Shown: positions 1 to 58,772 of the stretch, in pieces
Numbering within the stretch: the first letter of the stretch is position 1
How the letters are laid out: each line of letters starts with the position of its first letter
Source of the DNA: Zoogloea ramigera
GTDB lineage: Bacteria; Pseudomonadota; Gammaproteobacteria; Burkholderiales; Rhodocyclaceae
DNA length: 58,772 nt
Assembly: GCF_006539865.1 (NCBI RefSeq)
Contig: NZ_BJNV01000023.1
Span: 1 to 58,772, forward strand
Reading direction: 5' to 3'
Notes under the pieces: model-generated
What the model was told of the DNA's origin: nothing
The model's input: only the letters and a program-made list of their open reading frames with translations
Database searches by the model: none
Translations under genes and position numbers: made by a program

Positions 1-829
1 TGGCGCCTTGCTTGCGGCGGAGTTGCTCTTCGACGATGTCGTTCATCGCCGGGTTGTTGATTTCACCGACGGTCTTGCCACTGAGGGTCGGGTGGGCGAT
101 GAATTCGGTGTCGCCGACCTTGGCGCTGGGGGCGAGGATGTAGGCGTAACCCGTGCTTCCCGACTTGATCTCGGCAACGGCCTTCATCAGCCGGTCCATG
201 TCGGCCTGGATGTTGACCCGGGCGGCGAGGGCGCCAACGACCTTGCCGTTTCCGTCGGTGATCGGCTCGATCGCCGAGACGTAGAACTTGCCGGCCCGCT
301 TGACGACGCCGGTGTAGGGCTTGCCGGCGAGGAGGGCGCGCACCTCAGGGTTGCTGCCGGGCAGCGTGGTGCCCTGGGTGCTGTTGCCGTCCTTGTCCTT
401 GAGCAAGGTGGCGGCACGGACGAAGTCGTCGCCGGAGCGCACCAGCAGCGCCGGGTCTGCGTCGGCGAGGCTGCGCAGGGATTCGAGCAGCGCGGTGTTG
501 GCGTTGAGGATCTGGTCGCCGCTGCGGACGACCGGGATCTGATGGGGGCCCGAGGCCATGGTGTCAGGCCCGATGCGTAGGGCGCCGAGCTTGCCCTTGA
601 TGCGGGCGAGGCTGCGGTCTGCCTGGGCGACGGCATTGCTGTGGCTCAGGTGGAGCATGTGAACGAGCCCCTGGACCTGTTGGGTGAGCTCTTTCTCGGT
701 CTTGGCCAGAGCGTAGCGCTCGGTGAAGTACGAGGTGAAGCCGATCAGGGCGGCGAAGATCGCAAGGCTGACGCAGCTTGCTGCCAGCGCGATCTGGAAG
801 ACGAGGGATTGGCGCTTGAGAGAGAACAT
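1..829 (-). CDS. Cache-domain sensor, probably methyl-accepting chemotaxis protein (5' part only)
   Basis: This is the N-terminal 276 codons of a membrane sensor that runs off the left edge of the window. It starts at ATG 829. Residues 8-30 form a hydrophobic transmembrane helix, followed by a long extracytoplasmic region. That region contains stretches typical of the Cache_3-Cache_2 fusion ligand-binding domain, such as YVSAIEPITDGNGKVVGA and YAYILAPSA near the truncated end. Proteins with this N-terminus are usually chemoreceptors, with HAMP and MA signalling domains after a second membrane helix, but that half is outside the window. A histidine kinase or diguanylate cyclase output is therefore not excluded. 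It lies about 90 bp downstream of the histidine phosphatase gene on the same strand. Confidence 0.75.
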   Translation of the reverse strand, partial: MFSLKRQSLVFQIALAASCVSLAIFAALIGFTSYFTERYALAKTEKELTQQVQGLVHMLHLSHSNAVAQADRSLARIKGKLGALRIGPDTMASGPHQIPVVRSGDQILNANTALLESLRSLADADPALLVRSGDDFVRAATLLKDKDGNSTQGTTLPGSNPEVRALLAGKPYTGVVKRAGKFYVSAIEPITDGNGKVVGALAARVNIQADMDRLMKAVAEIKSGSTGYAYILAPSAKVGDTEFIAHPTLSGKTVGEINNPAMNDIVEEQLRRKQGA

Positions 830-922
830 CGATGGGCTCCAGCCGGTTCAGCAAGGAAATTCAGGTTTCTTTTGCTGCAAACGGCCGAAAGCCCGGAAAC
901 TTTAATATTCGCTAATTTAGCC

Positions 923-1561
923 TCAGGTGTTGGGGAGCTCGTCGAGGGATTGGTCCAGGTGGCGCTGCTCGGCCCAGCTGATCAACGACCACGCGGCGCC
1001 GTCCCAGGCGATCCAGTTGAGCGCTGCGTTGGGAATCCCGAAATTTCGGGGGGCCTGCAGGTGCATCCCGGTGGCCAGCCGATGGACGATGTCGAGCACG
1101 CCGCCGTGGGTGACGATCAGCACGCTGCCGCCCCGGTGGCGGCTGGCGATGGCTTCGAGGGTGGCGCGGACCCGTTCGGCAAACTGGATCAGGCTCTCGC
1201 CGCCCTCGGAGAGCGCAAAGCCCGGGTCGCGGGTCTCGAAGCGGTGATAGGCGTCGGGAAAGCGCGCCCGGGCTTCGTCGTAGGTGAGGGACTGGAAGGC
1301 GCCATAGTGGCGTTCGCGCAGGCGGTCGTCGAAGGTGGGCGTGAGCAGGCAGCGCCCTGCAATCGCTTCGGCGGTCTGGCGGGCGCGGGCGAGGTCGGAG
1401 CTGTAGGCGGCGTCGAAGCGCTCGGTGGCGAGGCTGGCTGCGGTGGCGTGGGCCTGGGCGATGCCGTGGGCGTTGAGGGGGATATCCGTGTGGCCCTGGA
1501 GCCGGCGTTCGGTGTTCCATGCGGTTTCGCCGTGTCGGACCAGGCAGAGGCGGGTAAGCAT
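923..1561 (-). CDS. Histidine phosphatase family protein (phosphoglycerate mutase-like)
   Basis: A 212-aa protein of the histidine phosphatase superfamily. The N-terminal catalytic motif LVRHGETAWN supplies the phosphohistidine. The second catalytic His lies in VLIVTHGGVLDIV, and the conserved Glu in RERHYGAFQ. Family members include cobalamin-pathway alpha-ribazole phosphatase (CobC), GpmB-like phosphatases and broad-specificity sugar phosphatases. No cobalamin genes are nearby, so the substrate cannot be assigned. Two in-frame ATGs lie upstream (1570 and 1594). ATG 1561 is preferred because it places the beta-strand and RHG motif at the usual distance from the N-terminus. No strong Shine-Dalgarno decides the start. 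Confidence 0.85.
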   Translation of the reverse strand: MLTRLCLVRHGETAWNTERRLQGHTDIPLNAHGIAQAHATAASLATERFDAAYSSDLARARQTAEAIAGRCLLTPTFDDRLRERHYGAFQSLTYDEARARFPDAYHRFETRDPGFALSEGGESLIQFAERVRATLEAIASRHRGGSVLIVTHGGVLDIVHRLATGMHLQAPRNFGIPNAALNWIAWDGAAWSLISWAEQRHLDQSLDELPNT

Positions 1562-1800
1562 TGTCGGCATCCAGGTGCGTTGTTGATCCTGCAATTATCT
1601 CACGCGGGGCCGATTCGGGCCCGCCGACGGCGCCTCCACGCATTGTTGCACTGCGATATTTCAGGCGGGCATGGCGTTTTTCCGCGTTGCGCGGGTGCCG
1701 ATAGGCGTTATCCCTGATTGCTGTCGTGCCTTTCTCGCCGATAATCGGCACGCACTCGCCCCGGCAGCCTGCACCCGGCCGGAGACATCAATCAAATACA

Positions 1801-1808
1801 AAAGGAGG
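1801..1808 (+). promoter_or_regulatory. Strong Shine-Dalgarno of dctQ, decides a GTG start
   Basis: AAAGGAGG lies 8 bases before GTG 1817. A second in-frame GTG at 1808 overlaps this site, so 1817 is the better start of the small TRAP permease. Confidence 0.75.
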
Positions 1809-1816
1809 TGCGGGAC

Positions 1817-2407
1817 GTGCAAGCCCTGCTCAAGCTGTCGCGCGCGATCGACGCGCTCAACGAAAACGTCGGCAAGGCGACGATCTGGCTGGTCCTGGTC
1901 GTCACCCTCATCAGCGCGCTCAATGCCTTCGTGCGCTATGGCTTCAATTACAGCTCCAACGGGTTCCTGGAAATCCAGTGGTACCTGTTTTCGGCCATCT
2001 TCCTGCTGTGTGCCGGCTACGCGCTGAAGCGCAACGCCCATGTGCGCATCGACGTGGTGTCCAGCCATTTCTCGCCGCGGGTGCTGGCCTGGATCGACAT
2101 CGTCGGCACGATCTTCTTTCTGGCGCCGATGGCCTGCGCGGTGCTCTACTTGTCTTGGCCGATCTTCGTCAATTCCTTCATCAGCAAGGAGTATTCCTCC
2201 AACGCCGGTGGCCTGATCGTGTGGCCGGTGCGCGCGCTGGTGCCGATCGGCTTCTCGCTGCTGATCCTGCAGGGCGTCTCCGAGCTGATCAAGCGCATTG
2301 CCTTCCTGCAGGGCCTGATCGGCGACCCGAATGCGAAGGATGAAGGCCCGTCGGCCGAAGAAGAGCTGGCCAAGGCCATCAAGCAACAGCGCGGGGAGAC
2401 TGTCTAA
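1817..2407 (+). CDS. dctQ: TRAP transporter small permease subunit (DctQ)
   Basis: A 196-aa membrane protein of the DctQ family, the small 4-helix subunit of tripartite ATP-independent periplasmic (TRAP) transporters, which import organic acids and similar solutes using a sodium gradient. Four hydrophobic segments are visible, at about residues 17-40, 55-72, 95-115 and 140-160. The family's W-x-x-F region (IQWYLFSAIFLLCAGYALK) and the following H-V-R-I-D segment are intact. The GTG start at 1817 is set by the strong upstream Shine-Dalgarno. The stop codon abuts the ATG of dctM, so the two are cotranslated. The intergenic region upstream (1562-1816) carries no dctP gene, so the solute-binding protein must be encoded elsewhere. 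The substrate is unknown. Confidence 0.9.
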   Translation: MQALLKLSRAIDALNENVGKATIWLVLVVTLISALNAFVRYGFNYSSNGFLEIQWYLFSAIFLLCAGYALKRNAHVRIDVVSSHFSPRVLAWIDIVGTIFFLAPMACAVLYLSWPIFVNSFISKEYSSNAGGLIVWPVRALVPIGFSLLILQGVSELIKRIAFLQGLIGDPNAKDEGPSAEEELAKAIKQQRGETV

Positions 2408-3943
2408 ATGGAATTCATTGCTGCCAACATGGCGCCCCTGATGTTCGGGGCGCTGGTCGTCTTCATGCTTTTCGGCTATCCGGTGGCCTTTGCGCTGGCG
2501 GCCAACGGCGTCGTGTTCGGCCTGATCGGCATCGAGCTCGGCCTGCTGACGCCGGCCCTGTTCCAGGCACTGCCGGACCGCATCTTCGGGGTCATGTCCA
2601 ATGACACCCTGCTGGCGATTCCCTTCTTCACCTTCATGGGCCTGATCCTGGAGCGTTCAGGCATGGCCGAAGACCTCCTCGACACCATCGGCCAGTTGTT
2701 CGGCCCGGTGCGCGGCGGCCTGGCGTTTGCGGTGATCTTCGTCGGCGCGATCCTCGCCGCAACCACCGGCGTGGTGGCGGCCTCGGTGATCTCGATGGGC
2801 CTCATCTCGCTGCCGATCATGATGCGCTACGGCTACGATCAGCGCATCGCCACTGGCGTGATCGCGGCGTCCGGCACGCTGGCGCAGATCATTCCCCCTT
2901 CGCTGGTGCTCATCATCATGGCCGACCAGCTCGGCCGTTCGGTGGGCGACATGTACCAGGGCGCGCTGATTCCCGGCCTGGTGCTGACCGCCTTTTACGT
3001 CGGCTACGTGGCGCTGATCGCGATCTTCAAGCCCGAGCGGGTGCCGGCCCTGCCCCTCGAGGCGCGCACGCTGCGGGGCGGCAAGCTGGCGCTGCGGGTG
3101 ATCACCAGCCTGCTGCCGCCGCTGCTGTTGATCTTCCTGGTGCTGGGCACGATCTTCCTGGGTATCGCGACGCCGACCGAAGGCGGTGCGATGGGTGCTT
3201 TTGGTGCGCTGGTGCTGGCGATGATGCGCCGCCGCATCGACATGACGCAGCTCAAGCAGGCGATGGAGAGCACTGCGCGGCTGACCACCTTCGTGGTGAT
3301 GATCCTGATCGGTGCGCGGGTCTTCTCGCTCACGTTCTACGGTGTCGAGGGCCACCTGTGGGTCGAGCATCTGCTGAGCGGCCTGCCCGGGGGTGAGGTT
3401 GGCTTCCTGATCGTGGTGAACATTCTGATCTTCCTGCTGGCCTTCTTCCTCGATTTCTTCGAGCTGGCCTTCATCGTCGTGCCGCTGCTCGCGCCGGCGG
3501 CCGAGAAGCTGGGGATCGACCTGATCTGGTTCGGCGTGCTGCTGGGGGTGAACATGCAGACCTCGTTCATGCACCCGCCCTTCGGTTTTGCGCTGTTCTA
3601 CCTGCGTTCGGTGGCGCCTGCGTCGATCAAGACGACGCAGATCTACTGGGGTGCGGTACCCTTCGTCATCATCCAGATCATCATGGTGGGCGTGCTGATC
3701 GCCTTCCCCCAGCTGGTCACGATGGGTCTCGACAAACAGGTTGAGGTGGATACCGACACCGTGGAGATCGTCGTGCCGGGCAGCGATGTGCCCGAGGACG
3801 AGAACGCCCCGGTGCACTTCGACGAGACGCCGAAGGAGGGCGCGGATGCGCCGGCCGGCGCGGATGCGATCCCCGCTCCCGGCGCCGACGACGATGCCGC
3901 CAAGGCGCTCGAGAAGGCCATGCAGGGCGGCGACAAGAAGTAG
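2408..3943 (+). CDS. dctM: TRAP transporter large permease subunit (DctM) with acidic C-terminal tail
   Basis: A 511-aa transport channel of the TRAP system, with about 12 hydrophobic helices over residues 5-445. The conserved blocks DTLLAIPFFTFMG, the AATTGVVAASVISMG stretch, and the GTLAQIIPPS and MHPPFGFALFYLRS motifs are all present. It starts directly after the dctQ stop. The last 65 residues are not membrane-like: they are rich in Asp, Glu, Ala and Pro (VPEDENAPVHFDETPKEG and similar) and end in Lys. This hydrophilic tail is longer than usual for DctM and its function is unknown. A bidirectional terminator follows. Confidence 0.93.
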   Translation: MEFIAANMAPLMFGALVVFMLFGYPVAFALAANGVVFGLIGIELGLLTPALFQALPDRIFGVMSNDTLLAIPFFTFMGLILERSGMAEDLLDTIGQLFGPVRGGLAFAVIFVGAILAATTGVVAASVISMGLISLPIMMRYGYDQRIATGVIAASGTLAQIIPPSLVLIIMADQLGRSVGDMYQGALIPGLVLTAFYVGYVALIAIFKPERVPALPLEARTLRGGKLALRVITSLLPPLLLIFLVLGTIFLGIATPTEGGAMGAFGALVLAMMRRRIDMTQLKQAMESTARLTTFVVMILIGARVFSLTFYGVEGHLWVEHLLSGLPGGEVGFLIVVNILIFLLAFFLDFFELAFIVVPLLAPAAEKLGIDLIWFGVLLGVNMQTSFMHPPFGFALFYLRSVAPASIKTTQIYWGAVPFVIIQIIMVGVLIAFPQLVTMGLDKQVEVDTDTVEIVVPGSDVPEDENAPVHFDETPKEGADAPAGADAIPAPGADDDAAKALEKAMQGGDKK

Positions 3944-3965
3944 CCGGTAACGCAGCCGTGACAGC

Positions 3966-3996
3966 AAAAAGCCCAGGGATTCCCTGGGCTTTTTTT
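3966..3996. terminator. Bidirectional intrinsic terminator between dctM and the diguanylate cyclase gene
   Basis: An inverted repeat (AGCCCAGG / CCTGGGCT, 3970-3977 and 3983-3990) is flanked by an A-run on the left and seven Ts on the right. It can therefore end transcription from both converging genes. Confidence 0.9.
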
Positions 3997-4034
3997 CGAC
4001 TCACGCCACTTGTCGTGTCGCCGTGAGCCGGAGG

Positions 4035-5069
4035 CTAGCTGGCTGAACACACCCTGTTGCGTCCGCTCTCCTTGGCCTGGTAGAGCGCGGTGTCGGCCCG
4101 GCCGAGCAGTTGTTCGGCCGTCTCACCCCGGTGGCGGGCCGCGATGCCGATGGACACCGTGATGCCGCTCAGCCGTTCACCGCTGCGGGTGTCACGCAGC
4201 ACCAGGTTGCCGATGGTGGTGCGCAGGTTCTCGGCAAACTGGACGGCCTGTTCGAAGCTGCCGCCGCAGAAGACCAGCGCAAACTCCTCGCCTCCGTAGC
4301 GATAGACCGAAACACCGACCCGCGCGGCAGCGTTGAGCTGCTTGCCAACCAGCCCCAGCACGCGGTCGCCCACCATGTGGCCGAAGCGGTCGTTGAATTG
4401 CTTGAAGTGGTCGATGTCGAGCATCGCCAGGTGGATCGAAGGGCCGTGGTCGCCGTGGTTGAGAAACTGGGCGAGCTCGATGTCGAAGGCCTTGCGGTTG
4501 AAGACACCGGTGAGCTCATCGTTCATGGCGTCCTGGCGCAGCGACTCCAGCTCGCTGCGCAGGCGGCGGATCTCGTCGTTGGCGGCATTGAGGCTCTGCT
4601 CGAAGCGCGACGTGTTCTGCTGCATCGTCGTCGAGCCCTGCAGCAGGCGGTCTACGGTGCCGAAGATGTCGTCGAGGTTGGTGTTGCCACGGCCGGGCGA
4701 GCGGAGGTCGCGGCTGCACTCGTCGAGCAGCGAGCTGAAGGAGCGGGTGTCTGCGAGCGTGGCGTTGAGGTCGTGGTCGATGCCCTGGACCATCTGCTCG
4801 AGCCTGTCCTTGACCCGGCCGAGGGCCGTCTCGTAGCTGCCGGTCGGGGATACGTGTTCGCGGAACAGGCCCTCGGCGGAGGTGAGGGGCAGGGTGCCGT
4901 AGGCGGAGACGATCTCGTCGATGCGCTGATTCAGCGTCGGGTCTTCGTTGGTGACGTAGGTGTACCAGAGCGCGTAGTTGAGGGGCGTGACCGGTATGCC
5001 GTGTCTCACCATGATGGGCACGGCCTTGCGAAGACGCTCCGCAGCCTGCTCGACTGAAGCGTTGAACAC
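4035..5069 (-). CDS. GGDEF diguanylate cyclase
   Basis: A 344-aa predicted cytosolic c-di-GMP synthase. Residues 1-165 form a helical sensory/dimerisation region with the NYALWYTYVT signature common in a family of soluble diguanylate cyclases, followed by a coiled-coil linker (155-180). The GGDEF domain spans about residues 180-342 and has an intact active site, GGEEF at 259-263. The metal-binding DIDHFKQFND is also present. The allosteric inhibitory site (RxxD five residues before GGEEF) reads R-V-G-V at 250-253, so the Asp is missing and product inhibition is probably absent. The gene is monocistronic, facing dctM. An HD-GYP phosphodiesterase lies 9 kb away but is not linked in an operon. 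Confidence 0.93.
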   Translation of the reverse strand: MFNASVEQAAERLRKAVPIMVRHGIPVTPLNYALWYTYVTNEDPTLNQRIDEIVSAYGTLPLTSAEGLFREHVSPTGSYETALGRVKDRLEQMVQGIDHDLNATLADTRSFSSLLDECSRDLRSPGRGNTNLDDIFGTVDRLLQGSTTMQQNTSRFEQSLNAANDEIRRLRSELESLRQDAMNDELTGVFNRKAFDIELAQFLNHGDHGPSIHLAMLDIDHFKQFNDRFGHMVGDRVLGLVGKQLNAAARVGVSVYRYGGEEFALVFCGGSFEQAVQFAENLRTTIGNLVLRDTRSGERLSGITVSIGIAARHRGETAEQLLGRADTALYQAKESGRNRVCSAS

Positions 5070-5199
5070 TCGATGACTCCTCTCACGGGCCGTGCTGCGA
5101 GCCCTTGGTATTATTTTCCCGGGATGGGTTGCCGGTCTGGCACGGCGTCATGAGTGCGTTGTATCGGCCCACGGGCTGAAAACTTCACGGCCTTGACGC

Positions 5200-5226
5200 A
5201 AAAAAGCGGCGCCGGATGGGCGCCGC
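5200..5226 (-). terminator. Intrinsic terminator after the pyrimidine cluster
   Basis: Read on the minus strand, an 8-bp perfect stem (GCGGCGCC / GGCGCCGC) with a 5-nt loop is followed by six Ts. It sits 26 bp past the stop of the pyrC-like gene. Confidence 0.9.
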
Positions 5227-5252
5227 CGGATGGGGTGAGGCAGCTGGGGCTG

Positions 5253-6533
5253 TCAGCTCGCGGCGTACATGGGCGTGCCTTCGACGAGGGTGTGGTGCAC
5301 CCGGCCCGGCAGCTCGAGGCCGAGGAAGGGGGTGTTCTTGCCCTGGCTCTTGAGGGTGCTGCGGCTGATGAGCTGATGCGCGTCGGGGTCGAAGATGCAG
5401 ATGTCGGCGCGGGCGCCCACCGAGAGGTGGCCGCCCTTGGCGATGCCGGCGATCCGGGCGGCTTCTGAGGTGATCCGGGCCAGCGCGTCGATCAGCGGCA
5501 GCTTGTGCTCGGCGGCCCACTTGAGGGTGAGCGGGAGCAGCAGCTCGAGGCCGGTGGTGCCGGGCTCGGATTCGCTGAAGGGTGCCTGCTTGGCGTCGTC
5601 GTCCACCGGGGTGTGGTCGGAGCAGATGGCGTTGATGCGGCCCTCGGCGACGGCCCTGGCCAGCGCGATGCGGTCACGCTGGCTGCGCAGCGGCGGGATG
5701 ACGTGGCAGTGGGGGTTGAAGTAGCCGATGTCCATGTCGCACAGGTGCAGGTGATGCACCGCCACATCGCAGGTGACATCCACGCCGTCAGCGCGGGCCT
5801 GGTCGATCAGGGCCAGGCTGTCGGCGGACGACAGGCGCGTGATGTGCAGGCGGGCACCGGTGAGGCGCGCCATCTGCAGATAGGTGAACAGGGCGATGAT
5901 CTCGGAGCTGGCGGGGATGCCCGGCAGGCCCAGGCGCGATGCCACCTCGCCGTCGTGGGCGACGCCACCGCGGGCCAGGTGCGGGTCGATGGGCTGCAGC
6001 CAGACGCGGAAGCCGAAGGTGGCGGCGTACTGCATCGCGCGGCCGAGCACGCGGGTGTCGAGGATGGGCGTGTTGGCCTGGCTGAAGGCGACGCAGCCGG
6101 CCTCGACCAGCTCGGCCATCTCGGAGAGCTGCTGGCCCTTGAGCCCGATGGTGAGGGCGCCGACCGGATAGACGTGGGCGCGGTTGAGCTTCTTGGCCCG
6201 GTAGCACAGCATCTCGACGAGGCCGGGTTCGTCGAGCACCGGGTCGGTGTCGGGGGGGATGGCGAGGCTGGTGACGCCGCCGGCCATCGCGGCGTCCATC
6301 TCGGATTCGAGGGTGGCCTTGTATTCGAAGCCGGGCTCGCGCAGGCGGGCGGCGAGATCGATGAGGCCCGGGGCGACGACGAGGCCGCTGGCGTCTATCG
6401 TGCGCTCGGCCGTGAAGCCGTCGGGGGCGCTGCCGACGCCGACGATCTTGCCGTCGGCGATGAACAGGTCGTGCTGGCCGTCGAGCCGGTTGGCGGGGTC
6501 GATGAGGCGGCCGTTCTGGATGTGGATTTTCAT
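5253..6533 (-). CDS. pyrC': Dihydroorotase-like protein, probably catalytically inactive (PyrC')
   Basis: A 426-aa amidohydrolase-fold protein of the multifunctional dihydroorotase type. The metal-binding D-x-H-x-H-x-R motif of active dihydroorotases reads D-L-A-A-R-L-R at residues 59-65, so both histidines are lost (A61, R63). The downstream REPG and the SDHTP motif remain. Such pseudo-dihydroorotases are known beside class A aspartate carbamoyltransferases in pseudomonads and many Betaproteobacteria. There the inactive subunit is needed to assemble the dodecameric PyrB/PyrC' enzyme, while true activity comes from another pyrC. The gene follows pyrB by 20 bp and ends at a clear terminator, consistent with that structural role. 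Inactivity is inferred from the missing residues. Confidence 0.9.
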   Translation of the reverse strand: MKIHIQNGRLIDPANRLDGQHDLFIADGKIVGVGSAPDGFTAERTIDASGLVVAPGLIDLAARLREPGFEYKATLESEMDAAMAGGVTSLAIPPDTDPVLDEPGLVEMLCYRAKKLNRAHVYPVGALTIGLKGQQLSEMAELVEAGCVAFSQANTPILDTRVLGRAMQYAATFGFRVWLQPIDPHLARGGVAHDGEVASRLGLPGIPASSEIIALFTYLQMARLTGARLHITRLSSADSLALIDQARADGVDVTCDVAVHHLHLCDMDIGYFNPHCHVIPPLRSQRDRIALARAVAEGRINAICSDHTPVDDDAKQAPFSESEPGTTGLELLLPLTLKWAAEHKLPLIDALARITSEAARIAGIAKGGHLSVGARADICIFDPDAHQLISRSTLKSQGKNTPFLGLELPGRVHHTLVEGTPMYAAS

Positions 6534-6553
6534 GTCGGAAACCTTTGTCTGGC

Positions 6554-7513
6554 TCAGTGGCTGCCCAGCATGCTCATGACGGCCATGCGCACCGCGATGC
6601 CGAAGGTGACCTGCGGCAGGATCACCGCCTGGCTGCCGTCGGCCACCGCGGAGTCGATCTCGACGCCGCGGTTCATCGGGCCCGGGTGCATCACGATGGC
6701 GTCGGGCTTGGCGCGGGCGAGCTTCTCGGCGGTGAGGCCCCAGACCTTGAAGAACTCCTGCGGGCTGGGCAGCAGGGCGCCGTTCATGCGTTCGTTCTGG
6801 AGACGCAGCATCATCACCACGTCGACGTCCTTGAGGCCTTCCTCCATGGTCGGGCAGTAACGCACGCCCATTTTTTCGACGTCGGTGGGGAGCAGGGTCT
6901 TGGGGCCGATGACGCGAACCTCGGGCACGCCGAGGGTGGTGAGGGCGGCGATCTGGGAGCGCGCGACCCGTGAGTGCAGCACGTCACCGACGATGGCGAC
7001 GGTGAGGTTGTGGAACTCTTTCTTGTAGTGCCGGATGGTGTACATGTCCAGCAGACCCTGGGTCGGGTGGGCATGGCGACCATCGCCGGCGTTGACCACG
7101 TGGATGTGGTCGCGGCCGGTGTTCTCGAGGTGCTGGGCGATCAGGTGCGGGGCGCCGCTGGATTCATGGCGCACCACGAACATGTCGGCCTGCATCGCGC
7201 AGAGGTTGTCGACCGTGTCGAGCAGGGTCTCGCCCTTTTTGGTGGACGACGTGGACACGTTGAGGTTGATCACGTCGGCCGACAGGCGCTTGGCGGCGAT
7301 CTCGAAGGTGGTGCGGGTGCGGGTGCTGTTCTCGAAGAACAGGTTGAAGACGCTCTTGCCGCGGAGCAGCGGGAGCTTCTTGACCTCCCGCTCGGCCATC
7401 TCGGTGAAGGGCGCGGCGGTGTCGAGGATCTGGGTGATGATGCTGCGCGGCAGGCCGTCGAGGGTGAGCAGGTGCTGCAGCTCGCCGTGCTTGTTGAGTT
7501 GGGGGTTACGCAT
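6554..7513 (-). CDS. pyrB: Aspartate carbamoyltransferase catalytic subunit
   Basis: A 319-aa enzyme of de novo pyrimidine synthesis (carbamoyl phosphate + aspartate to carbamoyl aspartate). The carbamoyl-phosphate loop STRTR is at residues 63-67 within [13 protein letters not shown]. The HPT segment ([17 protein letters not shown]) and the C-terminal HPGPMNRG are also intact. Length and motifs are normal. The ATG overlaps the 3' end of pyrR by 8 bp, indicating translational coupling, and pyrC' follows directly. No regulatory pyrI gene is present, as expected for class A enzymes that pair with PyrC'. Confidence 0.97.
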
Positions 7514-8006
7514 GGATCAACCTCATCGTGAGGGCGCCGGAATCATCGCGCTCGAGTTGCAGGTTTTGCCCGGCGGAAAGCGCCTCGCCCAGGGTGAGGG
7601 CGCAGAAGCGGGCCGAGATGGGCAGCTCGCGCCCGCCCCGGTCGATCAGCACGGCCAGATCGACCCGGGCCGGGCGGCCGTAGTCGAAGAGTTCGTTGAG
7701 GGCCGCGCGGGTGGTGCGGCCGGTGTACAGCACGTCGTCGACGATGACGATGTGGGCACCTTCGACATCGAAGGGGATCTCGGATTTCTGGGGTTGCGGG
7801 TGCAGGCCCTTGGCGCCGTAGTCGTCGCGATAGAAGCTCACGTCGATGCTGCCCAGCGGCTGGCTGAGGCCGAGCAGGGCGTGGAGGCGCTGGGCCAGCC
7901 ACACGCCACCGGTGTGGATGCCCACCAGGGCGGTGTCGGGCGTGACGTGGGGGCGCATCGCGGCGGCGAGCTGGGCGATGAGCTGTTCGGCGTCAGGAAT
8001 CTGCAT
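7506..8006 (-). CDS. pyrR: PyrR, uracil phosphoribosyltransferase / pyrimidine regulatory protein
   Basis: A 166-aa type I phosphoribosyltransferase-fold protein. The PRPP-binding motif [13 protein letters not shown] is at residues 87-99, and an HTGG loop lies near residue 32. In Bacillus, PyrR is an RNA-binding attenuation factor with minor uracil phosphoribosyltransferase activity. In proteobacterial clusters its regulatory role is less certain, and no obvious PyrR-binding attenuator is visible here. ATG 8006 is preferred over an in-frame TTG at 8021. It overlaps ruvX upstream and pyrB downstream, so all three are probably cotranslated. Confidence 0.93.
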
Positions 8007-8442
8007 GTTTGGCACTTTCAAAGTACTGGAGCAGGATGATCTGCGCGGCGGCGGAGTCGAGCCGCGGTTTTTGCTTGCGCCAGCCCTTGTGGCCGGCCTC
8101 GGACAGGCGCTCCTCGGCCTCGGCGGAGGAGAGGCGTTCGTCCACCAGCGCCACCGGCAGGCCGTAGCGGCCGTGGAGCTGGTTGGCGAAGCGGCGGCAG
8201 CGCGCGGTCATGGCGTGCTCGCTGCCGTCGAGATGGGTCGGCAGGCCGACCACCAGGCTGGCGGGTTTCCATTCGGCGAGGAGCGCCTCGATGGCGGCAA
8301 AGCGCACGGCGTTGACCTCTTCGGCGATCGCCGTGAGCGGGTGGGCGTTGCCGGTTTCGGTTTCGCCGACGGCTACACCGATGCGGGCCAGGCCGAAATC
8401 GAAGGCCAGAACGGTACCCACCCTAGGCGTGCCCGGCGACAT
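7993..8442 (-). CDS. ruvX: RuvX/YqgF, putative pre-16S rRNA nuclease
   Basis: A 149-aa RNase H-fold protein of the YqgF family. The N-terminal [16 protein letters not shown] carries the first catalytic Asp. [12 protein letters not shown] and the [10 protein letters not shown] segment follow, with the terminal acidic residue in the [10 protein letters not shown] stretch. In E. coli YqgF participates in 16S rRNA 5'-end maturation, and a Holliday-junction resolvase role has been proposed from the fold. ATG 8442 overlaps the end of yqgE by 20 bp, and the gene overlaps pyrR by 14 bp. The yqgE-yqgF pairing is widespread in Proteobacteria. Confidence 0.93.
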
Positions 8443-8989
8443 CCGAGAGCTTGGCGAAGTCGACGCCGAGCAGTTGCATGGCGGCGGCGAGGCGCTCTTC
8501 GGGGGGCAGCGAGAAGACGATGTCGAGGCTGGCCGGCACGGTGAGCCAGGCGTTCTGGGCGATTTCGTGCTCGAGCTGGCCGGCGGACCAGCCGGAGTAG
8601 CCGAGCGCCACCAGCACTTCACCGGGCTGGCCCTCATTGGCGAGGGACTGGAGCACGTCGCGGCTGCTGGTGAGGGCGACGCTGTCGCTCACCCGCAGGG
8701 TCGAATGCCAGTCGCCGGCCGGGCGGTGCAGCACAAAGCCCCGGTCGGACTGCACCGGGCCGCCGAAATACACCGGTAGGTCCGCAAAGTCGGGCTGCTC
8801 GAAGGGGATGTCGATGCGCTCGAAAAGCGTGGCCAGGCGCATGTCGGTGGGCCGATTGACGATGATCCCCATCGCGCCGTTTTCGTTGTGCTCGGCGATG
8901 TAGGTCAAGGTGCGCGTGAAGTTGGGATCGGCCATGGCGGGCATGGCGATCAGGAAGTGATCGGTGAGGTTGATGGTGGTCGTAGTCAC
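8423..8989 (-). CDS. yqgE: YqgE/AlgH family protein
   Basis: A 188-aa protein of the UPF0301 (YqgE/AlgH) family, whose biochemical role is unknown. Diagnostic segments are [19 protein letters not shown] near the start, the [11 protein letters not shown] motif, and [16 protein letters not shown]. It begins with GTG 8989, since in-frame sequence further upstream does not resemble the family. It is the first gene of the minus-strand cluster yqgE-ruvX-pyrR-pyrB-pyrC' and is divergent from the photolyase gene. The 93-bp gap to the photolyase start must hold both promoters. Confidence 0.93.
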
Positions 8990-9082
8990 GGGCGCTATTT
9001 TAAGCCGGCGGGCCGTCGATTGTAGCGGCAAATTTCGGGCATGCTTCTGTCCGTTTGAATCCAGTCGTTTCGACACGCCATC

Positions 9083-10528
9083 ATGTCCTCTGCCCTTGTC
9101 TGGTTTCGTCGCGATCTGCGCGACTTCGACCATGCCGCGCTCTACCACGCGCTCAAAACCCACCGGCGCGTGTTCTGCGCCTTTGTCTTCGACTCCGAGA
9201 TCCTCGATGCCCTGCCCAGCCGCGCCGACCGCCGGGTGGAGTTCATCCACGCCAGCGTGGTCGAACTCGACGCTGCGCTGCGGGCCCGCGGTGGCGGCCT
9301 GATCGTGAGGCACGGCCCGGCGCGGGACGTGATCCCGGCCCTCGCGGCGGCGCTGCAGGTGAACGCCGTTTTCGCCAACCGTGACTACGAGCCCCAGGCC
9401 ATCGCCCGCGACGCCGACGTGGCCGAGCGCCTGCGGGTGCTGGGCATCGGTTTCAGCGACTTCAAGGATCAGGTTGTCTTCGAGAAGAGCGAGGTGCTCA
9501 CCAAGAGTTCAACGCCGTTCTCGGTGTTCACGCCCTACAAGCGGGCCTGGCTGGCGGCGCTGACGCCTTTTCACCTCAAGGCCTACCCGGTCGACAAGTA
9601 CGCCGCTGCCCTCGCCGCGCCGGCGCCGGACGAGCGGGTGCCCAGCCTGGCCGAGATCGGCTTTGAGCCGACCAACCTGGGCGAGCTGGGCATCGCCTGC
9701 GGCATGGCGGGCGGGCGGGTGCTGGTCGATGATTTCATGAAGCGCATCGACCGCTACAAGCGCGGGCGGGATTTTCCGGCCCGGAAGGGCGTGTCGTATC
9801 TGTCGGTGCATCTGCGCTTCGGCACCGTGTCGATCCGCGAACTGGCCGCAGCGGCCCACGCCCGGGGCGGCGAGGGCGCCGAGACCTGGCTGTCGGAGCT
9901 GATCTGGCGCGACTTTTACTTCCAGATCCTGTGGCATCACCCGCGGGTGGTGGGTGGCAGCTTCCGGCCCGAGTTCGACCGGGTGGCCTGGGACGCCGAG
10001 CCCGGGCTGTTTGCCGCCTGGTGCGAGGGGCGCACCGGCTACCCCATCGTCGATGCGGCGATGCGCCAGATCAACCATAGCGGCTACATGCACAACCGCC
10101 TGCGGATGATCGTGGCGTCCTTCCTGACCAAAGACCTCGGCATCGACTGGCGGGAGGGCGAAAAGTACTTTGCCGATCAGCTCAACGACTTCGACCTGGC
10201 GGCCAACAACGGCGGCTGGCAGTGGGCCGCGTCGACGGGCTGCGACGCCCAGCCGTGGTTCCGCATCTTTAATCCGGTGACTCAATCCGAGAAGTTCGAC
10301 CCGGAGGGCGCCTTCATCCGCCGCTATCTGCCCGAGCTGGCCAAGGTACCGGACAAGTACATCCACGCGCCGTGGACGCTGCCGCCCATCGACCAGAAGC
10401 TGGCCGGCTGCGTGATCGGGGTGGATTACCCGGCGCCGGTGGTGGACCACGCCCAGGCCCGCGAGCGCACGCTGGCGCGCTTCGGGGTGCTCAAGGGGGA
10501 GGCCGGGGGCGACGCCGCGGAGGAGTGA
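9083..10528 (+). CDS. phrB: Deoxyribodipyrimidine photo-lyase (class I CPD photolyase)
   Basis: A 481-aa flavoprotein that uses blue light to split cyclobutane pyrimidine dimers. The N-terminal antenna-chromophore (DNA_photolyase) domain starts with [16 protein letters not shown]. The FAD-binding domain shows [33 protein letters not shown] and [19 protein letters not shown], with the conserved Trp residues of the electron-transfer chain. Length and domain order are those of class I enzymes. It is followed immediately by a 21-bp repeat array, not by another gene on its strand. Confidence 0.95.
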
Positions 10529-10539
10529 GCGCTTGATGT

Positions 10540-10812
10540 CCGGAGGCTCGTGGTCGAGGCTCGGAAGGTCGAGCTTGACCCTCGGAGGCTCGACCTCGAC
10601 CTTCGGAAGGCCGAGAGCGATGTTCGGAGCCTCGAATTCGACGCTCGCAAGGTCGAACGCGATGCTCGCAAGGTCGAACTCTATGCTCGGAAGGTGGAGC
10701 TTGAGGCTCGGAGGCTCGACCTTGACCTTCGGAAGGTCGAAGGCGACGTTCGGAGCCTCGAACTCGACGCTCGGAAGGTCGAACTCGACCTTTGGCGTGT
10801 CGAGGCCCTCGC
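10540..10812. repeat. Intergenic 21-bp tandem repeat array (array 1)
   Basis: Thirteen contiguous 21-bp units lie between the photolyase stop and the methyltransferase stop. Exact or near copies of the core TCGGAAGG begin at 10561, 10603, 10687, 10729 and 10771. Variants (TCGCAAGG, TCGGAGGC, TCGGAGCC) fill the other 21-bp positions. The pattern repeats at a higher order of six units: block 10561-10686 is closely matched by 10687-10812. Because 21 is divisible by three, the array is open in several frames and translates as seven-residue repeats, but no gene structure supports expression. It shares its core and phase with the array at 58.1-58.5 kb. Confidence 0.9.
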
Positions 10813-10831
10813 GCCGCCTGCTGGGCCGGGC

Positions 10832-11683
10832 TCAGCGCTGCGCGCTGGCGATCAGCACGGTGCTCTCGAAGCAGAAGCCCTGGCCATCCCGGTGGGCTTC
10901 GATATCGTCGGCGACGGCGGCGCGGAGCGCTGCCTGGGTGGCTTCCGGGAGGCGCGACAGGGCCTCAGCCGCGCCGCCGGCGAGATCGAGAAAGGCCTGC
11001 CAGTAGGCGTCGGCGCCGTCGAAGCGGCAGCTGAACACATGGGGCGTGATCTCTACGTCGCCGAAGCCGGCTTCGGCCAGCAGCGCCGTCAGCACCTCGG
11101 GCTCGCCCAGCCGGAACACCGACGGGCGCGGCACCTTGGGCGCCGGCAGCAGCCGGGCGATGCAGTCCTGGGCGCGGGAGATCAGCGGCACCATCTCCCG
11201 CGCGCCCCACACCGACAGGGCGAGCCGCCCGCCGGGGCGCAGCACGCGCCGCACTTCGGCCAGCGCCTTGGACGGGTGGGGAAAGATGAACAGCCCGAGG
11301 CCGATCAGCGCGGCGTCGAAGCGGCCGTCGCCAAACGACAGGTGCTCGGCATCGCAGGCGGCGGCGAGGAGGTCGGGCAGGCCTTCGTCGGTCGCGCGGC
11401 GAAGGCCTTCGGCGAGCATGCCTTCGGCGATGTCGCTGGCCAGCACCCAGCCGCCGGGCAACACCTGGCGGGCGGCGTCACGGGCCAGCAGGCCGGGGCC
11501 GGCGGCCAGGTCGAGCACATGCTCGCCGGGGGCCAGCGCGGCGGCTTCGAGGAGTGCCGTCTGCAGGCTGGCGCGCAGCCAGGCGCCGTCGGCGTAGCGG
11601 GCGGCGATGCGGTTGAAGCCGCTGCGTTCGAGGGCCTTGAAGCGGCGCTCGTCAAAACCCGGCGGGGGCGTGTGGCGTGTCAT
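10832..11683 (-). CDS. Class I SAM-dependent methyltransferase
   Basis: A 283-aa Rossmann-fold methyltransferase of the UbiE/methyltransferase-11 type. Motif I is VLDLAAGPGLLARDAA (about residues 56-71), with the acidic ribose-binding residue in VLASDIAEGM. The post-motif region EVRRLRPGG-like (ALAEVRRVLRPGGRLALS) is typical of small-molecule methyltransferases, but the substrate cannot be deduced. The ATG overlaps the stop of yqiA (ATGA), so it is the last gene of the uppP-hydrolase-yqiA operon. Its 3' end abuts repeat array 1. Confidence 0.88.
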   Translation of the reverse strand: MTRHTPPPGFDERRFKALERSGFNRIAARYADGAWLRASLQTALLEAAALAPGEHVLDLAAGPGLLARDAARQVLPGGWVLASDIAEGMLAEGLRRATDEGLPDLLAAACDAEHLSFGDGRFDAALIGLGLFIFPHPSKALAEVRRVLRPGGRLALSVWGAREMVPLISRAQDCIARLLPAPKVPRPSVFRLGEPEVLTALLAEAGFGDVEITPHVFSCRFDGADAYWQAFLDLAGGAAEALSRLPEATQAALRAAVADDIEAHRDGQGFCFESTVLIASAQR

Positions 11684-12252
11684 TTGGGGAGCAGTCCGGC
11701 AAATTCGAGGACGGGGTCGAGGTAATCGCCCCAGCGCGTGAAGCTGTGGTCGCCGCCTTCGAGCACGGTCTGGCGGGCGCCGGGGTAGTGGGCGACGGCG
11801 GCGCGGTAGTCGAGCACCTCGTCGCCGGTCTCGACCATCAGCCAGTAGCGCTCGGGGCGGGTGATGGCCGGCACGTTGATGGCGCGCAGCGCGTCGATGT
11901 GGGCGGGGGTGAAGTCGAAGGGCTCGCCGGTGTACATGTGGGTCTGGGTGCCGAGGTAATCCGACAGTGTGAGGGGTGCCAGCACGCCGGGGTTCACCAG
12001 CACCGCCTGCAGCCCGTGGCGCTCGGCCAGCCAGGTGGCGTAGTAGCCGCCGAGGGAGCTGCCGACCAGCGTGGGCGGCGTGCTGCAGCGGGCGATCTGC
12101 GCCTCAGCCAGCGCGATGGCTTCGGGCGCGGCGACGGGCAGCTGCTCACACCAGAAGGCCTCGCCGATGCCGAGGGCGTCCATGCGCGCCTTGAGCGAGC
12201 GGGATTTCCAGGATTGGGGGCCGGAGCGGAAGCCGTGGAGGTAGATGATCAT
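11680..12252 (-). CDS. yqiA: YqiA/YcfP-family alpha/beta-fold esterase
   Basis: A 190-aa small alpha/beta hydrolase of the UPF0227/YqiA group, which acts on acyl-CoA or short esters in E. coli. [17 protein letters not shown] gives the oxyanion strand. The nucleophile is Ser66 in VGSSLGGYYA, with candidates Asp144 in ETGDEVLDY and His169 in EGGDHSFTRW for the rest of the triad. The sequence is full length for the family. It overlaps the genes on both sides by 4 bp (ATGA), so the three are translationally coupled. Confidence 0.9.
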   Translation of the reverse strand: MIIYLHGFRSGPQSWKSRSLKARMDALGIGEAFWCEQLPVAAPEAIALAEAQIARCSTPPTLVGSSLGGYYATWLAERHGLQAVLVNPGVLAPLTLSDYLGTQTHMYTGEPFDFTPAHIDALRAINVPAITRPERYWLMVETGDEVLDYRAAVAHYPGARQTVLEGGDHSFTRWGDYLDPVLEFAGLLPK

Positions 12253-13211
12253 TTGAACTCGAAGCGGTCGGTGGGCCGCAGGCGGCCGGGGAAGTCAGTG
12301 ATGAGCCAGCGGTGGGCCTCGGCGTCAAGGCCCAGGTGAGCCTGCCAGAAGGCGGTGCCGGCGGCGAGCAGGCTGGCGTGGAAGACTGCCGGCTCGCGGC
12401 GTACCGCAAACATGCCGGCTTCGGCCTGGCTGGCCTGGCCGGCGAAATCCAGGTGGTTGCCGCCGCCGAAGACGAGCAGATATTTGTCTGGCCCAGCCAG
12501 GCCGGCTGGTGCGTGGCGGTAGGGCAGCTCGCGGTTGGCGGCGCTGATGTCGGAGAGGCCCATGCCGTCGTCCCGGCTGCCGGTGATGCCCATGAAGGGC
12601 TGGCGCAGGTGGGCGAAGCGCTGGTTGAGGCCCGGCGGGGCGTCGGGCTGGCGGGCCGAGGGGCTGAGGGCCAGCACGGCGCGCAGGCGCGGGTCGGGGG
12701 GCGTTGGCGGGTGGCCGGCCCGGCGCTCGCCGGCGAGCAGCTGAACGGTGACGGCGCCGAAGGAGTGGCCGGCCAGGCCGAGCGGGATGTCGGCGTCCGG
12801 CAGGCGTGGGTCGTGGCCGAGGCGGCCGATGACGAAGCGGATGTCGTCGGCCCGGCGGGCCAGCTCGTCGGGGTTCATCGCCGCCTTGAGGGTGCGCCGC
12901 AGGCCGAGGGGCGAGCCCTTGCCGAGCACCCCGGCGTCGGAGCCCGGGTGCTGCACGGCCAGCCCCGCAAAGCCATGGCTGGCCCAGTGCGCGAGCCACC
13001 GGGCGCCGCCCTCGCGGGTGCCGCCGAGGCCGTGGGAGAAGACGATCAGGCCGCCCGGCCGCGGTGCGTCGGGCAGGTAGAGCTTGAAGGGCAGGGTGCG
13101 CGCACGGCGGGTGTCGTGAACATCGCCGAGGCGGGCGAGCACCCGCCAGGGGCCGGCGGCGCCCAGGTCGGGCAAGCCGCCGGTGGGCCCACAGCTCAGT
13201 GGGCCGTCCAT
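12249..13211 (-). CDS. Alpha/beta hydrolase (dienelactone hydrolase / PAF acetylhydrolase-like)
   Basis: A 320-aa hydrolase. [14 protein letters not shown] forms the oxyanion loop, [13 protein letters not shown] carries the nucleophile Ser (GHSFG), and [10 protein letters not shown] holds the probable catalytic His. Proteins like this are annotated as predicted dienelactone hydrolases or platelet-activating-factor acetylhydrolase-like. No signal peptide is evident with the ATG 13211 start, which overlaps uppP by 16 bp. Much longer upstream reading in this frame runs antisense-free through uppP in the wrong frame and was not used. The substrate is unknown; operon membership with uppP may be incidental. 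Confidence 0.82.
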
Positions 13212-14020
13212 TCGACGAGGCCGAAATGCCAGGTGACGAGCACGACGATGCCGAAGGCGATGCGGTACCAGGCGAAGGGCACGAAGTCGTGGCTGGAGAT
13301 GTAGCGCAGCAGCCAGCGCACGCACAGGAAGGCGGAGACGAAGGCCGAGATGAAGCCGACGATCCACATGCCGAGGTCGTCGGCGCTGAGCAGCGCGCGC
13401 TCCTTGTACACCTGATACACGGTGGCGACGCCGAGCGTGGGGATGGCCAGGAAGAACGAGAACTCGGTGGCCGCCTTGCGGGACAGGCCGAAGAGCATGC
13501 CGCCGATGATTGTCGAGCCCGATCGGGAGGTGCCGGGGATCAGCGCGAAGGCCTGGGCGATGCCCATTTTCACGGCGTCCATCGGGCGCATCTCGTCGAC
13601 GGTCTCGATGCGCACCGTGTGGTTCTTGCGCTCGGCCCACAGGATCACGAAGGCGCCCAGGATGAAGGCGGTGGCGACAGGGAGTGGCGCGAACAGGTGG
13701 GCCTTGATGGCCTTGCCGAAGGCGAGGCCGAGCACCGCCAGCGGCAGGAAGGCGATGAAGAGGTTGAGGACCAGGCGGTTGGCCTCCCGGTCGCGGCCGA
13801 GGCCGGCGAAGGTGCGGGCGAGGCGCTCGCGGTATTCCCACACCACGGCGAGGATGGCGCCGGACTGGATGACGATCTCGAACAGCTTGCCCCGGTCGTC
13901 GTTGAAGTTAAGCAGGTCGCCGGCGAGGATCAGGTGGCCGGTGCTGGAGATCGGCAGGAACTCGGTGAGGCCTTCGACCACGCCCAGGATCAGCGCCTTG
14001 AGGAGCAGGATGATGTCCAT
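13196..14020 (-). CDS. uppP: Undecaprenyl-diphosphatase
   Basis: A 274-aa polytopic membrane phosphatase (BacA/UppP) that recycles undecaprenyl pyrophosphate for peptidoglycan and other surface polymers. The catalytic motif [16 protein letters not shown] is at about residues 15-30, and [10 protein letters not shown] carries the second active-site region. Several transmembrane helices follow. The start MDIILLLKA at ATG 14020 matches the family; an upstream in-frame ATG at 14038 adds six residues. It is the first gene of the four-gene overlapping operon. Confidence 0.94.
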
Positions 14021-14199
14021 GAATGATTGTTTATGCATTACAAAAGAAGCCCGCATTATAGCCCCCGTATATTTACAGACTCGTTCGGAAGGCGGGGGGC
14101 GGGGCGTGAATCCTTCACATTTCGGCAGTCAAGTCGGTTGGCGACATGCCGTTAAGGGCAAAGACAGATAAAAATGACGTTTCTTGCGACCCCCCCAAA

Positions 14200-15423
14200 A
14201 TGCTAAAGAAGATCCCCGTGTCCCGGCTGCGGCCGGGAATGTTCGTCCAGGAATTGTGTGGTGACTGGATGTCCCACCCGTTCTGGCGGGCCCAGTTCAA
14301 GCTGAGCAGTGACGCCGAGCTGCGGCGCATCGCCGACTCGGGCATCCAGCATGTTTACATCGACACCGACCGCGGGCTCGACGATGTCGAGGCGGTGGCG
14401 GCAGACGAGGTCAAGGCGAGTGTCGAGCGGGAGATCGTGGCCGCGCTGAGCGAGCCCGACGACAAGGTTCTGCGCGTCTCGGTGCGCGAGGAGATGTCCC
14501 GCGCCCGCAAGGTTCATGAGCAGGCGCACAAGGTGGTGCGTTCGATGATGGGCGACGTGCGCCTCGGCAAGGCGGTGTCCCTCGAGGACGCCGAGCCGGT
14601 GGTCGAGGCGATCACCGGCTCGGTGCTGCGCAACAGCGGCGCGCTGCTGGGGCTGATCGGCATCAAGAACAAGGACGACTACACCTTTCTGCACTCGGTG
14701 AGCGTGTGCACCCTGATGATCGCCTTCGGGCGCTCCCTGGGCCTCGCCGGCGAGGATCTTCGCCAGGGTGGCATCGGCGGACTGCTCCACGACCTTGGCA
14801 AGATGAAGGTGCCGGATGAGGTGCTCAACAAGCCGGGGCGCCTCACCGATGCGGAGTTCGAGCTCATCAAGCGCCACCCTGGCGACGGCCACGCGGTGTT
14901 GCTGGAGACGCCGGGCATTGAAGCGGTGCCCCTCGACATCACCCGCCATCACCATGAGCGCCTTGACGGCAGCGGCTACCCTGACCGCCTGGCCGGCGAT
15001 GCGATCTCGCCGATGGTCCGCATGGCGGCGATCGTCGACGTTTACGATGCGATCACCGCCGACCGTTGCTACCACAAGGGCATGCCGGCTGCCGAGGCGC
15101 TGCGCAAGATGTGGGAGTGGAGCAGCGCCCACTTCGACCAGAAGCTGCTGCAGGCCTTCATGCGCTGCGTCGGTATCTACCCTGTGGGCAGCCTGGTGCG
15201 GCTCGAGTCGGGGCGGCTCGGGGTGGTCACCGAGCAAAACGAGGGCAGCCTGCTCACGCCGCGGCTACGGGTTTTCTTCAGCACCAAATCGAACGGCTAC
15301 ATCAAGCCGGAGCTCCTCGACCTGGGCCGCAAGCTGGGCCACGGCGGCGGCGACCGCATCGTGTCGGCCGAGGTGCCCGAAAAATGGGGCGTCGACCCCC
15401 AGCGCTTCCTGCTGGCGGAATAG
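14200..15423 (+). CDS. HD-GYP domain c-di-GMP phosphodiesterase with DUF3391 N-terminus
   Basis: A 407-aa protein predicted to hydrolyse c-di-GMP. The N-terminal DUF3391 domain (KKIPVSRLRPGMFVQEL) covers roughly residues 1-130. The HD-GYP domain follows, with HDLGK (His197-Asp198), the RHHHERLDGSGYP stretch with GSGYP at 257-261, and AAIVDVYDAITADR. All metal ligands appear intact. ATG 14200 gives the usual family start; an earlier ATG at 14146 would add 18 unrelated residues, and neither has a clear Shine-Dalgarno. The 3' end faces a DUF2789 gene. Confidence 0.93.
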   Translation: MLKKIPVSRLRPGMFVQELCGDWMSHPFWRAQFKLSSDAELRRIADSGIQHVYIDTDRGLDDVEAVAADEVKASVEREIVAALSEPDDKVLRVSVREEMSRARKVHEQAHKVVRSMMGDVRLGKAVSLEDAEPVVEAITGSVLRNSGALLGLIGIKNKDDYTFLHSVSVCTLMIAFGRSLGLAGEDLRQGGIGGLLHDLGKMKVPDEVLNKPGRLTDAEFELIKRHPGDGHAVLLETPGIEAVPLDITRHHHERLDGSGYPDRLAGDAISPMVRMAAIVDVYDAITADRCYHKGMPAAEALRKMWEWSSAHFDQKLLQAFMRCVGIYPVGSLVRLESGRLGVVTEQNEGSLLTPRLRVFFSTKSNGYIKPELLDLGRKLGHGGGDRIVSAEVPEKWGVDPQRFLLAE

Positions 15424-15429
15424 GGCGCG

Positions 15430-15669
15430 TCAGCTTCGGCTGCGCAGCTGCAGGTTGAGGCTGTCCACCACCGCGCTCCAGTCGGCGTCCTCGGCAATCT
15501 CGGCCTTCAGGAAGGCGGCCTGGGACGGAGTCCAGAAGGCGGCCTCGGCCAGCGGGATGGCGTCGGGCAGGGGGGTGTGGGTGGCGATGAAGGCTTCCAT
15601 CGCCCTTGGCTCATTGGGCAGGCCAAGCTGGGCGAAGAGGTTGGCGAGGGTGTGGGTCTGCGATTCCAT
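15430..15669 (-). CDS. DUF2789 family small protein
   Basis: A 79-aa protein matching the DUF2789 family: HTLANLFAQLGLP near the start, the EAFIATHTPLPDAIPLAEA stretch, and WTPSQAAFLKAEIAEDADW. The family is widespread in Beta- and Gammaproteobacteria and has no known function. It is convergent with the HD-GYP gene with a 6-bp gap and is monocistronic. Confidence 0.88.
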   Translation of the reverse strand: MESQTHTLANLFAQLGLPNEPRAMEAFIATHTPLPDAIPLAEAAFWTPSQAAFLKAEIAEDADWSAVVDSLNLQLRSRS

Positions 15670-15798
15670 GGTGTGCTCCCGCTGACGTGTAACCCTGGTT
15701 TGGCTGACTTTGGGTGGAATAGGTTCCGCGGTGATGGGCCGGCGGGGTGATATCCTGTATATTAGAAACCTCTAATCAATACCGAAGAAAGGTCCGCC

Positions 15799-16365
15799 AT
15801 GTTCCGCATTGCCCTGATCGCCGCGGCGCTCGTCGCCGGCTCCGCCCATGCCCAGGATCTCGACGCCCTCAAGGTCGATACGCGCAAGAACGCCCTGCCG
15901 GTGCTGCCCAAGGTGGTCGGCATGATGCAGGAGACCGTCGCCGCCAAGGGGCCGGTCGAGGCGATCCCGGTGTGCAAGGAGAAAGCCCCCGAGCTGCTCA
16001 AGGAGCAGGCCGCCAAGACCGGCTGGCAGATGCGCCGGGTCAGCCTCAAGACCCGCAACCCCGAGCGCGGCACCCCCGATGTGTGGGAGGCCCGGCAGCT
16101 GGCCGATTTCAACATCCGCGCGGCCAACGGCGAGAAGATCGAGACGCTCGAGACCGGTGAAGTCGTCACCGAGAACGGCAAGCAGGTTTATCGCTACATC
16201 CGCGCGATTCCGGTGGGCGACGTGTGCCTGAAGTGCCACGGCCCGGTCGACAAGGTGGATGCGAGCCTCAAGAGCCAGCTCGCCAATAGCTATCCGCACG
16301 ATGCGGCATTTGGCTACGAAAAGGGGCAGATCCGCGGGGCGCTCACCGTCAAGCGCCCGCTCTGA
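15799..16365 (+). CDS. Periplasmic DUF3365 (Tll0287-like) haem protein
   Basis: A 188-aa exported protein. Residues 1-19 form a signal peptide ending ...SAHA before QDLD. The DUF3365/Tll0287-like domain includes the segment WQMRRVSLKTRNPERGTPD, and a single c-type haem motif CLKCH occurs near residue 141. Family members are monohaem periplasmic proteins or sensor domains with a PAS-like fold, proposed to act in redox or gas sensing. A Shine-Dalgarno (GAAAGG) lies 8 bases upstream. The gene stands alone and sits near other haem proteins (cytochrome c' at 17.5 kb, cytochrome b561 at 18.0 kb). Confidence 0.88.
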   Translation: MFRIALIAAALVAGSAHAQDLDALKVDTRKNALPVLPKVVGMMQETVAAKGPVEAIPVCKEKAPELLKEQAAKTGWQMRRVSLKTRNPERGTPDVWEARQLADFNIRAANGEKIETLETGEVVTENGKQVYRYIRAIPVGDVCLKCHGPVDKVDASLKSQLANSYPHDAAFGYEKGQIRGALTVKRPL

Positions 16366-16497
16366 GCATCCCGGGGCCGGGCTTCACCCAGCCCGCTCAC
16401 CGTTCGGAATCAGTAGTGCCTGGGGAGACCCTGCGGCTCCTTGAGAGCGCCCCCCGGGGTGATGCGTGCAGGGGCTCAGCTGGCCCCCACCCCGGCG

Positions 16498-17295
16498 TCA
16501 GAAGGTCCAGCCATAGCCCAGGTAGGCGAGGGGCTGGAGGCGCGTCTCGACGATGGGGCTCTCCGCCTGGGCGTTGCCGAGGCGGGTCGCCATCAGGCCG
16601 AACAGCACCGAGCCCCGCTGCCCGACGGGCCAGGCACCGTTCACCCCCGCTTGCCACTGGGTGCCCGCGCCGGCGCGATAGCTGGGGCGGCCGGGTGCGG
16701 CTTCGGCGGGCGTGACGCCAAAGTAATAGTTGTTCATCCGGCTGTCGTTCCAGGTGAGACCGACCAGCCCGTTGAGCCGCAAGGCCGGCCCGCGGATCAG
16801 CGCCCGCACGAACTGCAACTGCATGCTGTGCCCCTTCGATGCCGCGCCGGTGTCGAAGCCCCACTGGGCGTTGAGGGTGCCGTAGTCGGTCTGCCAGCGC
16901 AGGGCCGGGCCGATGTCCACCGAGAAGTCCCGGTCATGCATGCCCTTCGTGCGGGTGCTGTCGTCGGCGTCCCAGCCGAAGCGGGCGTCAGCGGCCAGGC
17001 CGATGCGCAGGCGCCGGTCGTCGGAGTCGACGAGCCAGACACCGGCCCGCAGGGCGTTGATGTAGAAGCGGTCGGCGAAGCTGGCCTGGATGACCGGCAG
17101 CACCATCGTGCGCAGCTCGTTCGAGCCGGACGTTGCCGGCAGCACCCCGATGCCCAGGCCGTAAAGGTTGCCGGTGCGGGGGATCGCGGTCTCGGTCTGC
17201 TTGTCGATCGCGGCGGCGCTGGCGGATGTGGCGCCCAGAAGCGACAACAGGCCAACGAGGGCGAGGGAGGTGGGGCGGGAGGTGGTCATGGTCAT
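16498..17295 (-). CDS. MipA/OmpV family outer-membrane protein
   Basis: A 265-aa exported beta-barrel. The start at ATG 17295 is preceded by AGGAC, and the signal peptide ends ...ATSASA before AAIDK. The family signature appears after the signal: GLGIGVLPATSGSNELRTM and a strand RFYINALRAGVWL. The protein ends in an aromatic residue after GYGWTF, typical for BamA-assembled barrels. MipA in E. coli scaffolds a murein transglycosylase complex; OmpV proteins are outer-membrane proteins of uncertain function. The gene is divergent from the cytochrome c' gene. The 132-bp gap to the DUF3365 gene shows nothing notable. Confidence 0.83.
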   Translation of the reverse strand: MTMTTSRPTSLALVGLLSLLGATSASAAAIDKQTETAIPRTGNLYGLGIGVLPATSGSNELRTMVLPVIQASFADRFYINALRAGVWLVDSDDRRLRIGLAADARFGWDADDSTRTKGMHDRDFSVDIGPALRWQTDYGTLNAQWGFDTGAASKGHSMQLQFVRALIRGPALRLNGLVGLTWNDSRMNNYYFGVTPAEAAPGRPSYRAGAGTQWQAGVNGAWPVGQRGSVLFGLMATRLGNAQAESPIVETRLQPLAYLGYGWTF

Positions 17296-17495
17296 CGAAT
17301 GTCCTGTTTCTTTGTGAGGCATTGAGAGCCGCCTGCGGGGCGACTTGTTCCCCGAACATGCAAACGCGTCATCAGCCATTCGCCTGTCAGGGTTTCTCGT
17401 GCTTGTGGAATAATCCATCAGGTCGTTTTTTCCGCGGCCGGATCCGACCATCGGAGTCCGGTTGTTTCGTGTCACCCCAGGAAGGGAGTCGTTCC

Positions 17496-17963
17496 ATGCA
17501 GATCAAGAAACTCGTGTTTGCCGCAGTCGCGCTGAGCGTCGCCGCCGGTGCCAGCGCCCAGATGAAGCCGGAAGACCAGATCAAGGCCCGTAAGGCCGGC
17601 TATGCCTTCATGTCCTGGAACATGGGCAAGATCAAGGCCCAGGTCGTCGATAACCCGGCCAGCTTCAACAAGGACCAGGTCGCGGCCGCTGCCAACGTGA
17701 TCGCCGCGACGGCCAACTCGGGCATGGGCGCCCTCTACGGCCCCGGCACCGACAAGGATGCGGGCAATCAAAAAACCCGCGTCAAGCCCGAGTTTTTCAA
17801 GGAGCCGGACGAGGTGCGCAAGCTCGCGATGGCTTTCGTGAAGGAGGCCAACGAGCTGCAGAAGGTGGCCGCCACCGGCGACGCTGCTGCGATCAAGGCC
17901 CAGTTTGGCAAGACCGGCGAGAGCTGCAAGGCCTGCCACGACAAGTTCCGCAAGGACGAGTGA
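17496..17963 (+). CDS. Cytochrome c' / c556-type
   Basis: A 155-aa periplasmic four-helix-bundle cytochrome. The signal peptide (residues 1-21) ends in ...GASA before QMKPEDQ. The haem motif CKACH sits near the C-terminus within ESCKACHDKFRKDE, as expected for class II cytochromes c. Such proteins bind NO and contribute to nitrosative-stress tolerance or electron transfer. GAAGGGA 5' of the ATG is a good ribosome-binding site. The gene converges on a cytochrome b561 gene, with a shared terminator between. Confidence 0.93.
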   Translation: MQIKKLVFAAVALSVAAGASAQMKPEDQIKARKAGYAFMSWNMGKIKAQVVDNPASFNKDQVAAAANVIAATANSGMGALYGPGTDKDAGNQKTRVKPEFFKEPDEVRKLAMAFVKEANELQKVAATGDAAAIKAQFGKTGESCKACHDKFRKDE

Positions 17964-17993
17964 GCGCCTGACACTCTGCGATACTGAGACAAG

Positions 17994-18019
17994 AAGGCTG
18001 CCCGCGGGCGGCCTTTTTT
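17994..18019 (+). terminator. Intrinsic terminator of the cytochrome c' gene
   Basis: A GC-rich stem (AAGGCTGCCC / GGGCGGCCTT, one mismatch) is followed by a T-run that ends 3 bp before the convergent cytochrome b561 stop. Confidence 0.85.
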
Positions 18020-18021
18020 GC

Positions 18022-18714
18022 TTACCAGGCCGGCGCAGCGGCGGGTTCGGGCGCCGGTGGCGGTGGCACCCACGCGCCGCTGGCAGCCCAGGCGCTGGCG
18101 ATACCGATCGCGAGGGCGAAGACCACAGCAATGAAGCCACCGCCGGTCGGGGCTTCGGCGGGTTGATTGCCGATAACCTCTTTATGGCCATTCAGCATCG
18201 CGCCGACCAGCTTCTCGCCCTTGACGCGGGTGTAGAACACGATGGCCGCGAGATGCAGCCCAACCAGTGCGAGCACCAGCCAGAAGCCTTTACGGTGGAG
18301 GCCGGTCATCCAGTCGCTGGTATCCTTGCTGACCAGCCCGTAAAGGGGGCCCTGAAAGGCGATGTCGTCGTTGGCGAAGAGCCCGCCGCCGGCCTGCAGG
18401 CCGAGCACCGTCAGGAGGCCGAGCACCGACAGGGCGCCCAGGGGGTTGTGGCCGAGGCCGTGCCAGTGGCCGCGCAAGTAGGCGATGATCGCCGCCGGGC
18501 CGCGCACGAAGCTGGCGAACCGCGAGTGGGTCGACCCGACGATCCCCCAGGCCAGGCGAAATCCAAGCAGCCCCGCAATCAGTATGCCCAGCCTGCCATG
18601 CCAGACCATCAGGTTGCCCCCGACCTGCCCGGTCAGCATGGCTGCAATCACGGCGGCGGCGAGCAGCCAGTGAAACAGGCGCAGGGGCAGGTCCCAGACG
18701 CGAACGTGTTGCAT
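18022..18714 (-). CDS. Cytochrome b561-family membrane protein
   Basis: A 230-aa di-haem cytochrome b with four hydrophobic helices. VWDLPLRLFHWLLAAAVI carries the first haem-ligand His, and further His residues lie in VWHGRLG, GLHRKGFW and LVGLHLAAIVFY. The N-terminus resembles Ni/Fe-hydrogenase-type cytochrome b. Family members pass electrons from quinol to periplasmic acceptors. Cytochrome c' and cytochrome b561 genes are often adjacent in denitrifying Proteobacteria, and here they converge. Start ATG 18714 has GGAGA upstream. The last 20 residues form a Pro/Ala-rich tail. Confidence 0.9.
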   Translation of the reverse strand: MQHVRVWDLPLRLFHWLLAAAVIAAMLTGQVGGNLMVWHGRLGILIAGLLGFRLAWGIVGSTHSRFASFVRGPAAIIAYLRGHWHGLGHNPLGALSVLGLLTVLGLQAGGGLFANDDIAFQGPLYGLVSKDTSDWMTGLHRKGFWLVLALVGLHLAAIVFYTRVKGEKLVGAMLNGHKEVIGNQPAEAPTGGGFIAVVFALAIGIASAWAASGAWVPPPPAPEPAAAPAW

Positions 18715-18789
18715 GCTTGCTTTCTCCGAAGCGTTATGTAGCCTGGATTCTGGCACGCCTCTCGATTAATTCAACCTACCCGACGACCC

Positions 18790-19143
18790 ATGAATGCCAT
18801 TTTGAAGAACCTTCCGATACTAACGCTGCTGGCGGGCGCCGCCGGTACCGCAGTGGCCTGCGAGCCCTGGCGGGATGACTGGATGGGCCGCGACAAGGCG
18901 GCACATTTCGGCGCGTCCCTTGCGCTCGGCGTGGCGGGGTCACGCCTCACCAACGAGCCCTGGGAGGCCGTCGGGCTGGCGCTGATCCCGGGCGTGGCGA
19001 AGGAGCTTTACGACGCCGGCCAGGCGTGCAACCGTTTCTCGTGGAAGGACATGGGCTGGAACGTCGCCGGCGCCGTGCTTGGGGTTGGCGGGGGCTACTG
19101 GATGCTTGGGCCGTCAGGGGTAAGCTGGCGCATGGGGTTCTGA
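18790..19143 (+). CDS. YfiM-like putative lipoprotein/periplasmic protein
   Basis: A 117-aa exported protein. Residues 1-24 look like a signal peptide ending near ...GTAVAC, with a Cys at the cleavage region that could be lipidated. The mature part resembles E. coli YfiM: WMGRDKAAHFGASLALG, then KELYDAG and the FSWKDMGWNVAGAVLG stretch. Function is unknown. It is divergent from the cytochrome b561 gene, with a 75-bp gap. Confidence 0.75.
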   Translation: MNAILKNLPILTLLAGAAGTAVACEPWRDDWMGRDKAAHFGASLALGVAGSRLTNEPWEAVGLALIPGVAKELYDAGQACNRFSWKDMGWNVAGAVLGVGGGYWMLGPSGVSWRMGF

Positions 19144-19281
19144 CCCGCAGCGCGTTTGCAGCCCCCACGGCCGCCGCCGCGCCCGGCCTCCAGTCGCTTG
19201 CTGCGATGCACGACCGGAGGGCCGACACATGATGAAGTATTCAAGGCAGGTGACGGAGAACGGGCGCCGATCGGGCCGGCC

Positions 19282-19725
19282 TCAGGTGCTCATGCCGCCC
19301 GCAATATAACCGGACAGCTGATCGATGGTGGCCTGCTGCTGCTCCATCACCGACTTGACCGCGTCGCCGATGCTGATGATGCCGGCGATGGCGCCGCCGC
19401 TCACCACCGGGAGGTGGCGGACGTGGTTGTTGGTCATGATGTTCATGCAGTCGTCCACGCTGTGGGCGGGGGAGACGGTGAGAACGTTCTGGGTCATCAG
19501 GTCGCCGACCTTGGTGTCCTTTGAGGCGAGGCCGCGGAGCACGACCTTTCGGGCGTAGTCACGCTCGGTGAAGATGCCCACCAGGCGTTGCCCTTCCATG
19601 ACCAGCACCGCGCTGACGTTCTTGTCGGCCATGAGCTGGAGGGCCTGCAGCACGGTGGACTCAGGGGCCACCGAATAAGTCGAGCCGCCCTTGCTTTGAA
19701 GAATTTGTTGGACCGTTGCAGCCAT
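19282..19725 (-). CDS. CBS-domain pair protein
   Basis: A 147-aa cytosolic protein made of two CBS domains (about residues 8-65 and 74-130). These form a Bateman module that binds adenosyl nucleotides. Conserved GIFTERDYARKVVLRG and HLPVVSGGAIAGIISIGD are evident. A strong Shine-Dalgarno (AAGGAGGG) lies upstream of ATG 19725. No effector domain is fused and its partner is unknown. The C-terminal helix contains a Gln-rich MEQQQATIDQL segment. Confidence 0.92.
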   Translation of the reverse strand: MAATVQQILQSKGGSTYSVAPESTVLQALQLMADKNVSAVLVMEGQRLVGIFTERDYARKVVLRGLASKDTKVGDLMTQNVLTVSPAHSVDDCMNIMTNNHVRHLPVVSGGAIAGIISIGDAVKSVMEQQQATIDQLSGYIAGGMST

Positions 19726-20096
19726 TGTCTCTATCCCTCCTTTTTGTTTGTTGTGACCGGACTGGCGACACCGCGTCGCCATCTAGCCGAAGTGTATAGC
19801 TTCGAGGCTGGATGGCAAGAGCGTGCGTGTTTACGCGGGGTCTGGCGACACTGCGGTGGGCTGACGAGCGCTCCAGGCGGTGGCTGGCATTGGGGCCTTC
19901 ATTTGCGGGTTCGTGATTTTTTCCGGATTTTTTCCCATTCGGCAAAACAATGGGTGGGCCCGGCACAAGCCTGAATTATGCTTTTCGGAATAATCCAGCC
20001 GATCCTGTAAATGTGTTTGTCCTGAAGGCGCTGGCGACCCTCCGAAGGTGGGAGGCCAGTGGGTTCAGGCCTCCTGATTCCACGAGACCATCCGTC
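19726..20096. other. Divergent intergenic region, no gene seen
   Basis: 370 bp lie between the CBS gene and the response regulator. Apart from the Shine-Dalgarno of the CBS gene at its left edge, no convincing coding sequence, hairpin or repeat is seen. It must hold both divergent promoters. Confidence 0.5.
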
Positions 20097-20939
20097 ATGA
20101 GCGATACTTCTTCCGGGTGGGCCGCCCTATCGGCCCCAGGAGAAGGCTGCCTGGCTTACCTGCCGGGTGCCTCCTCGATGCGCATCGCGTTCCTCTGTGA
20201 ACGGGGGAGCGTGGCAGATCACCGCTCCACCGAGCTGGAAGCTCGCGGGCACATCGTCCATCGCTATCGCAACGAGCTGGACCTGCTGCGCGACGTGGTG
20301 CGGGAGAGCTTCGATGTGCTGCTTCTCGACGACACCCTGCGGGGCTTGCGTTGCCGGAGCCTTGTCCAGCGGCTGAAGGCCTTGCCCCGTTTCGATGGTG
20401 CCGTCGTGTTCGTCAATTGTGTTGACGATGAAGTGCGCCTGGCAGAAGCGCTGGCGGCAGGGGCCGACGACTTCATCGACAAGTCGGCCAGCGTCCGGGA
20501 GCTCGAAGCGCGCCTGCGGGCGATCCTGCGGCGGCGTTTCATGCGGCTTCATGCGTCGCCCGGCGGCCTGCAGTTCGGCCCCTACCGTTTTGAGCCCGAT
20601 GGGCGCCTTGTCCATCTCGATGGCCAGCCGATCGGTTTGACCCGCAAGGAATACGAACTCGCCTTGTTTCTTTTCGCCAACGAGGGGCGCCTGGTGTCCC
20701 GGGGGCATCTGCTCGACATGGTGTGGCGCCGGCGCGCTTCGGCGGAGTCGCGCACCCTCGACTCCCATGTCAGCCGCGTCCGTCGCAACCTCCTGCTTGA
20801 CCGTCGCAGGGGGTTCGAGCTGGTGGCGGTGTATGGCAGCGGTTATCGGCTCGATCGGTGCGAGGAGGCCGTCCTCACGTCTTCTCCGGCCCGCGCCGGC
20901 CAGTACTCCAGGCCGTCGGGCCTCTGCGCGGGGGCCTGA
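20097..20939 (+). CDS. OmpR-family response regulator (orphan)
   Basis: A 280-aa two-domain regulator. The receiver domain starts near MRIAFLCERGS (residue 28). It has the phospho-acceptor region DVLLLDDTL and the conserved Lys in DDFIDKSASVRELE. The first acidic pocket reads E-R instead of the usual two acidic residues, so phosphorylation may be altered. The C-terminal winged helix has the OmpR signature: LTRKEYELALFLFANEGRLVSR followed by RTLDSHVSRVRRNL. No histidine kinase is adjacent. Start choice is uncertain: ATG 20097 adds a 27-residue leader before the receiver, and ATG 20178 begins exactly at the domain. Confidence 0.87.
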   Translation: MSDTSSGWAALSAPGEGCLAYLPGASSMRIAFLCERGSVADHRSTELEARGHIVHRYRNELDLLRDVVRESFDVLLLDDTLRGLRCRSLVQRLKALPRFDGAVVFVNCVDDEVRLAEALAAGADDFIDKSASVRELEARLRAILRRRFMRLHASPGGLQFGPYRFEPDGRLVHLDGQPIGLTRKEYELALFLFANEGRLVSRGHLLDMVWRRRASAESRTLDSHVSRVRRNLLLDRRRGFELVAVYGSGYRLDRCEEAVLTSSPARAGQYSRPSGLCAGA

Positions 20940-21107
20940 GGCTGCGGCTGCGGCCATCTAGCTGGGCGCAGCGTGATTGGCTTGGCACTTCGGGGCAAAT
21001 TCGCGCCTCAAGCGGTTTGATCCGACGCTGGCCGTGATTCATTCGGCGGTCCGCGCCCATTTTGACTTCTAAGCTGCAGACGTGAAAAGCAGTTCAGGAG
21101 TCAAATC

Positions 21108-21587
21108 ATGGAAGCCGTGATGATCAGCGTTCTGGGGCTGTTTGCCCTCGGTATCATCTGCTGGGAAGCCTGGCGCGAGCGGGTCCGGGCGTCGAAGCGC
21201 ATCCCCGCCGAGTGGCAGGCTGCGCTGGGGCGGATCGCCAACGAGCAGGAGCTCGGCCATTACCGACATGCGCGCCAGGGCATCCTGCAGGCCTGTCGGC
21301 GTATCGAGCACCATCAGGACAGCGCCCGGCTGGCCAAGCATCTGCACGTGCGTCTCGCCGGCCTGCTGGCGAGGGATCCGATCTACACCGAGGTCGTCCG
21401 GACGATCCGCTCGGCCTGTGCCGAGGAGCCGGCGGTGAGCGAAGTGGTGCTGTGCCTCACGCTGGGTGATTATCTGGTCGAGGACATCCGCCAGTGCATG
21501 GCGATCGCCGAGAGCTTCGGCCAGATCAGGCGTCGTGATGCCGGTGCGGATTCGCTGGTGATCCCCCGCCCGACACCGTCGATGTAG
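21108..21587 (+). CDS. Hypothetical protein with N-terminal membrane anchor
   Basis: A 159-aa protein that I do not recognise. Residues 3-19 (AVMISVLGLFALGIICW) form a single membrane helix. The rest is helical, soluble and Arg/Glu/Ala-rich, and presumably cytosolic. AGGAGT lies before ATG 21108. It ends just before a strong bidirectional terminator, has its own transcription unit and GC-rich codon use like its neighbours. It is probably expressed, with no functional clue. Confidence 0.65.
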   Translation: MEAVMISVLGLFALGIICWEAWRERVRASKRIPAEWQAALGRIANEQELGHYRHARQGILQACRRIEHHQDSARLAKHLHVRLAGLLARDPIYTEVVRTIRSACAEEPAVSEVVLCLTLGDYLVEDIRQCMAIAESFGQIRRRDAGADSLVIPRPTPSM

Positions 21588-21613
21588 CGCCTCTGCGTCG
21601 GGGCCTGCCCAGT

Positions 21614-21643
21614 AAAAACGCCCGCTTTGCTGCGGGCGTTTTT
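21614..21643. terminator. Bidirectional intrinsic terminator
   Basis: A 12-bp perfect stem AAAAACGCCCGC / GCGGGCGTTTTT with a 6-nt loop serves the hypothetical gene on the plus strand and panC on the minus strand. Confidence 0.95.
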
Positions 21644-21653
21644 ATTTGGAGTT

Positions 21654-23330
<1,677 letters not shown>

Positions 23331-23453
23331 TTAAACGCAATCTTGTGCGAGGCACAAGAGGGGGGCGGGGCAAAGGGAAGCTGAGGGGCGATCGGGGCCG
23401 GGCAGTGTTGCGTCGGGGCGACAGCGCCCGGGCTCGTCGCGGGCCCGCGGCGC

Positions 23454-24092
23454 TCAGGCCGAGTAGCCGAAGAACTCCCGGTAGCTGCGCATGGCTTGCA
23501 GCCGCGAGTAAAGGAGCTCGAAATCCTCGTCCTTGTCGACGGGGTTGAGGGATTCGGCATTCACGATGAACAGCGGCGCCGCATCGTAATGGTGGAAGAA
23601 GTTTGCATAGCGCTCGGCGACCCGCTGCAGGTAGGACTCGCTGATGCGGCGTTCGGCCTCGACGCCGCGGCGGCGCACGCGGTCGATCAGGATGTCGGGC
23701 TGGGCCTGCAGGTAGATCACCAGATCGGGCCTGCGGAGGCTGGGCTTGAGGCGCTCGTAGAGCTTGAGGTAGAGCTGGAACTCGTCTTCGTCCAGGTTGA
23801 GTTGGGCGAACAGCGGGTCTTTTTCTAGCAGGAAGTCGGACACCACGCGGCGGGTCGGGTCGTGGTGCTGCGAGAAGCCCAGCAGCTGCTCGCTGCGCTG
23901 GAACAGGAAGGCGATCTGGGTGGGCAGCCCCCAGCGTTCCATGTTCTGGTAGAAGCGCCCCAGAAACGGGTTGGCGGCCGGGTTTTCGAGCAGCACGTCG
24001 GCATTGATGCGTTCGGCCAGGCGCTTGGCGAGAGTCGTCTTGCCGGCGCCGATCGGGCCTTCGACGACGATGTAGCGCGCTTTTTCGAGCAT
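23454..24092 (-). CDS. Deoxynucleoside kinase (deoxyadenosine/deoxyguanosine kinase family)
   Basis: A 212-aa P-loop kinase of the dNK family. [18 protein letters not shown] carries the Walker A motif at residues 11-20. [16 protein letters not shown] and the LID region [19 protein letters not shown] follow. It salvages deoxynucleosides. In many Betaproteobacteria this kinase sits between folK and panB, and that placement survives here apart from the inserted element. It is 16 bp downstream of the truncated DUF486 gene. Confidence 0.9.
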
Positions 24093-24108
24093 GGGGTCTG
24101 TCCGCCTT

Positions 24109-24408
24109 TCAGGCGCGGAAGATGAAGTAAACGGCGCCTAGGATACACAGGGCAGCCCACAGATAGTCAAGCTTGAGGGGCTGCTGCATGTAGAAAATGG
24201 CAAAGGGCACGAACACCGCCAGGGTGATCGCCTCCTGCATGATCTTCAGCTGGGCGAGGTTGAGTTCCTGCGCGCCGATGCGGTTGGCCGGCACCTGCAG
24301 CAGGTACTCGAAGAGGGCGATGCCCCAGCTGACGAGGGCGGCGATGTACCACGGCGAGGTGGCCAGGTTCTTGAGGTGCCCGTACCAGGCGTTATCCGTG
24401 CGGGACAT
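24109..24408 (-). pseudogene. 3' part of interrupted DUF486 (DMT family) membrane-protein gene
   Basis: Codons from 24390 downwards encode AWYGHLKNLATSPWYIAAL... and two to three further membrane helices ending in ILGAVYFIFRA. This is the C-terminal four-fifths of a DUF486 protein. The matching N-terminus (MPIWAQTALLLAASNVFMTF) is at 45,015-44,947, across the mobile element. Joined at the shared TACCAGGCG they give a normal 114-115 residue family member. The element end supplies a replacement ATG at 24408 (M-S-R-T-D-N then A-W-Y), so a protein lacking the first helix could still be made, though no ribosome-binding site is obvious. Confidence 0.9.
24383..24391. repeat. Left junction direct repeat (attachment core or target duplication)
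   Basis: TACCAGGCG is identical to the copy at 44948-44956. Host sequence lies to its left and element sequence to its right. For tyrosine recombinases this is expected to be the crossover core. Confidence 0.88.
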
Positions 24409-24414
24409 TAAAAC

Positions 24415-24442
24415 TTGCTGGAAAAATTCTTTGGCGTATACT
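24415..24442 (+). promoter_or_regulatory. Possible promoter of the recombinase operon with overlapping inverted repeat
   Basis: TTGCTG and TATACT separated by 16 bp lie 27 bp before the first recombinase ATG. A small inverted repeat (GTATA at 24436-24440, TATAC at 24448-24452) overlaps the -10 box and could be an operator. Prediction is by eye. Confidence 0.4.
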
Positions 24443-24468
24443 GATGTTATACAACTGAGTAAATATCA

Positions 24469-25860
24469 ATGCCGGATTACGGTTACAAAGTCGTCTACGC
24501 TGACCCCAAGCTGCTCGCTGAAGCGGGCTTTGGGCTGCTGGCCTATCAGCCCTTCCTCCTGGATCCAGAGCCTGGCTATGCCCGGCATCCGAATCAGTTT
24601 CTGCTCGACCGTGGCCTTGGCTACTGGGATCCCAAGTGGCGAGGCGAGAAAAGGAACCCCATCCCGCCAAGCCGCATTTCCATGAAAAACTTTGCGCGCT
24701 GGCTTGCCAATGCGCTTGAGTGGGCTGACACGCGATCCATAGACCTGATGCGCGCCGATTACGTGAGTGATCTGATCGGGCGGTACCAAGAGGAAATGTT
24801 GAAGGGTATATGGTCGGCAGATAATCGTCCGCTGGCTCCTGAAACCGTTAATCCTCGGGTACAAATTGCCCTTGAATTCCAAATGTGGGCGGCTGACAAA
24901 GGATTGCGAGATCCGTTTGTTATTCCCACCACGACTGCAACCTATATTGCTGGCAGCCACGACAATAGCCGAAGCCATGAGGCTAAGGTTGTCCAATCCC
25001 GCAAAGGAAAAGTCAAGGTCAATAAGCGCACTCTGTCCTTTCCCTCGGTCGAAGAGATTGAGGCATGGCGCGAGCGCGTGCATCATCGCCCTGTGGTCGG
25101 CGCAACCGAGGGGCTGATTGTCGATCTGGTCCTTAATACCGCCATACGTCGAGAGGAAGCTGCGTGTTGGCGGGTGGATACCCTGCCACTCGACCTAAAG
25201 GACTGGAAGATTGCAAATCCCGATCAGCCCGAGGAAGTGCAATCCGTCATCGTGACGATAAAATATGGGACTAAGGGCAAGCAATACGGCATCGACGAGC
25301 ATGGCGACAAGATCGGACCGCAGGGCGAGATTCATGTCCCGCTTTGGATCGCGAGACGTATCCACAGTTATCGTAATAAAGAGAGACTGATGGCGCTCAA
25401 GCTGCAGCTAAAGAAGGGGAAGAGTCTTGAGGCGCAGCGCCGAATCATGCAGAAAGCCGTTCACCTGTTTCTCAATCCATTGACAGGCTTGCGCTACACC
25501 GGCGATCAAATATATGCGTTCTGGAGTCGAGTCCAGGGGCCGGCTCATTGGAGTCCACACCAAGGCCGAGATTGGTGGGCCTGTCGCTATTTGGAAGAGC
25601 GAATGAAGCAGCACTCCGAGTTGCTCCAGCAGGTGCTCAAGACACCCAATATCAGCAGAGAGCATTCGTTGGTGCTGGCCTTGAAAGACTGTGCAATGAC
25701 AGTAATCCAGATGGAGATTCGCCCGCAGCTACGGCACGCCAGTTCACGCACCACCGAGACGTATTTGCATTGGTTGTTCGCCAAAATGCGTGTGCCACTT
25801 GCCATGACCCAGCAATGGGTAGAGTTGGACGTGGAGGATGTCGAAGAGGACGACAAATGA
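24469..25860 (+). CDS. Tyrosine recombinase 1 of the trio (463 aa)
   Basis: The first gene of the element. It is a phage-integrase-fold protein with a complete catalytic set. Arg227 lies in NTAIRREEA. His364 and Arg367 lie in WSPHQGRDWW, an unusual spelling of H-x-x-R. His423 lies in QLRHASSRTTE, and the tyrosine nucleophile Tyr432 in TETYLHWL. Residues 60-150 look like the SAM-like core-binding domain. The C-terminus is acidic (DVEDVEEDD). Its TGA overlaps the ATG of recombinase 2. It is shorter than its two partners, as with TnpA relative to TnpB in Tn554-type elements. Start ATG 24469 has only a weak GAG upstream. Confidence 0.88.
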   Translation: MPDYGYKVVYADPKLLAEAGFGLLAYQPFLLDPEPGYARHPNQFLLDRGLGYWDPKWRGEKRNPIPPSRISMKNFARWLANALEWADTRSIDLMRADYVSDLIGRYQEEMLKGIWSADNRPLAPETVNPRVQIALEFQMWAADKGLRDPFVIPTTTATYIAGSHDNSRSHEAKVVQSRKGKVKVNKRTLSFPSVEEIEAWRERVHHRPVVGATEGLIVDLVLNTAIRREEAACWRVDTLPLDLKDWKIANPDQPEEVQSVIVTIKYGTKGKQYGIDEHGDKIGPQGEIHVPLWIARRIHSYRNKERLMALKLQLKKGKSLEAQRRIMQKAVHLFLNPLTGLRYTGDQIYAFWSRVQGPAHWSPHQGRDWWACRYLEERMKQHSELLQQVLKTPNISREHSLVLALKDCAMTVIQMEIRPQLRHASSRTTETYLHWLFAKMRVPLAMTQQWVELDVEDVEEDDK

Positions 25861-27989
25861 GCATCGGAAAAAAGAATAAGAATCACCTTAGAGAACATGG
25901 TGGCCTTACTTTGGCCGGTCAGCTTCCTGCTCCGCCCAAAAGTGACGATCCTCTGTATTTTTGGACCAATCATCCCTCAGATAACTACGCTGTCGACCTA
26001 CGCTCTTTCGCAGACGGTCAACATGAAAGTCCCCACCCCATAAGCAAAAATTCAGGTAAATGGGGAGGTGCTTACACAGGTCGTCCAAGCCTGATCGACG
26101 AGTTGGCACCCGCCGTTCAAGCGCGTGTTTCCCTTTTGAATAAAAAAAGCGCCAAACATTACGAAGGTACCCTCCGTGCATGGTGGCGCTTGTTCGATGC
26201 CTTCGAAACTACACACTTCGCCAGCGGTAAGTGTCCATCTAAAATAGTGTCGGTGAAGGATCTAAATGAACTCCATGAGGTATTCGCCAATCAACGAGGA
26301 ATAGTAATCGGCTACTTCGTAACATTTCGTAACCTCATCAACGACACGCGAAGGTTAATGAAACTGCCAGCGCTGCTCTGGCAGGCCCCGAAAAGTGCTG
26401 TCCCGTTTCGCGAGTTGATTCCGGACGATCAGGCAAGGCAAATTAAGATCGCTCTTAAGCAGGAGTGGGAGCGTGTTCGCAAGACCTGGGCACGCAACGA
26501 CGCAATCCGTGAAGTAGCGAATCGACGTGCATCAAATCAGCAGCCTTTCGCTCTCGATGAAGAGGGAGAGTGGTTGCTGAAGAACTGGCAGCATTTTCAG
26601 CGCATTCAGCAAAAAACAGGGCGTTCGCTGCCAACTGGCGAACAGATTCTGGACGGTTTTGATGCACCTAGACTGTCTAGAGACGGTTTAGAGCGGCGGG
26701 TCATGCGCTCGATCTGCTTTCCCACCCTCGAAGAGGCCGAGATCGCCTTGCACATGGCTTTAATGAACAGTGGCTGGAATTTAGGTACGCTTACCAATCT
26801 CGATGCAGAGTCGCCCTTTCTGGTGGCTCCTCATCCCAAGAATCAGGCGCAATTTGTGCTCTCCTCTGGGGTCGAAGAAGAAACCGAGGCGACACTACAG
26901 GCTTCGAAGCCACGTGCCAAAGGTAAAATGCAATTCTGCACGGGCTTGGTGAAACATACTTCAAGCCCGCCTTTCATTGTCGCGGCCTTCCTCAAGCGGG
27001 TAGCGCCGCTGCGTGAGCAGCTCAAGCAGCAATACACGGAGGCCGTGAAGGTTCTGGCACAAATGCAGAGCAGTCATGCTGACGCGAAAATCGTAGACGC
27101 ACAATACCTGAAAGCACAGCGGTTGCGCGAAGGGCTTCGCAATGTCTGGCTGTATGTCAGCTCCAAAGGGGATGTTGGTTGGCTGAATTGGAGTCAGCAG
27201 GGCAGATATAAGACACACGGCCAAGTAAAAATGGGGTCTTATCTCTGTCGGTTTATGGTTCGCCTGAACGAAAAACGTGCTGACCACGGACTTTCACCTA
27301 TTCCGAATATAACACCTTCGGACTTCCGGGATATTTACGCAAGGTGGGTTTACAAGCAGTCAGGAGGTAACATCCTCTCCGTGATGCTGGCCTTAGGGCA
27401 TTCGAGAATCGGCTCCACCATAGGCTATTTAGAAAATACCCTCTTCGCCGCAGAGAACGACGCCCATGCCCTGCGCTTCATGGCCCATCTAATCGGGCAG
27501 CTGGAGCAGGGAAGAATCGATCTCACCATCCTCGCTCAGCTCGTGCGCGACGGTGAGCTGACGCCCGAAATGGAAACGCGACTCACGAGCTACCGCCAGC
27601 TCATGAAGAGCCGCATTGGGACTGGATGCACCGATCCCAGGCGCCCACCCGAATCCGTTGCGCCGAATCATGTTGCTGGACGCCTGTGCGGAACCCATCG
27701 TTGCCTCAAAGACTGCCCGAACGCCAAGTTCCTGCCTGAGTCTTTGGACGGAATCGCTATGCGTGTGGAGGAACTGATGACAATGCTTGAGCGCCTGCCT
27801 CGTGAAACCTGGTTGCGCAGCGGGTTCGACAACGAACTTGAAGCGGGCGAATTCCTTCTCGACACGCTCTATCCCGTTGAGGATGTGCCTTCCGCCCGCG
27901 TGAAGTGGCGGAAACGCATCGAGTCCGGTGAGCATATCATCCCCGGTCTAGGTCACATCGGCCCCCGTGAATTTGTTGAGGTCGCATGA
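25857..27989 (+). CDS. Tyrosine recombinase 2 of the trio (710 aa), catalytic residues partly lost
   Basis: A long integrase-fold protein translationally coupled to recombinase 1 (ATGA). The C-terminal catalytic domain is recognisable from the ALGHSRIGSTIGYLEN block (His515, Tyr524) and the PSDFRDIYARW block (Arg491). The box I arginine position reads GWNLGTL (Asn308), and the box II histidine reads Ser488. Two of the usual active-site residues therefore appear to be replaced, suggesting a structural or accessory partner. Beyond the catalytic domain is an extra region with four cysteines (Cys591, 611, 616, 620), which may bind metal. The N-terminal 300 residues are of unknown fold. Alignment of box I is by eye, so the loss is probable, not certain. 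Confidence 0.82.
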   Translation: MSIGKKNKNHLREHGGLTLAGQLPAPPKSDDPLYFWTNHPSDNYAVDLRSFADGQHESPHPISKNSGKWGGAYTGRPSLIDELAPAVQARVSLLNKKSAKHYEGTLRAWWRLFDAFETTHFASGKCPSKIVSVKDLNELHEVFANQRGIVIGYFVTFRNLINDTRRLMKLPALLWQAPKSAVPFRELIPDDQARQIKIALKQEWERVRKTWARNDAIREVANRRASNQQPFALDEEGEWLLKNWQHFQRIQQKTGRSLPTGEQILDGFDAPRLSRDGLERRVMRSICFPTLEEAEIALHMALMNSGWNLGTLTNLDAESPFLVAPHPKNQAQFVLSSGVEEETEATLQASKPRAKGKMQFCTGLVKHTSSPPFIVAAFLKRVAPLREQLKQQYTEAVKVLAQMQSSHADAKIVDAQYLKAQRLREGLRNVWLYVSSKGDVGWLNWSQQGRYKTHGQVKMGSYLCRFMVRLNEKRADHGLSPIPNITPSDFRDIYARWVYKQSGGNILSVMLALGHSRIGSTIGYLENTLFAAENDAHALRFMAHLIGQLEQGRIDLTILAQLVRDGELTPEMETRLTSYRQLMKSRIGTGCTDPRRPPESVAPNHVAGRLCGTHRCLKDCPNAKFLPESLDGIAMRVEELMTMLERLPRETWLRSGFDNELEAGEFLLDTLYPVEDVPSARVKWRKRIESGEHIIPGLGHIGPREFVEVA

Positions 27990-30115
27990 TAAAACCCGTC
28001 GCAAACATAATTCCGCTGGACACCGAGGCCGAGGGGCGTCGTGAGGTCCTTGCACGATTCAATTCAGCAGAAATCATGCATCTTGGTCGTGACGACCTGC
28101 TCGCCGCCAAAGCTCTAGCAGGGCACGGCAGCGAGTGGGGCTGCTGGACAACCCCAAAAACGCTGATTCCAGGCGGAAGAAAATCCGCTTTGGAAATCGA
28201 CCTTAGAAAGCGTCTGCTAAGCTTCCTTACCAAAGAGCCAATTGCAGCAACTCCCCAATCTGTCCTTGTCGACGAGGGTGTGTTAACGCTCACCCGGATT
28301 GCGTTGCTTTTGAAGCTGGTGCCAACAGGGGGGCGTGGTGGTAAAAGCGCGATCCTCAAAGCGCCTAGTATCGCACATGTACTTTACGGAACCTGGCCCA
28401 AGCTTATTGCTCGCTCGCTTCGACGCAAGGCCGAGGATCCCTCCGTCGAGGGGTTGTTCCAATGCTTAACTGACACCGATGTCTCTGAGTTCAGGGCTAT
28501 AACAAAAACGCGCGCTGAGATCGATCGCCTTCACACACTCGTCGCTCGTGGGGTCTGGTTGGACGCACCGCCGCAGCCCGATATACGGCAAACCACCAAT
28601 CCAGCTACCCGAGCCGCTCCACCAATCTTCGAAACCAAGTCGGAACCCTTTCCCCCGCTGCCAGACGAATGGCTGGCTGAAATCGGCCCGCGTGTGCTAT
28701 GGGTGATCGAGGACATGGGGCCGAACCTTTTGCGATTGCTCGAGAATTTGTGTGAAGCCTTCAAAGGGCTCGATTGGGCAAAGACGAATATCGGTAAAAA
28801 CGTCTCGAAGTTAATTACGGCCAACCTTGAGCGCCATCCATGGTTGGATCGCTCGGGCAATCCTTTGAAGCCTCCATTCAATCTCACTACTGCAAACGGG
28901 AAGCATGGCGCGGACACCTGCGAATGGCCTCCATGCAATTGGGAGCACATCACTGTGCTGAGCATCGTGCTCCAAGCTGCCCACCTCTTCGTAACGCTGC
29001 TCTTGAGTGGAGGGCGTTCGGGCGAGATTGCAACTCTGAAGCAAAATTGTGTTGAAATTGGGCGCGACGGCAAGAACTATCTCTCGGGCTACACCTACAA
29101 GCTGGCCGGTAATCTGTTCGGCGATGCTAGAACTTGGCCCGCTCCCGACATTCTCGCCCAGTGCTTGGGACATCAGGCACGGCTAGCGGCGGCATGGAAT
29201 TGGTTGCCGTCTTCCTACGGCGAAGGTCTGCCACAAACCCCGCGTTTCGGGGATGCTCTGTGGATCTCGATTAGGGTGGCAGGGAAATTTGACAAAGATT
29301 TGAATCTTGATATCAATTCCGCACTTAAAAACCTCGCCCGCCGCCTCGACATGGATCCGATGCCCGGCGGCAAGAATGTCCATGCTCACCGCTTCCGCAA
29401 GACTATCGGTCGCCTTGCCGGAGTCACTCTCTTCAACTCGCCGCTAGTGCTCAAGCGCATATTCGGACATAAGTCCATAGAAATGACCTTGCATTACATC
29501 CTCTGCGATCCGGGCGTGCGGAAGGAGGCAGAAATGGTTCTTCGCGAACTGCGCATCATGCACTGCGCCGAAGCGTTGGAGGAAATACATCAGGCAATGC
29601 GCGACGGTACGGCACTACCTGATCACGGCGGCCCCGGCGCGGCCCGCCTGATTACGGCTGTGCGCAACGAAGATGTAAAACTCAACCAATCGGGGCGCGT
29701 CTGGTCTGAAGGCAGCGCCTACGACCTCTCGCTCCTGCTCACCATGCAAGGTCAAGGATGGCGGCTGATTCAGGAAAATATTATTTGCTCTAAGGTGCCA
29801 GGAGAGGATGGCCTGTGTCGGAAGATGCGATCCAAGGGCGAACCCAACACAGCTAACTGTCAGCCTCAGTGTGATAACCGTATTGTCTTTGCCCGCAAGC
29901 GCCGGGATGTGGAGTTGAGCATAGAACAGTATCTTGATATTGCACGCCAGGCTCGCGACGATGGACAACTACTGGTGCTGGCAGCGAGCATGGACAATGC
30001 GCAGGATGATTGGGTGAGTTTCCCTGATCTTGAGCGGAAGTACCGCGCAGATCCGGAGGTTCAAGCCCTGCTAGCGTTGTGCGACGAACCGGAAGGTGAG
30101 GTGGAGTCAGCATGA
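27986..30115 (+). CDS. Tyrosine recombinase 3 of the trio (709 aa)
   Basis: A third integrase-fold protein, coupled by an ATGA overlap. The catalytic set is complete: Arg344 in LLLSGGRSGEIATL, His468 and Arg471 in VHAHRFRKTIGRLAG, His495 in IFGHKSIEM and Tyr504 in TLHYILCD. A C-terminal extension of about 200 residues carries Cys pairs (ENIICSK, DGLCRKM, ANCQPQCDN), similar in position to the Cys group in recombinase 2. The N-terminal 230 residues are unlike standard integrases. Together with recombinases 1 and 2 it probably forms a hetero-oligomeric recombination complex. Confidence 0.87.
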   Translation: MIKPVANIIPLDTEAEGRREVLARFNSAEIMHLGRDDLLAAKALAGHGSEWGCWTTPKTLIPGGRKSALEIDLRKRLLSFLTKEPIAATPQSVLVDEGVLTLTRIALLLKLVPTGGRGGKSAILKAPSIAHVLYGTWPKLIARSLRRKAEDPSVEGLFQCLTDTDVSEFRAITKTRAEIDRLHTLVARGVWLDAPPQPDIRQTTNPATRAAPPIFETKSEPFPPLPDEWLAEIGPRVLWVIEDMGPNLLRLLENLCEAFKGLDWAKTNIGKNVSKLITANLERHPWLDRSGNPLKPPFNLTTANGKHGADTCEWPPCNWEHITVLSIVLQAAHLFVTLLLSGGRSGEIATLKQNCVEIGRDGKNYLSGYTYKLAGNLFGDARTWPAPDILAQCLGHQARLAAAWNWLPSSYGEGLPQTPRFGDALWISIRVAGKFDKDLNLDINSALKNLARRLDMDPMPGGKNVHAHRFRKTIGRLAGVTLFNSPLVLKRIFGHKSIEMTLHYILCDPGVRKEAEMVLRELRIMHCAEALEEIHQAMRDGTALPDHGGPGAARLITAVRNEDVKLNQSGRVWSEGSAYDLSLLLTMQGQGWRLIQENIICSKVPGEDGLCRKMRSKGEPNTANCQPQCDNRIVFARKRRDVELSIEQYLDIARQARDDGQLLVLAASMDNAQDDWVSFPDLERKYRADPEVQALLALCDEPEGEVESA

Positions 30116-30597
30116 GCGAACAGCACAAGATAGCGGCACTAAAGCGCGGCGCAGCCCGCACTGAGAAGATGTTTCACCAAGTTGAGGATGCCATTAGAGC
30201 TATAGCTGATGAGATGGCAGCCAACGATGGAATTTACCCCCGTAACGGCGGTGCTGTCTCGATGGCCGAGCTTGCCCGTCGTGCTGGGATTAACGAGGCG
30301 ACTTTCTATAAAAAGGACAACACAGCGCTCAAGGAACGTGCCTCGCTGTGGCTCGAAGCCTTAAAGAAAAAGGAAGCTGTAGGGCGTATGCGCGTCCGCA
30401 AATCCTTCCAGCAGCGTGCCGAGAGTTGGAAAGAGAAGTACGATGCCCTTCAGAATCGACACATTATTACGGAACTTCAGTTGCAACAGTTGCAGGCTGA
30501 GCACGAAAAGCTCCAGCGTGACTATGGTGCTTTGCTGGAGCAGATGCGCCTAGGTACCGCTACTAAGATCACCCCGATACCGAAGGCAAAAACCTGA
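30112..30597 (+). CDS. Small HTH/coiled-coil protein of the recombinase operon
   Basis: A 161-aa protein coupled to recombinase 3 (ATGA) and to the next gene (TGATG). Residues 45-70 (SMAELARRAGINEATFYKKD) look like a helix-turn-helix, of the kind seen in small proteins that accompany Tn554-type recombinases (TnpC position). Residues 100-150 form a Gln/Glu/Leu-rich coiled coil. It may bind the element ends or bridge recombinase subunits. I cannot assign a family with certainty. Confidence 0.75.
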   Translation: MSEQHKIAALKRGAARTEKMFHQVEDAIRAIADEMAANDGIYPRNGGAVSMAELARRAGINEATFYKKDNTALKERASLWLEALKKKEAVGRMRVRKSFQQRAESWKEKYDALQNRHIITELQLQQLQAEHEKLQRDYGALLEQMRLGTATKITPIPKAKT

Positions 30598-31091
30598 TGG
30601 CCCGGCCGTCCGTAATCCCCGGCATCAAGGCGCGCCTAGAAGAGTGGCTGGATCATTGCGAGGCCGCATATTTGTCTCAGCCGGAGGCCGCCCGCAAGCC
30701 CACCTTACCCTTGTGTCCCGATGGCAAGATCAATGTCCGCGCCGTGGCCCAAGCGATCCACCTCAAGCCAACGCAGGAGAAATATCTTTACGAACGAGCA
30801 GAGCTGACCCAGCTCATCAATTGCATCGCTGAAGGACAGGGGGTGCTCCCCATCGGCTCCAGGGCAAATCAGACCGACGCGGACAAGCAGATCAAACAAA
30901 AGATCATCCTGCACGCCAAGAACGCGCAAGAAGCTACCCAGGCGGCAACGGAAGCCGTTGCAGCACAGCAGGAGCTACTCGAGCGCATCCGGGTGCTGTC
31001 AGCCGAGCTGGCGGCATCCAACGCGGAAGTGGAACGCTTGCGCGCCCGGCTTCAGGCCGTCGAAAACGGCGTTTGGGTGTCTGTTCAATGA
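30597..31091 (+). CDS. Small helical protein of the recombinase operon, function unknown
   Basis: A 164-aa protein that starts within the stop codon of the preceding gene (TGATG) and overlaps the helicase start (ATGA). Residues 45-65 (KINVRAVAQAIHLKPTQEKY) could form a DNA-binding helix pair. Residues 105-158 form a strong coiled coil (AAQQELLERIRVLSAELAA and following). The overall plan, a putative DNA-binding half plus a coiled coil, matches the protein encoded just before it, although the sequences differ. I do not recognise it beyond that. Confidence 0.7.
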   Translation: MARPSVIPGIKARLEEWLDHCEAAYLSQPEAARKPTLPLCPDGKINVRAVAQAIHLKPTQEKYLYERAELTQLINCIAEGQGVLPIGSRANQTDADKQIKQKIILHAKNAQEATQAATEAVAAQQELLERIRVLSAELAASNAEVERLRARLQAVENGVWVSVQ

Positions 31092-33253
31092 GTGCTGGGT
31101 TTACCTTCGACAGCGACGTCACCGTGACACGCGTGGTCTCTACGCTGGAGTACGGTGCAATCTTCGTCGGAGAAACACCGGCGGGTGACAAGGTTCGGGT
31201 GCGCTACTTGGGGCGCACTGAGCTGCCCATGGTCGGTGATACGTTCGCCGTCAAAGGCCAGTTGTCGAATTGGACCGACAAGTTCCAGCGCTTACATCGG
31301 CAGGTCGAGAGCAAGGTGATGAAACGCCGGGCTGTGTTGGGCGATCTGCTTGGCCCCTTCCTGCAGCGCGTGCCAAACATCGGCCCCCAACGCGCCCAGC
31401 GGTTGATGGCGAATTACGGTCATGATCTGATTCAAGCCTTGTCCGATCCGGCCAAGATGGACGAAGTCGCTGGAGTCCTCGAACCAAACAAGCCTGCGCT
31501 CGCCGCACGGATGACCGCCCAGCTCTTTGCTGCCATGGCCGAGAAGTCGGCAGCAGATCGGGTGAAACTCGCGGAAGCGGAATTCCTAGTCGTGCTGGAG
31601 AAGGTTGGCCTGCGCGAACCTCGCGTGGCCAACCGCCTATGGCGATTCTGTGCGGGTGTCGACGCCATTGAACGCCTAAACAATAATCCCTACCTGGCTG
31701 CCCATCTCACAACCTGGAGGGTCGCGGATCGCGTCGGTAAGCTGCTGCTGCGCAAAGTTGAATTGGGAGACGATCTTGATCGTCATCCATCCCGGCTTAT
31801 GGGGGCACTAGCAAGCGTATGGCAAGAGCTGTTGCAGGAGGGTGACAGCGCAGCCATCTTGCCCGTGGTGCGTGAAAAGCTGACCAAACGCGGCGTCGAT
31901 GCTGATCTTGCGTTGCAGCATGCCGAGCAGATCGGCAATCTGCATCGCCGAGGTGAGTTGATTCGCGTGCCAGGAGCCGCATGGCTTGAGGATGAGGTGG
32001 CAAGGATGTTGAGGGAAATTGAAGCCACACCCGGTCATATCATTCTGCCGGATGAGCAGAGCCTAGACGCGCTCATCGACGATGCCGAGCGGGCTTGCGA
32101 ACTTCGCCTGACCGGCGAGCAGGCAGACGCGTTGCGCAAGCTGATGTTCCTGCCATTAGGAGTGTTGCAAGGTGGCGCCGGCGTTGGCAAGACGACAGTC
32201 ATGAAAGTCCTGGCTTACATCTGGGAGCGCCAGTGCGGCAATGTCGTATTCGGAGCCTTGGCGGGCAAGGCGGCACTGCAACTCTCGCGTGGCGCTTCGA
32301 CCCCCGACTCACCGCGCCTTGCGCACACGTTGGCTCGGTTGATTGGAATGCTTGCCCAACAGGCAGCCTTCGAGGCAGACCCTGTCAATCAACGTCGCCC
32401 CGAAATCGAGTTCAACAACAAGACGCTCCTGGTCATCGACGAGGCGGGGATGATGGACACGCCTACGTTCTATCAATTGCTCAAGTTGCTGCCCAAGGGT
32501 GTGCGGATTCTTCTGGCTGGAGATGACGGACAGCTGTTCCCAGTCGCCTTCGGCAAAATTTTCCATGATCTGGTGGAGGAGAGGTCGCGTGTCGCCATGC
32601 TGACAAAGGTTTTGCGGCAGGCGGAGGGCAGCACGATTCCTCTGGCGGCCCACCAGATCCGGAACGGCAGTGCACCAGTCCTGACCGGTTGGAAAGGCGA
32701 AACGAAAGGTGTGTTCCTTGTCGATTCAGAGCAACTCGATTCGCTACAACGCAGCGACGATTTCATGCTGATTGCAGCGCGAAGGCAAACGGTCGATTCT
32801 TGGAACGAGTGTGAATCGTTGAAGCGAAGAACGGATCGCGTGCAGATTCGGCGCCTAGGGCCTTTGGCTACAATAGCTTCAGGTGACCCTATCATCATCA
32901 CCCGAAACCGCTACAAGTACGGTCTTTTCAATGGGTTGCTTGGTACTGTAACCAACATTGACGGCGAGTTGGTGCAAGTGCATTTTGATGATGAGAAGGA
33001 GCCCCGGGAACTACCCCAGGAAGCCGAGGTGGACGTTGAATTGGCCTACGCCATAACCTGTCACAAAGCGCAGGGCAGCTCTGCTGCAACGGTGGTTCTG
33101 ATTGCGGATGACGGAATGCTGGTTACGCGGGAGTGGCTCTACACAGGAATTACCCGAGGGCGCGAGCTGGTGCTGCTCAACGCGGCTAGTCACCAAAAGC
33201 TCAGTGAGGCCGTTGCCCGGCGTGCCAACAGGACTACCGGGTTTAGGCTGTGA
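31088..33253 (+). CDS. RecD2-like superfamily 1B DNA helicase
   Basis: A 721-aa protein with the RecD2 layout. It has an N-terminal small beta domain, a helix-hairpin-helix segment (FLQRVPNIGPQRAQRLM, residues 91-107), and a long helical region. An ATPase core follows, with Walker A GGAGVGKTT (about 362), Walker B LLVIDEAGMMD (about 447), LLAGDDGQLFPV, and the C-terminal motifs AITCHKAQGSSA and YTGITRGRE. RecD2 enzymes are 5'-3' helicases without RecBC. This is the sixth cistron of the coupled recombinase operon, so it probably acts in excision, integration or replication of the element and not in general repair. No nuclease domain is seen. Confidence 0.88.
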   Translation: MSAGFTFDSDVTVTRVVSTLEYGAIFVGETPAGDKVRVRYLGRTELPMVGDTFAVKGQLSNWTDKFQRLHRQVESKVMKRRAVLGDLLGPFLQRVPNIGPQRAQRLMANYGHDLIQALSDPAKMDEVAGVLEPNKPALAARMTAQLFAAMAEKSAADRVKLAEAEFLVVLEKVGLREPRVANRLWRFCAGVDAIERLNNNPYLAAHLTTWRVADRVGKLLLRKVELGDDLDRHPSRLMGALASVWQELLQEGDSAAILPVVREKLTKRGVDADLALQHAEQIGNLHRRGELIRVPGAAWLEDEVARMLREIEATPGHIILPDEQSLDALIDDAERACELRLTGEQADALRKLMFLPLGVLQGGAGVGKTTVMKVLAYIWERQCGNVVFGALAGKAALQLSRGASTPDSPRLAHTLARLIGMLAQQAAFEADPVNQRRPEIEFNNKTLLVIDEAGMMDTPTFYQLLKLLPKGVRILLAGDDGQLFPVAFGKIFHDLVEERSRVAMLTKVLRQAEGSTIPLAAHQIRNGSAPVLTGWKGETKGVFLVDSEQLDSLQRSDDFMLIAARRQTVDSWNECESLKRRTDRVQIRRLGPLATIASGDPIIITRNRYKYGLFNGLLGTVTNIDGELVQVHFDDEKEPRELPQEAEVDVELAYAITCHKAQGSSAATVVLIADDGMLVTREWLYTGITRGRELVLLNAASHQKLSEAVARRANRTTGFRL

Positions 33254-33363
33254 CGAGCGGAAGGGGGGTCAAGGGATCGTGGAATAAATGGAGGGGACCC
33301 TTTGGGGAGTCAGCCGTTTATGCCGCGAAAGCCCTTGACGCCGCTGGAGCGACAGACGCTAAT

Positions 33364-33404
33364 GGCAGCCGGGGTGAGTTAATTTTTAACTCACCCCGGC
33401 TGCC
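33364..33404. repeat. Perfect 19-bp inverted repeat with 3-nt loop
   Basis: The arms are 33364-33382 and 33386-33404, and the loop is TTT. It lies 110 bp after the helicase stop and has no T-run beyond the right arm. It could end the recombinase operon transcript or be a structural DNA site. Confidence 0.85.
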
Positions 33405-33422
33405 TCACGGCGAGTGCGGGGT

Positions 33423-33439
33423 TTGGGGCTGAGCCCCAA
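33423..33439. repeat. Short inverted repeat TTGGGGCT / AGCCCCAA
   Basis: The 8-bp arms are separated by one base, 18 bp after the larger hairpin. The two lie in a 418-bp stretch (33254-33671) without a gene. Confidence 0.7.
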
Positions 33440-33671
33440 GGTTGTTGGCGCCGGTCTGATCTTGGCCGAGCGTGCCGGAGCCGGATTGACCAGCGAGAGA
33501 AGGTTCTTTTCGATTTGTAATCGAAGAGTTAAGTGCCGGACTCCTGATCAGTTTGAAACCGGAATCCTGCCACCAGCCTGGTCGGTTTTTGACCGGCCCC
33601 AACAGAGCGGGTTCAAACCGAGCCTGCTGAGTGAAATTTTAATCGACTCCAGAGACGGTCACAGCACCAAA

Positions 33672-33893
33672 TCACTCTGGGAAAACTAACAGATCTGATG
33701 GCGGTTTGCCCAGTGCTCTTGCCAAGCGAACAATGTTCAGTAGGGCAACGTTGCGCTGACCTCGCTCCACCCCGCCCAGATAGCTTCTGGCGAGACCACT
33801 TTCGAGAGCTAACCGCTCTTGCGACCAACCGATTTCCTTGCGTAAAGCCGCAAGTCGTTGGCCAAACAGAATGCGAGGGTCGGTTTCGTCCAC
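33672..33893 (-). CDS. XRE-family helix-turn-helix regulator
   Basis: A 73-aa one-domain DNA-binding protein: FGQRLAALRKEIGWSQERLA, then LARSYLGGVERGQRNVAL and NIVRLARALGKPPSDL. It resembles phage Cro/CI-type regulators and the controller proteins of restriction-modification loci. It is divergent from the DUF2726 gene, so it may repress that gene and itself through the 131-bp gap between them. Confidence 0.88.
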   Translation of the reverse strand: MDETDPRILFGQRLAALRKEIGWSQERLALESGLARSYLGGVERGQRNVALLNIVRLARALGKPPSDLLVFPE

Positions 33894-34024
33894 GGTCCAT
33901 ACATCGAAAAAGATGTACGGATGCTAGGTTTCCGATCACTTTGAGACCACGCTCTATAAGTGACAATCGGTCGCTCACAAAGTACGATGTCGGAAGTTCA
34001 TTTTCCGGTTCGACACTCAAGGCT

Positions 34025-34951
34025 GTGTTCAAGCGCGAAGTCTCTCCTGAAGTACGTAGGCTTCAAAATCTGCTGGGCGAAGGTGATCACGTAGGCTTTC
34101 TCGAGTCCTTCAGTGGTGGTCGTTGGCTGCATCTTGCGGCAGACAGAGATTTCCTCCGGGCTTTGGCTGGTGAGGGCTTATGCATTCTGCTTCAAGGAAA
34201 GGATCCATCTCGGCGCCTTATGCAGCGCTATGGCGACTTACTGCTCGCCGGCTTGGTACGCGCACCTGTCGAGACGGTGTGTGACCTTGCCAACCGTCTT
34301 CGCTCATCACGACTTTTGGAAGTGGCTGCCCGATTGCGCAGCAAGGAACTGAGAAGTCCTCATTCGACAACTAAGCCGATAGAGCACCCCGACTCGGACC
34401 AGTTTGCACCGCTGGCGCCAATATTTCAGGTCCGCCGCATCGTTCAGTCAACTTTCATGGTGCCGGGGCGGATGGACGCTTCGGATTTGCTTAGCGCACG
34501 TAAGTCGGTATTTCGGACCCACCAGGAACGAACCCTTCTTCAGGCTTTATCACTCCGATTCCCCGGCCTGATGGCGCTACCAAACTACCCTTTGGATCAA
34601 GTTGCCGATTTAAACCGGCTTCAGCATCAACTTGATGATGAGGCATGGCTGTATGTCAAGCGCTGCCGTCCTGCTGCCATACTGGTGATTCCCGATGAGG
34701 GCGATCCCATCGCTGCCTTTGACCTGGGGCAAGATGAGATCGAGGTATCGGCGACTCGTAGGCTTGATCAGATGAAGAAGCGTATTTTCCAAGCGATTGG
34801 TCTGCCTCTGTTCCGGTTTCGCGCTGAGTCGCCTGATTCCATCACCACGGACGAGTGGTATGCGCTCTTAACGGACGAAGTTCTGCCTAAGCTGGATACC
34901 GGATTCCGGCTCCGGAAGCGTTCTGTGACTTACGGTTTTGTGCCAGTATAA
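34025..34951 (+). CDS. DUF2726-domain protein (putative nuclease-like), start uncertain
   Basis: About 308 aa from a GTG at 34025. The C-terminal part, beginning near ILVIPDEGDPIAAFDLG and continuing DQMKKRIFQAIGLPLFRFR, fits DUF2726, a domain that resembles PD-(D/E)XK nucleases. The expected acidic residues are partly visible (AAFDLGQDEIEV). The N-terminal half is helical and unrecognised. Open reading continues upstream to 33698, but that stretch is antisense to the XRE gene and is unlikely to be translated. The ribosome-binding site is weak (CAAGG). It is a cargo gene with its own promoter and a possible defence or DNA-processing role, based on domain only. Confidence 0.65.
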   Translation: MFKREVSPEVRRLQNLLGEGDHVGFLESFSGGRWLHLAADRDFLRALAGEGLCILLQGKDPSRRLMQRYGDLLLAGLVRAPVETVCDLANRLRSSRLLEVAARLRSKELRSPHSTTKPIEHPDSDQFAPLAPIFQVRRIVQSTFMVPGRMDASDLLSARKSVFRTHQERTLLQALSLRFPGLMALPNYPLDQVADLNRLQHQLDDEAWLYVKRCRPAAILVIPDEGDPIAAFDLGQDEIEVSATRRLDQMKKRIFQAIGLPLFRFRAESPDSITTDEWYALLTDEVLPKLDTGFRLRKRSVTYGFVPV

Positions 34952-35039
34952 GCTTTTGAACTAAGCTCCTAGCCCAAGCAGATTCCGCTCCGCGTCCACT
35001 CTGTTCACTGGCAGGATTTCTCATGTATCGGGGTCTGTT

Positions 35040-36224
35040 TCAGGCCTTTACTAGCTTTGCAGAACCAGGATCGTAGATGTAGTCGGTGATGCTGCCATCC
35101 TTGATCCGATCGACGGCCTCATCAATGACGAACAGCGGAGCTAGAAACCACTCCTCCGGCTGCACTGGGTGACCGAAGCGGTCATTAATGGTGATATTCA
35201 ACCGAGCGGGTGTGAACAGCCTGTGAAACAGATTCTCCATCCGTGAGCGATTGATCCCAGCGAGCTTGTAGGTTGCAACGACCTCGACCTTCGCCAGAAG
35301 GTAGGTTGATTCGTTCTCGGCGTTGGCGATACGCGCCTCCAATCTGCCGCCGGTCACACCCACCTTGTGGATGACGTCGCGGTGCTGCGCGACGTAGGGA
35401 TGGTCGGACAGGGAGCGCAGGACGTAGATCGTGCCGCTTTCAACGTCATCGGCCTCAAACTCGCCGCCGAAAGAGAGTTGCCCGCTCTCGGGTGAGACCA
35501 GCCGCCGCGCGGCGGGGTCGTTGTAGAACGCGCGCTGGAGCGAGCGCAGCAGCAGATTGCTCTCGGTGCCGTTGGAGAAGATGAGGCGCAGGCGGCGGTC
35601 CACTTCCCCGGCGGTGGTTTTCAGCGGCTCGCCGACCTCGGCGACGTAGAGCGTGATGCCATCGAGGACGAAAAAGTCCCCGACCTCAATCGCGCGGCGG
35701 CCCGCCTCTATGGGCTGGGACTGGCGCAAGCCGGTTTTGACTTCCGTTTGCACGCGCTCGAACAACGGCCGAAAGGTCTCGAAGTCCTCGCATGGCTTGC
35801 GATCCGCGATCTCCTCGGCGGCACGCTTCTCGGCGCTGGTGCGGACATGGCGCAGGACCGTGATATCGTCCGCGTCAGCCACACCCGCCAGCTCGGCAGC
35901 CAAGTCGTCGATGTCGATGGCTTCGTCCGCCGAAGCGGCAACGGTAGGTGCCCCAGCAAGCAAGCCCTGATGGTCTAGCGGCTCAAGCAAGGCGCGGCAA
36001 TCCGGGAGCGCGCGTAGACGGTCGAGCCGCACGGCATATAGGCGCTCGAATATGTCGCGGTCTTCCCCATGCTGCGGGGCACGTCCGTGCTTCTCGGCGA
36101 AGCGTTGGATTTCCTCGAAGCCTGCGACGACGCGCTCCTCGCTGGCTGGGCGTCCACCCTTTTTCTCGGGCGGCGCGAACTCCGCAAGTTCTGCGGCGAG
36201 TTCGTCGAGATCGGCGTTACTCAT
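35040..36224 (-). CDS. GIY-YIG nuclease-domain protein
   Basis: A 394-aa protein, third gene of the methyltransferase-helicase-nuclease operon. The C-terminal GIY-YIG (T5orf172/MUG113-type) domain, about residues 275-370, has GTIYVLRSL, HKVGVTGGRLEARI with the catalytic Arg, and the conserved Glu in SRMENLFHRLF. Residues 1-150 are acidic and helical with repeated DDLAAELA and DELAAELAEF segments; the first of these lies within the extreme N-terminus. A middle domain (150-265) is unrecognised. ATG 36224 has GGAGGGG upstream and overlaps the helicase stop by 8 bp. It is likely the cleaving component of the module. Confidence 0.85.
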   Translation of the reverse strand: MSNADLDELAAELAEFAPPEKKGGRPASEERVVAGFEEIQRFAEKHGRAPQHGEDRDIFERLYAVRLDRLRALPDCRALLEPLDHQGLLAGAPTVAASADEAIDIDDLAAELAGVADADDITVLRHVRTSAEKRAAEEIADRKPCEDFETFRPLFERVQTEVKTGLRQSQPIEAGRRAIEVGDFFVLDGITLYVAEVGEPLKTTAGEVDRRLRLIFSNGTESNLLLRSLQRAFYNDPAARRLVSPESGQLSFGGEFEADDVESGTIYVLRSLSDHPYVAQHRDVIHKVGVTGGRLEARIANAENESTYLLAKVEVVATYKLAGINRSRMENLFHRLFTPARLNITINDRFGHPVQPEEWFLAPLFVIDEAVDRIKDGSITDYIYDPGSAKLVKA

Positions 36225-38271
36225 ATCGCCCCTCCGCCTTGAAGCACATGAAGGCGGCCGCACCTTCGGCCATGCGCCGCTCCCACGCATCCTGAGAATC
36301 GAGGGCGGGAATACGGCCGCGCTCCTTTTTGAACTGGACGGCCCGAATGGCCATATCCTTTGCCTCATCCGGCGTCAGGCTCGTACGCTTGGCAGAGATG
36401 GCGGCCGCAACTTGCTTCAAGCTGTCCTCGCTCATGGTCTTGGCGAGGATGGCGTAGGCTTCGCCGAATGGATTGATGCGGTCGATGAGGTCGATGTCCA
36501 GTTCGCGCACGTCCATCGCAAAACGGCGCACGCCGTCGATCAGGGCCGTATTGGGCGATCCGTCGCTCTCGCCTTCGGTGACAAGCCGCTTGGCCTGTTG
36601 CGTCAGGTTGAGGGCGGCGATGGCGTGCTGTCGCACTGCCTCCTGATCTTCGGCGTCAAGCTCAGGATACTTGTCCTTGATGATCTTGCCCATGCGAACC
36701 TGCGTCAGCTCCTCGGGCACCAGCTCGTCATCGAACAGGCCGCGCTCGATGGTGGGCTTATCCTGTACGAAGGCAGCGATGACCTCGTTCAAGTCTTCCT
36801 GGCAGATGCGCGCGGCCTCTTTGCTCTTGGGTTCCGCGAGGCCCTTGATCTCGATCTGGTAAGCCCCTGTCTGCTCATTGACGCCGATGTTGCAGCGGTC
36901 CGGATCGTAGCCATTCTCGCCATAGTCAAAGCCCGGCGTGGGGCCGCTATCGGGGTTCTTGGGCTTAAACTCAAAGCGCGGGGCCAGCACCTGCTCCATC
37001 AACAGGCTCGCAGCGATGGCCTTTAAGGTATCGTTGATGGCCTCGGTGACAGCTTCCTCGGTCGCATCCGGCTCGGCAATCAAGTTGGTAAACCTAGCGC
37101 GAGTCTTGCCCGGTGCGTCGCGGGTTGCACGCCCGATGATCTGAACGATCTCGGTCAGGCTGGCACGGTAGCCCACTGTCAGCGCGTGTTCACACCAAAT
37201 CCAGTCGAAGCCCTCCTTCGCCATGCCCAGCGCAATGATGAGGTCCACATGATCCCGGTTGTTCTTCTGCGCCGGGTCTTTCAGTGCAGTGGATACGCGG
37301 TCACGCTTCGTAGCATCGTCATCAACCAGGTCCGCAATGCGCAACACGCGGCCATCCGGACGCTTGACGAGCTGAAAACCGGTGGCGGCGTCAATGCCCT
37401 GCCACTCCCCCAGCGCCTCGATGATGTGCTCCACCTCGCGCATCTTGTCCTTCGTGCTTTCGCGCGAATTCACGTTGGGAATGTGGATGATGGTCTTCTC
37501 TGCCGGGTCGAGGACATTGAGGATGTCATCGACGTAAGGCCCGCTGTAGAAGAAGTAGCCGATGTCGAGTTGCTTCAGGTACTCGTAGCCGTTGAGCTGT
37601 TCGTAGTAGGTGTAGGTGACGGTATCGAACTTCGACTCGTCCTGCGGGGCCAGCACGGCCTCGGCGTCACCCCGAAAGTAGGAGCCGGTCATGGCGACGA
37701 TGTGGGTCTTGCCTCGCGCAATGAACTGCCCCAGGTGCAGGCCGAGCTTGTTGTCGGGGTTGGCTGAAACGTGGTGAAACTCATCGACGGCGATCATGCG
37801 ATCTTCGAACGCCTCCACGCCGTAGGCATCAACCGCGAAGCGAAAGGTGGCGTGGGTGCAGACCAGGACATCGTCGCCACTATCGAGGAACGCGCCCAGC
37901 GACTTAACCTTGCCGCCGTTGTCGTTGCCCGGCGCGTTGCACAGGTTCCACTTGGGTTCAACCTGCCAGTCGGACCAGAAGCCGTACTTCGACAGCGGCT
38001 CGTCGTTGAAGCTGGCACCGATGGACTTCTCCGGCACAACGATGACGGCCTGCTTCAAGCCCTGGTACTTGAGCTTGTCGAGTGCCACGAACATCAGGGC
38101 ACGGCTCTTGCCCGATGCGGGCGGCGACTTAATGAGCAGGTATTGCTCGCCCCGCTTCTCGTAAGCCCGCTCCTGCATTGGCCGCATCCCAAGCGCATTT
38201 GCTTTGGTCGACGCACCATTGCGGGCGTAGGTGACGGAAACGGACGGTACGGACTTGATCTTGTCGCTCAT
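36217..38271 (-). CDS. DEAD/DEAH-box SF2 helicase of the defence-like module
   Basis: A 684-aa superfamily 2 ATPase related to the Res/HsdR motor. Walker A is SPPASGKSRA (residues 49-58), and Walker B is IAVDEFHHVSA. Motif III is AMTGSYFRG, and motif VI is IVQIIGRATRDAPGK. The remaining C-terminal 270 residues are helical, with no PD-(D/E)XK nuclease motif visible, so cleavage would need another subunit. The ATG overlaps the methyltransferase stop by 4 bp, and the stop overlaps the GIY-YIG gene. The three are therefore made as a set, most simply read as modification, translocation and cleavage functions. Confidence 0.9.
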   Translation of the reverse strand: MSDKIKSVPSVSVTYARNGASTKANALGMRPMQERAYEKRGEQYLLIKSPPASGKSRALMFVALDKLKYQGLKQAVIVVPEKSIGASFNDEPLSKYGFWSDWQVEPKWNLCNAPGNDNGGKVKSLGAFLDSGDDVLVCTHATFRFAVDAYGVEAFEDRMIAVDEFHHVSANPDNKLGLHLGQFIARGKTHIVAMTGSYFRGDAEAVLAPQDESKFDTVTYTYYEQLNGYEYLKQLDIGYFFYSGPYVDDILNVLDPAEKTIIHIPNVNSRESTKDKMREVEHIIEALGEWQGIDAATGFQLVKRPDGRVLRIADLVDDDATKRDRVSTALKDPAQKNNRDHVDLIIALGMAKEGFDWIWCEHALTVGYRASLTEIVQIIGRATRDAPGKTRARFTNLIAEPDATEEAVTEAINDTLKAIAASLLMEQVLAPRFEFKPKNPDSGPTPGFDYGENGYDPDRCNIGVNEQTGAYQIEIKGLAEPKSKEAARICQEDLNEVIAAFVQDKPTIERGLFDDELVPEELTQVRMGKIIKDKYPELDAEDQEAVRQHAIAALNLTQQAKRLVTEGESDGSPNTALIDGVRRFAMDVRELDIDLIDRINPFGEAYAILAKTMSEDSLKQVAAAISAKRTSLTPDEAKDMAIRAVQFKKERGRIPALDSQDAWERRMAEGAAAFMCFKAEGRYE

Positions 38272-41066
38272 GCGTTGGCTCCCGCCTTGCGCTTCTTGCC
38301 CTTGGCCGGTGCAGCCGAAGCGGTCATCTTGGTATAGAGGTCAAACAGCTTTTCCAGCCGCTCGGTGTCGTTTTTGAATCGCCTGCCAATGTAGATGCGC
38401 TCCAGAACTTCGTCGTTACGCTCATGCGCAGCACGCAGGTCTGCGGGCATGTTCTCGGGGTCATACAGGTCCGCGATGGTCGCGGGGAAGTGATGCTCCC
38501 GCGCCAGCAGGATGTCCTCAGCACAGCGCGTGAGATCAGCCCTGTTTTTCTCGGTCAGAGTCGGCACCGGGAACGTGTTCCAGCCAAGGGTGTTGGAGTA
38601 GCGGAAGTCTGTTTTCATCTTGCCGCAGACGGTGGCGATCCAGACCAGGTGCAGGCGGCTTGCGATGAGCGCCATGTTCCAGAGCGGGGCGTCGTAGAGG
38701 GCAAAGGCTTCACTTGTGACGGTGCTATAGCTGTCAATTAATCCAACCGGCAAATACGGCCTGAGCTCTGATGAAGTACGGGGCATGGCAAGAGTCCATC
38801 TATGCCCAATACGCATCTCCCTCATTTGGTGCGCACGAGCAGCCATTTCATTGGCACCTGTGTCTCGGCTGGCCAAGCGCACTGCTCGAACACCTTCAAT
38901 ACGCCTCGCAATTTCCGGTATAGCCTCGGCCTCTGTCAGATGTTCGTCTTCAATCCATAAGCAATGGCGCTCCAACCCACGTATGAATTCAGCAGAGCCA
39001 TAAATACGACGGATGAAGCGGCCCTTTTGCTTTTCGTTCAACCCCAACGCATCAACTTCGGAACGTGACAGCAACAAATATCCACCATCGACCGGCTTAT
39101 TGCCAAAGCTCATTTCGGCTTGTCCCGAAAGTGGACGCGAAGACTTTTCAACAATGACATCCACGCTTGGAACCAAGTAAGCATTGATGTTAGCAACCTC
39201 TTTTAGCGCCAACCGGTCCCCGTTTTCTGCCAGAGCCTCCGTATACAGCTTTCGCAAGGCTGGTGGCTGTGCAGAAAGCCCCACAATTACCACCATCACA
39301 CCCGCGTTGTGACTGGCAAGGTTGGCCCACTTGAAAGACGTATAGGAAAAGTGAATCTGGCAGCCGGTTGCAAAAATCAACGGCCACAGAATAGGCACTT
39401 GCTGCCCTTGACAGATGGAATTGGTGGACACGAAGGCCGCATTGGCTGGACTACGAGCACAGTAATCCGCCGCTTTCACAAACCAGCCAGCCACATAATC
39501 CAGCGATTTCCAGCTGTTGGTGCGCCTACCCAGCACGGCCTGCAAATCCGCCTTCTGAGAAGCATCTTGCCAAGTCGATCCAAGGTACGGTGGATTGCCG
39601 CAGAGATAGACTTCACCCCCTTCGTTACTGAAATCTATTTCTGACTGTTCCAATGGTGTTTGGAACAAATCGTCTCCCACCAGTTTGACGCTGGTGCCCT
39701 TGGCTGGACAGGCTTGCTCCCAGTCGATTTGCAACGCATTACCAGCAGTAATCCAGTTTTCATTACGCAGAGGCAGGAATTCAGCTAAGGCCAGCTTCTG
39801 CCCTCGGTACTGCACGTCGCACTGATACTCGGCGATAACCAGTGCCAGGCGGGCAATCTCCGCAGGAAAGTCACGCAGCTCAATCCCGCGAAAGTTGGTT
39901 AGCTGGATTTCTGATGCACGATCCGGCTCGCTGCGCCGCCGGTTGATCTCGGCCTCGATGGCACGCATTTCCTTGTAGGCGATGACCAGGAAATTGCCCG
40001 AGCCGCAGGCTGGGTCGAAAACCCTGATCTTAGCAATGCGCTTGCGCAGGTTGAGCAACATGCGGGCGTTGTCGCCCGCTTCCTCCAGCTTCGCCCGCAG
40101 ATCGTCGATGAAAAGCGGGTTCAGCACTTTTAGGATGTTGGGAACACTGGTGTAGTGCATCCCCAGCTCGCCGCGCTCCTCGTCTTCTGCGACGGCCTGG
40201 ATCATTGAGCCGAAGATGTCAGGGTTGATCTTGGTCCAGTCTAGACTGCCAACGTGCAGCAGGTAGGAGCGGGCAATCTTGCTGAATTTCGGCACGTCCA
40301 TGCTGCCGGAGAACAGACCACCGTTGACGTACGGGAAGTCAGTGCTGTCGGCCCAGCGGGGGAGCTTGGCTGCCGCCCGGTCCTCACGCCTGGTGTTCAT
40401 GGCCTGGAACAGCGTGCTTATCACCTCGTGCGTGTTGGATGAGTCCCTCGCGCTCATTTGCGCAACGGTTTCGGTGAACTTGCCCTTACCCCCGAAGATG
40501 TCCGTATCCTCGGCAAAGAAGCAGAAAATCAGCCGCGCCATGAAGTGATTCATGTCATGGCGGCGCTCGGCCTTGCCCCACTCAGGATTGTCCCTCAGCA
40601 GTTCGACGTAGAGCCGGTTAAGTCGGCTGGTTGCCCGGATGTCGAATGCGTTCTCGGTGATCTGTCGGACGGTGCTGATGCCCGCCAACGGGAGGAAGAA
40701 GCCGAAATGGTCGGGAAAGTCCTTGAAAGCACAGGCGACTGTCTCGCCGCTGGTTAGGTCTTCGGCCTCGAAGTCCACGCCGTCGGTGGCGAGGATGAAC
40801 TTGGCCTTGGCCTTGGCCGTCGCCGGGCTGGCTTTGAGAGCGGCCAGAGTCTGCGTCACCTGCCCAGCGTTGGCGGTCAGGATGTGAATATTGCTGGTCT
40901 GGAGAACACCACCGAGGTCAGACTTGTTCGACGCCCCCGCGCGCAGGCGTTTGATGGTCGTCGCCTTGTTGCCAAAGGCTTCAAGGAAGGTATAAGGGAA
41001 CTCTGCGGGATCGAATGGCTGCTCCGCAAGGTCGGTGATGGCTTGTTCGATTTCTACGGCGTTCAT
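38268..41066 (-). CDS. MmeI/YeeA-like DNA methyltransferase
   Basis: A 932-aa N6-adenine-type DNA methyltransferase. SAM-binding motif I is VFDPACGSGNFLVIAYKEM (about residue 355), and the catalytic motif IV is LCGNPPYLGS (about 505). An upstream helical region has LIFCFFAEDTDIFGG, typical of MmeI-like enzymes. The segment after the catalytic domain (about 600-900) probably recognises the target sequence. The N-terminal region where type IIL enzymes carry a nuclease shows ILATDGVDFEAEDL, but no convincing D-ExK set, so this may be a pure methyltransferase. A purine-rich ribosome-binding site (GAGGAAGGG) precedes ATG 41066. It is the first gene of the module. Confidence 0.9.
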   Translation of the reverse strand: MNAVEIEQAITDLAEQPFDPAEFPYTFLEAFGNKATTIKRLRAGASNKSDLGGVLQTSNIHILTANAGQVTQTLAALKASPATAKAKAKFILATDGVDFEAEDLTSGETVACAFKDFPDHFGFFLPLAGISTVRQITENAFDIRATSRLNRLYVELLRDNPEWGKAERRHDMNHFMARLIFCFFAEDTDIFGGKGKFTETVAQMSARDSSNTHEVISTLFQAMNTRREDRAAAKLPRWADSTDFPYVNGGLFSGSMDVPKFSKIARSYLLHVGSLDWTKINPDIFGSMIQAVAEDEERGELGMHYTSVPNILKVLNPLFIDDLRAKLEEAGDNARMLLNLRKRIAKIRVFDPACGSGNFLVIAYKEMRAIEAEINRRRSEPDRASEIQLTNFRGIELRDFPAEIARLALVIAEYQCDVQYRGQKLALAEFLPLRNENWITAGNALQIDWEQACPAKGTSVKLVGDDLFQTPLEQSEIDFSNEGGEVYLCGNPPYLGSTWQDASQKADLQAVLGRRTNSWKSLDYVAGWFVKAADYCARSPANAAFVSTNSICQGQQVPILWPLIFATGCQIHFSYTSFKWANLASHNAGVMVVIVGLSAQPPALRKLYTEALAENGDRLALKEVANINAYLVPSVDVIVEKSSRPLSGQAEMSFGNKPVDGGYLLLSRSEVDALGLNEKQKGRFIRRIYGSAEFIRGLERHCLWIEDEHLTEAEAIPEIARRIEGVRAVRLASRDTGANEMAARAHQMREMRIGHRWTLAMPRTSSELRPYLPVGLIDSYSTVTSEAFALYDAPLWNMALIASRLHLVWIATVCGKMKTDFRYSNTLGWNTFPVPTLTEKNRADLTRCAEDILLAREHHFPATIADLYDPENMPADLRAAHERNDEVLERIYIGRRFKNDTERLEKLFDLYTKMTASAAPAKGKKRKAGANA

Positions 41067-41213
41067 GGGCGTGCAGCCCTTCCTCGGGGCGTGGCCGTCT
41101 GGCTGCTATCGTTTTTCGGGGTGCTCATGTCTTGTCCTGCGTTTTTCTGGCTACGTGATCCGAGTTCCGCTCACTGCAGGCTCGCATCTCGATGGCCCGC
41201 ACGCACGTAGAAA

Positions 41214-41828
41214 TTAAGTCCGGTTGAGCAGTTTTAGCCCATCCGGACGCAGCTCGCCTTTCGGGGAGATATGACGGTAAAGTGTCTGCCGCGTGATGTC
41301 GAGTTCATGGCAAAGGTCACCGACGACGGTTTCAGGCTGCCCCATGGCTGCCATCGCTAAGCGCAACTTGGCTGGGGTCATTTTAAACGGCCGGCCGCCC
41401 TTCCGGCCTCGCGCCCGGGCGGATGCCAAGCCGGCCAGTGTGCGTTCGGCGATCAGCTCGCGCTCAAATTCAGCGAGTGCCGCGAAGATGCCGAAGACCA
41501 GCTTACCGGCCGCTGTAGTCGTATCGACCGCCGCGCCGTGCCCGGTCAACACTTTTAGGCCAATACCGCGCCCGGTGAGCTCATGGACCGTATTAATCAA
41601 ATGGCGTAGGTCGCGCCCGAGCCGGTCCAGTTTCCATACGACCAGGGTGTCGCCAGGGCGTAGCGCCTTCAGGCAGTTCGCGAGACCGTGGCGATCCTCA
41701 AGCTTGCCAGACGCCTGATCCTCGTAAAGATGTGCGGGATCGACGCCAGCCGCGATCAGCGCGTCTTGCTGCAGATCAGTGGCTTGTGAGCCGTCCGCCT
41801 TAGATACTCGCATGTAACCGATCAACAT
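41214..41828 (-). CDS. Serine recombinase (resolvase/invertase family)
   Basis: A 204-aa small serine recombinase. The nucleophile is Ser9 in IGYMRVSKADGSQ. YEDQASGKLEDRHGL, VVWKLDRLGRDL and AEFERELIAERT form the resolvase catalytic core. The C-terminal helix-turn-helix (DLCHELDITRQTLYRHIS) binds DNA. Length and motifs are those of Tn3-type TnpR or phage/plasmid DNA invertases. A res-like inverted repeat lies directly upstream of its start. No transposase gene is nearby, so it is either a leftover of a Tn3-family element or part of a multimer/cargo resolution system of this element. Confidence 0.92.
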   Translation of the reverse strand: MLIGYMRVSKADGSQATDLQQDALIAAGVDPAHLYEDQASGKLEDRHGLANCLKALRPGDTLVVWKLDRLGRDLRHLINTVHELTGRGIGLKVLTGHGAAVDTTTAAGKLVFGIFAALAEFERELIAERTLAGLASARARGRKGGRPFKMTPAKLRLAMAAMGQPETVVGDLCHELDITRQTLYRHISPKGELRPDGLKLLNRT

Positions 41829-41835
41829 CTCTTGG

Positions 41836-41865
41836 CTGTCACATATACGTTCGATTGTGTGACAG
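41836..41865. promoter_or_regulatory. Res-like recombination/operator site of the resolvase
   Basis: An inverted repeat CTGTCACA / TGTGACAG is separated by 14 bp and begins 8 bp upstream of the resolvase ATG. Further TGTC/GACA half-sites follow up to 41907. Size and position fit resolvase subsites. Confidence 0.6.
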
Positions 41866-41914
41866 TGTGCGACAAGAAACGTCTGCTGTCAAAAACTGTC
41901 ACTTAACAAGTCAT

Positions 41915-42127
41915 TTATTCTAAGTGTTGCAAAGGGTCTGTTCGACTCATTAAGTGATGTGAGTTCCGAGGATATCTTCTTGGCAAACCGGGTGTCTTGA
42001 CTTCGGCGTGTCGCTCCTCGACCTCCAATGTTTCTTGGAAATGGAACGTAGTGTCGTTCACGTGGAGCTCGCTTTGCAGGCTGACGTGGATCGGACCCTC
42101 AACGTCGCCCGCGCCGGAGGTGAGCAA
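41915..42127 (-). CDS. Small ORF of unknown status (70 aa)
   Basis: A 70-codon reading frame (starts MLTSGAGDVEGPIHV) upstream of the resolvase. Composition is protein-like and acidic, with no recognisable domain and no clear ribosome-binding site. It may be a real small protein, or a fragment left from an earlier transposon insertion. The opposite strand is no better. Low confidence. Confidence 0.25.
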   Translation of the reverse strand: MLTSGAGDVEGPIHVSLQSELHVNDTTFHFQETLEVEERHAEVKTPGLPRRYPRNSHHLMSRTDPLQHLE

Positions 42128-42252
42128 ATGAGAACAGTTCCCGAGCCGACACTTTTACCGCACGATGGCCGTCCCTCCACCTGAACACTGTTTCGGAATA
42201 AGCGCTATGAGCCCGTGCGCTACAAACTGCACGCTATGACAATCCCGGTAGA

Positions 42253-43344
42253 ATGTCGCAAGGCGATCCCTCCTGGAATGCCACTAACGGCTCAACCGAT
42301 TACCTTGGCTCCGACGCCGGTAGCCCACTTACCAAAGAAATTGCTGCAACCTCTGACATGAAACTATCCGACATCGTACAGGCGACCAAGCGGTTACTGC
42401 CGTCGCTTCAACCCCTGCCGACCCGGTTTCGGGCTTACCAACTGAAGACGAAAGGGGCGTCGTTTTCGTACTGGGACAGCAAAGAGTTCACCTTAATTGA
42501 AGCTCGGGTGACGGAAGCAAGTCGGCTGAATCTGGTCTATGAGCTCGAGTGCTGCAATAAGTCGCACATCGACAAATTGCACATCACAAGCTGGGATGAA
42601 GATCACTGCGCGCTGGCAGAGTTGCGTGAAATATTGTCGACTTGGAAGCCGCGCACAGTAGAGTATCCCGGATATACCCCTAGTACCGATAACGGCAAAG
42701 AGTGCCTTAAGGAAATCCGCGCCTACGTCACTGGCGCGAAGAATTCGGCAAAAGCGGTTGCGGTAACCCCAGCGTATGTTAAGAGCCTTGAAAACGCGAA
42801 GGCATACGGATACAAGAACGTCATTTTTCACCCGCGCCAGCTCGTCGACAAACCCAACGACAATTCCACGGTCAAGCTGTTTCGCACGGGTTGCTTTAAT
42901 GTGCTGAGTTTAGGCGACGTTGAGTCGACAGACATTGCGGCGCTCATCAAGGCATCAACCGTCGCGTGCCGCGAGATTGATGTGCTGATTCTGCCCCACC
43001 ATGGCGCAAACAACGGCTTTCTTACGAGCGATCTGCTTGATGAAATCAAGCCAAAGTTAGCGGTCTGCGGGGTGAATTTTGATAATCAGTATGGACATGT
43101 AGCAGCAGAGATTCGTGCCTTGTTGTCTCGGAAAAACATCCCATTAGCCACGACGACACGTGGCGACGTTATCGTTACTTCCGATAATGGGACGTCGGCT
43201 GTTCAGTATGTCGATTCCATGGGAGACACCACTGAAGTTCATAAGGGGGGCGATTTCGAACCTAAAAAATTCGACATCCTCAAGCATCCCGATGCAGCGC
43301 GCGCTCGACTACAGGGAGCGCCGTATCGCGCAATAAAGCGATAG
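42253..43344 (+). CDS. ComEC-like metallo-beta-lactamase-fold protein
   Basis: Up to 363 aa; an internal ATG at 42358 is an alternative start and neither has a good ribosome-binding site. The core resembles the C-terminal hydrolase domain of ComEC/Rec2. LHITSWDEDHCALAEL stands in the place of the H-x-H-x-D-H motif with the first His replaced by Ser. LSLGDVESTD, VLILPHHGANNGF and the CGVNFDNQYGHVAAEI block follow. The last two carry metal-binding residues. No membrane helices or signal peptide are seen, so this is a stand-alone cytosolic hydrolase. It converges on the patatin gene with a one-base gap. Partner and substrate are unknown; a nucleotide or phosphodiester substrate is only a family-based guess. 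Confidence 0.78.
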   Translation: MSQGDPSWNATNGSTDYLGSDAGSPLTKEIAATSDMKLSDIVQATKRLLPSLQPLPTRFRAYQLKTKGASFSYWDSKEFTLIEARVTEASRLNLVYELECCNKSHIDKLHITSWDEDHCALAELREILSTWKPRTVEYPGYTPSTDNGKECLKEIRAYVTGAKNSAKAVAVTPAYVKSLENAKAYGYKNVIFHPRQLVDKPNDNSTVKLFRTGCFNVLSLGDVESTDIAALIKASTVACREIDVLILPHHGANNGFLTSDLLDEIKPKLAVCGVNFDNQYGHVAAEIRALLSRKNIPLATTTRGDVIVTSDNGTSAVQYVDSMGDTTEVHKGGDFEPKKFDILKHPDAARARLQGAPYRAIKR

Positions 43345-43345
43345 A

Positions 43346-44482
43346 TTAAGCAACCTTTCCTTGCTGGTCTCCTAGCAAGTAGGGGTAAGCCAACTGCACG
43401 GCCCGGGCTGTTTCGTAGCCATGGCGTTCGACGAGATCGAACTTTTCCGGTTCAAGGCTGTGAAGATTCGTCGGCACCGTTCGCGCCAGTTCGATCTCGG
43501 TATCACTAAGCCAGCTTTGTGAATCGCTTACGAGACGGGGGCTCTTCGCAAAAAGCTGACCAGGGAGCGTACCAATACGAAGGTAGGCTCCGCCATGCTC
43601 GCCACGAAGGAATTGGACAAAGGAACGCACTCTGAGCGCACGGGTCTGGTCGGTGACGATGTCCAGGAGTCGTTTAATCCGGAATGGGCTCAGGCCCCAG
43701 AAATTGAACCCGCTCGTCAGTGGTGCTCCGGCGTCGGACGCAACAATCCGATACGCGCCCTGGGCTTCATTCCGGCTCAGGTCAAATAAGGCTTCCAGGC
43801 CGAGATTGTCATAGACACCACCATCGTAGATGTGCAAGGTTGGATACGGTACAGAGATTGGCTTTGCCTCTTCATTTGACGTCCCCCAATACGGGCGTTT
43901 CGACCAACTGTACTTTCGCGCATCAATGGCTAGCGGTCCGATTCCAACCGGAAAGGCAGCCGACGTTGCCATGGCCGTTGCTAGCGGAAAATTGGAGGCA
44001 TCCGCATACCCAAGTTCATAGTCCCCCAGCTGGCTGAGTTTGAATCGGAAGCGCTTTCCGGTCTCCGCCGTTGTTCCGTTAATGGTCCATTCCGGGGAAG
44101 CGGGCAGGTCTGCCAAACATTGGTCAATTCCCCAAGTCTCCTTTATTGCTTGGGCAATGACGTTGGCTCGTGAGAAAGCGGAGCGCCAATTGAGTGGTTG
44201 GAAAGCCAGTCGTCTAATTGCCGATGACTGCAGATCCCGACTCGTGATTAGGTCCCTAATCATCGGCGCTGTACGGGTCAAATACGTGTCTGACGACGGC
44301 CAAGTCATCTCAGAACGGTGAAAAACGAGGCCAATCAGCAAGCTTGCCCCCGAGACGGTGGACAGGTGACTGACTCGTTCGAGTTGGCCTTGCTCAGCCA
44401 AATATCTCAGCACTCCTGAATGAAAGGCCAGCGCACGAATGCCGCCACCTGAGAATGCTAAGGCTATGTCGTTGGACTGCAT
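43346..44482 (-). CDS. Patatin-like phospholipase
   Basis: A 378-aa lipid acyl hydrolase of the patatin fold. The oxyanion loop is FSGGGIRALAFHSG (residues 10-23). The nucleophile is Ser44 in STVSGASLL, which departs from G-x-S-x-G in a way seen in other bacterial patatins. The catalytic Asp lies in IYDGGVYDNLG. ATG 44482 has AAAGAG upstream; the frame open further upstream is rejected. Patatins serve as membrane-degrading effectors in several anti-phage systems (for example CapV in CBASS). Here no cyclic-nucleotide synthase is adjacent and the only close neighbour is the convergent MBL-fold gene, so a defence role is inference. It is the last gene before the right end of the element. Confidence 0.87.
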   Translation of the reverse strand: MQSNDIALAFSGGGIRALAFHSGVLRYLAEQGQLERVSHLSTVSGASLLIGLVFHRSEMTWPSSDTYLTRTAPMIRDLITSRDLQSSAIRRLAFQPLNWRSAFSRANVIAQAIKETWGIDQCLADLPASPEWTINGTTAETGKRFRFKLSQLGDYELGYADASNFPLATAMATSAAFPVGIGPLAIDARKYSWSKRPYWGTSNEEAKPISVPYPTLHIYDGGVYDNLGLEALFDLSRNEAQGAYRIVASDAGAPLTSGFNFWGLSPFRIKRLLDIVTDQTRALRVRSFVQFLRGEHGGAYLRIGTLPGQLFAKSPRLVSDSQSWLSDTEIELARTVPTNLHSLEPEKFDLVERHGYETARAVQLAYPYLLGDQQGKVA

Positions 44483-44947
44483 TAAAATGCTCTTTCTACA
44501 TACTTCCGTAGGTTCGGCGACTGGCAACTTCTGGCCGGGTCGAGCCAAGCAGTTTGCCAAGTTCGTTGCTGCAAAGCGGCCGTACATCGCCGCCAATCTA
44601 CCCAAATCTCGATGACATCGCCAACGGCAGGTGATGGCCGGTTGCCGCCTGATGACTTGAAGATGGTCGGGCAACCGATTTCGCTGGACAGTTGTGGTGC
44701 GAGTCAGTGGTCAAGTGGCGCGATATTTCGCAGTCAGGCGAAGTTCATTGCCTCACGGGGTGAGGCGAACAAGAATCGTCAAGATCCGCTGGTAGCGGAT
44801 CGAGTGGGATGGCCTGCAGCGTATGCTGACAAGCACTTGCCCGAAAACACGAGCAGGCTTATAGAGCAAGCGTTGCCCGCACTTGCCAAGCGATTTTTCC
44901 CAGTACTAGCGGGGTTTTGGGATACTGGGCAAGTGTTGCGCTTCGTA
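44483..44947. other. Non-coding right end of the element with repeated CACTTGCC sites
   Basis: No convincing gene lies between the patatin start and the junction. Close to the end are CACTTGCCC (44834-44842), CACTTGCCA (44880-44888) and the inverted copy GGGCAAGTG (44927-44935). The left end has the related ACTTGC at 24413-24418. These are candidate recombinase arm-binding sites. Confidence 0.5.
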
Positions 44948-45015
44948 TACCAGGCGAAGGTCATGAACACGTTGGACGCCGCGAGCAGCAGCGCCGTCTG
45001 GGCCCAGATCGGCAT
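44779..45015 (-). pseudogene. 5' part of interrupted DUF486 gene, fused to element sequence
   Basis: The host part is codons 1-23 (MPIWAQTALLLAASNVFMTF then AWY), 45015-44947, forming the first membrane helix. Reading then continues out of context into the element (TKRNTCPVSQNP...) and stops at 44779, giving a 78-residue chimera. The start codon overlaps the folK stop (TAATG), as expected for an operon partner of folK. The remainder of the gene is at 24390-24109. Confidence 0.9.
44948..44956. repeat. Right junction direct repeat (attachment core or target duplication)
   Basis: TACCAGGCG is identical to 24383-24391. Element sequence lies to the left and the host DUF486 codons to the right. 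Confidence 0.88.
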
Positions 45016-45506
45016 TACATCGGCTCGCTGCGTTCGATGGCCTGGCCGGCCACCGCGGGCAGGAAGCTGCGCGCCGCGCCGAGCCCGGGCAGCTGCACGT
45101 AGGGCGCAATCTCGAGCAGCGGCAGCAGCACGAAGGCGCGCTCGTGCATGCGCGGGTGGGGCAGGGTGAGCTCGGCGCCGGCCATGATGGTGTCGCCGTG
45201 CATCAGCAGGTCGAGGTCGAGGGTGCGCGGGGCGTTGGGCACGCTGCGCACGCGGCCGTGGCGGGCCTCGATGGCGAGCAGGGCGTGCAGCAGCGGCAGT
45301 GCTGCCAGTGGCGTGTCGATGGCCACCACCGCGTTGATGAAGTCGGGCTGGTCGACGAGGCCGACCGGCGCGCTGCGGTAGAGCGAGGAGCGGGCGACGA
45401 CCCGGGTGCCCGGCAGGGCGGCGAGATCCACAACGGCGGCGCGCAGATGCTGCACCGGCGCGCCGATGTTGGCACCCAGCGCCACGTAGGCGCGGACGGT
45501 GCTCAT
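45015..45506 (-). CDS. folK: 2-amino-4-hydroxy-6-hydroxymethyldihydropteridine pyrophosphokinase
   Basis: A 163-aa folate-pathway enzyme (HPPK). YVALGANIGAPVQHLRAAV near the N-terminus and the metal/pterin-binding APRTLDLDLLMHGD, then LPHPRMHERAFVLLPL, are diagnostic. The ATG overlaps the pcnB stop (ATGA), and its own stop overlaps the interrupted DUF486 start. The element has therefore cut folK off from the kinase-panB-panC genes that originally followed. Confidence 0.95.
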   Translation of the reverse strand: MSTVRAYVALGANIGAPVQHLRAAVVDLAALPGTRVVARSSLYRSAPVGLVDQPDFINAVVAIDTPLAALPLLHALLAIEARHGRVRSVPNAPRTLDLDLLMHGDTIMAGAELTLPHPRMHERAFVLLPLLEIAPYVQLPGLGAARSFLPAVAGQAIERSEPM

Positions 45507-46843
45507 TCGGCAGCCGGGGCGGCGTCGGCGGCGGGCTTCTTGCGGCGGCGGCGCTTCTTGGCGGTGCCGGCCTTGTCGGGCACCAGCATGGTCTCGCGGG
45601 CGTCCGGGTTGGCGTCGGCGAAGGCGTCCCACCAGTCGGGCAGCTCCATCGGGATCTCGCCCGACTGGGCCCGCAGGCGCAGGAAATCCCACCCGGCGCG
45701 ATAGCGCGGCTGCTCGAGCAGGCGGTAGGGCGTCTTGCCAGCACGCTTTTCGAAACGCGGCTGAAGGGCCCAGATGTCTTTTATGTCGCCGGCGATGCGG
45801 CGGGTGATCGCGAGCTTGCCCGACTGCTTGTCGAGCACCGCGTCCATCGCGTCGAAGAGCGCCGGCTGGGAATGCTCGCCCTGGGCCTTGCGGGCTTCCC
45901 AGTCGGCCAGCACCTCGTGCCACAGCAGGGTGGCGAACAGGAAGCCCGGCGACACCGGCTTGCCCTGGCGCACGCGCTCGTCGGTGTTCTCGAGGGACAG
46001 CCACACGAAGCGCTCGCCCATCGGCTGTTCGAGGATCACGTCGAGGAGCGGCAGCAGGCCGTGGTGCAGGCCTTCCTCGCGCAGCTGGCGCAGGCACTTG
46101 ACCGCGTGGCCCGACATCAGCAGCTTGAGCATCTCGTCGAAGAGCCGCGCCGGCGGCACGTTCTCGAGGAGTTCGGCCATCTCGCGGATGGGCGCGCGGG
46201 CCGCCGGGTCGATGGACAGGCCCAGCTTGGCGCCGAGGCGCGCGGCGCGCAGCATGCGCACCGGGTCTTCGCGATAGCGCACGCGCGGGTCGCCGATCAT
46301 GCGCAGCGTCTTTTGCTGCAGGTCGGCCACCCCGTGGTGGTAGTCGATGACGGTTTCGTCGGTGGGGTTGTAGTACAGCGCGTTGACGGTGAAGTCGCGG
46401 CGGGTGGCGTCTTCGGCCATCGAGCCGAACACGTTGTCGCGCAGCACTCGGCCGTGTTCGTCGGTCTCGGTGGATTCGGCGGCCTGCATGGCGCGGAAGG
46501 TGGAGACCTCGATGGTCTCGGGGCCGCTCATCACATGCACGATCTTGAAGCGGCGGCCGATGATCCGCGAGCGGCGGAACAGGGCACGGACTTCTTCCGG
46601 GGTGGCGCTGGTGGCCACGTCGAAATCCTTGGGCACCTGTCCGACGATGATGTCACGAACGGCGCCGCCTACGACGTAGGCCTTGTGCCCGTTTTCCTGC
46701 AGCACGGCGCACACCTTGTTGGCGGCGGGGGAGATCGATTCCCGGCGCACGCCGTGGCGTTCCACGGGGATCACGGCGGGTTCGGAGACGGCGTTGGCGG
46801 GTGCGGCGCGACGGAAGACCCGGCGCAGCAGTTTGCGGATCAT
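45503..46843 (-). CDS. pcnB: Poly(A) polymerase I
   Basis: A 446-aa template-independent nucleotidyltransferase that adds 3' poly(A) tails to RNA. The nucleotidyltransferase head has AYVVGGAVRDIIVG and DFDVATSATPEEV with the catalytic Asp pair. RRDFTVNALYYNP and RYREDPVRMLRAARLGAKL, with the tRNA-nucleotidyltransferase/PAP RNA-binding signature, follow. The C-terminus is Lys/Arg-rich (AKKRRRRKKPA), as in other PcnB proteins. ATG 46843 is preferred over 46879 because it begins IRKLLRRVFRR, the typical basic start. pcnB-folK adjacency is conserved in Proteobacteria. Confidence 0.95.
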   Translation of the reverse strand: MIRKLLRRVFRRAAPANAVSEPAVIPVERHGVRRESISPAANKVCAVLQENGHKAYVVGGAVRDIIVGQVPKDFDVATSATPEEVRALFRRSRIIGRRFKIVHVMSGPETIEVSTFRAMQAAESTETDEHGRVLRDNVFGSMAEDATRRDFTVNALYYNPTDETVIDYHHGVADLQQKTLRMIGDPRVRYREDPVRMLRAARLGAKLGLSIDPAARAPIREMAELLENVPPARLFDEMLKLLMSGHAVKCLRQLREEGLHHGLLPLLDVILEQPMGERFVWLSLENTDERVRQGKPVSPGFLFATLLWHEVLADWEARKAQGEHSQPALFDAMDAVLDKQSGKLAITRRIAGDIKDIWALQPRFEKRAGKTPYRLLEQPRYRAGWDFLRLRAQSGEIPMELPDWWDAFADANPDARETMLVPDKAGTAKKRRRRKKPAADAAPAAE

Positions 46844-46980
46844 CGGTGGGGCTTGGTCATTCGTTGTCAAGTCGCGCATGATAACCCATCGACAGGCCCG
46901 ATTTGGCCTGCGAACGGGGGTTTTGATGTGATGGCCCCGGGTTTTGCCTTCAGCTTGAAACTTTTCTTGTGGGTTTTTCG

Positions 46981-47754
46981 ATGCTGCGCTTTTCTGCCAA
47001 CCTGTCCTTCCTGTTTCTCGACCGGCCCTTCCTCGAGCGCTTCGAGGCGGCGGCGGCCTGCGGTTTCAAAGGGGTCGAGTTTCACTTTCCCTACGCCTTC
47101 CCGGCCGACGAGGTGCGCGACGCGGCGCGCCGCGCCGGGGTCGAGGTGGTGCTGTTCAACTTTCCGCCGGGCGACTGGGCGGCCGGCGAGCGGGGCATCG
47201 CCTGCTTGCCCGATCGGGTGGTGGAGTTCCGCGACGGGGTCGCGCTGGCGGCGCGCTACGCCGAGGCGCTCGACTGCCCGCGGCTCAACTGCCTGGCTGG
47301 CCTGCGCGGGGCCAGCCACTCCGAGACGGCGTTGCTGACCACGCTGGTGGACAACCTCCGCCATGCGGCCGACGCGCTCGCCCCGGCCGGCCGCGAGGTG
47401 CTCACCGAGCCCCTCAACAGCCGCGACACACCAGGCTTCTACCTCGACCGCACGGCGCCGGCCCTGGCGCTGATCGCCGCCGCGGCGCGCCCCAACCTGC
47501 GCCTGCAGTACGACATCTACCACGCCCAGGTGATGGAGGGCGATCTGGCGCGGACGCTGGAGCGCCACCTGCCGCAGATCGGGCACATCCAGCTCGCCGA
47601 CAACCCCGGCCGCCATGAGCCGGGCACGGGCGAGATCAACTTCAGCTTTCTGTTCCGCCACCTCGCAGGGCTCGGTTACACCGGCTGGATCGGCGCTGAA
47701 TACGTGCCAAGCGGGGCGAGCGAAGATTCTTTCGGCTGGCTTCCGGGGCGGTGA
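46981..47754 (+). CDS. hyi: Hydroxypyruvate isomerase-like TIM-barrel protein
   Basis: A 257-aa xylose-isomerase-like TIM barrel of the Hyi family. MLRFSANLSFLFLDRPFLERF and GFKGVEFHFPYAFPADEV are at the N-terminus. EPLNSRDTPGFYL, LQYDIYHAQVMEGDL and QLADNPGRHEPGTGEINF, with metal-binding Glu, Asp and His, follow. Hyi interconverts hydroxypyruvate and tartronate semialdehyde in glyoxylate metabolism, which fits the glycolate oxidase genes just downstream. A 20-bp-stem hairpin separates it from glcD. Related OtnI proteins have other sugar-acid substrates, so specificity is inferred. Confidence 0.87.
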   Translation: MLRFSANLSFLFLDRPFLERFEAAAACGFKGVEFHFPYAFPADEVRDAARRAGVEVVLFNFPPGDWAAGERGIACLPDRVVEFRDGVALAARYAEALDCPRLNCLAGLRGASHSETALLTTLVDNLRHAADALAPAGREVLTEPLNSRDTPGFYLDRTAPALALIAAAARPNLRLQYDIYHAQVMEGDLARTLERHLPQIGHIQLADNPGRHEPGTGEINFSFLFRHLAGLGYTGWIGAEYVPSGASEDSFGWLPGR

Positions 47755-47760
47755 CGAGGC

Positions 47761-47809
47761 CGCTGGCCGGCACTGCCCGCCCCACGCCTGCGGGCAGTGC
47801 CGGCCAGCG
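47761..47809. terminator. Hairpin with perfect 20-bp stem between hyi and glcD
   Basis: The arms are 47761-47780 and 47790-47809, with a 9-nt loop. It begins 7 bp past the hyi stop and ends in CTTT, without a full T-run. It is a likely terminator or RNA-stabilising structure. Confidence 0.75.
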
Positions 47810-47875
47810 CTTTACCCTGTTGTGTTCCCACGTCTAGACTTCGTTCAAACCGTAATACGTGCAGGAGAGTGGCCG

Positions 47876-49393
47876 ATGAGTGGCAATGCCCCGGATGCAA
47901 GCAGCCTCGGCCAGGCCGAGCGTGATTTCTCGCAGGTGGACAAGCACCGCCTGGTGACTGCGCTGGCACGGGTGCTGCCGCCCACCTGCCTGCTCCACGA
48001 CCTGGAAGACTTGCGCCCCTACGAGTGCGACGGCATGGCGGCGCTGCGCCAGCTGCCGCTGGTGGTGGCCTTGCCCGAGACCGAGGCCCAGGTGGTGGAC
48101 ATCCTCAAGATCTGCGCCGAACAGGCCGTGCCGGTGGTGGCGCGGGGCGCCGGCACCGGTCTCTCCGGCGGCGCCCAGCCGCACCGCTTCGGGCTGGTGC
48201 TGTCGCTGGCGCGCTTCAAGAAGATCCTGCAGATCGACGCCCACGCCCGCAGGGCGGTGGTGCAGCCCGGGGTGCGCAACCTGGCCATCTCGGAGGCAGC
48301 CGCGCCCCACGGCCTGTATTACGCGCCTGACCCTTCCTCGCAGATCGCCTGCACGATAGGCGGCAACGTGGCCGAGAACTCCGGCGGCGTGCATTGCCTC
48401 AAGTACGGGCTCACGCTGCACAACCTGCTCAAGGTGCGCGGCGTGACGATGGCCGGCGAGGTGGTCGAGTTCGGCAGCCTCGCGCTGGACGCGCCGGGCT
48501 ACGACCTGCTGCCCCTCGTCACCGGCTCGGAGGGCATGCTGGCGGTGGTCACCGAGGTCACGGTGCGGCTCACCCCCAAGCCCCAGCTCGCCCAGTGCGT
48601 GCTGGCGGCCTTCGACGACGTGGTCAAGGCTGGCGACGCGGTGGCTGCGATCATCGCCGCCGGCATCATCCCGGCCGGCCTCGAGATGATGGACCAGCCG
48701 GCCACCGCGGCCGTCGAGGAGTTCGTGCACGCCGGCTACCCCCTCGACGCCCAGGCGATCCTGCTGTGCGAGGCCGACGGCACGCCCGAGGAGGTCGCCG
48801 AGGAGATCGCCCGGGTTCGCGCGCTGCTCGAGGCGAGCGGCGCCACCGAGGTCCGCGTGTCCCGCGACGAGGCCGAGCGGATGCGCTTCTGGGCCGGGCG
48901 CAAGGCGGCCTTTCCGGCGGCCGGGCGGATCTCGCCCGACTATTACTGCATGGATGGCACCATCCCGCGCAAACGCCTCGGCGAGATGCTGCAGGCGATC
49001 CAGGCCATGGAGCGCAAATACGCCATGCGCTGCATCAACGTCTTCCATGCCGGCGACGGCAACCTGCACCCGTTGATCCTCTTCGACGCCAACAAGCCCG
49101 GCGACCAGCACACCGCCGAGGCCTTCGGGGCCGAGATCCTCGAGCTGTCGGTGGCCCTGGGCGGCACCATCACCGGCGAGCACGGGGTGGGCATCGAGAA
49201 GATCAACCAGATGTGCGGCCAGTTCGCCACGCCGGAGATCCTGGCCTTCCACCGGGTCAAGGCGGCCTTCGATCCGGCCGGCCTGCTCAACCCGGGCAAG
49301 GCCATCCCCACCCTCAACCGCTGCGCCGAATACGGCCGCGAGCGGATGGGCAGCACGCGCCAGCCGGCGCACCCCGAGCTGCCGCGCTTCTGA
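47876..49393 (+). CDS. glcD: Glycolate oxidase FAD-linked subunit
   Basis: A 505-aa FAD-binding oxidoreductase of the GlcD family, which oxidises glycolate to glyoxylate. The FAD-binding (PCMH) domain contains VPVVARGAGTGLSGGAQP and the CTIGGNVAENSGGVHCLKYG stretch. The C-terminal FAD-linked oxidase domain contains NVFHAGDGNLHPLI and GGTITGEHGVGIEK. GCAGGAGAG precedes ATG 47876. It is the first gene of a glcD-small ORF-glcE-glcF operon with overlapping ends. Confidence 0.94.
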   Translation: MSGNAPDASSLGQAERDFSQVDKHRLVTALARVLPPTCLLHDLEDLRPYECDGMAALRQLPLVVALPETEAQVVDILKICAEQAVPVVARGAGTGLSGGAQPHRFGLVLSLARFKKILQIDAHARRAVVQPGVRNLAISEAAAPHGLYYAPDPSSQIACTIGGNVAENSGGVHCLKYGLTLHNLLKVRGVTMAGEVVEFGSLALDAPGYDLLPLVTGSEGMLAVVTEVTVRLTPKPQLAQCVLAAFDDVVKAGDAVAAIIAAGIIPAGLEMMDQPATAAVEEFVHAGYPLDAQAILLCEADGTPEEVAEEIARVRALLEASGATEVRVSRDEAERMRFWAGRKAAFPAAGRISPDYYCMDGTIPRKRLGEMLQAIQAMERKYAMRCINVFHAGDGNLHPLILFDANKPGDQHTAEAFGAEILELSVALGGTITGEHGVGIEKINQMCGQFATPEILAFHRVKAAFDPAGLLNPGKAIPTLNRCAEYGRERMGSTRQPAHPELPRF

Positions 49394-49548
49394 TGGGGAC
49401 GATCCCGGAGGGCTGGCTGCAGTTCCTGTTTGTGGCGGTGCCGGTGCTGTCGCTGGTCGGCGCGTGGATGGGTTTGCGCACCGCTGGGCGGCTGGCGGTG
49501 CGCCGGCAGCACGACATCAAGAAGAAAAAGGGAGACGAGCTTGAATGA
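49393..49548 (+). CDS. Small single-pass membrane protein between glcD and glcE
   Basis: A 51-aa ORF starting in the glcD stop codon (TGATG). A hydrophobic segment PEGWLQFLFVAVPVLSLVGA (residues 5-24) is followed by a basic tail ending KKKKGDELE. It overlaps the start of glcE by 8 bp and carries that gene's ribosome-binding site. It is not a recognised glc gene. Coupling suggests it is translated and could anchor the GlcDEF complex to the membrane, which is inference. Confidence 0.6.
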   Translation: MGTIPEGWLQFLFVAVPVLSLVGAWMGLRTAGRLAVRRQHDIKKKKGDELE

Positions 49549-50605
49549 TCTGATCGAGGCCTGGCGCGAGCAGGTGCGCTCCGCGGCTGCGGCCGGCGGC
49601 TGCATCGCCATCCGCGGGGGCGACACCAAGGCTTTCTACGGCCGGCCCACGGCGGGCGAGCCGCTCGATACCCGGGGCTTGCGCGGCATCGTCAGTTACG
49701 AGCCGAGTGAGCTCGTGGTGACGCTGCGGGCCGGCACGCCGCTCGCCGAACTCGAGGCGCTGCTCGCCGAGCGGGGGCAGATGCTGGCCTTCGAGCCCCC
49801 GCGCTTTGCCCCCGGCGGCACCGTGGGCGGCTGCGTGACAGCCGGCCTGGCGGGCCCAAGGCGGGCGGCGGTGGGCGGGGTGAGGGATTTCGTGCTCGGC
49901 CTGCGGATGATCGACGGCCGCGGCGACTTGCTGCGTTTCGGCGGCGAGGTCATGAAGAACGTGGCCGGCTACGACGTGTCCCGGGCGATGGCCGGCAGCC
50001 TGGGCACCCTGGGCCTGATCGTCGAGGTGTCGCTGAAGGTGTTGCCGCGCCCGCCGGCCGAGGCCAGCCTGCGCTTCGAACTCGACGAGGCCACCGCCCT
50101 CCACCGGCTCAATGCCTGGGGCGGCCAGCCGCTGCCGATCTCGGCCAGCGTGTGGCGGGATGGCGCACTCACGCTGCGCCTGGCGGGCGCGGTGGCGGCG
50201 GTGGATGCGGCGCTGCGCGGGCTGGGCGGCGAGCGCCTGGCGGCCGCCGAGGCCGACGCCCTGTGGGCCGGGCTGCGGGATCATACCGATGCCTTTTTTG
50301 CCGGCGATAAGCCCCTGTGGCGCCTGTCGGTGCCGCCGGACGCGCTGGCGGTGGCCTTGCCCGGCGCGCAGCTGGTGGAGTGGGGCGGGGCCCAGCGCTG
50401 GTTGCGCTCCACGGCGCCGGCCGCCGACATCCGCGCCCGCACGGCGGCCCTCGGTGGCCACGCGACGCTGTTCCGCCACGGCGAGCGCAGCGGGGACGTC
50501 TTCCATCCGCTGCCGGCGCCGATACGCGCGCTGCAGCACAATCTCAAGCGTGCATTCGACCCGGCCGGCGTCTTCAACCCCGGCCGTCTCTACGAGGGCC
50601 TGTGA
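49541..50605 (+). CDS. glcE: Glycolate oxidase FAD-binding subunit, TTG start
   Basis: A 354-aa protein of the GlcE family. The N-terminal FAD-binding domain is recognisable from AIRGGDTKAFYG, the GIVSYEPSELVVTLRAGTPL block and FAPGGTVGGCVTAGLAGPR. The FGGEVMKNVAGYDVSRAMAG segment is highly conserved. No ATG fits; TTG 49541 (then N-D-L-I-E-A-W) has GGGAGA 6 bases upstream. It overlaps the small membrane ORF, and its TGA is 3 bp before glcF. Confidence 0.92.
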   Translation: MNDLIEAWREQVRSAAAAGGCIAIRGGDTKAFYGRPTAGEPLDTRGLRGIVSYEPSELVVTLRAGTPLAELEALLAERGQMLAFEPPRFAPGGTVGGCVTAGLAGPRRAAVGGVRDFVLGLRMIDGRGDLLRFGGEVMKNVAGYDVSRAMAGSLGTLGLIVEVSLKVLPRPPAEASLRFELDEATALHRLNAWGGQPLPISASVWRDGALTLRLAGAVAAVDAALRGLGGERLAAAEADALWAGLRDHTDAFFAGDKPLWRLSVPPDALAVALPGAQLVEWGGAQRWLRSTAPAADIRARTAALGGHATLFRHGERSGDVFHPLPAPIRALQHNLKRAFDPAGVFNPGRLYEGL

Positions 50606-50608
50606 GCC

Positions 50609-51853
50609 ATGCAGACCAATCTTGCCGATTTCATCCGGGACACGCCCGAGGGCCGCGAGGCCGAGGAGATCCTGCGCAAATGCGTGCATTGCGGCTTCTG
50701 CACCGCCACCTGCCCGACCTACCAGCTGCTCGGCGATGAACTGGACGGCCCGCGGGGGCGCATCTACCTCATCAAGCAGGTGCTCGAAGGCCAGCCCGCC
50801 ACCGCCCGGACACAGCTGCACCTCGACCGCTGCCTGAGCTGCCGGTCGTGTGAAACCACCTGCCCGTCGGGGGTGAAGTACGGGCACCTGCTCGACATCG
50901 GCCGCAAGGTGGTCGACCAGCAGGTGCCCCGGCGCGGGGCCGAGGCCCTCAAGCGCGCAGCCCTGCGGGAGGTGGTGCCGCGGGGCGCGGTGTTCGGCGC
51001 GGCGCTGGGGCTGGGCCGGCGCTTCAAGCCGCTGCTGCCGCAGGGGCTGGCTGCCAAGGTGTCGCCCGCCGCGCCAGCCGGGCCCTGGCCGGCGCCACGC
51101 CACGCTCGGCGGATGATCGCGCTGGCCGGCTGCGTCCAGCCCGCGATGCGCCCGGCCATCAACGCCGCCACCGCGCGGCTGCTCGATCGGATCGGGGTGT
51201 CGCTGGTCGAGACGCGGGGGGCCGGGTGTTGCGGCGCGGTGCGCTTCCATCTCGACGACCAGGACGGCGGGCGGCACGATGCGCGGCACAACATCGACGC
51301 CTGGTGGCCGGCGATCGCTGCGGGCACGGTCGAGGCCATCGTCGTGACGGCCTCGGGCTGCGGCGTGCAGGTGAAGGATTACGGCCATCTGCTCAAGGAC
51401 GACCCGCGCTACGCCGACAAGGCGGCCCGCGTGTCGGCCCTCTGCCGCGACGTGGCGGAGGTGCTGGGCGCCGAGGCTGCGCGCCTCGAGCCGCTGCTCG
51501 CAGCCCACGCCGCCGGGCGCCCGCGGCGGCGCATCGCGTTTCATGCCCCGTGCAGCCTGCAGCACGGCCTGAAGATCCGCGGCGTCGTCGAGGCGCTGCT
51601 CGGCGCCGCGGGTTTCGAGCTCGTGCCGGTCCGGGACGGGCATCTGTGCTGTGGTTCGGCGGGCACCTATTCGCTGCTGCAGCCGGAGATTTCCCGCCGT
51701 TTGCGTGACGACAAGCTCGATGCCCTGCAGGGGGGCGGGGCCGAATCCATCGTCTCGGCGAACATCGGTTGCATCGAACATCTGGGCAGCGCGGCCAAAC
51801 TACCTGTCCGGCATTGGGTCGAGCTCCTCTTTGATGATGAAAATGTCACGTAA
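50609..51853 (+). CDS. glcF: Glycolate oxidase iron-sulfur subunit
   Basis: A 414-aa protein with two [4Fe-4S] ferredoxin motifs (Cys25/28/31/35 in CVHCGFCTATC, Cys75/78/81/85 in CLSCRSCETTC). Two CCG-type domains follow (GCVQPAM with GAGCCGAVRFH, and FHAPCSLQHG with LCCGSAGTYS). It passes electrons from GlcD/E to the respiratory chain at the membrane. It is the last gene of the glc operon. The 241 bp after it (to 52094) show no gene and no strong terminator. Confidence 0.95.
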   Translation: MQTNLADFIRDTPEGREAEEILRKCVHCGFCTATCPTYQLLGDELDGPRGRIYLIKQVLEGQPATARTQLHLDRCLSCRSCETTCPSGVKYGHLLDIGRKVVDQQVPRRGAEALKRAALREVVPRGAVFGAALGLGRRFKPLLPQGLAAKVSPAAPAGPWPAPRHARRMIALAGCVQPAMRPAINAATARLLDRIGVSLVETRGAGCCGAVRFHLDDQDGGRHDARHNIDAWWPAIAAGTVEAIVVTASGCGVQVKDYGHLLKDDPRYADKAARVSALCRDVAEVLGAEAARLEPLLAAHAAGRPRRRIAFHAPCSLQHGLKIRGVVEALLGAAGFELVPVRDGHLCCGSAGTYSLLQPEISRRLRDDKLDALQGGGAESIVSANIGCIEHLGSAAKLPVRHWVELLFDDENVT

Positions 51854-52094
51854 ACGGCCTGAAAGCCCAAAGGGGCCTTTAGTTCGAAAGATATAAACGG
51901 TTAAACTTCGTGAATCGTGAATGGCGCGTCTGCGCGACGGAGAACCACAGTGATCGAGCATTTTTTTTCTCGCAGCCGGATAACCGGATCGCACGGGGAA
52001 AGCCTCCGCTCGTTTTCTGGAGCCAGCTGCGGCTGCCTTTCGGGCCTGGGTTCAGTGCCCGGCGTGCAGCTTTCGTGTTAACGTCCTGAGTGTC

Positions 52095-52943
52095 ATGTTG
52101 AATCCGCCCCTCTCATCCTTGTCCGCGCCCGAATCGGTCAGCGCGAAAAAACGTTACCAGGCCGAGGCCTGTGTGGCGAAGCACACGGGCGACCGTAGCG
52201 AGCAGCAGGATCGCGCCGCGGTCTTTGCGCACCCGACCCGCAAGGGCACGCTGATGGCCGTGCTGGCGGACGGCATGGGCGGCCATTCGGGGGGCGCCAT
52301 GGCTGCCGAGCAGGTCATCCTCAAGGCCAAGCAGAACTTCGAGGCCTTCGCGCCCGCCTCCGAAAGCCCCCAGGATCTCCTCCGCAGCATCATCGACGAG
52401 GCCCACATCGTCATCAAGCTGACTCGTTTCACCAGCGAGCAAGACCCGCACAGCACCGCGGTCGTCTTCATGATGCAGCCGGATCGGGCCGACTGGGCCC
52501 ACTGCGGCGACTCGCGCTTCTATCATTTCCGGCGGGGCGAGCTGGTCACCCGCAGCCTCGACCATTCGCTGGTCGAGGAGCTCGTGCGCAAGGGCCGCCT
52601 CGATGCCGAGGGCGCCCTGCGCCACCCCAACCGCAACGTGCTGCTGTCCTGCCTGGGTTCCGAGCGGGAGCCGCGGGTCGATCTCGGGCATGCCTCGCCG
52701 CTGGCCGGCGGAGACGCCTTCCTGCTGTGTTCCGATGGGCTGTGGGCCTACATCACCGAGCAGGAGATGGGGCACATCCTCGACACCCAGTCGCCCCGCG
52801 ACGCCGCCTCGGCCCTTATCGAGATGGCGCGACAGCGCGCCCGGGGCGGCGGTGACAACATCTCGCTGGCGGTGGTCAAGCTGGTGGAGGTCAGCCCCCG
52901 GCTGCGCACCGAGGTTGCCCGCTACGGCGGCTTGAGCGGCTGA
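52095..52943 (+). CDS. PP2C-family serine/threonine phosphatase
   Basis: A 282-aa metal-dependent protein phosphatase. The GDRSEQQDRA motif and LMAVLADGMGGHSGG supply metal-binding Asp residues. HSTAVVFMM, WAHCGDSRFYHFR, FLLCSDGLWAYI and the final GGGDNISLAVV complete the PP2C core. No other domain is fused. A partner Ser/Thr kinase is not present nearby. It might act in stress signalling or type VI secretion control, but nothing here shows which. Confidence 0.92.
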   Translation: MLNPPLSSLSAPESVSAKKRYQAEACVAKHTGDRSEQQDRAAVFAHPTRKGTLMAVLADGMGGHSGGAMAAEQVILKAKQNFEAFAPASESPQDLLRSIIDEAHIVIKLTRFTSEQDPHSTAVVFMMQPDRADWAHCGDSRFYHFRRGELVTRSLDHSLVEELVRKGRLDAEGALRHPNRNVLLSCLGSEREPRVDLGHASPLAGGDAFLLCSDGLWAYITEQEMGHILDTQSPRDAASALIEMARQRARGGGDNISLAVVKLVEVSPRLRTEVARYGGLSG

Positions 52944-52973
52944 AACGGCCCGGGCGGCCGGGTTTGGCGCGCC

Positions 52974-52996
52974 GCAGGCCGTCGCCTGCCGTTTTT
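52974..52996 (+). terminator. Intrinsic terminator of the PP2C gene
   Basis: GCAGGC / GCCTGC with a 4-nt loop is followed by CGTTTTT, 30 bp past the stop. Confidence 0.75.
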
Positions 52997-53024
52997 CCCA
53001 CTGATTTCAATAGCCGCCGTGTCA

Positions 53025-53056
53025 GGCACGGGGCGCTGGCGGCTGCGCCCCGTGCC
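53025..53056. terminator. Perfect 12-bp-stem hairpin between convergent genes
   Basis: GGCACGGGGCGC / GCGCCCCGTGCC with an 8-nt loop lies 26 bp past the corA stop on the minus strand. There is no T-run on either side. Confidence 0.6.
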
Positions 53057-53082
53057 GGCAGTCGGCCAGCCTTATCTGCGTT

Positions 53083-54165
53083 TCAGCGGGTCCGCAGCCA
53101 GTTGCGGCGCCAGAAGGCCGCGGCCATCACGGTTGCCGCGCCGCCCATCACGCCCAGCGCAATCCAGAAACCCTCCGGGTCGTCGAGGAGGGGCATCGTG
53201 TGGAAGTTCATCCCGAATATGCCGGCGATCAGGGTGGCCGGCATGAACAGGGTGGTCAGCACGGTGAGGATGCGCACCTCGGTGTTCAGGCGGTTGCTGA
53301 CGCTCGACAGGTAGATGTCGAGCAGGTCGGCGAGGAGGTCGCGCACCGACTCGAGGGATTCGAGCACATGCACGGTGTGGTCGTAGATGTCCCGCAGGTA
53401 GAGCCGGGTGTCGGCGGTAAAGAAGCCGTTGTCGGCCCGCGACAGGGTGTTGAGGATCTCCCGCAGCGGCCAGATGGCCCGGCGCAGCACCAGCGCCTCG
53501 TGCTTGACCCGGTTGATCTCGGCCAGCAGGGCCGGGTTGGGCCGGCTGAGGGCCTCATCCTCGAGGTCTTCGGCCATGTCCGAGAGGTTGTCCAGCATCA
53601 CGAAATAGCGGTCCACAAGGGTGTCGAGGAGCGCGTAGGCCAGGTAGTCGGGGCCGTGGGCGCGCATCGCGCCGTGCTCCGCGCGCAGGCGCTCGCGCAC
53701 CGCCTCGAAGGCGCCGGTGGCGCGCTCCTGGAAGGTCAGCACGAAGTTGCGGCCGAGCACGATGCTCACCTGGTCGGAGGTGAGGCTGCGGGTCTCGGTG
53801 TCGAAGTCGAAGCAGCGCGCGACGATGTACTGGTAGTCGGTGTATTCGTCGCTCTTGGGGCGCTGCTGGGTGTTCAGGATGTCTTCCTGGACCAGCGGGT
53901 GGAGCTTGAAGCGCCGGCCGATCTCGGCCATCACCGTCGGGTCATGCAGCCCGTATACGTTGAGCCACATCTTCTCGCGGTTCGCATGGTGGCCGCGGGA
54001 CGCTTCGAGAGATTCAAAAAGGGTTTCGGTGACGCCGCGGGCGTCGAACTCGATCAGCGTGATGCTGGGCTTGTCGGTCTTGATCTCGCCGATGTGCACC
54101 AGTGAACCTGGGGGTAACCCTAGCTTTCGGGTTGGGCGGGTTCGTTTCTTGCTAGACTTTCGCAT
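53083..54165 (-). CDS. corA: CorA-family magnesium/cobalt transporter
   Basis: A 360-aa CorA-type divalent cation channel. The N-terminal cytosolic domain includes WLNVYGLHDPTVMAEIG and HPLVQEDILNTQQRPK. A long stalk helix follows, and two C-terminal membrane helices flank the signature GIFGMNFHTMP. The protein ends in a basic RRNWLRTR. ATG 54165 gives a Lys/Arg-rich N-terminus (RKSSKKRTRPTRK) and fits family length; there is no clear ribosome-binding site. It is divergent from pntAA. Confidence 0.94.
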   Translation of the reverse strand: MRKSSKKRTRPTRKLGLPPGSLVHIGEIKTDKPSITLIEFDARGVTETLFESLEASRGHHANREKMWLNVYGLHDPTVMAEIGRRFKLHPLVQEDILNTQQRPKSDEYTDYQYIVARCFDFDTETRSLTSDQVSIVLGRNFVLTFQERATGAFEAVRERLRAEHGAMRAHGPDYLAYALLDTLVDRYFVMLDNLSDMAEDLEDEALSRPNPALLAEINRVKHEALVLRRAIWPLREILNTLSRADNGFFTADTRLYLRDIYDHTVHVLESLESVRDLLADLLDIYLSSVSNRLNTEVRILTVLTTLFMPATLIAGIFGMNFHTMPLLDDPEGFWIALGVMGGAATVMAAAFWRRNWLRTR

Positions 54166-54320
54166 CGTTACCCAGCTATTTGAATGAAATGATCGATTTC
54201 TCCCGCCGTGGGCGCACCCGTTGCCCATATGCTGGCCGGAGAAGACACCAGATTACTCCCCGTTCGCGCGTTTTCGCCGGCGACGGCCACTGAATTCCAA
54301 CTACCCACTGAGGAGCTTCC

Positions 54321-55445
54321 ATGCCTCTGGTCATCGGTGTGACCAAAGAGTTTACGCCGGGTGAGCGCCGTGTTGCGCTTGTTCCGGATGTAGCCAAGAA
54401 ATATCAAGGGCTTGGTGCAGCTTTGCTGCTCCAGGCAGGTGCCGGCGCATCGGCTTATTATCGTGACGAGGATTTCGGCGCCGCCGAGCTCGCGGCCGAA
54501 GCCGGCCCCGTGCTGGCCAAGGCCGACGTGGTCCTCCAGGTCCAGCCGCTGGGCCTCGAGGACATCGCGATGCTCAAGCCGGGCGCCGTTCTGGTGGGCC
54601 TGCAGCAGCCGTGGTCGAGCCCCGAGCGGGTGAAGCTCTTGGTTGAAAAGCAGATCACCTGCTTTGCTCTCGAGCTGCTGCCGCGCATCTCCCGCGCCCA
54701 GAGCATGGACGTGCTGTCCAGCCAGGCCGCGGTGGCGGGCTACGAGTGCGCGCTGATCGCCGCCGACCACAGCCCCAAGTTCTTCCCGATGCTCACCTAC
54801 GCCGCCGGCACCATCCGCCCGGCCAAGGTGCTGGTGATCGGTGCCGGCGTGGCCGGCCTGCAGGCCATCGCCACCGCCAAGCGCCTCGGCGCCATGGTGT
54901 CGGGCTACGACGTGCGCCCGGAGACCAAGGAGCAGATCGAGTCCCTCGGCGCCAAGTTCGTCGACACCGGCGTCTCGGCTGCGGGGGCGGGCGGCTATGC
55001 CCGCGAGCTGACCGACGAGGAGAAGCGCATCCAGGCCGACAAGCTCGGCCGGGCCATCGCCGAGTGCGACGCGCTGATCACCACCGCCGCGATCCCCGGC
55101 AAGAAGGCGCCGCAGATCGTGACCGCCGAGATGGTGGCGCGCATGAAGCCGGGCTCGGTGGTCGTCGACATGGCGGCCGAGAGCGGCGGCAACGTGGCTG
55201 GCACCCAGGCCGGTGAGAAGACCCTGGTCGGCGAGACCCTGGTCATCGGCCCGGTGAACATCCCCAGCCGGATGCCGGTGCACGCCTCCGAGATGTACGC
55301 CAAGAACCTCTACAACTTCATCTCGCCCTTCATCAAGGATGGCGTGCTCGGCCTCGACTGGGAAGACGAGGTGCTCGCCGGCGCCTGCCTGACCCACGCC
55401 GGCGAAATCCGCCACGCGGGCGTCAAGGCCGCGCTGGGCCTGTAA
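54321..55445 (+). CDS. pntAA: NAD(P) transhydrogenase alpha subunit part 1
   Basis: A 374-aa NAD(H)-binding domain I of the proton-translocating transhydrogenase. MPLVIGVTKEFTPGERRVA, RISRAQSMDVLSSQAAVAGYE and the Rossmann motif VLVIGAGVAGLQAIATAKRLGA are typical. GAGGAG precedes the ATG. The alpha subunit is split into PntAA and PntAB, as in Rhodospirillum and many Betaproteobacteria, in contrast to the fused PntA of E. coli. It is followed by pntAB after 11 bp. Confidence 0.96.
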   Translation: MPLVIGVTKEFTPGERRVALVPDVAKKYQGLGAALLLQAGAGASAYYRDEDFGAAELAAEAGPVLAKADVVLQVQPLGLEDIAMLKPGAVLVGLQQPWSSPERVKLLVEKQITCFALELLPRISRAQSMDVLSSQAAVAGYECALIAADHSPKFFPMLTYAAGTIRPAKVLVIGAGVAGLQAIATAKRLGAMVSGYDVRPETKEQIESLGAKFVDTGVSAAGAGGYARELTDEEKRIQADKLGRAIAECDALITTAAIPGKKAPQIVTAEMVARMKPGSVVVDMAAESGGNVAGTQAGEKTLVGETLVIGPVNIPSRMPVHASEMYAKNLYNFISPFIKDGVLGLDWEDEVLAGACLTHAGEIRHAGVKAALGL

Positions 55446-55456
55446 GGAGAAAACCC

Positions 55457-55741
55457 ATGGATGGAATGCTCGCACTCTATATCTTCATGCTCGCGGCCTT
55501 CACCGGCTACGAGGTCATTTCCCGCGTGCCGGTGATCCTGCACACGCCGCTGATGTCCGGCTCCAACTTCGTCCACGGCGTGGTGCTGGTGGGCGGCATG
55601 ATCGCCCTCGGCCAGGCCGAGACGCCCCTCGAGCAGGCCATCGGCTTTGTCGCCGTACTGCTCGGCGCGGCCAACGCGGCCGGCGGTTACGTGGTGACCG
55701 AACGCATGCTCGCCATGTTCAAGTCGAAGGAGAAGAACTGA
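55457..55741 (+). CDS. pntAB: NAD(P) transhydrogenase alpha subunit part 2
   Basis: A 94-aa membrane subunit with three to four helices. LYIFMLAAFTGYEVISRVP and the TPLMSGSNFVHGVVLVGGM block (domain II motifs) are intact. It carries part of the proton channel. AAGGAG lies upstream of ATG 55457. Its stop overlaps the pntB start (TGATG). Confidence 0.95.
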   Translation: MDGMLALYIFMLAAFTGYEVISRVPVILHTPLMSGSNFVHGVVLVGGMIALGQAETPLEQAIGFVAVLLGAANAAGGYVVTERMLAMFKSKEKN

Positions 55742-57114
55742 TGGCTATCAAGTGGCTGATTGACGCGAGCTACTTCGTTGCCGCGATTCTGTTCATTCTC
55801 GGCCTGAAGGGCATGAGCTCGCCGGTCTCGGCGCGCAAGGGCATCGTCTGGGCCGGTGTCGGCATGGTGCTCGCCACGGTGGTCACCTTCCTCACCCCCG
55901 GCATGGGCAACATGCTGCTGATGGTCATCGCCATCGGCCTCGGCGGCGTGCTCGCCTGGGTCTCCGGCAAGCGGGTCGCGATGACCGACATGCCCCAGAT
56001 GGTCGCCATCTACAACGGCATGGGCGGCGGCGCGGCGGCGGCCATTGCGGCGGTCGAGTTCGCCCGCGGCGAGATGCACGGCACCGTGGTCACCCTGCTG
56101 GCCACGCTGGGTGCGCTGATCGGCGCGGTGTCCTTCTCGGGTTCGGTGGTGGCCTGGGCCAAGCTCCAGGGCGTCATGAACAAGGCCTTCCGGCTGCCGG
56201 CGCAGAACGCCGTCAACGTGGTGCTGGCCCTGGTGACCGTGGGCTTCGGCGCCGCCATCGTGATCGCCCCGCAGGTCGACCCGATGCTGGTGGGCGCGTT
56301 CTTCGTGCTGGCGCTGGTGCTCGGCGCCGTCATCACGCTGCCCATCGGTGGCGCCGACATGCCGGTGGTGATCTCGCTGTTCAACGCCTTCACCGGCCTG
56401 GCGGTGGGTTTCGAGGGCTTCGTGATGGGCATCCCGGCGCTGATCATCGCCGGTATCGTGGTCGGCGCGGCCGGCACCCTGCTCACCCAGCTGATGGCCA
56501 AGGCCATGAACCGGCCGATCAGCAACATCCTGTTCGTGCCGATGGCTGCCGCCGGCGGCGGCGAGGCGGTCGAGGGTGAGCAGAAGGAAGTCGGCGCGAT
56601 GGACGCCGCGGCCATGATGCGCTACGCCAGCAAGGTCATCATCGTGCCGGGCTACGGCATGGCGGTGGCCGGCGCCCAGCACAAGGTGTGGGAGATGTCC
56701 GAGCTGCTCGAGGAGGCGGGCGTCGAGGTGGTCTTCGCGATCCACCCGGTGGCGGGCCGCATGCCCGGCCACATGAACGTGCTGCTGGCCGAGGCCGGCG
56801 TGCCCTACGAGAAGATCTTCGACCTTGAAGAGATCAACGCCGACTTCGCCCAGGCCGACGTGGCCCTGGTGATCGGTGCCAACGACGTGGTGAACCCGTC
56901 GGCGCGCACCGACAAGTCCAGCCCGATCTACGGCATGCCGATTCTCAACGCCGACATGGCGCAGAACGTCATCGTCGTGAAGCGCGGCAAGGGCACCGGC
57001 TACTCGGGCATCGAGAACGCGCTGTTCTACAAGGACAACACCCGCCTGCTCTACGGCTCTGCCCAGCAGGCCATCGGCGAGGTGATCCAGCACGTGAAGG
57101 CGATGTCGGTGTAA
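55741..57114 (+). CDS. pntB: NAD(P) transhydrogenase beta subunit
   Basis: A 457-aa subunit. Residues 1-260 form the membrane part of domain II, with nine or so helices. The rest is the NADP(H)-binding domain III, with the fingerprint VPGYGMAVAGAQHKVWEM and later LVIGANDVVNPSARTD. Together with PntAA and PntAB it couples hydride transfer from NADH to NADP+ to proton entry, supplying NADPH. A terminator follows about 70 bp after the stop. Confidence 0.97.
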   Translation: MAIKWLIDASYFVAAILFILGLKGMSSPVSARKGIVWAGVGMVLATVVTFLTPGMGNMLLMVIAIGLGGVLAWVSGKRVAMTDMPQMVAIYNGMGGGAAAAIAAVEFARGEMHGTVVTLLATLGALIGAVSFSGSVVAWAKLQGVMNKAFRLPAQNAVNVVLALVTVGFGAAIVIAPQVDPMLVGAFFVLALVLGAVITLPIGGADMPVVISLFNAFTGLAVGFEGFVMGIPALIIAGIVVGAAGTLLTQLMAKAMNRPISNILFVPMAAAGGGEAVEGEQKEVGAMDAAAMMRYASKVIIVPGYGMAVAGAQHKVWEMSELLEEAGVEVVFAIHPVAGRMPGHMNVLLAEAGVPYEKIFDLEEINADFAQADVALVIGANDVVNPSARTDKSSPIYGMPILNADMAQNVIVVKRGKGTGYSGIENALFYKDNTRLLYGSAQQAIGEVIQHVKAMSV

Positions 57115-57181
57115 ACCGGCAGCGCACCCCGCGGCGGCCGGTGGGTTGGCGGCTGCGGGGGGGGCTGGAGCCTTGAAGTGG

Positions 57182-57213
57182 AAAGGAGCGGCCTTCGGGC
57201 GGCTCCTTTTTTA
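57182..57213 (+). terminator. Intrinsic terminator of the pnt operon
   Basis: AAAGGAGC-GGCC / GGC-GGCTCCTTT stem with TTCG loop is followed by a T-run. Confidence 0.88.
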
Positions 57214-57309
57214 TTGTGCGCTCGTCCCGCTACAGCCGGGGTCGCCGCTACCTTGCAGGCGGGGCTGCCGTCGCCCCTGCACTCGGGCAGGCTGTGCGAG
57301 CGGGGCGGC

Positions 57310-57990
57310 TCAGCCCCCGACCGCCACATTGACCTCGCCGCTCCACTCGCCGACCTGGGTGTCGCGGAGGCGGTAGATGGCCTTGTATTTCCAGACGGCG
57401 CCGCTGGCGGGCCGGGTGCTGGTGTCGGTGTAGTCGGTGCCGCTGGTGATGGTGGCGAGACGGAAGCCCTGGCCGTCGTCGCGATCGGCCCAGATTTCGA
57501 TGGCGTCGGCGTCGCCCTTGGGCCACTTGATGACCGGTTGGCCGGCCACGCTGCGGGTGTCCAGGACGGGCTTCCAGTCGTCGGGGGTGACGCGCTGCTC
57601 GGGGCCGATGATCTGGAGGTCGTGGCCGATCGCCTCGTTGTACTGGTGGGCCGTCTTGAGGCGGGAGACGAGGGCGATCAGCCGCGGCACGATGCCCGGA
57701 GCGACGTCCCGCGCCGGCACGGGCAGGTGGGGCAATTGGGGCCGCGGGTTCACGCGCACCCCGCCGTCACGCTGGAGGTTCTTGTAGGCCGTCCACTGCC
57801 GGGCGTTGGCCTGGATGCTGTCTGTGGAGGCGATGGCATGGCGGAAGGCCTCGGCGTCGGCCTGCAGGCTGGCGATGTCGGCGGCGCTGACTTCGAGGGT
57901 CTCGGCATAGGCCGGGAGGCGGCGTGCCAGGTGTTCGAGCAGCTGGGCCTTGCCGCTGTCGTCCCGGGGCAGGTAATAGTTCTTGGCCAT
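57310..57990 (-). CDS. Hypothetical protein with C-terminal fibronectin-III-like domain
   Basis: A 226-aa protein. A strong AAGGAG lies 8 bases before ATG 57990. Residues 1-130 are helical: MAKNYYLPRDDSGKAQLLEH starts a pattern I associate with a family of uncharacterised proteins of about 200-230 aa. They carry an N-terminal helical bundle (ETLEVSAADIASLQADAEAF) and a Pro-rich hinge (VNPRPQLPHLPVPA). The C-terminal 90 residues, with IKWPKGDADAIEIWADRDD, TDYTDTSTRPASGAVWKY and GEWSGEVNVAVGG, look like a fibronectin type III beta-sandwich. There is no signal peptide, and its function is unknown. Repeat array 2 lies directly upstream. Confidence 0.75.
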   Translation of the reverse strand: MAKNYYLPRDDSGKAQLLEHLARRLPAYAETLEVSAADIASLQADAEAFRHAIASTDSIQANARQWTAYKNLQRDGGVRVNPRPQLPHLPVPARDVAPGIVPRLIALVSRLKTAHQYNEAIGHDLQIIGPEQRVTPDDWKPVLDTRSVAGQPVIKWPKGDADAIEIWADRDDGQGFRLATITSGTDYTDTSTRPASGAVWKYKAIYRLRDTQVGEWSGEVNVAVGG

Positions 57991-58123
57991 CTTGGATCTC
58001 CTTGTGGTGGGGGGGCTGCAGCGTGAATGCGGGGGGCCGGAAAGGCCGGATGCAAAAACACCGGGAGCGGTGACGCCGCCGCCGGGCGATGTATTCGCGG
58101 CCCCAGGCGGCGGTACAAAATGC

Positions 58124-58467
58124 CGGGAATGGATGTAGAAATTGTCGATAGGCGCTACGCGATGATCGGAAGGCGACGCGCGATGATCGGAAGGTGGCGC
58201 GTAATCATAGGAAGATACCGTGCGGCCGATAAAAGATGGATTCCCGTGATCGGAAGGCATCGCGCTGCAGACAGAAGATGTCACCCTTACGCCGGAAGGC
58301 GTAGCGCCGCCGATGGAAGGCAGTAAGAAACACCTGCGTGGCGTGTCCCTGTCGTTATTACATTTCAACCGAGCATCGGTAGACGCTAAAAAGCATTCGG
58401 TAGACGTGTAGCCGTGACAAGGCGATGTGTTCCCTTGGTAAAGATGGGAGCCCGGCTCATGGAGAGT
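58124..58467. repeat. Degenerate 21-bp tandem repeat array (array 2)
   Basis: About 16 in-phase 21-bp units. TCGGAAGG occurs at 58166, 58187 and 58250. Variants at the other 21-bp steps include TCGATAGG (58145), TAGGAAGA (58208), CCGGAAGG (58292), ATGGAAGG (58313) and TCGGTAGA (58376 and 58397). The units become more divergent rightwards. It lies upstream of the hypothetical FN3-like gene. Same period and same core as array 1. Confidence 0.85.
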
Positions 58468-58772
58468 ATCGTCGGAAAGCTGCTGCGACGCCGTCAAGGC
58501 CTGGGAGGGTGCGACTCGGGCTGTGTGTGCGGTGCTTGAGGAGTCGGACGGCATGGGGTAGGGGCGGCCGGTGAATGCAGATAGGGTTTTGGATGGGGCT
58601 GGCGGCTTATTTTTCGTGGATGATAAGGCGGGCGCCTGGGATAGGCAACGGAAAATGCGATGTGAGTATTTGCTGGGCTGTTCGCTGGCGGGGGGGCGCC
58701 GCTCTCAATCGATTCGGGGCCCTCGGCCGGGCCCTGTTCCGACAGTCTCGTAGCGCAGTCGGGTAGGTCAAT
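58468..58772. other. Right edge of window, no gene assigned
   Basis: About 300 bp follow array 2. Short open frames exist, but none has a ribosome-binding site, a recognisable domain or convincing codon use. A gene starting beyond the edge cannot be excluded. Confidence 0.4.

Follow-up and report, generated by a model that had tools for sequence, protein, structure and literature searches.

GMT elements are GmtY-GmtZ-GmtX recombinase operons. GInts, as set out in the available text of Bardaji et al. 2017 (PMC5385486), are ginABCD genomic islands in which all four genes are essential for excision and integration; they insert into coding genes, are flanked by direct imperfect repeats of 10-17 nt, and carry an operon directed inward and a transcript directed outward. 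The genes of strand-biased circularizing integrative elements (SEs) run intA-tfp-intB-srap, the degenerate protein coming second; SEs circularise with a strand bias and a 6-bp fingerprint, and in the available text of Idola et al. 2023 they are reported from Gammaproteobacteria only (PMC10214605). Circles were detected without an accompanying empty site in SEs and in three of the seven GInt strains examined, as far as the available text of the two papers goes (PMC10214605, PMC5385486), which suggests copying. The same text names neither a helicase nor a copying enzyme as belonging to the element: the main text of the GInt paper (PMC5385486) and the available part of the SE paper (PMC10214605) each contain zero mentions of a helicase. 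The archetype RIT element has three recombinases of 315-410 aa with the catalytic Tyr in all of them (available text of PMC10214605 and PMC3414803), and Tn554 is described there as lacking any equivalent of the degenerate third recombinase-type gene (PMC10214605).

We analysed a window of 58,772 nucleotides, the whole stretch of a Zoogloea ramigera contig. It contains a GInt/SE-style four-gene element, a plan that is already published. By sequence comparison, the two-gene S5-HEL cassette that follows the four genes is an addition to this known style of element and is present in two unrelated multi-recombinase operons.

Island borders and the split target gene

The island is 20.6 kb long (24383-44956), interrupts a DUF486 gene and has a 9-bp perfect repeat, TACCAGGCG, at both ends. 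Its border features are:

24109..24408, minus strand: 3' part of the split DUF486 (DMT_6) gene (PF04342, E=1e-39)
24383..24391: attL core TACCAGGCG, left copy of the 9-bp repeat, island border
24392..24418, plus strand: conserved left end TTAT-N17-ACTTGC, with ACTTGC 56 bp ahead of the first gene
44834..44841, plus strand: CACTTGCC, copy 1 near the right end
44880..44887, plus strand: CACTTGCC, copy 2 near the right end
44928..44935, minus strand: CACTTGCC, copy 3, inverted, 12 bp inside the right core
44948..44956: attR core TACCAGGCG, right copy, island border
44948..45015, minus strand: 5' part of the split DUF486 gene (MPIWAQTALLLAASNVFMTFAWY), joined to the 3' part in 11 of 11 sister loci (L014-L024)

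All 11 fetched sister loci are uninterrupted at the insertion site (site sequences are displayed for nine of the 11). These empty sites align with the window as far as 24390/24391 and again from 44948, and one of the sister loci (L014) carries the whole DUF486 gene (PF04342, E=4e-46). In the window, the in-frame start of the 3' part comes from the left end of the island, and the residues ahead of AWYGHLKN are island-derived.

We compared the window locus with relatives labelled L004-L008, G696, two Microvirga loci and an Acidiphilium plasmid. The pattern TTAT-N17-ACTTGC stands with the same spacing at the left end of the window island, L004, L005, L006 and L007, and ACTTGC lies at -56 from the first gene in the first four of these; left junctions outside the window were placed by the end of host-gene homology. 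The pattern also occurs in L038/L041, L130 and L135, apparently by chance. Three of the four copies of CACTTGCC in the window, a motif picked post hoc, fall inside 102 bp at the right end.

The six-gene operon and its core

All six open reading frames of the original prediction are present on the plus strand between 24469 and 33253, in the order YR1-YR2-YR3-S4-S5-HEL, and its five overlapping joints are confirmed (ATGA four times, TGATG once). The genes and the cargo behind them are:

24469..25860, plus strand: YR1, tyrosine recombinase, 463 aa, catalytic set complete (R227, H364, R367, H423, Y432)
25857..27989, plus strand: YR2, recombinase-fold protein, 710 aa, with Asn308 replacing the Box I Arg and Ser488 replacing the HxxR His
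27986..30115, plus strand: YR3, large tyrosine recombinase, 709 aa, with R344, H468, R471, H495 and Y504 all there and a four-Cys cluster
30112..30597, plus strand: S4, 161 aa, probable helix-turn-helix and coiled-coil protein of TnpC/GinD/Srap type, in 9 of 9 core loci
30597..31091, plus strand: S5, 164 aa, cassette gene 1, with a long C-terminal helix
31088..33253, plus strand: HEL, 721 aa, RecD2-type SF1B helicase, cassette gene 2
33254..44700: cargo region, eight proteins

The list of open reading frames gives upstream starts for YR2 (25548, TTG) and HEL (31073, TTG); the overlapping ATGs, whose position is common to the relatives, are more likely to be used. The YR1/YR2 and YR2/YR3 joints have an identical 4-base overlap in all five loci compared (the window and L004-L007). 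The same overlap joins YR3 to S4 in four of these five, L004 having a 2-base gap instead, and S5/HEL overlap by four bases in 4/4 loci (the window, L005, where the start is GTG, L008 and the Acidiphilium plasmid). Given their recurrence across loci, the gene overlaps exceed chance expectation. Joints are less tight in L008 (an 8-base YR1/YR2 overlap and a 10-base S4/S5 gap) and looser in G696 and both Microvirga loci. A simple scan near YR1 found no sigma-70 promoter-like site.

The predicted trio of tyrosine recombinases holds for YR1 and YR3, which are complete, and fails for YR2, which is degenerate at catalytic positions. The catalytic residues of YR1 and YR3 are invariant in 8/8 aligned sequences each, and both proteins match the phrog_216 integrase (E=1e-4 and E=7e-10, respectively). 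In the YR2 alignment, Asn replaces the Box I Arg in 8/8 sequences, and the HxxR His is replaced by Ser in seven and by Gly in one; R491, H515 and Y524 are retained, and a C/H cluster lies close to the C-terminus. The AlphaFold model of YR2 has a mean pLDDT of 69.6, and the top 27 of its 60 Foldseek matches are tyrosine recombinases, with low TM-scores. The two proteins first read as coiled coils need amending: S4 has weak helix-turn-helix matches (TetR_N, E=4e-4, and DUF6262, E=0.016, both below Pfam cut-offs), and the S5 model is helical in its N-terminal part, with a 63-residue helix, and has no significant match in the PDB. The TnpC likeness of S4 is based on gene position and on what we take to be the nature of DUF6262.

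The six genes divide into two modules, a core (genes 1-4) and the optional S5-HEL pair (genes 5-6). The order of the core is kept in 9/9 loci including the window. The pair is complete in three of the nine (the window, L005 and L008), reduced to a stump of S5 in two, and not found within the available flanks of the other four. From a first set of nine loci, L011 and L012, which have a short YR3 motif only, were left out, and L009 duplicates the record of L002. Short YR1 matches in G641, G705, G822, G957, G1053 and G1107 proved to be fragments or generic recombinases.

Target genes are DUF486 in the window, L004 and L007, and comM in L005 and L006. The window and L004 group in the YR2 tree (85/87) and the YR3 tree (100/100); L007 lies outside this group in the YR2 tree. 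L005 and L006 group in the YR2 tree (79/92); the YR3 tree lacks this group but is compatible with it (p=0.445). The YR1 tree rejects an L005 and L006 clade (p=0.02) and does not reject one of the window and L004 (p=0.09). These few loci hint that YR2, perhaps with YR3, may set the target.

Neighbouring genes differ among the relatives of the island. The cargo of the window encodes an XRE regulator, a protein with a weak DUF2726 match, a GIY-YIG (T5orf172) protein, a helicase-like protein, an MmeI-like type IIG restriction-modification enzyme, a resolvase, a patatin-like phospholipase and, at 42253-43344, an unassigned protein with weak PADLOC matches. A TIR protein is encoded downstream of the L007 core, and a Kiwa-like gene of Microvirga lies upstream of YR1 and is probably outside the element.

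Comparison with described elements

With GInts the island shares three recombinase-type genes and a small TnpC-like gene, coupled and at one end of a cargo island, as well as one recombinase without the first Arg, short direct repeats and insertion into a coding gene. Its 9-bp perfect repeat is slightly shorter than the imperfect GInt repeats. The degenerate GInt protein is the product of the third gene (GinC, beside ginD), whereas that of the window is the second and the third is complete. GInts have a short AT-rich 3' end, whereas the right end of the island (44450-44949) has a GC content of 0.50-0.59, close to that of the cargo. The likeness of S4 to GinD comes from size, position and the weak helix-turn-helix matches; the GInt likeness of the window as a whole is one of gene plan and borders, with GinABCD compared by description only.

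The order of an ordinary recombinase, a degenerate recombinase-fold protein, a large recombinase and a small protein is that of SEs, and the sizes are close (467/773/731 aa in pSEA1, 463/710/709 aa in the window). SE membership by sequence is not supported: hhalign of the core proteins against one pSEA1 recombinase set, as single sequences and with pSEA1 taken as an SE by its gene pattern, gave no convincing match (probabilities of 26.7% for IntA, 0.3% for Tfp, 12.4% for IntB and 0.1% for Srap, the last from a gene whose annotation is bacterioferritin comigratory protein, which means that the comparison may involve the wrong gene).

GMT operons are, like this locus, recombinase operons of overlapping genes, and the Acidiphilium one contains S5 and HEL homologues. 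The window set is nevertheless not a GMT member. The GmtZ model NF047926 has no match in the window's own genome, the NCBIfam matches of the six window proteins include no GMT family, and profile comparison detected no relationship between the Acidiphilium recombinase, GmtZ and GmtX and YR1, YR3 and S4, respectively. The sole GMT match was YR3 of L008 (E=0.079). Tn554 and RIT are likewise site-specific elements with several tyrosine recombinases, and Tn554 has a TnpC helper. Tn554 comprises tnpA-tnpB-tnpC only, however, whereas the window has a third recombinase-fold gene, and the window recombinases differ from those of RIT in their sizes and in that one is degenerate.

The S5-HEL cassette and its possible role

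HEL aligns over most of the RecD2 model TIGR01448 (E=4e-71), and its best match among PDB profiles is RecD, 3e1s (E=2e-37). It scores 240 bits against a TIGR01448 cut-off of 500 and is RecD2-like, not RecD2 itself; it forms a separate group with the other cassette helicases. In a tree with 12 viral RecD-like proteins the four cassette helicases form one group (support 100/100). HEL also matches the Ti-type relaxase helicases (TIGR02768, E=9e-39). We rejected a viral origin: viral-contig scans with YR1, YR2 and S5 found no relative, and the 80 of 104 HEL loci listed in such a scan all have ≤31% identity, so that the helicase family is a general one, with nothing close to HEL among these loci. 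Against phages, the top score was 136 bits among the best 5 of 242 records.

All six genes occur in order in the window and Azonexus on the one hand and Rhizobacter on the other, remote lineages with 28-50% identity. A homologous overlapping S5-HEL pair lies on an Acidiphilium multivorum plasmid (one record), inside a GMT operon with the order GmtZ-S5-HEL-GmtX and three ATGA overlaps; its S5 matches that of the window with an hhalign probability of 99% (E=6e-18). In three other GMT operons inspected, GmtX comes directly after GmtZ. Because the overlapping pair is also found inside this GMT operon, S5-HEL appears tied to recombinase operons and not to be random cargo. Accepted S5 relatives in the plasmid scan came from one of 72,556 records, beside recombinase genes, and among 398 genomes the window's own S5 was the only one accepted. 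Three weak matches were dropped: those in G1323 and G363 have, by eye, housekeeping or otherwise unrelated neighbours, and that in G1266 lies inside a 1018-aa frame, and tblastn of G1266 with the six window proteins was empty. Between the window and L005, with synonymous sites near saturation, pN/pS is 0.27 for S5 and 0.21 for HEL (YR1 0.13, S4 0.15, YR3 0.32, YR2 0.37), and both cassette genes appear to be under purifying selection.

We think it probable, with some reserve, that the island is a GInt/SE-style site-specific integrative element with an optional S5-HEL cassette that aids DNA processing. By analogy with GInt and SE work, YR1 and YR3 would cut and join the element ends, YR2, a subunit with the recombinase fold but not full catalysis, would bind DNA or act as a scaffold, and the TnpC-like S4 would steer recombination; a circle, excised or copied, would reintegrate in a conserved gene. 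S5 may be a DNA-binding adaptor that brings HEL to the recombinase-DNA complex, and HEL may unwind DNA from a recombinase-made nick or junction. S5-HEL would unwind or process DNA in circularisation or copying, and HEL activity could help circularisation, copy-out or the completion of replication where host helicases fall short. More tentatively, S5-HEL might be a portable unwinding cassette acquired by unrelated multi-recombinase elements for helicase-driven copy-out: the recombinase would nick one strand, S5 would load HEL at the nick, and the element would be stripped away and copied into a circle, leaving the donor site occupied.

It is rather unlikely, though still worth weighing, that S5-HEL is defence or anti-defence cargo whose place beside the recombinase operon merely secures its expression. 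The type IIG enzyme in the cargo and the TIR protein behind the L007 core would fit, as would the matches of HEL to PADLOC candidate defence helicases (typeIV_RecD, E=3e-42; PDC-S68, E=2e-39), but those matches span the shared helicase core. The cassette sits at the cargo boundary and is incomplete or not found in six of the nine core loci, like dispensable cargo, which also speaks against the explanation we prefer. On the other side, the Acidiphilium cassette lies inside the GMT operon and not behind it, and the accepted S5 relatives (72,556 plasmid records, viral contigs and 398 genomes) adjoin recombinase genes, an argument from which S5 genes found via their recombinases were left out.

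A cryptic replicon, with HEL as the replication helicase of an autonomous circular or plasmid-like stage, is improbable. The resemblance of HEL to Ti-type relaxase helicases and the plasmid-borne GMT example favour it, but the eight cargo proteins scanned include no recognisable replication initiator, relaxase or partition protein. Even less probable is the original proposal of a single obligatory recombination machine, which the conserved overlaps and the six ordered genes in the window/Azonexus and Rhizobacter favour, but which the stumps and missing pairs described above oppose, as do GInts functioning with four genes in the available text of PMC5385486, and which L004, G696 and the Microvirga loci largely refute unless they are dead elements.

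Other parts of that prediction fared better. Synteny of the core loci supports a coupled operon at an element end that recurs across several genera beside different genes, and a dedicated helicase within that operon is likewise supported. The small genes part ways, S4 being present in 9/9 core loci and S5, together with HEL, complete in 3/9, and of a set held to be distinct from described transposons, the four-gene plan matches GInt and SE.

Under the favoured reading of an integrative element with an optional processing cassette, S5-HEL, found in two unrelated recombinase operons, is a direct candidate for a part in GInt/SE-type movement. Related cores with and without the cassette (the window or Azonexus against an Aeromonadaceae MAG) make the helicase question testable. 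The portable copy-out reading, if true, would set apart a helicase-assisted class among tyrosine-recombinase elements.

Architecture and borders of the island

The window contains a mobile-type island with borders, a four-gene core and an optional linked cassette. The original prediction was correct in describing six genes with five overlapping joints, and all of these are present in the window:

24469-25860, + strand, YR1, core recombinase gene
25857-27989, + strand, YR2, core recombinase gene
27986-30115, + strand, YR3, core recombinase gene
30112-30597, + strand, S4, last gene of the core
30597-31091, + strand, S5, first gene of the cassette
31088-33253, + strand, HEL, RecD2-type helicase gene of the cassette

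In the window sequence, four joints are ATGA overlaps and one is TGATG. Most of them also occur in relatives, which argues that the overlaps are not due to chance. A promoter scan near YR1 found nothing.

The island has a low GC content (0.53-0.64 versus 0.64-0.73 outside, in 2-kb windows), and the six genes occupy its left end. In 20 of 22 other genomes of the genus, the left flank was matched to 24390/24391 and nothing was matched beyond; one of the remaining two matched the left flank in part and the other in short pieces only. The left flank (to 24391) was contiguous with the right flank (from 44948) in all 11 fetched sister loci, and nine bases, TACCAGGCG, were common to both flanks in all 11. 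We therefore place the island at 24383-44956; this check against empty sites covered the window's insertion only. Three CACTTGCC copies, one of them inverted, fall within the final 123 bases at the right end. A total of four copies in the whole window is not unusual (reached in 20 of 100 shuffles); what stands out is only the clustering, of a motif that was chosen post hoc.

Relatives, targets and neighboring genes

Scanning genome contigs with a YR3 alignment yielded nine loci. Two weak loci and one duplicate of a Microvirga plasmid found before were removed; with that plasmid, G696 and the window there are nine core loci.

Core loci carrying YR1-YR2-YR3-S4
Window: Zoogloea ramigera
L004: Aeromonadaceae MAG
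L005: Azonexus
L006: Methylococcaceae MAG
L007: Dechloromonas MAG
L008: Rhizobacter MAG
G696: one further genome
Two Microvirga loci: 80-87% alike

The motif TTAT-N17-ACTTGC occurs at the left ends of the window's element and of L004, L005, L006 and L007. The island interrupts a DUF486 (DMT_6) gene in the window, and DUF486 is also the target in L004 and L007. The truncated gene in the window gains a predicted in-frame start from the island's left end, and mechanically called ORFs predict the same for L004 and L007. The target in L005 (5122-6408) and L006 (3805-5102) is comM/YifB, a competence-related gene and a frequent island site.

The original prediction that the set would recur with differing neighbors held for the core, whose gene order is kept in 9/9 loci. 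Genes downstream differ (restriction-modification in the window, copper-efflux-type in L004, a TIR protein in L007); those of the relatives, whose right ends were not found, are likely cargo. The prediction did not hold for S5 and HEL, which are both complete in only three of the nine loci (window, L005 and L008). The structure is real, but the six genes are not the single obligatory machine that had been proposed.

BLAST with YR2 found no relatives beyond the window genome among 199 genomes of the family or 369 of the class. The YR1 profile detected one full member besides the window's own in 399 genomes of the order, no member beyond the window in 369 genomes of the class and, in 149 genomes of the Azonexus family, no full member other than that of Azonexus itself. 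Because so few full members were found with this profile, we conclude that the element family is rare and patchy.

Several side observations concern the relatives. A 42-residue piece in another genome of the order (L030 1480-1605), 67% identical to YR1, is probably the remains of a relative. A Pseudomonas aeruginosa megaplasmid (L003 4939-9389) encodes two remote homologues, one of YR2 (784 aa, hhalign 35%) and one of YR3 (700 aa, hhalign 99%), with no YR1 directly upstream. The Microvirga VF16 copy (L002 5949-7963) may be broken, as YR2 ends early and YR3 is without a start codon near the YR2 stop; the BT688 copy (L010) is longer. Kiwa-like genes just upstream of the Microvirga YR1 (L002 2845-4316) are probably outside the element. 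At L007 5083-6481, the split DUF486 gene and the intact YR1 are separated by a stretch holding a degraded second YR1 start (6272-6457), with the left-end motif at 5366; this looks like a stack of two related elements at one site.

In the window, an MmeI-like type IIG restriction-modification enzyme gene overlaps a helicase-like gene and adjoins a GIY-YIG protein gene (35040-41066), possibly a linked restriction system. At 42253-44482, a protein without a Pfam match, with weak PADLOC PDC-M48B matches and, judged by eye, a metallo-beta-lactamase fold, sits beside a patatin-like phospholipase, a possible defence pair.

Core proteins and known systems

Catalytic residues were aligned for eight sequences (the core loci except G696). 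The catalytic sets of YR1 and YR3 are complete in 8/8. In YR2, the Box I Arg is replaced by Asn in all eight, the HxxR His position is Ser in seven and Gly in one, and the second Arg, LGH His and Tyr are retained; these boxes were assigned via known motifs, and a YR2-YR3 profile alignment backs the second half only. The YR2 model has a mean pLDDT of 69.6, and its first 27 Foldseek matches are tyrosine recombinases, with a best E-value of only 0.0036 and low TM-scores. S4 matches TetR_N and DUF6262 weakly, both below the cut-off.

GInt encodes three recombinases and a TnpC-like protein (ginABCD), all essential, and its islands sit in or beside genes with 10-17 nt repeats (PMC5385486), whereas SE genes are ordered intA-tfp-intB-srap (PMC10214605). 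The proposed distinctness from described families survived in part. The SE gene order is the same as the window's and the general description of GInt and SE fits its element (PMC5385486, PMC10214605), but the window core gave no convincing sequence match to one SE plasmid recombinase set. RIT and Tn554 fit more poorly (PMC3414803, PMC10214605). We would call the element GInt/SE-style and a family of its own, the likeness to GInt being one of description. Neither the GInt paper (PMC5385486) nor the SE paper (PMC10214605) uses the word "helicase" in its main text (0 occurrences in each). Among the papers listed in literature searches, we recognised none joining such recombinase operons with a helicase; the original GMT paper may already describe such a case.

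The helicase cassette and its possible role

Neither S5 nor HEL was found in the available flanks of L004, G696 and both Microvirga loci. In L007, S5 comprises 25 residues followed by a stop; in L006, about 43 residues precede divergence, and the contig ends some 750 bases farther on, so a more distant HEL is possible there. The S5 stumps in these two loci point to a cassette that was present earlier and has since been lost. Constraint on S5 and HEL (window versus L005) is intermediate, with YR1/S4 on one side and YR2/YR3 on the other.

A homologue of the cassette resides in another operon type. Among 72,556 plasmid records, HEL scored 407 bits against an Acidiphilium multivorum plasmid and ≤148 bits against other matches (best 30 of 2,647 records), and this plasmid was the sole match to S5 (99% probability by profile comparison). 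Its S5 and HEL lie between GmtZ (VPA1269 family) and GmtX of a GMT operon (GmtY-GmtZ-GmtX), and ATGA overlaps mark the S5 start, the S5/HEL joint and the HEL/GmtX joint. Used as queries, they retrieved only themselves among plasmids at the limits used. The pair was absent from the three other GMT operons opened, out of 140 GmtZ-match records, and no relationship was detectable when YR1, YR3 and S4 were compared with, respectively, the recombinase, GmtZ and GmtX of Acidiphilium. The four cassette helicases formed one group (support 100/100) against 12 viral RecD-like proteins picked from 80, in a tree of these viral and cassette proteins with long branches. A plasmid-borne recA follows the Acidiphilium operon (L129 13973-15013).

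YR1 and YR3 very probably carry out site-specific recombination, with YR2 and S4 as helpers. We lean towards a role for S5-HEL in processing DNA while the element moves; that this role is copy-out in particular seems rather doubtful. The point of real interest in this element is the linkage of a helicase cassette to the recombinases.
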